Source: Daejeonella sp. (lineage in GTDB: Bacteria > Bacteroidota > Bacteroidia > Sphingobacteriales > Sphingobacteriaceae). Taken from it: DNA of 33,861 bases. The translations under genes and the position numbers were made by a program. Positions 1-33,861 of the stretch are shown here, in pieces; position 1 is the first letter of the stretch; the number at the start of each line of letters is the position of its first letter. The notes beneath the pieces are model-generated. The model made no database searches and was not told the DNA's origin. It worked only from the letters and a program-made list of their open reading frames with translations. The DNA lies in assembly GCF_030684675.1 (NCBI RefSeq), contig NZ_JAUXXZ010000070.1, forward strand, positions 1-33,861, given 5' to 3'.

Positions 1-79
1 AACGCTTAAAGGTTTCATTAAAATAACGCACCTTGCGTTGCTGAACTGTTAATCTTTCATATTCACTGACTGTTGCCAT
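1..79 (-). CDS. Partial N-terminus of a transposase-like protein (cut by window edge)
   Basis: An open frame on the minus strand starts at an ATG at 79 and runs off the left edge. Its 26 visible residues include the motif QQRKVRYFNETFKR. This resembles the start of IS3-type OrfA or related helix-turn-helix transposase proteins of Bacteroidota, which open with a short basic segment before the DNA-binding domain. In-frame sequence upstream meets a TAA at 98-100, so the ATG at 79 is a plausible start. The identification rests on recall of a family flavour, not on a complete domain. The adjacent repeat-rich DNA is consistent with a mobile-element border. Confidence 0.35.
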   Translation of the reverse strand, partial: MATVSEYERLTVQQRKVRYFNETFKR

Positions 80-333
80 CTCATTTTGGTTTATTGTTTA
101 TAAACCTCTATTTTCGGTCAACATATTCAGGCAAGGACAACAAGGACAATGGACAATGGAGAGTTGAAAGTGGAGAGTGGAGAGTTGAAAATTATAGTTA
201 GCATGGACATTTAATTAAAATGAATCACAATCTTCAAACAGATAATTGAAACTGAAAAAGGATCGTTCATATCCCCCTTTGGTCCATAGGACTCCTTCGG
301 AGAGGGGCGCGCGCGGGCCTTGAGTGTTTTGGA

Positions 334-364
334 GGGGGAGGATTTTTCAATCAAATCCTCCCCC
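334..364. repeat. GC-rich 12-bp perfect inverted repeat
   Basis: The arms GGGGGAGGATTT (334-345) and AAATCCTCCCCC (353-364) are perfectly complementary around a 7-nt loop. The flanks carry further imperfect CCCCTTCGGAGGGG-type complementarity (about 270-305 and 365-382), so the whole block could fold as a larger nested structure. It looks like a dispersed intergenic repeat rather than a terminator, since no gene ends just before it in either direction. Confidence 0.6.
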
Positions 365-478
365 TGCCCCCTCCGAAGGGGGACAAGCATGACGCACAAA
401 AAAGTGGACAATTGACAATTAGTGTCAATAACAAAAGGGTTCTTCTCCACCCTGGACGGATTGGGATGACAGTTGAAA

Positions 479-494
479 CCCGATAGCTATCGGG
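479..494. repeat. Palindrome CCCGATAGCTATCGGG, copy 1
   Basis: A perfect 16-bp palindrome, extended to 20 bp (477-496) by flanking AA/TT. It is identical to copies at 608-623 and 2286-2301. Three exact copies within 1.9 kb mark it as a dispersed REP-like element. Confidence 0.85.
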
Positions 495-607
495 TTGAAA
501 ATGGGAAATAGGAAATGGGGAAGATCTTTTAATTGAAGCACGATGTCATCCCGACGCAGGAGGGAACTTAGCCAAGGTATAAAGAGTAATTTACAGACAA
601 CTGGCAA

Positions 608-623
608 CCCGATAGCTATCGGG
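608..623. repeat. Palindrome CCCGATAGCTATCGGG, copy 2
   Basis: The second exact copy of the 16-bp palindrome lies 20 bp before the start codon of the glycosyltransferase gene. It therefore occupies the place where a promoter or the 5' untranslated region of that gene would be expected. Confidence 0.85.
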
Positions 624-643
624 TGATAACTGAAAACTAATAC

Positions 644-1819
644 ATGGAGATTATCTTCTGGATCAGCCTATTCATCATATTCTATACCTATCTGGGTTAT
701 GGCTTCATATTGTATTTAATGCTACTCATCAGAAGAATGATGAGGGGTAAACGGCCAGAAATTTTCTATGCCTGGGATGATCTACCAACATGTACATTGC
801 TTATCGCAGCATATAATGAGGAAAACTTTATATCTGAGAAAATCAGAAATACTCTGGCACTTGAGTATCCCGATGGGAAACTTGAACTGATTTTTATTAC
901 CGATGGTTCGACTGACAGAACTCCGGATATCTTAAAGGAATACCCACAAATTAAGTTGCTTCACCAGAAAGAAAGAAAAGGAAAGGTTGCGGCTATGCAC
1001 CGCGCCCTGGCCTATGTTAAAACAGAGATTATCATTTTTACAGATGCCAATACCGAATTGAACAAAGATGCGCTCTGCAAAATTGCCCGTCATTATGCTG
1101 ATGAAAGTGTGGGTGCTGTTGCAGGCGAAAAACGTATAAAAGTTAACGAACTAGCCGATGCAAGTACCGCAGGTGAAGGGTTTTACTGGCAATATGAATC
1201 TATCCTGAAAAAGTGGGACTCAGAACTATATTCCACAATAGGTGCGGCTGGTGAACTTTTCAGCGTCCGAAGCTATTTGTATGAGGCAGTAGAGAATGAC
1301 ACTATACTCGATGATTTTATGATCTCCATGCTAATCGCCGTAAAAAGTTATCGCATTATTTATGAACCTGAAGCCTATGCCTTTGAAACCGCTTCCGAGA
1401 ATATAACAGAAGAATTAAAGCGAAAAATTCGTATTGCGGCGGGGGGGATACAATCTATACTTCGGCTGAAAGAACTACTCAATATTTTCAGGTTTGGCAC
1501 ATTGAGTTTCCAGTACATCAGTCATCGTGTTCTACGCTGGACCATTAGCCCTTTCCTGCTTGTCTTAGTTCTAATTTTTAATATTTTGATTCCGATTTAT
1601 AATGATAATCCTATCTATTCTCTTTTACTTTTGGGACAAGTAATTTTTTATCTGCTTGCTTTGTTTGGTTTGATTTTTGAACAAAAATATATAAGGATTA
1701 AACTGTTTTTCATCCCATATTATTTTTGTGTAATGAATTATGCAGTAATGGCTGGAATAAAGCGCTATTGGGGCAGACGGCAAAGTGCCTTATGGGAAAA
1801 GGCTAAAAGAAGGAGCTAA
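644..1819 (+). CDS. Membrane-bound family 2 glycosyltransferase
   Basis: The 391-residue protein is a processive-type GT2 glycosyltransferase that probably transfers a sugar from a nucleotide donor to a growing polysaccharide or lipid-linked acceptor at the inner membrane. An N-terminal membrane segment spans about residues 5-29. The GT-A domain follows with TLLIAAYNEE (51-60), TDGSTDRT (86-93) and the metal-binding TDAN (D134). Next come GAAGELFS (200-207), the catalytic-type DDFM (223-226) and KRKIRIAAGG (259-268), in the position where related synthases carry QxxRW. About three membrane helices close the protein (roughly 295-370). This layout resembles poly-N-acetylglucosamine synthase-like enzymes, but the substrate cannot be read from sequence. 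The gene stands alone, with no polysaccharide partners nearby. The start is the ATG at 644, with no clear ribosome binding site. Confidence 0.85.
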   Translation: MEIIFWISLFIIFYTYLGYGFILYLMLLIRRMMRGKRPEIFYAWDDLPTCTLLIAAYNEENFISEKIRNTLALEYPDGKLELIFITDGSTDRTPDILKEYPQIKLLHQKERKGKVAAMHRALAYVKTEIIIFTDANTELNKDALCKIARHYADESVGAVAGEKRIKVNELADASTAGEGFYWQYESILKKWDSELYSTIGAAGELFSVRSYLYEAVENDTILDDFMISMLIAVKSYRIIYEPEAYAFETASENITEELKRKIRIAAGGIQSILRLKELLNIFRFGTLSFQYISHRVLRWTISPFLLVLVLIFNILIPIYNDNPIYSLLLLGQVIFYLLALFGLIFEQKYIRIKLFFIPYYFCVMNYAVMAGIKRYWGRRQSALWEKAKRRS

Positions 1820-1875
1820 GCATCTGTTTATTAGATATTTATATACTATTTTTCTTCATTCGGTAAATTTGTTCA

Positions 1876-2175
1876 TTAGAGTTTTATGTTCAATTCTAAT
1901 CTTCCTCCAAAACCAAGTTCAATTATTTTTTGAAGTGTCGAAATACGAGCTTCTTTTACATTGTTCTCAATTTTTGAAATATAGGATTTTGTCGTCCCAA
2001 CTTTTTCTGCAAGTTGTTCTTGTGTCATTCCCATTTCTAAACGTGCATCGTGAATTAAAGCTCCTATTTTGAAGTTTTCATAACCTGCTTCAAGGTTGTC
2101 ACGATCTTTTGTTCCACGCTTGCCATAGTTTTTCTCTTTGAATTCCTCAAGAGTCATTAAATTTTTCGTTTTCAT
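1876..2175 (-). CDS. higA: HigA-type antitoxin, XRE helix-turn-helix protein
   Basis: A 99-residue protein with an N-terminal basic segment and a Cro/C1-type helix-turn-helix at about residues 38-90 (motifs MTQEQLAEKVG and SYISKIENN). In HigBA modules this protein neutralises the toxin and represses the shared promoter. Its start (2175) lies inside the last codons of the toxin's original frame, the usual toxin-first overlapping order. The antitoxin looks complete although its partner is broken, so it may survive only as a DNA-binding orphan. It converges with the glycosyltransferase gene. Confidence 0.85.
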   Translation of the reverse strand: MKTKNLMTLEEFKEKNYGKRGTKDRDNLEAGYENFKIGALIHDARLEMGMTQEQLAEKVGTTKSYISKIENNVKEARISTLQKIIELGFGGRLELNIKL

Positions 2176-2517
2176 ATTCTGCTTTTATTTTAAGTGCCCT
2201 TTCAATTTCTTTCTTTGGTGTCTTTTGGGTTTTCTTTTGAAATCCGTTTGCTAAAACAACCAATTGTCCTTGGTCAAAAAAACATCCCGATAGCTATCGG
2301 GACTAAAAATATCACTACCTAGCTGTACTCGGATTTCATAAAGTCCGTCAGTGTTCTCAATATGTTTGAGATAAGTTTCTGGAACTCTCTGTAAGTCTTC
2401 AACTAAGTCGAAAGTCCAAACAATTTTTGCTTTTACCCTTTTTGTTTGTTTGTCGAAAAAGTCTTGAAAGTAATTCTTGTAAAACGTAATCTTTCTATGC
2501 TTCTGATTTTTGTCCAC
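2147..2517 (-). pseudogene. higB: HigB-like (phage Gp49-type) toxin, frameshifted by a palindromic repeat
   Basis: The first 72 or so residues (MDKNQKHRKITFYKNY..., GLYEIRVQLGSDIF) match the RelE/HigB Gp49-like mRNA interferase family. After GSDIF the frame runs through the palindrome at 2286-2301, giving SPDSYRD, and stops at 2251 after a non-homologous tail. The family's normal C-terminus is still encoded in another frame: FFDQGQLVVLANGF and KKTQKTPKKEIERAL, ending at a TGA at 2147-2149 that overlaps higA. The usual short link (RIFC-like) has been replaced by 18 nt containing the palindrome, which shifts the frame. The start is a GTG at 2517. The toxin is probably inactive unless frameshifting occurs. 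Family knowledge supplies the expected sequence; the two frames are seen directly. Confidence 0.8.
2286..2301. repeat. Palindrome CCCGATAGCTATCGGG, copy 3, inside higB
   Basis: The third exact copy of the 16-bp palindrome, extended to 18 bp by T/A. It sits inside the toxin reading frame and marks the point where the two halves of the toxin fall into different frames. Confidence 0.9.
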
Positions 2518-2521
2518 TATG

Positions 2522-2554
2522 CAAAGATACGAATGTTTCCCTAAAGTGAAACAA
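2522..2554 (-). promoter_or_regulatory. Bacteroidota-type promoter for higBA
   Basis: On the minus strand TATCTTTG (2529-2522) matches the TAnnTTTG -7 consensus exactly, and TTG (2554-2552) lies 22 nt upstream as a -33 element. Transcription would start close to the GTG at 2517, so the mRNA may be leaderless. Confidence 0.6.
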
Positions 2555-2832
2555 TGAATTCGTTTTATTTTTGTGAATTGTCCTCTTTTTGGGTTCTCAA
2601 AATCGCATATAACATATATCTTAATGAACTAATTGATTGATCTAAAAAGATTTTTTAGATATCGATGAAAACTGCTCTTTAGAATTTGAGAAAAAACATA
2701 TTGGAAATTCTTAAAAATAAAGTCAATTTGCAAACAGGAATCAGGTATCGCTATTCAATAAAAAACAAATTACCATTTAAATTTTTTATTTGATCCGACA
2801 AACCTGATAGCTGATTATTGAGGCTCTCAAAC
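2555..2832. other. AT-rich upstream region of the NRPS-PKS operon
   Basis: No gene is visible between the higB promoter and the first biosynthetic gene. The stretch is very AT-rich and must contain the operon promoter. TTTATTTG at about 2786-2793 is one base off the -7 consensus, but no convincing -33 partner was found. An inverted repeat at 2640-2660 is the only clear structure. Confidence 0.5.
2640..2660. promoter_or_regulatory. 9-bp perfect inverted repeat upstream of the NRPS-PKS operon
   Basis: ATCTAAAAA and TTTTTAGAT are perfectly complementary across a 3-nt spacer (GAT). The position, about 170 bp before the first biosynthetic gene, fits an operator. There is no T-run downstream, so it is a poor terminator. 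No regulator gene is adjacent. Confidence 0.4.
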
Positions 2833-5800
2833 ATGTTAAAACCAGAAGAAAGAGAAAAAGTTCTGTTTTCATTCAATGATACCGGAGTAGATTACCCCGG
2901 CCCAACAAATTATTGCGAGCTCTTCAATCTGGCTGCTTTAGCAAATTCAAAACGAACTGCTGTTGTTTTTGAAAATGAAAGTCTAACGTATTCTGAACTT
3001 AACATCCGGACAAATCAGATAGCCAACCATTTGATATCAAAAGGAGTCAAAAAAGACGATTTAATTGGTATCTGTCTGGATCGATCCACAGAGATGATTA
3101 GCGGAATACTCGGCATAATGAAAGCCGGTGCTGCGTATCTGCCAATCGACCCCGAATATCCTGCGGAGCGAATCAGTTTCATGCTGGCAGATTCAGATCT
3201 GAAACTTATTCTGACAGATCAAAATACGAGCAAGAATTTCGAAATATTCAATAAACCCGGCCTGGAGGCCATAATACTCGATTCTGAACAAGGTTTACAA
3301 CAGAGCCCAACAGCTGACCCAGAGATAGGGATCTCCCCTGATGACCTTGCCTATGTAATCTATACATCCGGTTCAACCGGCCGTCCAAAGGGGGTTATGA
3401 ATGAACACAGGGGCCTGGTTAACCGATTGAACTGGACACAGAGTTTTTTTAATCTGGGGCAGAATGACGTTGTTCTGCAAAAAACCACTTTCTGCTTTGA
3501 CGTTTCAGTATGGGAATTGCTATGGCCCTTAATGGTTGGAGCAAAACTCGTTATGGCAAAACCCGGCGGACAAAAAGATAGCCAATACCTCGAAGAACTA
3601 ATTGATAAACAAGAGGTTACTACAATCCATTTTGTGCCCTCCATGCTCGAAATTTTCCTTCTTGGTATCCGGGAAGGGAGCTGTAAAAGTATTCGACGGG
3701 TATTGTGTTCAGGTGAGGAGCTTTTTCCACACCAGCTTTCCCTTTTTGGGGAAAAATTGGGACATGCGGGATTATTCAATTTATACGGACCTACTGAAGC
3801 TGCAATTGATGTGACTTGCTGGCCGGCCCCACTGAATGCAAAAAAAGTTTACATCGGCAAACCTGTCGCGAATACAAGCATCTATATTCTGAATAAGAAT
3901 CAGGATCCATGTGCTATCGACGAAGAAGGCGAATTATATATCGGAGGTGTGCAGGTTGCTCGGGGTTATTTAAACCGGCCGGAGCTCAATGCCAGCCGTT
4001 TTCTGAAAAACCCTTTTGCCATTAATGAACATAACCGCCTTTATCGCAGCGGCGACCTTGCCCGATGGCTTGAAGATGGTACCATTGAATACCTCGGGCG
4101 TGCAGATGAGCAAGTAAAGATCCGTGGGTTCAGGATTGAACCTGGTGAAATAGAAAATGTCATTCTGGAGTTTGGTGGAATAAGACAATGTCTGGTTCAT
4201 GTAAAAGAAGACAATAATTCTGAAAAGAAACTGATAGCTTATCTCGTAGGTTCTGAAGGGAAATACGATAAAGAAAAATTACAGGAACACCTAAGATCAA
4301 AATTACCGGAATACATGGTTCCTGCTCTTTTCATTGACATTCCTGAACTGCCCTTAAGCAGCAATGGGAAAGTCGACCGAAAAGCCCTGCCTCTTCCTGG
4401 TATAGAGCGACCTGATCTTCAGGTACTTTATAAGGCTCCATTTTCAGAGACAGAGAAATTGCTGGCAAAGCTCTGGGCATCTGTTCTAAGTCTGGACAAG
4501 GTTGGGGTAAACGATAATTTCTTTGAACTTGGAGGAAATTCACTGCTTGCACTTCGTTTTGTAGCAATGCTGAAGCAACAACACCAACTCAATCTTCCGG
4601 TCACACGGCTTTATCAGGATCCATACATCAGCAAGGTCGCTTTATATCTTGGTGGTAAAACAAGTACGCAAAGGTCAGAAACAAATAGGAACGGCCCATC
4701 AGGCACCGACATCGCAGTTATAGGAATGTCAGGCCGTTTCCCGGGGGCCTCCAGTATTGAGGAACTGTGGGATGTTTTGCAGTCGGGTAAAGAAACTACA
4801 AGCTTTTTTAGCGATGAGGGACTCGACCCGACCATCCATCCAGAATTAAGCAAAAACCCCAATTATGTTAAAGCCCGTGGGGTATTGGAACAGGCAGAGT
4901 ATTTCGATGCCCGCTTCTTCGGGATGAACAGCAGAATGGCAGAACTGATGGATCCACAGCAACGGATATTTTTGGAAATTGCCTGGGAAGTGCTGGAAAG
5001 TACCGGCCATCTCCCCGAAAGATATGATGGAAAGGTTGGTGTTTTTGCAGGTAGCGGCACCAATACTTACTATCTCAACAATATACATACCCGTCCTGAT
5101 CTGATTGCCGCAGCCGGAGCATTCCAGGTTTCCACGCTGAATGAAAAAGATTATATCGCAATGCGGACTGCCTTTGAACTCGATCTCAAAGGCCCGGCAG
5201 TCAGCGTTTATTCTGCCTGCTCAACTTCATTGCTTGCCATTGCTCAGGCGGTTGAAAGCCTGAGAAAAGGACAATGCGATGTGGCTCTTGCCGGTGGGAG
5301 TTCGCTTACTGCCCCAATTCGAAGCGGGCATTTATATGAGGAAGGTGCAATCCTGAGCAAGGATGGACATTGCCGGCCATTCGATGCCAATGCAAGTGGC
5401 ACTGTTTTCAGTGATGGTGCAGGCGTGGTACTATTAAAGAACCGTGCCGATGCCGAACGCGATGGAGATACGATCTATGCGATTATTAAAGGTGTCGGAC
5501 TGAATAACGACGGCGCCATGAAAGCCAGTTTTACAGCTCCAAATGCCGGAGGACAAGCAGATACGATCAGCATGGCTATTGCCGATGCAGGGATTGATCC
5601 TGCTACCATCAGCTACGTTGAAACCCATGGTACTGCAACCCCTCTTGGCGATCCGATTGAAATAGAAGGCCTAAAAATGGCTTTCGGCTCTCAGGATGAA
5701 AAGCAATTCTGTGCCCTTGGATCTATAAAAAGTAATATGGGACACCTGACTCAGGCGGCCGGGGTAGCGGGCTTCATTAAAACTACACTGGCTCTGCATA

Positions 5801-8800
5801 AAAAACAGCTCCCTCCCTCTCTTTTCTTTGATCGGCCAAACCCTGATATCGATTTTGAAAACAGCCCTTTTTATGTCAATGATAAACTCAGCTCCTGGGA
5901 AAGCACTGAAAAAAGAAGAGCAGGAGTCAGTTCTTTTGGTGTTGGGGGAACCAATGTCCATGTCATTCTTGAAGAGGCCGGGCAAACAGAACGAAAAACT
6001 GAGGCTTCTTCCAAAGCACAGCTGATCAACTGGTCGGCGAATTCTGAAGAAAGTCTGAACCAATATGCTTCGAAACTCCTTGATTACCTGAAGAGAAATC
6101 CGGAAATGAAGCTCAGTGATATTGCATGGACACTGCAGTCTACCCGCCGTGATTTTGCACAGAGAAGATTTATTATTGCAGACGATGCCGCTGATCTGGC
6201 TCAAAAACTAAGCGAAGACCTTAACAAGGTTTCCGACTCCAAAGTATTAAAAGAAAGTGCAACAGAACTTGCATTTATATTCCCCGGACAGGGTTCACAG
6301 TACCAGAACATGGGCGCAGGTCTCTACAATCAGGAAAAGATTTTCAGAGATGCAGTGGATGAATGTGCCAATCTGCTCATGCCCTGGTTGAAAGTAGATA
6401 TCCGAAATATTCTGTATGCTGATCCGGCAGAGGAAGAGAAGATTCATAATACGCGATACACGCAGCCGGCCTTATTTGTTACTGAATATGCGATGGCGAA
6501 GCTCTGGATCAGTTGGGGAATCCGTCCGGTGGCTTTATGCGGTCATAGCATCGGCGAATTTGCAGCAGCTCATCTGGCTGGAATTTTCAGTCTGGAAGAT
6601 GCCCTTAAACTCGTTTCAGAACGAGCACGTCTTGCAAGTGAATTAGAAGGGGGAAGTATGCTGGCCGTTAAAGCCCTGCCCGAAGAAATTGAAAAACAAT
6701 TAACAGGGGATTTATCTATTGCAGCATATAACAGTCCTGATTTGAGTGTGGTCTCAGGACCATCAGATCAGATTCAGATTTTTTCAGCAGAACTTCAGGC
6801 AAAAAGTATCCCAAACCGACTGATTAAAACAAGTCATGCCTTTCATTCGTCTATGATGGACGGAATGAAAGAAAATTACAGCAAGGTGGTGCATACCGTT
6901 TCTCTGAATCCTCCTAGAATTCCTTTGGTTTCTTCGGTTACCGGCAAATGGATGTCTGAAGCCGAAGCCTGCAGTACTAGCTACTGGATTAATCAGATTC
7001 GTTTACCGGTACGTTTTACCAATACAATCAGTACATTGTGGGAAGAACCAACACGCTTGTTGCTGGAAGTAGGCCCGGGTAATGCAGCTGCTACCTTCGC
7101 AAAACAACAGTCTAAGGGAACAAACCTCAATGCAATTGCCGGTTTTGAAGATAGAGTCGATTCTGAGTATGCTTCAGTCCTTAGATCTCTGGGGAAACTC
7201 TGGCAAAATGGAATTATTCCTGAATGGAGGAACCTATATGAAGGGTATCCCCAAATTATTAACCTGCCAAATTATGCATTTGACCGCAAGCGATGCTGGG
7301 TTGAACCGGGGCAGACAAATTATTCAACTCCCCGAACCATCGCCGTACAGGAAAATCAGGAGAATAATCAGGCTAAAGAAATAAATCTCAGCAGGAAAGA
7401 TATTCTGATCCAAAAAATAAGCCGCATTCTGGAAAGTGCATCAGGCATAGAAATGAAGGATGTTAATCCGAACCTTAATTTTATAGAGATCGGTCTCGAT
7501 TCCTTACTTCTGACCCAGGTCGCGATTACACTCAAACGGGAATTTTCCCTTCCTATCAGTTTCCGCCAACTGAATGAAGATCTGAATACCTTGAACTTAT
7601 TGGCAGATCATTTGGACGCAGGACTTCCGTCAGATGCATTCCAGAATGCTGCTTTTGTTGAAACCGGTCCGGAGGCTGAGATAAACCGCCAGATCACTGA
7701 ACTGAATAGCAAACTGGATCTTATCCGCTTTGGCAAGCTCAGTCCGGCCGGCCTGAGCCCAGAGGAAGAAAAAGAAATTAAAAAGCCATTTGGAGCGAGT
7801 CCAAGAATTGAGAAACAAAGTCTGGAATTAAATCCGGTTCAAACCAGCTTCTTAAATGATCTGATTGGGCGCTACAACCGGAAGACACGGGGCAGTAAAG
7901 AGTATACACAGAAGCATAGGGCTTATATGGCTGATCCACGGGTAGTTTCGGGATTCAGGCCGCTAACCAAAGAGATCATTTACCCGATCGTCGTCAAAAA
8001 ATCCAAAGGCAGCAGGATTTGGGATCTCGACGACAATGAATATATTGACGCATTGAACGGATTTGGTTCCAATATGCTCGGTTTCCAACCTGATTCAGTT
8101 TTAAATGCGATCAGGGATCAGATGGATAAAGGCTATGAGATCGGTCCACAGCATGAACTTGCCGGTGATGTTTGCAAACTTATCTGCGAATTTACCAATT
8201 CAGATCGTGCAGCACTTTGCAGTACCGGTTCTGAGGCGGTTTTAGGAACCATACGTATTGCCCGCACCGTAAGCGGCAGGTCGCTCATTGTTGCCTTTTC
8301 GGGATCCTATCATGGAGTTTTTGATGAAGTGATTGTCAGGGGCACAAAAACATTCCGCTCCATTCCGGCAGCAGCGGGCATCATGCTGGAGGCTGTACAA
8401 AACATGCTCATCCTTGATTATGGGACGGAGGAAAGCCTGAAAATTATTCAGGAAAGGGCCCATGAGCTTGCCGCCATTCTGGTTGAACCGGTCCAAAGCC
8501 GGCGCCCGGATTTCCATCCGATTGATTTTTTAAAGAAAGTCAGAGAGATTACAGAGAAAAGCGGAACAGTTTTGATATTTGATGAAGTAATTACAGGCTT
8601 CAGGATGCATCCTGGTGGTGCGCAGGCTCTCTTTGGCATCAAACCCGACATTTCATCCTATGGTAAAGTGATCGGAGGTGGTCTGCCAATCGGAGCGATA
8701 GCAGGCAAGAAACAGTTTATGGATGCGCTGGATGGCGGCTTCTGGCAATATGGGGATCAATCTGTACCTGAAGCTGGAGTAACCTATTTTGCCGGTACTT

Positions 8801-9330
8801 TCGTCAGACATCCTTTGGCATTAGCAGCGGCTAAAGCATCATTGGAATATTTCAAATTAAGGGGGCCAGCCCTGCAACAGGAACTTAGTCATAAGGCTGT
8901 GGGACTGATGAGCAGATTAAATTCCATCTGTCTCCAGTTAAAAGTGCCGATTTCAATTGTTGGTTTTGGATCTATGTGGAAAATCCGATTCGATGAAGAA
9001 ATCCCATATAGCGAACTCCTCTTTACACTGATGCGGGAAATAGGCATACATATATGGGATGGATTTCCTTGTTTTGTTACCGAAAGTCATACCGGAGCCG
9101 AGCTTGATTCCATTATTGAAGCCTTTGAAGATAGTTTGAAACAGCTGATTTCTGCCTGTTTTCTGGAATCAAAAAAGAATTATTCTCCCGATATTAGTAT
9201 AGAAAAACCGGAAAATGAACCTCCAGTACCGGGAGCAAGATTGGGAAGAGACCGGGAAGGAAATCCTGCATGGTTTATCGCAGATCCCGAAAATCCAGGC
9301 AAATACTTACAAGTAAAACACAAGGAATAA
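2833..9330 (+). CDS. Hybrid NRPS-PKS: A(Ser)-T-KS-AT(malonyl)-ACP-aminotransferase
   Basis: This 2165-residue protein starts the assembly line; there is no N-terminal condensation domain. The adenylation domain (about 25-522) has YTSGSTGRPKG and LYGPTEAAID. Its specificity residues read by eye as D-V-W-H-L-S-L-I-D-K, the known serine code. The carrier domain has S570 (GGNSL). The ketosynthase (623-1050) keeps Cys796 (SACSTS), His932 (ETHGTA) and His971 (NMGH). The acyltransferase (1145-1485) has Ser1239 in GHSIGE and HAFH at 1335-1338, typical of malonyl-CoA. The ACP serine is S1557 (GLDSL). A class III PLP aminotransferase follows (about 1696-2106, Lys1945 in SYGKVIGGG), as in McyE and MycA, where it converts a beta-keto group to a beta-amine. 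There is no ketoreductase. The C-terminus ends in PGARLGRDREGNPAWF, a linker I associate with such enzymes. A TTG at 2818 is an alternative start; ATG 2833 is preferred. Inferred product: 3,4-diamino-5-hydroxypentanoyl-ACP. Confidence 0.9.
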   Translation: MLKPEEREKVLFSFNDTGVDYPGPTNYCELFNLAALANSKRTAVVFENESLTYSELNIRTNQIANHLISKGVKKDDLIGICLDRSTEMISGILGIMKAGAAYLPIDPEYPAERISFMLADSDLKLILTDQNTSKNFEIFNKPGLEAIILDSEQGLQQSPTADPEIGISPDDLAYVIYTSGSTGRPKGVMNEHRGLVNRLNWTQSFFNLGQNDVVLQKTTFCFDVSVWELLWPLMVGAKLVMAKPGGQKDSQYLEELIDKQEVTTIHFVPSMLEIFLLGIREGSCKSIRRVLCSGEELFPHQLSLFGEKLGHAGLFNLYGPTEAAIDVTCWPAPLNAKKVYIGKPVANTSIYILNKNQDPCAIDEEGELYIGGVQVARGYLNRPELNASRFLKNPFAINEHNRLYRSGDLARWLEDGTIEYLGRADEQVKIRGFRIEPGEIENVILEFGGIRQCLVHVKEDNNSEKKLIAYLVGSEGKYDKEKLQEHLRSKLPEYMVPALFIDIPELPLSSNGKVDRKALPLPGIERPDLQVLYKAPFSETEKLLAKLWASVLSLDKVGVNDNFFELGGNSLLALRFVAMLKQQHQLNLPVTRLYQDPYISKVALYLGGKTSTQRSETNRNGPSGTDIAVIGMSGRFPGASSIEELWDVLQSGKETTSFFSDEGLDPTIHPELSKNPNYVKARGVLEQAEYFDARFFGMNSRMAELMDPQQRIFLEIAWEVLESTGHLPERYDGKVGVFAGSGTNTYYLNNIHTRPDLIAAAGAFQVSTLNEKDYIAMRTAFELDLKGPAVSVYSACSTSLLAIAQAVESLRKGQCDVALAGGSSLTAPIRSGHLYEEGAILSKDGHCRPFDANASGTVFSDGAGVVLLKNRADAERDGDTIYAIIKGVGLNNDGAMKASFTAPNAGGQADTISMAIADAGIDPATISYVETHGTATPLGDPIEIEGLKMAFGSQDEKQFCALGSIKSNMGHLTQAAGVAGFIKTTLALHKKQLPPSLFFDRPNPDIDFENSPFYVNDKLSSWESTEKRRAGVSSFGVGGTNVHVILEEAGQTERKTEASSKAQLINWSANSEESLNQYASKLLDYLKRNPEMKLSDIAWTLQSTRRDFAQRRFIIADDAADLAQKLSEDLNKVSDSKVLKESATELAFIFPGQGSQYQNMGAGLYNQEKIFRDAVDECANLLMPWLKVDIRNILYADPAEEEKIHNTRYTQPALFVTEYAMAKLWISWGIRPVALCGHSIGEFAAAHLAGIFSLEDALKLVSERARLASELEGGSMLAVKALPEEIEKQLTGDLSIAAYNSPDLSVVSGPSDQIQIFSAELQAKSIPNRLIKTSHAFHSSMMDGMKENYSKVVHTVSLNPPRIPLVSSVTGKWMSEAEACSTSYWINQIRLPVRFTNTISTLWEEPTRLLLEVGPGNAAATFAKQQSKGTNLNAIAGFEDRVDSEYASVLRSLGKLWQNGIIPEWRNLYEGYPQIINLPNYAFDRKRCWVEPGQTNYSTPRTIAVQENQENNQAKEINLSRKDILIQKISRILESASGIEMKDVNPNLNFIEIGLDSLLLTQVAITLKREFSLPISFRQLNEDLNTLNLLADHLDAGLPSDAFQNAAFVETGPEAEINRQITELNSKLDLIRFGKLSPAGLSPEEEKEIKKPFGASPRIEKQSLELNPVQTSFLNDLIGRYNRKTRGSKEYTQKHRAYMADPRVVSGFRPLTKEIIYPIVVKKSKGSRIWDLDDNEYIDALNGFGSNMLGFQPDSVLNAIRDQMDKGYEIGPQHELAGDVCKLICEFTNSDRAALCSTGSEAVLGTIRIARTVSGRSLIVAFSGSYHGVFDEVIVRGTKTFRSIPAAAGIMLEAVQNMLILDYGTEESLKIIQERAHELAAILVEPVQSRRPDFHPIDFLKKVREITEKSGTVLIFDEVITGFRMHPGGAQALFGIKPDISSYGKVIGGGLPIGAIAGKKQFMDALDGGFWQYGDQSVPEAGVTYFAGTFVRHPLALAAAKASLEYFKLRGPALQQELSHKAVGLMSRLNSICLQLKVPISIVGFGSMWKIRFDEEIPYSELLFTLMREIGIHIWDGFPCFVTESHTGAELDSIIEAFEDSLKQLISACFLESKKNYSPDISIEKPENEPPVPGARLGRDREGNPAWFIADPENPGKYLQVKHKE

Positions 9331-9334
9331 TACA

Positions 9335-12300
9335 ATGCAAGAATCGGACTACAACTTTCAACCTGTTGAATTTGATCCCTTTGCGGGTCCTGAGATCGAG
9401 AATGTTGTTCCGGCTACCGAACCTCAGGCCGAAATTTGGGCTTCATGCCTGATCGGAGGTGAAGAGGCAAACCGTTCATATAACGAGTCGGTTTCCCTGA
9501 TCCTTCAGGGTGAACTGAATTATCCTTCACTTGAAAAATCACTACAGGATCTTTTTAAAAGGCATGATGCCCTAAGATCAGGTTTCAGTGCAGATGGTAA
9601 ACAATTATGCATTTTTTCAGAAGGCAAGCTTCAATATAATTATCAGGACATCAGCGGCACTGATCCTGATCGTCAAAAAGATTTAATCGATCAGTTTCTG
9701 GTTGAAGATGCTAAGACATCTTTCAACCTGCTAACAGGTCCCTTATTCAGGGTTAAGCTCTTCAAACTTGCAGAGGATAGCCATCATCTGACTCTTTCAA
9801 GTCATCACATCATCTGTGATGGCTGGTCGATCAGTATCATCATGCAGGATTTAGGGAAACTGTATTCCGCTGGTTTAAAATCTGAAATTGCAGAATTACC
9901 TGTGGCTCCTACCTTTGCCGATTACGCGGTAAAACAAAGGGCATTCCAGCAAAGTGCAGACTATAAGTCAATTGAATCCTTCTGGATGAAGCAGTTCATG
10001 GATGATGTACCCGAACTGGATCTACCGACCGATTTTCCGCGCCCCGAATTCAGAACCTACAAAAGCCATCGTGATGATTTTGTATTAAAGCCTGATTTGA
10101 TCAATGCGGTTAAAAAAATGGGGGCGAAATCAGGTTGTAGCTTTGTAAGCGGCATGTTGATTGCTTTTGAAGTGTTCCTTCATCGTATATCCGGTCAAAG
10201 TGATATCATTCTGGGTGTTCCATCTGCTGGACAGTCGGAAGAAGGTTATAATGGCCTGGTTGGGCATTGCGTCAATATGCTCCCTCTCAAAAGTCATCAT
10301 AATGGCGATTTTACTTTCCTGGAATTCCTGAAAATCAGAAAATCAGCAATATTTGATGCTTACGAAAATCAACAATATACTTTCGGAAGCCTTCTTAAAA
10401 AGCTGAATATCAGCAGGGATGCCTCACGTGTTCCTCTTATCCCGATAGTATTTAATATTGATATCGGGCTGAATGAGGGTGTAAAATTCGAAGGGATAAA
10501 GCATGAACTCCTCATTAACAAAAGGGAATACGAGAACTTTGAAATATTCTTAAATGCAAGTGGCTCAGGTGATTCACTAATCCTTGAATGGTCATATAAT
10601 ACCCAACTATTCAGTGCCGAAACCATCAGGGGAATGATGGAGGATTTTACTGAACTGCTGCATCAGGTGACTGAAAATCCTGAAATAAAGATCCGGGATA
10701 TTAATACCAGTGGATCGGGGGATACTTTTGAATGGAATAACACCGATACGATTTACCCTAAAGACAGCTCCCTGCATAAACTGATCAGTCAGAAAGCCAG
10801 AGAGTATCCCCAAAAAAATGCAGTTAGTTTCAGGAATAAGAATATCTCCTATCAGGACTTGAACGAAAGAGCCAACCGTTTAGCAAATCTTTTAATCAAT
10901 CAGGGAATAGCAAAAGGTGACAGAATTGCCCTGGCGCTCGACAGATCTGAAGAACTGATCATCGCCCTGCTCGCCATTATGAAATCAGGTGCAGCCTATG
11001 TACCACTTGATCCCGCCTATCCGAAAAAACAAATTGAATACATGCTGAAAGATTCTTCAGCAAAAATATTACTGACTTCAAGTGCTTATCAAAATAAATT
11101 ATCTTCTGATAGCGAAGAAATTATCCTTGATGATGTTCAGAATGAACTAGAGGAATGTTCTAAAGAGGATCCGAATGTAGCTGTAAATGGTTCTGACCTT
11201 GCTTATGTAATTTATACATCAGGATCATCTGGCAAACCAAAAGGAACCCAAATCGAACATCATAGTTTGGTGAATTTCCTCTTCAGCATGCAGAAAGTAC
11301 CGGGCATCAGTCCTGACGACCGCCTTCTGGCAGTCACGACAATTTCATTTGATATTGCCGGGCTCGAACTTTACCTACCGCTCATCAGTGGTGCCGAATT
11401 AGTTCTGGCTGATTCAGAATCAATTAAGGATGGTCGTCTTCTGCTGGTTCTGATCAGGACTGAAAAGATCAGTATCATGCAGGCAACACCATCCTCCTGG
11501 AGAATGATACTGGATGCCGGATGGAATGAAGCAATCAACATCAAAGTACTTTGTGGAGGTGAAGCCTTATCCCGGGACCTTGCCGGAAGTCTGAAGGAAA
11601 AGTGCAGTTCCCTTTGGAATATGTATGGTCCGACGGAAACCACTATCTGGTCAACCCATAAACAGATCAGCAACTTTGATCAGACAATAACAATCGGCAG
11701 ACCGATAGCCAATACTCAGGTATACCTGCTCGACCAATACCTTAAACCGGTTAGGAAGGGAGGCACAGGCGAGATCTATATTGCCGGAGATGGACTGGCC
11801 AGAGCTTATCTAAATAATCCGGGTTTGACAGCGGCAGCTTTTGTTAAGGATCCTTTTTCAGATCAGTCCGATAAAAAAATGTACCGTACCGGTGATCTTG
11901 GTAGATACACAGCAGAAGGTGAGATCCAATGTCTTGGAAGGATAGATAATCAGGTTAAAATCAGGGGGCATCGTATTGAACTTGGGGCAATAGAAGAATC
12001 GCTGCTAATGCAGAATTCGATAAAGGAAGCTGTTGTAATTGCAAGGGAAGACCTTCCGGGTGATAAAAAACTGGTAGCCTATATTGTCCCTGAACATATT
12101 GAAGGGAACCGTAAATCGCCCTCATGGCAGGAAAGATGGGAAGATCTTTATAAACGGGGAATTCAGTCTGAAAGTGAGCTAAGCATAAGTGAACAGCAAC
12201 TCGACATTGCGGTTGCACAGGAAATAAGCGGCAGGACTGATATACGGGAGGAGGTTGAAGAATGGCTAAAGCAATCGGTAGACCGGATCAAAGCAATTAA

Positions 12301-13741
12301 TGCTAAAACAGTAATGGAGCTGGGTTGCGGTGCCGGACAGCTGGTATTCGAACTTGCTCCCTTCGCTGAAAGTTTCATTGCTACAGATTATGCAGAAACT
12401 GCGATCGAGAAGTTAAAAGAAAAACTTAGCGCTGACCCTGAGAAATGGGAAAACGTAAGTGCAATTACCGCACTGGCCGATGATTTCTCTTTTGTCAAAG
12501 AAGATACTCTGGATCTGGTAATCATTAATGGGGTTGTTCAGTATTTTCCGGATGCCTCATACCTGGTGAAGGTTATTAAAGAGGCCTGCAGGGCAATAAA
12601 AAATGGAGGATGTATTTACATTGGCGACATGCAGGGCAAAAGTACTTTGCCAATGTATCATGCTTATGATCAGTTAAACAGAACTGATGAAAACCTGAAA
12701 ATTTTTGAATTTAAAAAGATATGTGACCGCCGGGTTAAGCTTGAAGATGAGCTGGTTGCCGATCCGGGATTTTTCTATAAACTGCCTGAACTGATTCCTG
12801 AAATAAGTGGCGTGAATGTTCAATTAAGGAAGGGGAAGCATATAAACGAAACGACCAAGTATCATTATGATATCTGGTTGTATGTTAATGCTGAATCTGC
12901 AAGTATAAAGCCAGATATTCAGATCAAATGGCAAGCTGGAAATAGTATAGACTGGATAAAAAATGAGTTAAAGAAATTTCCAGGGAAGGTTGTCAAGCTT
13001 CATAAAGTGTTCAATATAAGAACGATAAATGACTATTCCCTTCAGCAAATTCTTAACAATATTGCTGATGATGCATCGGTAAAAGATGCCAAAACCTTAT
13101 TGGCTTCAGCTCATGAAGGCCTGACTCCGCATCCTTTCTGGAATCTGGGAACCGAAATGGGGTATATCAGTCATGTACGCTGGACGAATGATGGTGCAGA
13201 TGGCTGCTTTGACGTGATATTTATTCCATTTGAAAAGTCTGACAGGCTTCCGGAAGCAGGGGAGATTCTAAGTCCGCTTAAGGATTCAGCATTTGATTAT
13301 GCCAGAGACCCCTATTCAGGTGAACTAACTGCCTCAGCGGATCAGCTGATGGAGTGGAAAGAAGGCCTGAAAGAATTACTGCCTCTCCAAATGATCCCGG
13401 CTGAATTTGTGCTGCTAAAAAAATTACCCTTACTTCCCAATGGCAAGACCAATAGAAAGGCATTACCCAAACCTGAAGAGAAACTTGAAAATAATCAGGA
13501 AAAAGCTACGCCCCACACAGCCACAGAAAAATTGGTCGCAAGAATATGGGCTGAAACATTAGGATTAGAGTCTGTTGGATTAGATGATGACTTCTTTGAA
13601 CTCGGAGGGCATTCTCTTATAGCCGTACAGGTTATGATCAGAATGGAGAAGGAAACCGGTTTAAGATTACCTTTGACAAGTTTGTTTAAATTTACTACTT
13701 TAGAAGAGTTTGCCCTCCTGTTCTCAAGGGCTTCTTTATGA
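9335..13741 (+). CDS. NRPS module C-A(Gly)-N-methyltransferase-T
   Basis: The 1468-residue protein begins 4 nt after the previous stop, with AAGGA 8 nt before its ATG. The condensation domain (about 22-450) has an intact HHIICDG motif (157-163). Its opening (TEPQAEIW, then GGEEANRSYNES) resembles the hybrid PKS-to-NRPS condensation subclass. The adenylation domain (about 475-930, completed near 1345-1385) has YTSGSSGKPKG (627-637). Its specificity residues read D-I-L-Q-L-G-M-I-W-K, one residue from the known glycine code. Between core motifs A8 and A10 lies a SAM-dependent methyltransferase of roughly 400 residues (ELGCGAG at 995-1001, then NGVVQYFP), the usual place for NRPS N-methylation. 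The carrier serine is S1427 (GGHSL). The module should add N-methylglycine (sarcosine). The next gene overlaps by ATGA. Specificity was aligned by eye. Confidence 0.9.
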   Translation: MQESDYNFQPVEFDPFAGPEIENVVPATEPQAEIWASCLIGGEEANRSYNESVSLILQGELNYPSLEKSLQDLFKRHDALRSGFSADGKQLCIFSEGKLQYNYQDISGTDPDRQKDLIDQFLVEDAKTSFNLLTGPLFRVKLFKLAEDSHHLTLSSHHIICDGWSISIIMQDLGKLYSAGLKSEIAELPVAPTFADYAVKQRAFQQSADYKSIESFWMKQFMDDVPELDLPTDFPRPEFRTYKSHRDDFVLKPDLINAVKKMGAKSGCSFVSGMLIAFEVFLHRISGQSDIILGVPSAGQSEEGYNGLVGHCVNMLPLKSHHNGDFTFLEFLKIRKSAIFDAYENQQYTFGSLLKKLNISRDASRVPLIPIVFNIDIGLNEGVKFEGIKHELLINKREYENFEIFLNASGSGDSLILEWSYNTQLFSAETIRGMMEDFTELLHQVTENPEIKIRDINTSGSGDTFEWNNTDTIYPKDSSLHKLISQKAREYPQKNAVSFRNKNISYQDLNERANRLANLLINQGIAKGDRIALALDRSEELIIALLAIMKSGAAYVPLDPAYPKKQIEYMLKDSSAKILLTSSAYQNKLSSDSEEIILDDVQNELEECSKEDPNVAVNGSDLAYVIYTSGSSGKPKGTQIEHHSLVNFLFSMQKVPGISPDDRLLAVTTISFDIAGLELYLPLISGAELVLADSESIKDGRLLLVLIRTEKISIMQATPSSWRMILDAGWNEAINIKVLCGGEALSRDLAGSLKEKCSSLWNMYGPTETTIWSTHKQISNFDQTITIGRPIANTQVYLLDQYLKPVRKGGTGEIYIAGDGLARAYLNNPGLTAAAFVKDPFSDQSDKKMYRTGDLGRYTAEGEIQCLGRIDNQVKIRGHRIELGAIEESLLMQNSIKEAVVIAREDLPGDKKLVAYIVPEHIEGNRKSPSWQERWEDLYKRGIQSESELSISEQQLDIAVAQEISGRTDIREEVEEWLKQSVDRIKAINAKTVMELGCGAGQLVFELAPFAESFIATDYAETAIEKLKEKLSADPEKWENVSAITALADDFSFVKEDTLDLVIINGVVQYFPDASYLVKVIKEACRAIKNGGCIYIGDMQGKSTLPMYHAYDQLNRTDENLKIFEFKKICDRRVKLEDELVADPGFFYKLPELIPEISGVNVQLRKGKHINETTKYHYDIWLYVNAESASIKPDIQIKWQAGNSIDWIKNELKKFPGKVVKLHKVFNIRTINDYSLQQILNNIADDASVKDAKTLLASAHEGLTPHPFWNLGTEMGYISHVRWTNDGADGCFDVIFIPFEKSDRLPEAGEILSPLKDSAFDYARDPYSGELTASADQLMEWKEGLKELLPLQMIPAEFVLLKKLPLLPNGKTNRKALPKPEEKLENNQEKATPHTATEKLVARIWAETLGLESVGLDDDFFELGGHSLIAVQVMIRMEKETGLRLPLTSLFKFTTLEEFALLFSRASL

Positions 13742-16700
13742 ATAAAACTGAAAGAAACGACCTTCAGCTAAACCCGGAAAGGGTCTTTGTTCCGGCTACA
13801 GAATCTCAGATAGAGATCTTAATATCCTGTCTTTTAGGTGGTGATGAAGCAAGCCTGGCATACAATCTTTCTGTTACTCTAAATATTTCAGGGCCTCTTA
13901 ACCGCACTTTTCTTGAACAAAGCCTTCAGGATTTAATTGACCGTCATGAATCCCTGAGATCAGTCTTTACTAGTGATGCCTCTCAGATATGTATCTCTTC
14001 CAAACAATTACTGGATCTCAAATTTGAAGATCTGAGCCATAAGGACAATGATCAGAATAAAAATTTTATTGCTGATTTTATAGAATCTGAGGTCAACACA
14101 GTCTTCGATTTGCAAAATGGCCCATTGTATAAGTTATCCTTATTCAAACTTGAGAATAATAATCATGCACTGATCTTTACCGCCCACCATATCATATGTG
14201 ACGGATGGTCAATGGGGATTTTTCTCGATGAACTCGGTAAATTATACTCGGCCCGTATCAAAAATGAACCTTCTGAATTGGCTGAAGCAAATTCCTTTAC
14301 CCAATATGCCTTAGATCAAAAGAAATTTTCTCAAAGCAATGATTACAAGCAAATTGAACAATTCTGGCAAGACCAGTTTAAAGATAATGTACCTGTACTC
14401 GACTTGCCAACGGATTTCCAACGGCCGGCCATCAGAACTAATAAAAGTAATCGTTTAGATACTATCCTGGATAAGAATTTGTTTAGTGATATTAAAGGTT
14501 TCAGTAATAAGCAGGGTTCAAGCCTTGCAATTACCCTTCGGACAGTATTTGAAATTTTACTCTATAAACTGAGTGGTCAGGATGATATTGTTCTGGGACT
14601 CCCTTCGGCGGGACAGGCGATTACAGATAATTACCACCTGATGGGGCACTGTATCAACCTGCTTCCGATCAGATGCAGGCTTAAGGATGAAATGTCTTTC
14701 ACACAATATCTTAAAGAAAGAAAGTTCGCTACTCTCGATGCATACGATCATCAGCAGTTTACATTCGGAAGCCTTCTGAAAAATCTGAATATTCCACGTG
14801 ACCCTTCCAGAGCAACTTTAGTCTCAGTGGTATTCAGTCTTGATCAGGGTTTGGGAGGTATGATCAATTTTGAGGGATTAGAATGTAACGTTTTATCCAA
14901 TAAAAGGGATTATGAGAACTTTGAGCTATTTATTAATGCAACAATTGAAGATGAAGATTTCAAAATAGAATGGACCTATAACACCCAGTTGTTCAGGTCG
15001 GAAACTATCAAACAAATGATGGAGCAATTTGAGTCTCTTCTGAATACCCTTGTTAAAGATCCTCAGATAAAATTAAAAGACGTTCTTTTCAGTGACCGAA
15101 GCGATTTTTTGAAAAAAATTGCCGGATGGAATGATACGCAATTCAGCTATCCTGAAGACAAACCAATCTATAAATTTGTTTCAGAAAATGCAGAGAAACA
15201 TCCTGATAAAATTGCTGTTAGGTACAATAATAGTACCACCAGCTACAGAGAGCTGAATGAGAAAGCCAATCAGCTTGCCCACTATTTAATTGAAAATCAG
15301 GTTTGTCAGGGAGATACAATCGCGCTGGCAGTCGACCGTTCTGCTGAACTCCTGATCTGTTTGTTGGCTATTATGAAAACAGGAGCAGCATATGTTCCTG
15401 TTGATCCTGAATATCCTATCAAGCGAATTGAATATATGCTGGAGGATTCAGCAGCCAGGGTGTTAATCAGTTCTCATAAATATAAAAACCAATTTACCAG
15501 AGAGGGGACAAAAGAGATCGTACTTGAAGAAATTTTTCCGGAACTGATCAATTATCCTAGTACTGAACCTCTTGTAGAAGTTAAGGGAACTGACCTTGCG
15601 TATGTGATCTACACATCAGGATCAACCGGCAAGCCTAAAGGAATAGCCATTGAACACCATAGCCTTTGCAACTTTTTATGCAGTATGCAGAAGGAACCGG
15701 GCATTTCTGCTCAGGATAAGTTACTGGCGATGACTACAATTTCCTTTGATATCTCCGGACTTGAATTATATCTCCCGCTGATCAGCGGTGCAGAGCTCCT
15801 GATCACCGACGCTGATATAGCAAAGGATGCAAGAGAACTGCTAGACCTGATAAGAACAGAAAAAGTAAGTATCATGCAGGCTACACCATCTACCTGGCGA
15901 ATGATGGTAGAGAGTAATTGGAATGAACGGCTTGAACTCAAAGTACTTTGTGGCGGAGAAGCACTCAGTAAAGACCTGGCAGAAGCATTAATGGCCCGAT
16001 GTACTTCGCTATGGAACATGTACGGGCCAACAGAGACTACTATATGGTCGGCAGTAAAACAGATTAAAGATACTGATGCACAAATTAGTATCGGGCACCC
16101 GATTGCGAATACTCAGATCTATATTCTCGACCAGCACCTGCGACCGGTACCTGCCGGACGCACAGGAGAAATATATATTGGGGGTGCCGGACTAGCAAGA
16201 GCATATCTCAATAAGCCTGAACTTACGGCAAAAAGTTTTATTCAGAATCCAATATCACCCGAAATATCCAACAGAATTTATCGCAGCGGTGATCTGGGGA
16301 AATTTCTGGATAACGGAGAAGTCCAGTGTTTTGGGCGGGTCGACAATCAGGTCAAAATAAGAGGATATCGCATTGAATTAGGTGCTATTGAGGAAGCTTT
16401 AAATGAACAGGACAAGGTTAAAGAATCTTTAGTAATTGCCAGAGAAGACCGTCCAGGAGATCAAAGGCTGGTAGCTTATGTCATTCCTGACACAGAGGCT
16501 AATAACCTGAATTCATCTCAGATAGCCGCATGGAAACAAGGCATTAAGGAGTTATTACCATCATATATGGTTCCAGGTGATTTTGTAATTCTAAGCCAAT
16601 TTCCATTACTTCCAAATGGAAAAATTGATAGAAAAGCACTACCCAAGCCTAATGAGAGCCTCCTGGAAAACAAAAAGCCAGCACTACCCAAAACTGAGAC

Positions 16701-18078
16701 AGAGAAATTGATTGCTGAGGTTTGGAAAGTTGTTTTAGACATAGAATCGCTTGGCCTGAATGACGACTTCTTTGATCTGGGTGGACATTCACTTTTGGCC
16801 GTTCAGGTAATGACGCGCCTTGAAAAAGAGACGGGTGTTAAATTACCAATCACCACTCTATTTAAGATATCAGGATTTGCAGATTTTACAAAACAATTTG
16901 ATCTTGCTAAAGGTAAAATCGCTGATTCAAAACAGAAAATTGAATCTAATTCACAAAAAGACAAAGTTAATAAACAGCCAGACTCCAAAATAGGCTACGT
17001 TCCGCCCAGAACGGATGTTGAAAGTCTTGTCGCTCATATATGGGCTGAGAATCTGGGGCTTGACGCCGTGGGAGTATTCGATGATTTTTTTGAATTAGGC
17101 GGACATTCAATGATGGCAATACAGGTACTCAACCAGCTTGAAAAAGAGACCGGAAAGCGGCTGCCATTGGCTAGCTTATTTGAACACAGCACAGTAGAAT
17201 CAATGGCGCTGATGCTGGAAATGGATGCAAAATCAATTACCTGGGATTCATTGGTTGCTATCAAGCCACAAGGCAACAAAATGCCGCTTTATATTGTTCA
17301 TGGCGCTGGATTAAATGTATTATTTTTTAATACCCTGGCAAAAAACATGGATCCTGATCAGCCGGTATATGGTCTACAGGCAAGAGGGCTGAATGGTATT
17401 GACGAGCCATTGGAAAAAATCGAAGATATGGCTGCCTATTATATATCAGAAATAGTAAAACATAATCCAAAAGGACCGTATGCTATTGCAGGTTTTTCTT
17501 TCGGAGGTATCATAGCATTTGAGATGGCAAAGCAATTTAAAGCTATGGGTAAGGAGGTAAAAATGCTCGCCATGTTTGATACTTATGCCTATCAGTCTGA
17601 CCGATACGATTCTACATTCACAAGATTATTCAATAAGACCAGATACCTCAGTAAACAATTGCTTTATACCTTCACCCTGTTCAGTGAAGACCCTAAACGT
17701 ACAATTGAGTACAAAACTGAAGCAATAAAACGCAGGTTCATCCAATTCTACTGGAAACTCAAATATGGTCAGGAACAAAATCAGGAGGGATTTTTCGGAT
17801 ATTCCAATAACATCGATGTAAAGAATGTAGAAGCCTGGGAAAAATATGTATTTACTCCCTATAATGGTTCAATAGAGCTTTTCAGGGCAAAAAAAAGAAC
17901 TTTCTATATGGATGATTTCGAGTATCTCGGCTGGAAACCATTTGCACTAAAGGGAATCAGGATACATGAGATACCTGGAGAGCATAATTATATTTTTGCG
18001 CCACCAAATGATAAGGAGTTTGCAGAAATTCTTCAGAAATGCCTCGATGAGTCGGCACTAAAAAAGAGAGAAACCTAA
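13738..18078 (+). CDS. Terminating NRPS module C-A(Gly)-T-T-TE
   Basis: The 1446-residue protein starts within an ATGA overlap with the upstream NRPS, suggesting coupled translation. The condensation domain (about 15-450) has HHIICDG at 150-156. The adenylation domain (about 470-980) has the same specificity residues as the preceding one, D-I-L-Q-L-G-M-I-W-K, so glycine is predicted. It lacks the methyltransferase insertion. Two carrier domains follow in tandem, both with intact GGHS motifs (S1018 and S1124), separated by a Lys/Gln/Ser-rich linker (about 1050-1080). The thioesterase (about 1175-1440) shows GFSFGG with Ser1254, Asp1281 (MFDTY) and His1416 (GEHNY), a complete alpha/beta-hydrolase triad. 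It should release the chain by hydrolysis or cyclisation. The C and A domains are closely similar to those of the upstream gene, indicating module duplication. There is no epimerase domain. Confidence 0.9.
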   Translation: MNKTERNDLQLNPERVFVPATESQIEILISCLLGGDEASLAYNLSVTLNISGPLNRTFLEQSLQDLIDRHESLRSVFTSDASQICISSKQLLDLKFEDLSHKDNDQNKNFIADFIESEVNTVFDLQNGPLYKLSLFKLENNNHALIFTAHHIICDGWSMGIFLDELGKLYSARIKNEPSELAEANSFTQYALDQKKFSQSNDYKQIEQFWQDQFKDNVPVLDLPTDFQRPAIRTNKSNRLDTILDKNLFSDIKGFSNKQGSSLAITLRTVFEILLYKLSGQDDIVLGLPSAGQAITDNYHLMGHCINLLPIRCRLKDEMSFTQYLKERKFATLDAYDHQQFTFGSLLKNLNIPRDPSRATLVSVVFSLDQGLGGMINFEGLECNVLSNKRDYENFELFINATIEDEDFKIEWTYNTQLFRSETIKQMMEQFESLLNTLVKDPQIKLKDVLFSDRSDFLKKIAGWNDTQFSYPEDKPIYKFVSENAEKHPDKIAVRYNNSTTSYRELNEKANQLAHYLIENQVCQGDTIALAVDRSAELLICLLAIMKTGAAYVPVDPEYPIKRIEYMLEDSAARVLISSHKYKNQFTREGTKEIVLEEIFPELINYPSTEPLVEVKGTDLAYVIYTSGSTGKPKGIAIEHHSLCNFLCSMQKEPGISAQDKLLAMTTISFDISGLELYLPLISGAELLITDADIAKDARELLDLIRTEKVSIMQATPSTWRMMVESNWNERLELKVLCGGEALSKDLAEALMARCTSLWNMYGPTETTIWSAVKQIKDTDAQISIGHPIANTQIYILDQHLRPVPAGRTGEIYIGGAGLARAYLNKPELTAKSFIQNPISPEISNRIYRSGDLGKFLDNGEVQCFGRVDNQVKIRGYRIELGAIEEALNEQDKVKESLVIAREDRPGDQRLVAYVIPDTEANNLNSSQIAAWKQGIKELLPSYMVPGDFVILSQFPLLPNGKIDRKALPKPNESLLENKKPALPKTETEKLIAEVWKVVLDIESLGLNDDFFDLGGHSLLAVQVMTRLEKETGVKLPITTLFKISGFADFTKQFDLAKGKIADSKQKIESNSQKDKVNKQPDSKIGYVPPRTDVESLVAHIWAENLGLDAVGVFDDFFELGGHSMMAIQVLNQLEKETGKRLPLASLFEHSTVESMALMLEMDAKSITWDSLVAIKPQGNKMPLYIVHGAGLNVLFFNTLAKNMDPDQPVYGLQARGLNGIDEPLEKIEDMAAYYISEIVKHNPKGPYAIAGFSFGGIIAFEMAKQFKAMGKEVKMLAMFDTYAYQSDRYDSTFTRLFNKTRYLSKQLLYTFTLFSEDPKRTIEYKTEAIKRRFIQFYWKLKYGQEQNQEGFFGYSNNIDVKNVEAWEKYVFTPYNGSIELFRAKKRTFYMDDFEYLGWKPFALKGIRIHEIPGEHNYIFAPPNDKEFAEILQKCLDESALKKRET

Positions 18079-18086
18079 TATCTCAC

Positions 18087-18809
18087 ATGTCAACGAACCG
18101 GATTTTCTGCGAACAGATCGACCCTATATGGCAAAAAGGATTTTTTAGCCACTCAGAAAAACAGGTCGACATCTGGAAAATAAGTATGCAGGGCTACCAC
18201 CTTATTCCAGAAAATATACTCAGTAAGGGTGAACTTTTAAAGGCAGCCCGTTTTCTTCATTCCAAAGACCGTGATTCTTTTATTTCCAGAAGAGCAGCCC
18301 TGAGAATTCTCCTCAGCAGATATACTGACATTCCCGCTTCAGAGATTGAGTTTATCGCAGGCAAAAATAAAAAACCAGAGCTGAGAGCAGAGTCAGATAA
18401 AATACAGTTTAATGTATCCCATTCAGGTGAACTAATTCTGATTGCCATATCAAATACTGAGATTGGGGTTGATATTGAACGATTAGAAACAGGCTTCAAG
18501 TACACTGATATCCTTAAACATAGTTTCAGTGAGCATGAAATTAGTTGCATCGAAGAGGCGTCTGATAGCAGGGAGCTTTTTTTCAGACTCTGGACCCGCA
18601 AAGAAGCCCAGTGCAAAGCAAGTTCAAAAGGGCTGGACGATGAACTCAGGAATATTCCCTGCCTCGACGGCTGGCATAACATTAATGAAGAACTCATCGG
18701 ATTAAATGGCAACTGGCTACTGAAAAGTTTCAATATTGATTATGAATATATTGGCAGTATCGCCTGCCAGACTGAAACAAAGCTAAATTATTTGTATTTT
18801 GAATTCTGA
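18087..18809 (+). CDS. Sfp-type 4'-phosphopantetheinyl transferase
   Basis: This 240-residue enzyme transfers the phosphopantetheine arm of CoA to carrier-domain serines, here presumably the five carrier domains of the three upstream megasynthases. Diagnostic motifs are present: NVSHS (109-113), GVDIE (127-131, with the metal-binding Asp129 and Glu131) and WTRKEA (169-174). Its length is typical of the Sfp/Gsp class. It starts 8 nt after the NRPS stop in the same direction, so it is almost certainly co-transcribed. The activating enzyme is thus encoded with the assembly line, which argues that the cluster is functionally complete. Confidence 0.93.
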   Translation: MSTNRIFCEQIDPIWQKGFFSHSEKQVDIWKISMQGYHLIPENILSKGELLKAARFLHSKDRDSFISRRAALRILLSRYTDIPASEIEFIAGKNKKPELRAESDKIQFNVSHSGELILIAISNTEIGVDIERLETGFKYTDILKHSFSEHEISCIEEASDSRELFFRLWTRKEAQCKASSKGLDDELRNIPCLDGWHNINEELIGLNGNWLLKSFNIDYEYIGSIACQTETKLNYLYFEF

Positions 18810-18871
18810 AAACAAGCAAATTAAGCATGTTATAGAATGAAAATAATCACATTCATTTAATTCAATAATCG

Positions 18872-19726
18872 ATGACCATCCAGAAAAAATCGCAACTATC
18901 CTACGAAGAGTTTATGGAGGAACACTATAAGCCCAGGGTACCGCTAATTTTTAAAAATGCGTCGAAAGGATGGAAGGCTCAAGGCTTGATTACTCCCGAA
19001 TATCTGAGAGAACATTTTAGTGACCGGAGTACAAGTATTAATTACAAAGAATACACAATTGCAGAGATTTTAGATCGTGTAGCAATAAGTACTCCCGAAA
19101 ATCCGGCTCCGTATCCTGCAATTTTCGAAATCCGGACTCAATTACCTGAGTTACTCCCATTGATTGAGCCGGTTAATATGGGCTATGCTAAACCAAATTG
19201 GTTCGAAGAAAAGGTTTTCCCCCCTGGCAAGCTCGGAAACAGTCTTGAATTATTCATCGGAGGTTTAGGTTGCCAGTTTCCCTTTGCACACATCGACCAG
19301 TACTACACCAATGCCTGGATAACCCAGGTATATGGAGAGAAACAAATAACTATTTTCCCTCAGGGGCAGGATGAAATGCTCTATCCTGATCCAAAGAACC
19401 CATATGTCTCCCTGGTTAATATTTTTAATCCGGACTATAAAATACATCCAAAATTCGAAAATGCGACCCCGATTACAGGAACAATTCTTCCGGGAGAAAC
19501 CTTATTCATCCCCCGCGGAACCTGGCACACAGCTCTTTCACTGACAACCAATATTTCTGTGATATTTGATCAGATCAACGATATTAATTTTGCCAGATGG
19601 AAAAGCGATATCTGGGAATTCAAAAAGCGGGAAAGTTTTAAAAATGCAGTCACCAGCTATGCTTATGCTACCGCAGCAGGTGCTTATTGTAAATTAAAAG
19701 ATCTGTTTTCAGGAGCAAAATATTAG
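18872..19726 (+). CDS. Cupin_8/JmjC-like Fe(II)/2-oxoglutarate oxygenase
   Basis: The 284-residue protein has the cupin_8 layout of small JmjC-type hydroxylases. It carries an HxD metal motif (His140-Ile-Asp142), a lysine suited to 2-oxoglutarate binding (Lys157 in YGEKQIT) and a distal metal His219 (RGTWHT). The N-terminal half has the family's opening (YEEFMEEHYKPRVPLIF), as in peptidyl or small-molecule hydroxylases. There is no signal peptide, so it should act in the cytoplasm. It follows the phosphopantetheinyl transferase by 62 bp and its stop lies inside the terminal hairpin, so it appears to be the last gene of the biosynthetic operon. A role in hydroxylating the peptide, or a carrier-bound intermediate, is inferred from context. 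A housekeeping protein hydroxylase remains possible. Confidence 0.8.
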   Translation: MTIQKKSQLSYEEFMEEHYKPRVPLIFKNASKGWKAQGLITPEYLREHFSDRSTSINYKEYTIAEILDRVAISTPENPAPYPAIFEIRTQLPELLPLIEPVNMGYAKPNWFEEKVFPPGKLGNSLELFIGGLGCQFPFAHIDQYYTNAWITQVYGEKQITIFPQGQDEMLYPDPKNPYVSLVNIFNPDYKIHPKFENATPITGTILPGETLFIPRGTWHTALSLTTNISVIFDQINDINFARWKSDIWEFKKRESFKNAVTSYAYATAAGAYCKLKDLFSGAKY

Positions 19727-19740
19727 TTTGCTCCTGAAAA
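19706..19740. terminator. 14-bp perfect hairpin between convergent genes
   Basis: The arms TTTTCAGGAGCAAA (19706-19719) and TTTGCTCCTGAAAA (19727-19740) pair perfectly around a 7-nt loop that contains the TAG stop of the cupin gene. No long U-tract follows on either strand, but the position between convergent transcripts suits a bidirectional terminator. Confidence 0.6.
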
Positions 19741-19801
19741 TTACCCATGCCAATTGCAGGGAGAAGGGGTTAAGAAAAATATACGGAAATAGAAAACAAG
19801 C

Positions 19802-20539
19802 TTATTGTTTCAATTCTTTTGACCATACCTCATAAATCGGATTCCCTGTAGAACTAAGTCCTGAATGATGCCAGTTCCCATCAACTAATTTCCCGTCAAA
19901 AGAAAGTGAGGCACCTACTCTGCTATTATCACGGGAGAAGAATTCAATATTTTCGGTATACTTTCCATTGACGAAGGTGTATGAGCCTCCGCCAGTACCA
20001 AAAAATTCTTTTGTTTCAGCGTTAATTGCTGCCCATTGAAATTTCGTTCCTGTCAGAACTTTCAGGGTTTTACGCGCTCCTGGCGGACTCATTACGATCT
20101 TTCCATCAGTCTTACGCCCCGACATACGCCAGGTGCCCGCCATCTCACCCTCACCCGTATCGAGCATATCCCAGATAGCTTTTTTGCCACTGATATCACT
20201 ACTTAATTTATTCTTGTTTACAGAAAAGCTGTAGGTAATCGACTGACCGATCTGATCCTTATCATGGGTATTGAATTCAATTTTGGCTACCAAATCCTTG
20301 CTGGAAAAGGAATAGGTTCCTCCCCTGCTTTGTATGAACTGCTTATTCACCTTATCAAAAATCGTATGCATAAAATACCCGTCTGAGAACAGCAGGACCT
20401 GCTCTAAAGTACTCTGCTGGGTTTTCCAGGCACCATTAATCGATTCATCAGCGATTTTGTTATCAGGCACAAAGCCCGTCAGACAAACCATCAAGACAAT
20501 TGATAGTCCTGAGAATAAAGTTTTGGTTTTACTTAGCAT
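19802..20539 (-). CDS. Secreted protein with two lipocalin-like repeats, function unknown
   Basis: The 245-residue protein opens with a signal peptide (MLSKTKTLFSGLSIVLMVCLTGF). The Cys is not in a good lipobox because Val precedes it, so export by signal peptidase I is more likely than lipidation. The mature part contains two similar halves. Each has a GxW start (GAWKTQQ; GTWRMSGRK), a GGTYSF/GGSYTF strand, an EF-x-HDKDQIGQS / EFFSRDNSRVGAS strand, and a closing W-containing segment. This suggests a duplicated beta-barrel or lipocalin-like fold. I recognise it as a family seen in Sphingobacteriaceae but know no function. A ribosome binding site, CGGAG, lies 4 nt before the ATG, unusual in this window. 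It converges with the biosynthetic operon and does not appear to belong to it. Confidence 0.7.
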   Translation of the reverse strand: MLSKTKTLFSGLSIVLMVCLTGFVPDNKIADESINGAWKTQQSTLEQVLLFSDGYFMHTIFDKVNKQFIQSRGGTYSFSSKDLVAKIEFNTHDKDQIGQSITYSFSVNKNKLSSDISGKKAIWDMLDTGEGEMAGTWRMSGRKTDGKIVMSPPGARKTLKVLTGTKFQWAAINAETKEFFGTGGGSYTFVNGKYTENIEFFSRDNSRVGASLSFDGKLVDGNWHHSGLSSTGNPIYEVWSKELKQ

Positions 20540-20892
20540 ATTTCTCCGATTTTAATATTAAAAATAAGAAAAAATTAAGTTCTGGCAAAGGTTAGCAGTT
20601 TTCTGCTTTCAGTGTCAGATCGTTTGTGTTGATTCGCATAACATATTAGATTCAGTGTTTAAATCTAAATTCTGTCCTCGAATTATCTGACTTCTACAGA
20701 GATGACGGTAGATGGTTGGTTGTTGCTTAGTGAAATCCGAGTTCCATTCAAACTCTATTTCCTATTCCCCATTTCCTCATTTGCAACAGATCTTTCCTCG
20801 CGGAAAAATCCACTTAAAGTAAAAATCAATTGACAAATCGACAAATTAATTCATCAACAAATTCATTTGCTAACTTCTAATTCTCTAATTTG
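20540..20892. other. Gene-free stretch with a weak minus-strand promoter and degenerate AT-rich repeats
   Basis: No gene is visible. On the minus strand TAACCTTTG (20594-20586) is a -7-like element with one extra spacer base and may serve the secreted-protein gene. The right part (about 20825-20890) is made of degenerate repeated words (variants of CAAATTCATTTGCTAA and CTAATTTGCTAATT) typical of decaying intergenic repeats. Confidence 0.45.
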
Positions 20893-21312
20893 CTAATTAT
20901 TAATTTCCAGGGAATAATTAATCTCAACTCCCCCGGCAACCAGCATATCATGAACCGAACAGTATTTTTTTACCGCAAGCTCTGCAGCTCTTTCTGCTTT
21001 AGCGGGATCGATATCCCCTTTGAGGTGAAACAATAAGTGGATCTTTGTAAAAATATTGGGGATCTGTTCCCTTCGTTCTGCCTCAACATCGACCGAAAAA
21101 TCATTGATCACTTGTTTTTGCTTTTTAAGGATTGTAACCAGATCTAACGAACTGCAGGAAGCCAATGCCATAAGCACCATTTCCATAGGTCGTACACCAA
21201 GAGCCTGGCCACCAATATCCGGAGAACCGTCAATATGTACTTTTACTGTTGAGGAGGGGGCTGATGCTTCAAAATGAACCGCATCATTTACTCTTTTTAA
21301 GGCTACTTTCAC
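20893..21312 (-). CDS. OsmC-family thiol-dependent peroxidase-like protein
   Basis: The 139-residue protein matches the OsmC/Ohr fold. It has a GGQALGVRPMEM segment with the family's conserved proline, then Cys53 in ASCSSLD and Cys118 in KYCSVH, the two catalytic cysteines that reduce organic hydroperoxides. It most resembles the general OsmC branch (YhfA-like), whose physiological substrate is often unclear. It starts at a GTG, with a good promoter just upstream and no in-frame ATG alternative. It lies downstream of the sulfate operon on the same strand but has its own promoter and is separated by a long hairpin. A link to sulfur or thiol redox balance is only suggested by position. Confidence 0.85.
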   Translation of the reverse strand: MKVALKRVNDAVHFEASAPSSTVKVHIDGSPDIGGQALGVRPMEMVLMALASCSSLDLVTILKKQKQVINDFSVDVEAERREQIPNIFTKIHLLFHLKGDIDPAKAERAAELAVKKYCSVHDMLVAGGVEINYSLEINN

Positions 21313-21328
21313 TGCTTTATATTTTTGA

Positions 21329-21359
21329 CAAAGTTAGGGATTTTGCAAGGCATATCCAA
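21329..21359 (-). promoter_or_regulatory. Bacteroidota-type promoter for the OsmC gene
   Basis: On the minus strand TAACTTTG (21336-21329) fits TAnnTTTG exactly, with TTG at 21359-21357 as -33, spaced 20 nt. Transcription would begin about 12 nt before the GTG start at 21312. Confidence 0.65.
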
Positions 21360-21391
21360 TGAGGTATGAGCAATCAGGGATTAGCTGTGAG

Positions 21392-21436
21392 CTATGAAAT
21401 GACGTTAATAGCTGAACTATTAACGTCATTTCATAG
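21392..21436. terminator. 20-bp perfect inverted repeat after cysN
   Basis: CTATGAAATGACGTTAATAG (21392-21411) and its exact complement (21417-21436) flank a 5-nt loop. It begins 18 nt beyond the cysN stop, so it most likely ends the sulfate operon. It has no U-tract, so a role in mRNA 3'-end protection or protein binding is also possible. Confidence 0.5.
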
Positions 21437-21454
21437 TAACACATTATTAGTATT

Positions 21455-22705
21455 TTATCCTGCGTTAGCGCGGAACATCAAAGCTCCAACAGTCAGGTTT
21501 GTACGAGGATCAATCAGAATCGCACCCCCATTCAGTTTATTATCCTGATAAAGATCAAAAGCAAGGGATTCAGCAGTTTTAAGCACTATCCGACCGATAT
21601 CATTTAATTGAAACGAATCTGTGTCTATTTTTTCAAGAGTATTTATATTAACCTTATGAAGGATCTCACGAATCTTACATTTAGTAACCTTACTATTATG
21701 CTGGATCAGGTACATGATAGACGAATCCAGCGGACGTGTGTCCATCCAGCATAAATCTGCCTCAATTTCCTGAGAAACCAGAGGCTCATGAGAAGTATTA
21801 ACCAAAATATCACCGCGGCCAATATCAATATTATCCTTAAGGTGAAGGGTTACCGACATTCCCGACTGCGCCTCATCCTGTTCTGAAAAATCGGTTTCAA
21901 TTTTACTGATCTCTGAACGGATTCCCGATGGCAGAACCGTAATCTTATCATTCACATGAAAACTTCCACTTAAAATACGACCGGCGTATCCACGATAATC
22001 ATGAAGTTCATCAGTCTGCGGTCTGATCACCCATTGTACAGGCATGCGTGCCTGATGTGACAATACCGCTTCATTTACCTCGATGGTTTCGAGATGATCA
22101 AGCAGGCTCTTCCCATCATACCAGGACATTTTATCTGATTTATTTACAATATTATCTCCCTTCAGAGCACTTACCGGAATATAGGTTACCTCTTTCAGGT
22201 TAAGTTTAACCGCAATGGCAGCATAAGCCTCCCTGATGGAATTGAAAACATCCTCACTGTAAGCCACCATATCCATCTTATTGATACAGACAACCACATG
22301 TTTAAGTTCAAGAAGGGAAACCAGGAAAGAATGTCTGATGGTTTGCTCCACCACACCATTTCGGGCATCCACCAGAATAATCGCCAGGTCAGAATTGGAT
22401 GCTCCGGTAACCATATTTCGGGTATACTGGATATGTCCCGGAGTATCAGCAATGATAAACTTTCTTCTGTCTGTCTGAAAATATTTATAGGCCACATCAA
22501 TGGTAATCCCCTGCTCGCGCTCAGCCTTTAATCCATCTGTTAAAATGGCCAGGTCAATTGTTCCGTCATCATTCTTACGGTTCGACTGCTGCAAAGCCTC
22601 AAGCTGATCGGCGAGGATTGACTCACTATCATAAAGAAGACGGCCAATTAAAGTACTCTTACCGTCATCTACACTTCCGGCTGTAAAAAATTTTAGTAAA
22701 TCCAT
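21455..22705 (-). CDS. cysN: Sulfate adenylyltransferase subunit 1 (GTPase)
   Basis: The 416-residue GTPase subunit couples GTP hydrolysis to formation of adenosine 5'-phosphosulfate (APS) by CysD. Translation-factor GTPase motifs are clear: the P-loop GSVDDGKS (10-17), GITID, DTPGH and NKMD. They are followed by EF-Tu-like beta domains. No APS kinase (CysC) domain is fused, which agrees with the APS-type reductase in the same operon. The open frame extends further upstream, but the start at 22705 (MDLLKFF) gives the family's usual N-terminus and leaves a 1-nt gap after cysD, so the longer reading is rejected. It is the last gene of the sulfate operon. Confidence 0.95.
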   Translation of the reverse strand: MDLLKFFTAGSVDDGKSTLIGRLLYDSESILADQLEALQQSNRKNDDGTIDLAILTDGLKAEREQGITIDVAYKYFQTDRRKFIIADTPGHIQYTRNMVTGASNSDLAIILVDARNGVVEQTIRHSFLVSLLELKHVVVCINKMDMVAYSEDVFNSIREAYAAIAVKLNLKEVTYIPVSALKGDNIVNKSDKMSWYDGKSLLDHLETIEVNEAVLSHQARMPVQWVIRPQTDELHDYRGYAGRILSGSFHVNDKITVLPSGIRSEISKIETDFSEQDEAQSGMSVTLHLKDNIDIGRGDILVNTSHEPLVSQEIEADLCWMDTRPLDSSIMYLIQHNSKVTKCKIREILHKVNINTLEKIDTDSFQLNDIGRIVLKTAESLAFDLYQDNKLNGGAILIDPRTNLTVGALMFRANAG

Positions 22706-22706
22706 A

Positions 22707-23612
22707 TTAAAAATATCCCCCCTTCTTACGGTCTTCCATGGCAGCCTCGGATACTTTGTCATCCATTCTGGCGCCTCGTTCACTAATTTTTGAAAATTTG
22801 ATCTCTTCAATGATATCATCGATCTGATCTGCATCCGACTCAACAGCTGCAGTACAGGTCATATCCCCCACCGTTCTGAAACGAACATTCTTACGTTCTA
22901 TATGATCCTCATGATCCATGTTCAGGAACTCAGCTGCAGCCATTAACTGTCCATTTCGGGTAATAACCTCGCGCTCATGTGCAAAATAGATCGATGGCAA
23001 TTCGATTTTTTCCCGACGGATATAATTCCAGACATCGAGTTCAGTCCAGTTACTGATCGGGAATACCCTGACATTTTCTCCTTTATGGATTCTGCCATTA
23101 TAAATATTCCATAGTTCCGGCCGCTGACGTTTCGGATCCCATTGCCCAAATTCATCACGGACCGAAAATATTCTCTCTTTGGCGCGGGCCTTTTCCTCAT
23201 CCCTGCGGGCACCGCCTATGCATGCATCAAACTTATTTTCGGCAATGGTGTCCAGCAAAGTGACGGTTTGCAGGGCATTTCTACTCGCATTTTTCCCAGT
23301 CTGTTCAATTACCTTTCCCTGATCAATTGAATCCTGAACATAACCTACAATCAGTTTCTCTCCAATCCTTGAGATCATATTATCACGATAGGTAATTGTC
23401 TCAGGAAAATTATGTCCGGTATCTATATGCACCAGTGGAAAGGGAAACTTTCCGGGTCTGAATGCTTTTTCAGCAAGTCTGACAAGTGTTATCGAGTCCT
23501 TTCCGCCAGAAAATAACAAAGCGGGTTTTTCAAACTGGCCGGCAACTTCACGCAATATATATATTGCTTCGGCTTCCAGCTGGTCTAAATAAGTTGTGTC
23601 CTGTTTATTCAT
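22707..23612 (-). CDS. cysD: Sulfate adenylyltransferase subunit 2
   Basis: The 301-residue catalytic subunit joins sulfate to ATP to give APS. It belongs to the PP-loop ATP pyrophosphatase fold, with SGGKDS at 35-40. Conserved CysD segments follow: HIDTGHNFPE, GGARRDEEKARAKER, and the C-terminal RFRTVGDMTCTAAV and ERGARMDDK. Length is normal for the family. It lies 50 bp after cysH and 1 nt before cysN, so it is co-transcribed with both, and the two subunits form one complex. Confidence 0.96.
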   Translation of the reverse strand: MNKQDTTYLDQLEAEAIYILREVAGQFEKPALLFSGGKDSITLVRLAEKAFRPGKFPFPLVHIDTGHNFPETITYRDNMISRIGEKLIVGYVQDSIDQGKVIEQTGKNASRNALQTVTLLDTIAENKFDACIGGARRDEEKARAKERIFSVRDEFGQWDPKRQRPELWNIYNGRIHKGENVRVFPISNWTELDVWNYIRREKIELPSIYFAHEREVITRNGQLMAAAEFLNMDHEDHIERKNVRFRTVGDMTCTAAVESDADQIDDIIEEIKFSKISERGARMDDKVSEAAMEDRKKGGYF

Positions 23613-23662
23613 ATTAAATTATAAAATCGCATTATGATGCGTAAAAATTTGATTCATCTTGT

Positions 23663-24361
23663 TCAGGAAGAATGTAAACCACATTCCTTTTTATCCTGAT
23701 CTTCCCACCACCAGCGACCGGCCCTGAAATCTTCCCCTTCTTTAACAGCCCGGGTACAAGGAGCACATCCAATACTCGGGAAACCCTTGTCGTGCAATGG
23801 GTTATAAGGAATATTATTCTCGCGGATGTATGCTTTAACCTGATTCAATGTCCAATCGAAAATAGGATGAAATTTAAGGATCTGATTTGCCTCATCCCAT
23901 TCAACAGGATCCATGTGTTCCCTGTTCAGCGATTGCTCTGCACGAATACCTGTTATCCAGCATGAATTACCGGCAAGAGCACGCTTCAATGGCTCAATTT
24001 TCCTGATCCCACAGCATTCTTTACGATTCTCTACCGATTCATAAAAACTGCTGGGACCTTTAGAACTAACCATTTTTTCTACCGCTGCAGTATCAGGATA
24101 ATAGGCATGTATGGACTTCCCATACATTTCGAGTGTCCGGTTCCAGACATAATACGTCTCGGGAAATAATCTCCCTGTTTCAAGAGTAAATACTTTGATC
24201 GGGAGATTATTTTTAAATATTATGTGCGAAATCACCTGATCTTCCCATCCAAAACTCGTTGAAAAAATCACTTCTCCCGGAAAAGTCTTCACCAGATATT
24301 CCAGTGACTGTTCAATCCCTAAACCTTTGATCTCCTGAAGTATTTTTTCCGAACTGTTCAT
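23663..24361 (-). CDS. cysH: APS-type assimilatory reductase
   Basis: The 232-residue enzyme reduces activated sulfate to sulfite using thioredoxin-like donors. Besides the PP-loop-derived core (STSFGWEDQ, ETGRLFPETY) and the C-terminal ECGLH motif (catalytic Cys227), it contains two cysteine pairs: ECCG (Cys116-Cys117) and CAPC (Cys199, Cys202). These pairs bind the [4Fe-4S] cluster that marks APS reductases, as opposed to the PAPS reductases of E. coli. The absence of an APS kinase in the operon supports this. It starts 6 nt after the upstream gene's stop. Confidence 0.94.
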   Translation of the reverse strand: MNSSEKILQEIKGLGIEQSLEYLVKTFPGEVIFSTSFGWEDQVISHIIFKNNLPIKVFTLETGRLFPETYYVWNRTLEMYGKSIHAYYPDTAAVEKMVSSKGPSSFYESVENRKECCGIRKIEPLKRALAGNSCWITGIRAEQSLNREHMDPVEWDEANQILKFHPIFDWTLNQVKAYIRENNIPYNPLHDKGFPSIGCAPCTRAVKEGEDFRAGRWWWEDQDKKECGLHSS

Positions 24362-24367
24362 TATATT

Positions 24368-25537
24368 TTAATTTATCGAATTATCGAGCGCCTGTGACAG
24401 ATCTTCAAGGATATCATCAATATCCTCCAAACCGACAGATATCCTGATACTGCCGGGGAAAATTCCAATCTGTGCACGTTCTGCATCACTTAATTTAGAA
24501 TGGGTTGTTGAGGCCGGATGGGTCGCAATTGAACGGGTATCTCCAAGATTGGGTGATAACAGGATCATCTTCAATGCATCCATAAACCGTTTCCCTCGTT
24601 CAAAGCCTCCTTTAACTATAAAGGTAACAATACCACCACCCTGCTTCATCTGACGTTTAGCCAGTTCATATTGCGGGTGGGAAGGCAGGTGTGGATATCT
24701 GACAACTTCTACTTCAGGATGCTGTTCCAGAGTTTCTGCGACTTTCAATGCATTACTGCAATGCCTGTCCATCCTTACAGGAAGAGTTTCAAGACTTTTT
24801 GAAATAGTCCAGGCATTGAAAGCCGACATCGCAGGGCCTGTATGTCGAATAAAGAACATCAGCTCTTTTAACAAATCTTTACGGCCAACTACTACTCCTC
24901 CAAGTACTCTTCCTTGTCCGTCCATATATTTAGTCGCCGAATGGCTTACCAGATCAGCACCATACTCGATGGGCTTTTGCAGATAGGGCGTGGCAAAACA
25001 ATTATCCACGTTTAAGATGAAATTATGCTTTTGTTTTAATTTCCCGAGCCATTCCAGATCAACCAGTTCAAGTCCGGGATTTGATGGTGTTTCAAGAAAT
25101 ACCATTTTTGTTTCAGGGCGCAATGCAGGCTCAAAATCTTCCGGCTTTGATGCGTCAACATACGTTGTGGTAATGCCCCAGCGCGGCAGTAATTGAGTGA
25201 ATAACTGATGGGTAGAACCAAATATTGAACGAAACGCAACGATATGATCTCCGCTGCGGAGCAAACCTGCAATCGAAGCAAATACAGCCGCCATTCCTGA
25301 TGAAAAAGCCAATCCAGCTTCAGCACCTTCAAAATCACGCACTTTGTCTATGAATTCTGTGGTATTTGGGTTAGAATAACGGGAATAGATATTTCCCTCT
25401 ACTTCATCAGCAAACATAGCTCTTCCATGCTCTGCATTATCGAACACAAAACTTGAAGTCAGGTAGAGCGGCACTGAATGTTCTTTGTTTGAGGTACGTG
25501 CTGCCTGGGTTCGTATGAGCTTGGATTTTTCTTTCAT
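24368..25537 (-). CDS. metZ: O-succinylhomoserine sulfhydrylase-type PLP enzyme
   Basis: This Cys/Met-metabolism PLP-dependent enzyme of 389 residues most resembles O-succinylhomoserine sulfhydrylases, which use sulfide to make homocysteine. Seen are the SRYSNPNT substrate loop, SSGMAAVFA, LETPSNPGLELVDL, the PLP lysine in SHSATKYMDG (Lys203) and the C-terminal SIGLE-type segment (RISVGLEDIDD). Placing it inside the sulfate operon makes sense because it consumes the sulfide formed by the upstream reductase. The frame can also begin at a TTG at 25558. The ATG at 25537 is preferred because the TTG overlaps a TATTTTTG that matches the -7 consensus and may be an internal promoter. A cystathionine gamma-synthase role cannot be excluded. 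Confidence 0.85.
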   Translation of the reverse strand: MKEKSKLIRTQAARTSNKEHSVPLYLTSSFVFDNAEHGRAMFADEVEGNIYSRYSNPNTTEFIDKVRDFEGAEAGLAFSSGMAAVFASIAGLLRSGDHIVAFRSIFGSTHQLFTQLLPRWGITTTYVDASKPEDFEPALRPETKMVFLETPSNPGLELVDLEWLGKLKQKHNFILNVDNCFATPYLQKPIEYGADLVSHSATKYMDGQGRVLGGVVVGRKDLLKELMFFIRHTGPAMSAFNAWTISKSLETLPVRMDRHCSNALKVAETLEQHPEVEVVRYPHLPSHPQYELAKRQMKQGGGIVTFIVKGGFERGKRFMDALKMILLSPNLGDTRSIATHPASTTHSKLSDAERAQIGIFPGSIRISVGLEDIDDILEDLSQALDNSIN

Positions 25538-25568
25538 TGTTCTGTAGGATTTCGGCAAAAATACTTAA

Positions 25569-27068
25569 TTAAATAAAATTAATCAGGGTGGTGATAATTG
25601 TTTTAAGACTCACTACAATAACAATTATACTTACCGCAATCATGATTGCTTTAACCGAAATTTTATTAGACAAACGGGCAGCAATAGGCGATGCAATCGC
25701 ACTGCCAATAACCAGACCCAAAACAGCATCCCAGTATACATTATTTAGCATCGTAATAAATGCCAGAGAACTCATTAATGCAATAAAGAATCTCGAAAGT
25801 TTTACCGTTCCCAGGGCATATCGGGCATTACGTCCGCCTGCAATGAGGGAAGACAAAACAATCGATCCCCAACCACCACCACCAACCGCATCAATAAAAC
25901 CGCCTCCAAAACCAAGAAAACGAATATTTTTAATTTTAGCGCTGTTTTTTTTACGATTTATCTTAATTGCCTTAAGCAGGATTACTATCCCGAGAATTAA
26001 AGTATATAATGAAACAATAGGCTTGGTTATATAACTATAATGCTCAAGGGATGAAAGCAAAACCGCACCGAGTACTGCACCGATCACACCTGGAATAAGC
26101 AATAACCAGAATAAACGCATATTCACATTTTTCATCCTGAAATGCATCCAGCCGGCAATGCCATTGCTCAGGATCTCTGAAACATGAACTGCGGTACTTG
26201 CTGAGGCCGGTGGAATACCCATAGACAATGAAAAGGTTGTAGAAGTAACACCATAGGACATTCCTATTGCACCATCGATCATCGCAAAAATAAATCCGGC
26301 GATCAGGAAATAATAAAAAGTGGGATGAATCCCTTCCACATAATTGCGGAATGCCGGATCATTAAACCAGAATAGTCCGAAAATCAACAGAATACTAAAA
26401 AAACCTGCTCCCCATATCGCCCATCGCATTCTTCTGCTGGCCACCTGCTCTGCTGCTGGAGTGACCAGGATCGCAGTTGCCTTGTTTAACTCCTTCACCT
26501 TGTGTGCAAAATCACCATTGAGTGTATTTCTTAATGCATTCATCTGCTGCAGGGAAAGATCTAGCTCATCAGGCAGGTTCTCCTGAAAAAGCTCCTTCAG
26601 TCGTTTGGCAATTGTTGGCGATTTCCCATTCGTCGAAATCCCGATTTTGAGATCCCCTTTTTTTACAATTGATCCCAGATAAAAATCACAGAGTTCAGGC
26701 TTATCCGCCACATTAATTAGTAAATTCAGCTCACGTGCCATGCTTCTGATCTCAGCATTTAAAGTATTATCCCCGGTTGCAAGAATAACAATATCATGCC
26801 CGAGAAGATCATTTGATTCGAACTTCCTGTGAAAAAGTTTTACTTCAGGATAAGCTGCAACAAAATCTAAAAGTGTTGGCAGAAAGGTGTCAGAAACAAT
26901 AGTAATCTTAGCTTCGGGGCTGTTTAATAATACGGCCTGCAATTTTTCAAGTCCGATATTTCCACCCCCAACCAGCAAAACCTTAAGCTGATTAAGCTTA
27001 AGGAATACCGGAAAAAGTTGATTTCCCTCCTTTTTAACTTCAATGCTATTCTTGCTCTGAAAGCTCAT
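25569..27068 (-). CDS. Precorrin-2 dehydrogenase fused to a TSUP (TauE/SafE) transporter
   Basis: The 499-residue protein joins two functions. Residues 1 to about 205 form a Met8p/CysG-N-like domain with a Rossmann GGGNIG (34-39), a VADKPELCDF segment and the dimerisation region SIVKKGDLKIGISTNGKSP. This domain oxidises precorrin-2 and may insert iron to make siroheme. Residues from about 215 to 499 are hydrophobic, with about eight helices, and resemble the TSUP family (FAMIDGAIGMSYGV, ASASTAVHVSE, FGGGFIDAVGGGGWG). Members move sulfite, sulfate or organosulfonates. The gene overlaps the SUMT gene by 23 nt and precedes metZ. The fusion tethers siroheme synthesis to the membrane and to a presumed sulfur-anion transporter. 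The transport substrate is inferred from context. Confidence 0.88.
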   Translation of the reverse strand: MSFQSKNSIEVKKEGNQLFPVFLKLNQLKVLLVGGGNIGLEKLQAVLLNSPEAKITIVSDTFLPTLLDFVAAYPEVKLFHRKFESNDLLGHDIVILATGDNTLNAEIRSMARELNLLINVADKPELCDFYLGSIVKKGDLKIGISTNGKSPTIAKRLKELFQENLPDELDLSLQQMNALRNTLNGDFAHKVKELNKATAILVTPAAEQVASRRMRWAIWGAGFFSILLIFGLFWFNDPAFRNYVEGIHPTFYYFLIAGFIFAMIDGAIGMSYGVTSTTFSLSMGIPPASASTAVHVSEILSNGIAGWMHFRMKNVNMRLFWLLLIPGVIGAVLGAVLLSSLEHYSYITKPIVSLYTLILGIVILLKAIKINRKKNSAKIKNIRFLGFGGGFIDAVGGGGWGSIVLSSLIAGGRNARYALGTVKLSRFFIALMSSLAFITMLNNVYWDAVLGLVIGSAIASPIAARLSNKISVKAIMIAVSIIVIVVSLKTIITTLINFI

Positions 27069-27837
27069 AGAATGCCTTAATTGGCTGAAATTTTGAATGC
27101 AAGCCTACAACTTCACCGAAGATAATTAAAGCAGGAGAGTCAATTTTATGATCCTGAGCAGTTTCATAGATTGTTGCAGCAGTAGCCACAACAACTTTCT
27201 CATTTTCCATCGATCCGTTCTGAATAACCGCTGCCGGAAGCCTGCTTTTGCCTTCGGCAACAAATATTTCAGCAATCTCCTTTAATTTTTTAACTCCCAT
27301 CAGAACGACAATTGTTGCGTCTGTTTTAGCTGCAGTATAAAGATCTTTAGAAATTTCTCCTGAACTGGTCGTTCCGGTAACTACCCAAAAACTTTCACTT
27401 ACACCACGATGAGTAACCGGTATTCCCTGAAGTGCCGGGACAGATATACTGCTTGAAATTCCGGGTACAACTTCTGTTTGAATACTGTAGGATGCTGCCA
27501 TTTCCAATTCCTCAAAACCACGTCCGAAAACGAATGGATCTCCACCTTTCAAACGAACTACGTGACCGTAGTTCAATGCATAATCAATCATCAGTTTATT
27601 CACCGCTTCCTGTGAATAGGAATGATCGCCTGAACGTTTACCTACATATACTTTTATTGCACTTTCAGGTGCAAAATCAAGCAATTCACTGTTCACCAGC
27701 GCATCATATAAAACTACATCTGCAGATTTCAGAATACGTACACCTTTCAGACTGATCAGTTCTGCATCACCTGGACCTGCGCCAACCAGAGTAATTCTTG
27801 GTTCTTTAATTATATTTTTTACCTGAGTCTGTATCAT
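27046..27837 (-). CDS. cobA: Uroporphyrinogen-III C-methyltransferase
   Basis: The 263-residue SUMT methylates uroporphyrinogen III twice with SAM to give precorrin-2, the entry to siroheme. Family motifs are clear: LVGAGPGD (17-24), VLYDALV, a GKRSG segment, RLKGGDPFVFGRG and VPGISSS. It overlaps the sulfite reductase stop by 4 nt (ATGA) and the dehydrogenase-transporter gene by 23 nt, indicating tight translational coupling. It supplies siroheme for the reductase encoded just before it. The name sumT or the CysG C-terminal domain would be equally suitable. Confidence 0.94.
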   Translation of the reverse strand: MIQTQVKNIIKEPRITLVGAGPGDAELISLKGVRILKSADVVLYDALVNSELLDFAPESAIKVYVGKRSGDHSYSQEAVNKLMIDYALNYGHVVRLKGGDPFVFGRGFEELEMAASYSIQTEVVPGISSSISVPALQGIPVTHRGVSESFWVVTGTTSSGEISKDLYTAAKTDATIVVLMGVKKLKEIAEIFVAEGKSRLPAAVIQNGSMENEKVVVATAATIYETAQDHKIDSPALIIFGEVVGLHSKFQPIKAFYELSEQE

Positions 27838-29933
27838 GATTGAATCGCCTCCTTTTCTTTCTTAATTCTATTAATAAAATCAACTGTTGTACCCACATAA
27901 TGTTGAGCAAACTCAGCTGATGGCTCATTTTTATTTATTTGCAGTACCAGGTCATTAAAGCTTCCAAGACCGGCAAGAATGCTGCTCTCTTTGTATTGTT
28001 CGTCAAAATCCCGAATAATCCCGGTTTGAGTGCTACTGTTAATGCCTTTATCCAGCAACATCGCTTTCGCGCTGCTAATGAATACGCTGTAGGCATGATA
28101 GATTGAATCAGAGTAAGCTTTCGCATCAAAAGATTCAACAGACCATTGCAGTTTCTCTTCTGCCTCAAGCAATAAGGTTGAAACCAGATCGATCATCACT
28201 CCCGCACATTCTCCGACACCAATTGCTGTTTCGAAAGTCTCTTCATGTCCCCAGTCAACAAACTCATCAGGTGTAAGTGTACTAAGATCGGCGAGCGGTT
28301 TTAAGAGCTGATAAAAATGATCCTTCCCAAGTCTGTCATAATATTCGTTGAAAAGTTCATTTTCCTGCTTATTGTGCCTGTAATTATCCAGCACAAACCT
28401 GACAACATCTTTGGTTCTTTTAGACGGAACTTTGATCACCTTATCGGCAGCACGGCCCAGACCATCGCCTAAAGTACCACCACCTAATAAAACCTGTGCT
28501 GCAGGGACTACTTTTCCGGCAGCTTTTAGTGAGCTTCCATGAAAGCCAATCTGAGCAAGCCCATGCTGACCGCAACTGTTCATACAACCGCTAATCTTTA
28601 TTTTAATATCCTGATTATCAAGTAATTCATCGTATTCATCAGAGATAAGATCTTCCAGAACACGCGCTAATTCGGTGCTGTTTGAAATTCCAAGATTACA
28701 GGTATCTGTACCCGGACAGGTGGTAACATCCCCCACACTATCAAATCCGGGCTTAACAAAATCCAGCTCCTTTAAACGTTCGAACAGAAGTGGCAAGGCC
28801 TCTTTTCTGGCAAACTTTAAAAGCAAACCCTGATTAATAGTAATTCTAATTTCATCCGCTACAAGTCCGTTGATCGCTGAAATAAACTTTCTGGCTTTGG
28901 CTGTTGGAATGTCTCCGGTAGTAACCTTAATGTAGACACCATAAAACCCTTCCTGTTTTTGCTCAAATACATTGGTATCCAGCCAGCGTTGGTATTGAAA
29001 CTGATCAGTGATTTGAGCTTCCGGCAGAGAAATTACTTCAGGAATTTCAGGTAGGGCAATGGTATCACGATCAATAACAAATTTCTTAAATCGGATTGCT
29101 TTTTTCTCAGCTTCAATAAGCCTTAAAACTTCTTCAAGTCCCAATTTAGCAACCAGAAATTTCATCCTTGCTTTATTCCTGTTCGTGCGTTCACCATGTC
29201 TGTCGAACACCCTTAGAGTAGCCTCAATATATGGAATCAATTCATTTTCGGGAAGAAAATCGTTAATCGCATGAGCAATTGAAGGCTGAGCACCAAGCCC
29301 CCCGCCAAACAAAACTTTAAACCCGCGGATCTCTTTTCCTTCCTTTACCTGAACCTTGGGAATAAACCCCAGATCATGAATATAGGTAAAGGCAGAATCT
29401 GCTTCGGTAGCCGAAAATGCGATCTTGAACTTTCTGCCCATTTCCTGACAGATTGGGTTACGCAGAAAATATTTAAAGGTTGCATGGGCATAAGGTGAAA
29501 CATCAAAGAGCTCATTCGGATCAATTCCGGCAGTTGAAGAAGCAGTAACATTTCTCACCGTATTTCCACAGGCTTCTCTGAGTGTGATATCATCCTGCTC
29601 CAGTTTTGCCCATAATTCAGGTGTACGATCCAGACTTACATAGTGAATCTGGATATCCTGACGTGTGGTTAAATGAAGATTGCTGCTCGCATACTCATCC
29701 GAAATATCAGCAATACGCAGGATTTGCTTAAAGCTAATTTTTCCGAAAGGAAGCTTGATTCGAATCATCTGCACTCCGGGCTGTCGCTGACCATAAATAC
29801 CGCGGGCTAAACGAAGGCTGCGAAATTTCTCATCATGGATCTTACCTTCACGAAATTCCCTGATCTTCTTTTCGAGATCAATGATATCCTTTTGTACAAT
29901 CGGATCTTCTAATTCTGTTCTGAAACTGTTCAT
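27834..29933 (-). CDS. Siroheme [4Fe-4S] sulfite (nitrite) reductase with C-terminal HEPN-like extension
   Basis: The 699-residue protein is a nitrite/sulfite reductase-family hemoprotein. It shows the duplicated ferredoxin-like and catalytic halves (RGIYGQRQPGVQMIRIK, HLTTRQDIQ, GNTVRNVTAS). The siroheme/iron-sulfur cysteines are Cys406-x5-Cys412 (TCPGTDTC) and Cys450-x3-Cys454 (GCMNSCG). Its place in an operon with APS reductase and no nitrate genes makes sulfite the likely substrate, reduced by six electrons to sulfide. After about residue 545 there is an extra, mainly helical region of about 150 residues, like the HEPN-annotated tail in Bacteroidota homologues. Its role is unknown. It is the first structural gene of the operon, starting 9 nt after the U-tract of a strong terminator. 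No flavoprotein subunit is present in the window. Confidence 0.93.
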   Translation of the reverse strand: MNSFRTELEDPIVQKDIIDLEKKIREFREGKIHDEKFRSLRLARGIYGQRQPGVQMIRIKLPFGKISFKQILRIADISDEYASSNLHLTTRQDIQIHYVSLDRTPELWAKLEQDDITLREACGNTVRNVTASSTAGIDPNELFDVSPYAHATFKYFLRNPICQEMGRKFKIAFSATEADSAFTYIHDLGFIPKVQVKEGKEIRGFKVLFGGGLGAQPSIAHAINDFLPENELIPYIEATLRVFDRHGERTNRNKARMKFLVAKLGLEEVLRLIEAEKKAIRFKKFVIDRDTIALPEIPEVISLPEAQITDQFQYQRWLDTNVFEQKQEGFYGVYIKVTTGDIPTAKARKFISAINGLVADEIRITINQGLLLKFARKEALPLLFERLKELDFVKPGFDSVGDVTTCPGTDTCNLGISNSTELARVLEDLISDEYDELLDNQDIKIKISGCMNSCGQHGLAQIGFHGSSLKAAGKVVPAAQVLLGGGTLGDGLGRAADKVIKVPSKRTKDVVRFVLDNYRHNKQENELFNEYYDRLGKDHFYQLLKPLADLSTLTPDEFVDWGHEETFETAIGVGECAGVMIDLVSTLLLEAEEKLQWSVESFDAKAYSDSIYHAYSVFISSAKAMLLDKGINSSTQTGIIRDFDEQYKESSILAGLGSFNDLVLQINKNEPSAEFAQHYVGTTVDFINRIKKEKEAIQS

Positions 29934-29942
29934 TTATATTTC

Positions 29943-29975
29943 AAAAAAAAACCTCTTCTAATGTTTGAAGAGGTT
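29943..29975 (-). terminator. Intrinsic terminator in the leader of the sulfate operon (attenuator)
   Basis: On the minus strand AACCTCTTC (29975-29967), an 8-nt loop and GAAGAGGTT (29958-29950) form a perfect 9-bp stem followed by eight or more U residues (to 29943). The sulfite reductase ATG is at 29933, leaving no room for a promoter after the terminator. Operon transcription must therefore read through it, which points to regulated attenuation. Termination of the rrf2 transcript is a further possible role. Confidence 0.85.
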
Positions 29976-30011
29976 CATGCATATAATAAATTATTTTATG
30001 TCTGGTCTTCC

Positions 30012-30086
30012 TCAATGATTAATTATGCCCATATAACAACAATTCATTGTTATTTCATTGAAAACAGGAAGGCTTAATTTTTTCAT
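30012..30086 (-). CDS. 24-residue Cys-Cys leader peptide of the sulfate operon
   Basis: A short open frame starts at the ATG at 30086 and ends at TGA (30014-30012). It encodes a peptide beginning MKKLSLPVF and containing NCCYM at residues 15-19, with the two UGU cysteine codons at 30041-30036. It lies between a -7 element and the intrinsic terminator, about 36 nt before the hairpin. The RNA can fold so that the Cys codons sit in a small hairpin (arms 30047-30053 and 30033-30039). That hairpin is enclosed by an 11-bp interrupted stem (30066-30071 plus 30056-30060 pairing with 30007-30017). This is the design of an amino-acid attenuator in which a ribosome slows at cysteine codons when charged Cys-tRNA is scarce. 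I have no homology evidence for the peptide; the call rests on position and content. Confidence 0.65.
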   Translation of the reverse strand: MKKLSLPVFNEITMNCCYMGIINH

Positions 30087-30090
30087 TAGG

Positions 30091-30098
30091 CAAATATA
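30091..30098 (-). promoter_or_regulatory. -7 promoter element of the sulfate operon
   Basis: TATATTTG on the minus strand matches the TAnnTTTG consensus. The expected transcription start, about 4-5 nt downstream, nearly coincides with the leader ORF's ATG at 30086, so the leader would be read from a leaderless or almost leaderless RNA. No clear TTG at -33 was found, which may mean that an activator is needed. Confidence 0.55.
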
Positions 30099-30140
30099 AT
30101 ACAAAGCATATAGATTTAGTAGACTTTTTTTGAAAAAAAA

Positions 30141-30584
30141 TTATTGAGTGTAATTTTCTATTAAATTCTTTTCTCTTTTTATCACATCCGCAATACTTGT
30201 TTCGCTTAAAATCTTGACTGTAACATCCCTCACATCTACAAAAACATCTCTCACACCGCAAGTTACTTCATTGTCGCACTCATCGCATTTCTGATAAAAA
30301 TTCAGGCTGACGCAGGGAAGAAGGGCAACGGGTCCACCTGTAAGACGCAAGATCTGAACCACTGAGATCTCTGCAGGATCTTTTACAAGTCCATAACCAC
30401 CACCCGAACCTTTCTTGCTGTATAAAAGACCTGCATTTCTGAGGTCGAGAAGAATTTGCTCCAGAAACTTCTTAGGGATGTGCTCCTCTGAGGCAATTTT
30501 AGAAATTTGAATAGGAACCCCTCCAAAATTTTTCCCCAAAACTACGAGGGCTTTTAAAGCATAACGGGTCTTTTTAGAAAGCAT
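30141..30584 (-). CDS. Rrf2-family transcriptional regulator with four cysteines
   Basis: The 147-residue protein has the Rrf2 winged-helix domain: MLSKKTRYALKALVVLG at the start, a recognition region IPKKFLEQILLDLRNAG (36-52) and the wing KKGSGGGYGL (57-66). A cluster Cys91, Cys100, Cys103, Cys109 follows, in the place where IscR and NsrR carry Fe-S ligands, although the spacing differs. Rrf2 members include CymR, which controls sulfur assimilation in Firmicutes. It is encoded directly upstream of, and in the same direction as, the sulfate operon, so it is a good candidate regulator of that operon's promoter. Whether the cysteines bind a cluster or act as a thiol switch cannot be decided here. 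Confidence 0.88.
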   Translation of the reverse strand: MLSKKTRYALKALVVLGKNFGGVPIQISKIASEEHIPKKFLEQILLDLRNAGLLYSKKGSGGGYGLVKDPAEISVVQILRLTGGPVALLPCVSLNFYQKCDECDNEVTCGVRDVFVDVRDVTVKILSETSIADVIKREKNLIENYTQ

Positions 30585-30696
30585 AAATTTTGAAGGCTCT
30601 TTTGGTCATGCAAATAAACACAATTTCTTTTTGAATTCATCTCCAAATTCTGCTATGAATTAGAACTTGAAAATGTTTAAGATACGAAATAAGAAT

Positions 30697-30838
30697 TGAG
30701 ATGCGAGATATGTGATGTGAGATATGAGATGTGAGATATGAGATGTGAGGTCTGAGGTCTGAGATACGACATATGAAAGTCTTGTCCTTAGTCCTTGATC
30801 CTGGCTCTTGATTCTTGGCTCTTGATTCTTGGTTCTGA
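30697..30838. repeat. Degenerate low-complexity repeats
   Basis: About 30697-30776 consists of diverged tandem words of the type GAGATATGAGATGTGA, turning into GAGGTCTGAGGTCTGA. About 30785-30838 repeats GGCTCTTGATTCTT. The minus-strand open frame through it has a repetitive, non-protein-like composition (repeated SHISHLISHI), so I do not call a gene. The block lies just beyond the stop of the MFS transporter gene. Confidence 0.7.
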
Positions 30839-32074
30839 TCAATCGTTATTCTTTATAATTCTGCTTACTCTCAAAAGTAAAAAAACAGAAATTATAGAAA
30901 GCAAGACAACTACATAAACAAGCGTGTCATAATGTTCAAGGGGACTTAATTTATCATTCTGAACAACGATCATCCCACCCAGGGCTGCGGCAATTCCACC
31001 GGCGATCTGCTGAAGGGATGAATTTATTCCCATGAATGCCCCACGGTCCTTTTTTTGTGGCAAGGCTGAGGTAAGTGCAATAGACGGGACCATCCGGCTC
31101 ATGAAGCCCACCTGCAGACCAAGGTTCATGACCAGGACAATCCAGAATGAAACAGGCCCGAGATTCGCATAAATAATGATTACAACGACCAGAATCATTG
31201 ATGCAATGGTAAACAGATGAAATTTATCGAAACAATCACTTAATTTTCCTACTATCGGCATGATGGTAAGGGTGCAAACTCCTGAAGCCATGTAAATAAA
31301 TGGAAGCTGCTGGGCCGTAATCTTCAAATTATTGATCACATAAGCACTCCCCCAGGGCATCATCATAAAACTACCCAAAGAAAGAAATGCGGTTGCCAGA
31401 AAGCCGATACGATATTTACGCAAAGTCAGTGTCTGCCATAAATGAGCAATCGCATTCTGCTCACTCTTTTGCTCAAGATGCTCCGTCACTGGTTTCAATT
31501 TAAACACTATAAAAAGCCAGACAAGAATTGACAAACCCACAATCATCAGAAATGGCGATTGCCAGCCCCAGATATTCGCGATATATAAACTTATTGGAAT
31601 TCCCAGAACCTGGCTGGCTCCAAAGCCCATTTGCAGGAAGCCAAACACCCTACCCCTTTTCTCGAGTGGAAACAAGTCTGAAACAATAGCCATTGAAATT
31701 GAGCCGATGACGCCCCCAAATAAACCGGTAAAAATCCTGGCAGCCAAAAGCATAGGATAAGTATCGCTCAAACCACAGAAAAATGTGCCGACAATAAAGC
31801 CGATATAAAAAAACAAAAGCAATTTCTTTCTGTCGAAACGATCAGCAAACCCTGCAGTCATTAGGCCTGAGAAGCCGGCACTGAAGGCATATGCTGATAC
31901 CGACAATCCAAACTGAGTGGTACTCAGGTTCATGGATTTCATCAGGAGATCGCCGAGCGGTGAAATGACAATAAAATCAAGGACAACTGTAAACTGAGCA
32001 AGCGTAAGAATTAGTATTACAAAAATTTCATACGATGAGAATTTCAGCTTTGTGTTTGTAGCCTCTGTGCTCAT
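30839..32074 (-). CDS. Major facilitator superfamily transporter, drug/H+ antiporter-like
   Basis: The 411-residue protein has about 12 hydrophobic helices. An MFS motif A follows helix 2 (GFADRFDRKK), and a QVLGIPISLYIAN segment occurs in helix 5, as in the DHA1-type efflux carriers with 12 helices. A long cytoplasmic loop divides the halves (about residues 195-220, rich in Glu/Gln). It probably exports a small molecule by proton exchange, but the substrate is unknown. It could in principle export the peptide made by the NRPS cluster, yet it is 11 kb away, on the other strand, with the sulfate operon between, so there is no real link. AGG lies directly next to its ATG. It diverges from the esterase gene. 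Confidence 0.88.
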   Translation of the reverse strand: MSTEATNTKLKFSSYEIFVILILTLAQFTVVLDFIVISPLGDLLMKSMNLSTTQFGLSVSAYAFSAGFSGLMTAGFADRFDRKKLLLFFYIGFIVGTFFCGLSDTYPMLLAARIFTGLFGGVIGSISMAIVSDLFPLEKRGRVFGFLQMGFGASQVLGIPISLYIANIWGWQSPFLMIVGLSILVWLFIVFKLKPVTEHLEQKSEQNAIAHLWQTLTLRKYRIGFLATAFLSLGSFMMMPWGSAYVINNLKITAQQLPFIYMASGVCTLTIMPIVGKLSDCFDKFHLFTIASMILVVVIIIYANLGPVSFWIVLVMNLGLQVGFMSRMVPSIALTSALPQKKDRGAFMGINSSLQQIAGGIAAALGGMIVVQNDKLSPLEHYDTLVYVVVLLSIISVFLLLRVSRIIKNND

Positions 32075-32223
32075 CCTGAAATTGTATAACTGATCATGTC
32101 TCTTTTACCAATTTGGATTTGGCACTGCAAGATAATGGTTTAAACATTTAATCAGGATGAAATATCAGAGCTAATTGCCTGAACCGGGTAAGCATAACAC
32201 ATAAAAATCCCTAAAACTTCTTC

Positions 32224-32254
32224 TTGTTCCTTATTCATTGTAATCCTATATTTA
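32224..32254 (+). promoter_or_regulatory. Promoter for the SGNH hydrolase gene
   Basis: TTG at 32224-32226 and TATATTTA at 32247-32254 (one mismatch to TAnnTTTG) are spaced 20 nt. Transcription would start about 20 nt before the ATG at 32281. This also argues against translation from the upstream TTG, which is part of the promoter. Confidence 0.5.
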
Positions 32255-32280
32255 ATCACACATTACAAAAAAACAATCCT

Positions 32281-33378
32281 ATGCCTAAATTCATTTGCCT
32301 TCTGCTCCTATGCTTTATCAGCACTTCAGCCATTTCTCAGGAAAGTCCTGCCAAAAAAGATAATACTATCTATTATGGTAAAGAATCCTTCTTAATCGAG
32401 GGCACTGGAGTTGCTGAATCTGAAAAAGAAAGTCCGTACGACCGTTTACCAGCATCCTACAAGGATAAAGTCAGAAAGCCTGTTTGGGATCTGTCAAAAA
32501 ATTCCGCCGGAATCTCCATAAGATTTAATACCAACTCAAGTTCTGTAAAAGTAAAGTGGGCTTTGTTGAATGATACAAAAATGAACCACATGGCCGAAAC
32601 GGGCATAAAAGGCGTTGATCTTTATTGCAAAGTTAATGGAGTATGGACCTATGTGAATACAGGCAGACCAACAGCAAAGGAAAATGAAGCTTCTCTGATC
32701 AGTTCTCTTAGTCCGGGCGAAAGGGAATTTAAACTCTATTTACCACTTTATGATGGCACAACCAAAGTGGAAATTGGAATAGAAAACGGCAGTACGATTA
32801 CGAAGCCTGCTGCCGATAAAAAGCTACCTATTGTTTTTTACGGAACCAGTATTTTACAGGGTGGCTGTGCATCAAGACCTGGAATGGTGTTCACAAGCAT
32901 CATCTCCAGAAAGTTAAATGTGGATTGTATTAACTTCGGTTTTAGTGGAAATGGAAGAATGGATCCGCCAATGGCAGAGCTTATTTCTGGCATTAAGGCC
33001 TCCTATTATGTTATTGACTGTCTACCAAATATGACAGCCAAACAAGTAACCGATAGTGTTGTCCCATTAGCCAAAGCCATCCGCGCTAAAAATCCAAAAA
33101 CTCCAATTGTGTTTGTCGAAAACGTGGAATATACAAGAGCTATTTTTCAAGCCAGTTTGCTAAATAGTATGAATGAGAAGAATCAGGCATTGAAAACTGA
33201 ATTCGATAAATTGGTAAAAGGGGGCATGAAAGATCTTATTTATATCAGTGCGGCAGGTTCAATCGGAACAGATTATGAGGGTACCGTTGATGGAACCCAC
33301 CTGACCGATCTGGGTTTTCTGCGTTATGCAGATTATCTGATTGAGAAATTCAATGAAAATAAACTGGCAATCAGATAA
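32281..33378 (+). CDS. Secreted SGNH/GDSL-family esterase with N-terminal GxDLY domain
   Basis: The 365-residue protein begins with a signal peptide (MPKFICLLLLCFISTSAISQ). An N-terminal beta-sandwich-like domain carrying GVDLY (111-115) follows, matching the SGNH hydrolase N-terminal GxDLY domain. The C-terminal SGNH domain has the nucleophile Ser190 in YGTSILQGG, block II NFGFSGNG (218-225), DCLPN (246-250, oxyanion-hole Asn) and the Asp337/His340 pair in DGTHL. Such two-domain proteins in Bacteroidota are exported esterases, often associated with removing acyl groups from carbohydrates. The substrate here is unknown, and no polysaccharide-utilisation genes are adjacent. The frame can be extended upstream to a TTG at 32224, but the ATG at 32281 gives a perfect signal peptide. 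Confidence 0.9.
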   Translation: MPKFICLLLLCFISTSAISQESPAKKDNTIYYGKESFLIEGTGVAESEKESPYDRLPASYKDKVRKPVWDLSKNSAGISIRFNTNSSSVKVKWALLNDTKMNHMAETGIKGVDLYCKVNGVWTYVNTGRPTAKENEASLISSLSPGEREFKLYLPLYDGTTKVEIGIENGSTITKPAADKKLPIVFYGTSILQGGCASRPGMVFTSIISRKLNVDCINFGFSGNGRMDPPMAELISGIKASYYVIDCLPNMTAKQVTDSVVPLAKAIRAKNPKTPIVFVENVEYTRAIFQASLLNSMNEKNQALKTEFDKLVKGGMKDLIYISAAGSIGTDYEGTVDGTHLTDLGFLRYADYLIEKFNENKLAIR

Positions 33379-33861
33379 TTGTAAGCTTTTGATAAGCGTT
33401 TTCATTTACAGAAGAAGTATATAACTAAAGATAAGGTCAGATTGGTTATTCTGATTTGGAAAGCAAGGCTGGTGCTCTCAAGCTCCTGTAACCGGGCTCT
33501 TTGCTATAGCTTTTGCTATGAAATTTTTTGTAATCGGCATAATTGATTCGGCAAAAGGCTATCGCTTCGATCCCGTTTAGATGGCTAGCTTCTATCTACA
33601 TCTAATTATTATCTTGTGATTTTTATAGCATTGCAATGACCCTGAAAGGGTCAAATGTTTATAGCATTTGGTTAGCAGAGAAATCCCGCCCGCCCTGGGC
33701 GGGCGAATGTAACAAAGCGACACATACGACCACCTTCCTTTAGATTAGTAATCTCTAAGAAAGAGTGGTTATTGTTATTGTAGGATTTTCTTTTTGCTTC
33801 TTTTTCTTTTGTTAATAACTGAAATTTATGTGTAAAAGTTAACACTGACAGAGGCGACTTA
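33379..33861. repeat. Gene-free right tail with dispersed-repeat features
   Basis: No gene was recognised. Structures seen are a hairpin TGACCCT-GAA-AGGGTCA (33637-33653) and a 9-bp GC-rich inverted repeat CGCCCGCCC-T-GGGCGGGCG (33687-33705). TTATAGCATT occurs twice around the first hairpin. A stretch at about 33500-33580 carries repeated CTAT/GCTAT words (TTTGCTATAGCTTTTGCTAT). These resemble intergenic dispersed elements of Bacteroidota; whether they form one element cannot be told from one copy. Confidence 0.5.

Follow-up and report, generated by a model that had tools for sequence, protein, structure and literature searches.

How is an operon expressed when an intrinsic terminator ends 9 nt before its first gene, and what is the role of the short open reading frame (ORF) with two adjacent Cys codons that precedes this terminator? 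These questions are raised by a sulfate assimilation locus in the window, i.e. the whole stretch of 33,861 nucleotides of Daejeonella sp. DNA that was analyzed, for which the initial annotation had proposed control by a cysteine-codon attenuator. Comparison of the window with relatives supports this interpretation: the conservation of the Cys codons, the terminator and the antiterminator pairing in the pooled relatives point to transcription attenuation of the classical, ribosome-mediated kind, with charged tRNA-Cys and probably also tRNA-Met as the signal, a reading to which we assign a probability of roughly 0.88. Such a switch would very probably let the cell run the sulfate assimilation pathway only when Cys or Met is short.

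Organization of the leader and of the operon behind it

The whole feature lies on the minus strand and is described here in 5' to 3' order. Its putative -7 promoter box, TATATTTG (30091..30098), matches TAnnTTTG, given as the Bacteroidota -7 consensus (PMC9723704; PMC7366714), and stands 4 nt 5' of the ATG of a 24-codon leader-peptide ORF, MKKLSLPVFNEITMNCCYMGIINH (30012..30086; ATG at 30086, TGA ending at 30012). The predicted sensor within this ORF is TGT TGT (30036..30041), two adjacent Cys codons, and this doublet is kept in relatives. The 5' strand of the predicted antiterminator, TTGAGGA (30009..30015), overlaps the stop codon, and its 3' strand, TCTTCAA (29965..29971), lies within the 5' arm and loop of the terminator; both were assigned from state folding and from pairing in the leaders of the genus. 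The intrinsic terminator stem-loop, AACCTCTTC/GAAGAGGTT (29950..29975), was found by a terminator scan and starts after a spacer of 36 bases from the ORF stop. It is followed by a run of nine T (29943..29951), the first two of which also close the stem, and 9 nt separate the end of this run from the first gene, which starts with an ATG at 29933, leaving no room for a promoter after the T run. The -7 element, the ORF with consecutive Cys codons and the terminator with its U-tract ending 9 nt before the first structural gene, all named in the initial annotation, are thus present at these positions. In the scan of both strands from 29700 to 30700 the leader hairpin was the sole terminator-like site (0.5 expected), and the leader RNA folded better than its shuffled versions (z -3.0; 2 of 200 shuffles as good). 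Searches against Rfam gave no match at gathering score, either for the window leader or for the loci of 18 relatives, whose weaker matches were at chance level and included His_leader (E 0.078) on L268.

The first structural gene (27834..29933) encodes a NirA-type sulfite/nitrite reductase with Pfam NIR_SIR, NIR_SIR_ferr and HEPN matches (NCBIfam NirA family below cut-off); the HEPN match lies near its C-terminus (E 3.7e-5). It is followed, likewise on the minus strand, by genes for uroporphyrinogen-III C-methyltransferase (27046..27837; TIGR01469 above cut-off), a sirohaem synthase N-terminal domain fused to a TauE-type sulfite exporter domain (25569..27068; Pfam, TIGR01470), an O-succinylhomoserine sulfhydrylase-like enzyme of the homocysteine/Met branch (24368..25558; best NCBIfam match, below its cut-off), adenylylsulfate (APS) reductase (23663..24361; TIGR02055 above cut-off), the small subunit of sulfate adenylyltransferase, CysD (22707..23612; TIGR02039 above cut-off), and its large subunit, CysN (21455..22843; TIGR02034 above cut-off), the true start of which is probably downstream of the annotated TTG. 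As judged from these family assignments, the operon is one for sulfate assimilation with a branch to homocysteine, and its predicted products are sulfide, the precursor of Cys, and homocysteine. The upstream neighbor on the same strand (30141..30584) is predicted to encode an Rrf2-family regulator (Pfam Rrf2; CymR model below cut-off), which could possibly regulate the same promoter. A conserved element, ctactaaatctata (30109..30122, minus strand), was detected 5' of the promoter box in a motif scan with at most three loci per genus or family and is a candidate operator. In genera that have the leader, a CTAYTAANNCTATA(G)-like motif precedes the promoter box, and in some that lack it (L118, L121, L128, L136) the motif stands immediately 5' of the start codon; it may be the operator of the neighboring Rrf2/CymR-like regulator. 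Elsewhere the window contains a hybrid PKS-NRPS gene cluster (2818-18809, plus strand) with AMP-binding, ketosynthase, acyltransferase, aminotransferase, condensation, methyltransferase, thioesterase and phosphopantetheinyl transferase domains, as well as a match above gathering score to Flavo-1 RNA (RF01705; 33486-33582, minus strand), a Bacteroidota RNA of unknown function.

Recurrence in relatives and the identity of the conserved codons

A match to the first gene was found in 131 of the 151 genomes of the window's family, and upstream DNA was taken from 130 places (L011-L040, L041-L140), of which 129 were long enough and one (L119) was too short. Promoter box, Cys ORF and terminator recurred in g1, the window's genus, in which one record (L142) is named Daejeonella and others Pedobacter or Sphingobacteriales, as well as in g14 (which includes Pedobacter), g15 (Mucilaginibacter), g4 (Parapedobacter), g8 and part of g19. 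After misplaced ORFs had been removed, the leader was counted in 13/16 upstreams of g1, 11/18 of g14, 16/18 of g15, 4/9 of g4, 3/16 of g19 and 2/2 of g8; the Cys-doublet leader was absent from g16 (0/5), g17 (0/18), g21 (0/7) and the remaining genera of the family. No terminator was scored in g17 and g21, and the box, where seen, lay at most about 90 nt from the gene. A search of Sphingobacteriaceae for a conserved short ORF with CC plus terminator upstream of sulfite reductase, by which the initial annotation had meant its proposal to be checked, found this arrangement in several genera.

The element extends beyond Sphingobacteriaceae. In a class-wide draw the first gene was matched in 95 of 395 genomes, and a Cys-doublet ORF was located before it in 22 of 75 upstreams from outside the family. 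Up to 8 kb of upstream DNA was taken for 20 of these 75 loci, 19 of them having no Cys ORF before the gene, and a Cys ORF with terminator was found farther upstream in 7 of the 19; the reverse strand of the same 20 loci gave one match. The leader is present in 14 of the 24 sampled families other than the window's own, f2 being counted on one doubtful ORF (L248) that a stricter filter at the same place (L338) did not return, and no leader was found in the other 10. Three loci of f21 (L326, about 6265-6674; L327, turned, about 6712-7092; L328, about 7510-7884) carry two Cys/Met leaders in series before one operon, each with its own terminator, and these double leaders look like tandem attenuators; in L326 and L327 an aldo/keto reductase gene sits between leader and sulfite reductase. 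In f68 (L274, L286, L288, L291) terminator-like hairpins precede the gene in 4/4 upstreams and there is no Cys leader; in L286, L288 and L291 the start codon is preceded by a motif resembling CTATAGAC. Around position 1501 of the reverse complement of L311 (G019), an intergenic ORF with a Cys run precedes a long hairpin that is rich in GC and has a T tail.

When the sets were merged and duplicates removed (25 named loci), 259 distinct orthologue upstreams remained, and a terminator was scored in 124 of them. A short ORF with CC was present in 83 of these 124, where dinucleotide shuffles gave an expectation of 7.7, and in 14 of the 135 without terminator (4.4 expected from the same kind of shuffles); these counts are inflated by kinship, yet the matches are spread over many genera and families. 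Conversely, the script score placed a terminator in 83 of the 97 upstreams having a Cys-doublet ORF. The possibility allowed for in the initial annotation, that the ORF or its Cys codons might not be conserved in relatives, is thus opposite to what was found. The doublet rule misses Cys leaders without CC (e.g. L018, L029, L075, L083, L109, L112), and 41 of the 124 terminator-bearing upstreams lacked a Cys doublet; in L140 and a few class loci (e.g. L228) the ORF begins some codons off the true start. Four Cys ORFs that were out of position (L104, L123, L156, L161) are included in the doublet counts and were left out later, so that 93 of 97 were kept.

The enrichment was highest for Cys. Among the 124 upstreams, doublets were counted for Cys in 83 (7.3 expected), Met in 30 (11.4 expected) and Thr in 33 (14.4 expected), corresponding, with half a count added, to 10.6-, 2.5- and 2.2-fold over expectation, and all other amino acids remained below 2. 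Since both TGT (184) and TGC (134) were used, and all four spellings of the first doublet were found (TGTTGT 36, TGTTGC 26, TGCTGT 23, TGCTGC 12), it is the Cys codon that is kept and not a fixed RNA word. The leader peptides were otherwise unlike across genera, and the distance from Cys run to stop varied. Met codons were also frequent: after the first codon, the 93 leaders contained 221 in-frame ATG versus 24 and 10 in the other frames, part of the in-frame ones being alternative starts since the longest frame was taken. Relative to the Cys run, Met occupied the second residue before it in 38/92 leaders, the first before in 23/93, the first after in 33/92 and the second after in 17/92, and in 82 of the 93 a Met lay within three residues of the run. 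A Met 3' of the Cys run is not a start codon, and as the operon also encodes a homocysteine-forming enzyme, a Cys/Met sensor is plausible; we infer that the sensor looks like one composed of Cys plus Met codons.

Predicted start, alternative pairing and the proposed switch

A recognizable box with a start codon was found in 73 of the 93 leaders, the other 20 having no box or no such start. The start codon, defined as the in-frame ATG or GTG nearest to the box on its 3' side, a rule that favors short spacings, followed the box by exactly 4 bases in 37 of these 73; this spacing was seen in 11/11 leaders of g1, 10/11 of g14 and 3/3 of g4, and in g15 it was 7-14 in 13/16. In Flavobacterium psychrophilum the -7 box is reported at -12 to -5 (PMC9723704), which together with the 4-nt spacing would place the A of the window ATG at +1. 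Translation of the leader is thus predicted to begin, probably, at or next to the RNA 5' end. Figures given for the phylum are 5.5% leaderless mRNAs in F. psychrophilum (PMC9723704) and 3.7% 5' UTRs shorter than 10 nt in B. thetaiotaomicron (PMC7366714), and because such mRNAs are rare in the phylum, the leader might be useful for studying leaderless AUG use.

The window leader was folded in different states with an assumed ribosome footprint of 9, 12 or 15 nt. With the ribosome at the Cys codons, the TTGAGGA/TCTTCAA antiterminator formed (-9.9 kcal/mol) before the 3' arm of the terminator was made. With the ribosome at the stop codon the antiterminator was blocked (-1.6 to -1.3 kcal/mol) and the terminator came next, that of the free RNA amounting to -12.2 to -13.5 kcal/mol. 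The antiterminator could also form in ribosome-free RNA. Once the 3' arm was complete the terminator was more stable (-15.2), and therefore the antiterminator must win kinetically. Taken alone, the window antiterminator did not differ significantly from shuffled sequences (23/100 as good). Among 82 leaders, however, from which L104 had also been left out, 26 were at or below 5/100 shuffles (about 4 expected), with a mean z of -1.45, and pairing with the leader's own arm was better than the mean with the arms of other groups in 67 of the 82. In the 13 leaders of the window's genus 86.8% of the helix cells were paired, versus 40-65% with slid partners; the helices of this genus were nearly invariant, and no covariation was seen in them.

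In Mucilaginibacter the corresponding helix is formed between the two codons preceding the stop and the terminator arm and loop. In an alignment of 18 rows (A2), which are related sequences picked by hand for their register, 91.7% of the cells were paired and 10 cells had changed on both sides, and 0/500 shuffles matched the paired fraction, the double changes or the covariation score; two of the five measures, the pair and type counts, did not exceed the shuffles, of which 444 and 133 of 500 were as high. The rows came from 40 upstreams, 6 of them without anchor and 22 with comparable Cys-to-stop distance, and those of the same register that were left out (L027, L036, L151, L159) pair worse; with all 22 rows, 112 of 132 cells (84.8%) were paired. 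The predicted antiterminator is thus supported in the pooled set and in Mucilaginibacter, where it covaries. The initial annotation had described a different structure, an interrupted stem enclosing a small hairpin around the Cys codons, and this stem was indeed seen in the fold of the free RNA, but the alternative helix supported by comparison, TTGAGGA/TCTTCAA, is predicted to sit at the stop codon and not around the Cys codons. A further candidate helix, CAATGA/TCATTG, which joins the start-codon region with a segment after the stop, was rejected: it was 89.7% paired in the Daejeonella group and 191/500 shuffles were as high, and if translation is leaderless it would be partly untranscribed.

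These parts suggest the following course of events, for which coupling of transcription and translation in Bacteroidota is assumed. RNA polymerase would begin transcription at the AUG of the leader ORF or immediately beside it, and the nascent leader would be translated by a ribosome. When Cys (or Met) is ample, the ribosome would reach the stop codon and cover TTGAGGA, allowing the terminator to form, and transcription would end 9 nt before the first gene. When Cys-tRNA is scarce, the ribosome would pause on the Cys codons, some 21 nt short of the stop, leaving TTGAGGA free to pair with the 5' arm of the terminator, and polymerase would enter the operon.

Other explanations for the same parts have to be weighed against this attenuator. 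The hairpin could simply terminate transcription of the upstream Rrf2 gene, whose end lies on the same strand 42 nt 5' of the promoter box with no other terminator-like site between, and the short ORF could be there by chance; the f68 upstreams, with a terminator in 4/4 and a Cys ORF in none, indicate that plain terminators do occur at the same place. However, in the window the promoter box precedes the hairpin and just 9 nt follow the T run, and the Cys ORF recurs far above chance, including the 14 of 24 other families, so that we regard this explanation as very unlikely. Slightly less improbable, although still quite unlikely, is a Cys leader peptide that controls translation of the first gene, as cited for mycobacteria, and not transcription. 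Mycobacterial Cys genes are cited as being under translation attenuation (PMC13236596), and their poly-Cys ORFs are leaderless according to the title of a work cited for them, as is predicted here too. What stands against translational control is the hairpin with its nine-T tail before the gene, together with the antiterminator pairing supported in relatives. In the mycobacterial leaders the 2005 survey saw no conserved terminator hairpin (PMC1262725).

The peptide itself could also be the sensor, either as an arrest peptide or by sensing metals or redox state through its Cys and Met residues. Metal-binding peptides, too, combine these two amino acids, and the proximity of Met to the Cys run in 82/93 leaders would agree with such a function. 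Unlike in known arrest peptides, however, no pattern beyond Cys and Met is evident across genera in the peptides listed; moreover, the distance from Cys run to stop varies and the operon is one of sulfur assimilation, which makes sensing by the peptide extremely unlikely. We therefore retain the transcription attenuator responding to charged tRNA as the explanation of the leader.

A second Cys leader and comparison with known systems

A scan for ATGTGYTGYTGY in 24 genomes returned mostly longer ORFs among the 30 loci listed, one of which (L318) was the leader already known. Another, L316 from a g15 genome, was a Cys ORF between a SAM riboswitch (RF00162) and a gene for O-acetylhomoserine sulfhydrylase/cysteine synthase (TIGR01326 above cut-off). 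The O-acetylhomoserine sulfhydrylase gene was found in 39 of 41 g15 genomes; a Cys-doublet ORF lay within 330 nt upstream in 30/30 loci listed (L346-L375; 4.0 expected), 29 of these 30 ORFs end in Cys, and a SAM riboswitch was detected in 15/15 loci run against Rfam. In the other genomes the gene was present in 21/30, an ORF with a Cys run at or a few codons from the stop in 14/21 loci (the loci examined include L376-L393), and a SAM riboswitch in 11 of the 15 loci run against Rfam. The window's own genome has this second leader as well (L378, G000:C52, upstream of 78068), with an ORF ending in YCC. Inspection of three loci by eye revealed no terminator after the second-leader ORF. The combination of SAM riboswitch and Cys ORF looks like a two-input leader for SAM and Cys.

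On a broader view, to which we would give even odds, the Bacteroidia may have a sulfur amino-acid regulon in which ribosomes do the sensing on Cys/Met codons and which comes in two architectures: a leaderless Cys/Met ORF gating an intrinsic terminator at sulfate assimilation, with two gates in series in one family, and a composite of SAM riboswitch and Cys-run-ending ORF at homocysteine synthase, a single RNA that would respond to Met, in the form of SAM, as well as to Cys. If true, this would imply that ribosome and polymerase are closely coupled in a phylum where initiation is not dependent on Shine-Dalgarno sequences, and that two phyla have come to use leaderless Cys ORFs by convergence. 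The searchable open literature says little on how Bacteroidota control cysteine synthesis, and a leader that is conserved, translated and joined to an intrinsic terminator would offer a direct test of how closely ribosome and polymerase follow each other in this phylum. The leader might further serve as a Cys/Met sensor in engineered Bacteroidota and help to recognize sulfur operons during annotation.

Sulfur amino-acid genes are well known to be controlled by leader RNAs such as the S-box, the T-box and other sulfur riboswitches, which act at the same level of control as proposed for the window leader, although the latter has no Rfam match at gathering score. The classical leader-peptide attenuators are those of the enteric trp, his, leu, ilv, thr and phe operons. 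Like these, the window leader has a short ORF rich in codons for the product and an antiterminator competing with an intrinsic terminator before a biosynthetic operon, and all three components were found here, the mutually exclusive antiterminator in the pooled set, in Mucilaginibacter and by state folding. It differs from the enteric attenuators in its Cys (plus Met) codons, its Bacteroidota promoter, the tandem copies in one family and the leaderless start predicted in half of the leaders with a box. In F. psychrophilum, which belongs to the same phylum as the window, amino-acid operons were reported to show "strong clues" of leader-peptide attenuation in their upstream regions, with no Cys leader named in the passages concerned (PMC9723704).

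The poly-Cys leaderless short ORFs of mycobacteria were reportedly treated by Canestrari in 2020. Leader ORFs with Cys codons were predicted without terminators in Actinobacteria in 2005 (Seliverstov, PMC1262725), mycobacterial ones were seen by ribosome profiling (Shell 2015, PMC4633059), and those of M. smegmatis are cited as translation attenuators (PMC13236596). Like them, the window leader has a short ORF with Cys codons ahead of cys genes and is predicted to have a leaderless start, but it combines these with an antiterminator and an intrinsic terminator 9 nt before the gene, whereas for the mycobacterial ORFs translation attenuation is cited and no conserved terminator was seen in 2005. 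As the two groups belong to different phyla, the likeness is probably convergent. The open-licence literature yielded no published Bacteroidota Cys leader, a weak negative given that subscription papers and supplements lie outside its scope. Compared with these known systems, what appears to be new is the phylum, the coupling of a Cys/Met sensor to an intrinsic terminator, the class-wide breadth, the leaderless start that is predicted here and the arrangement in tandem.
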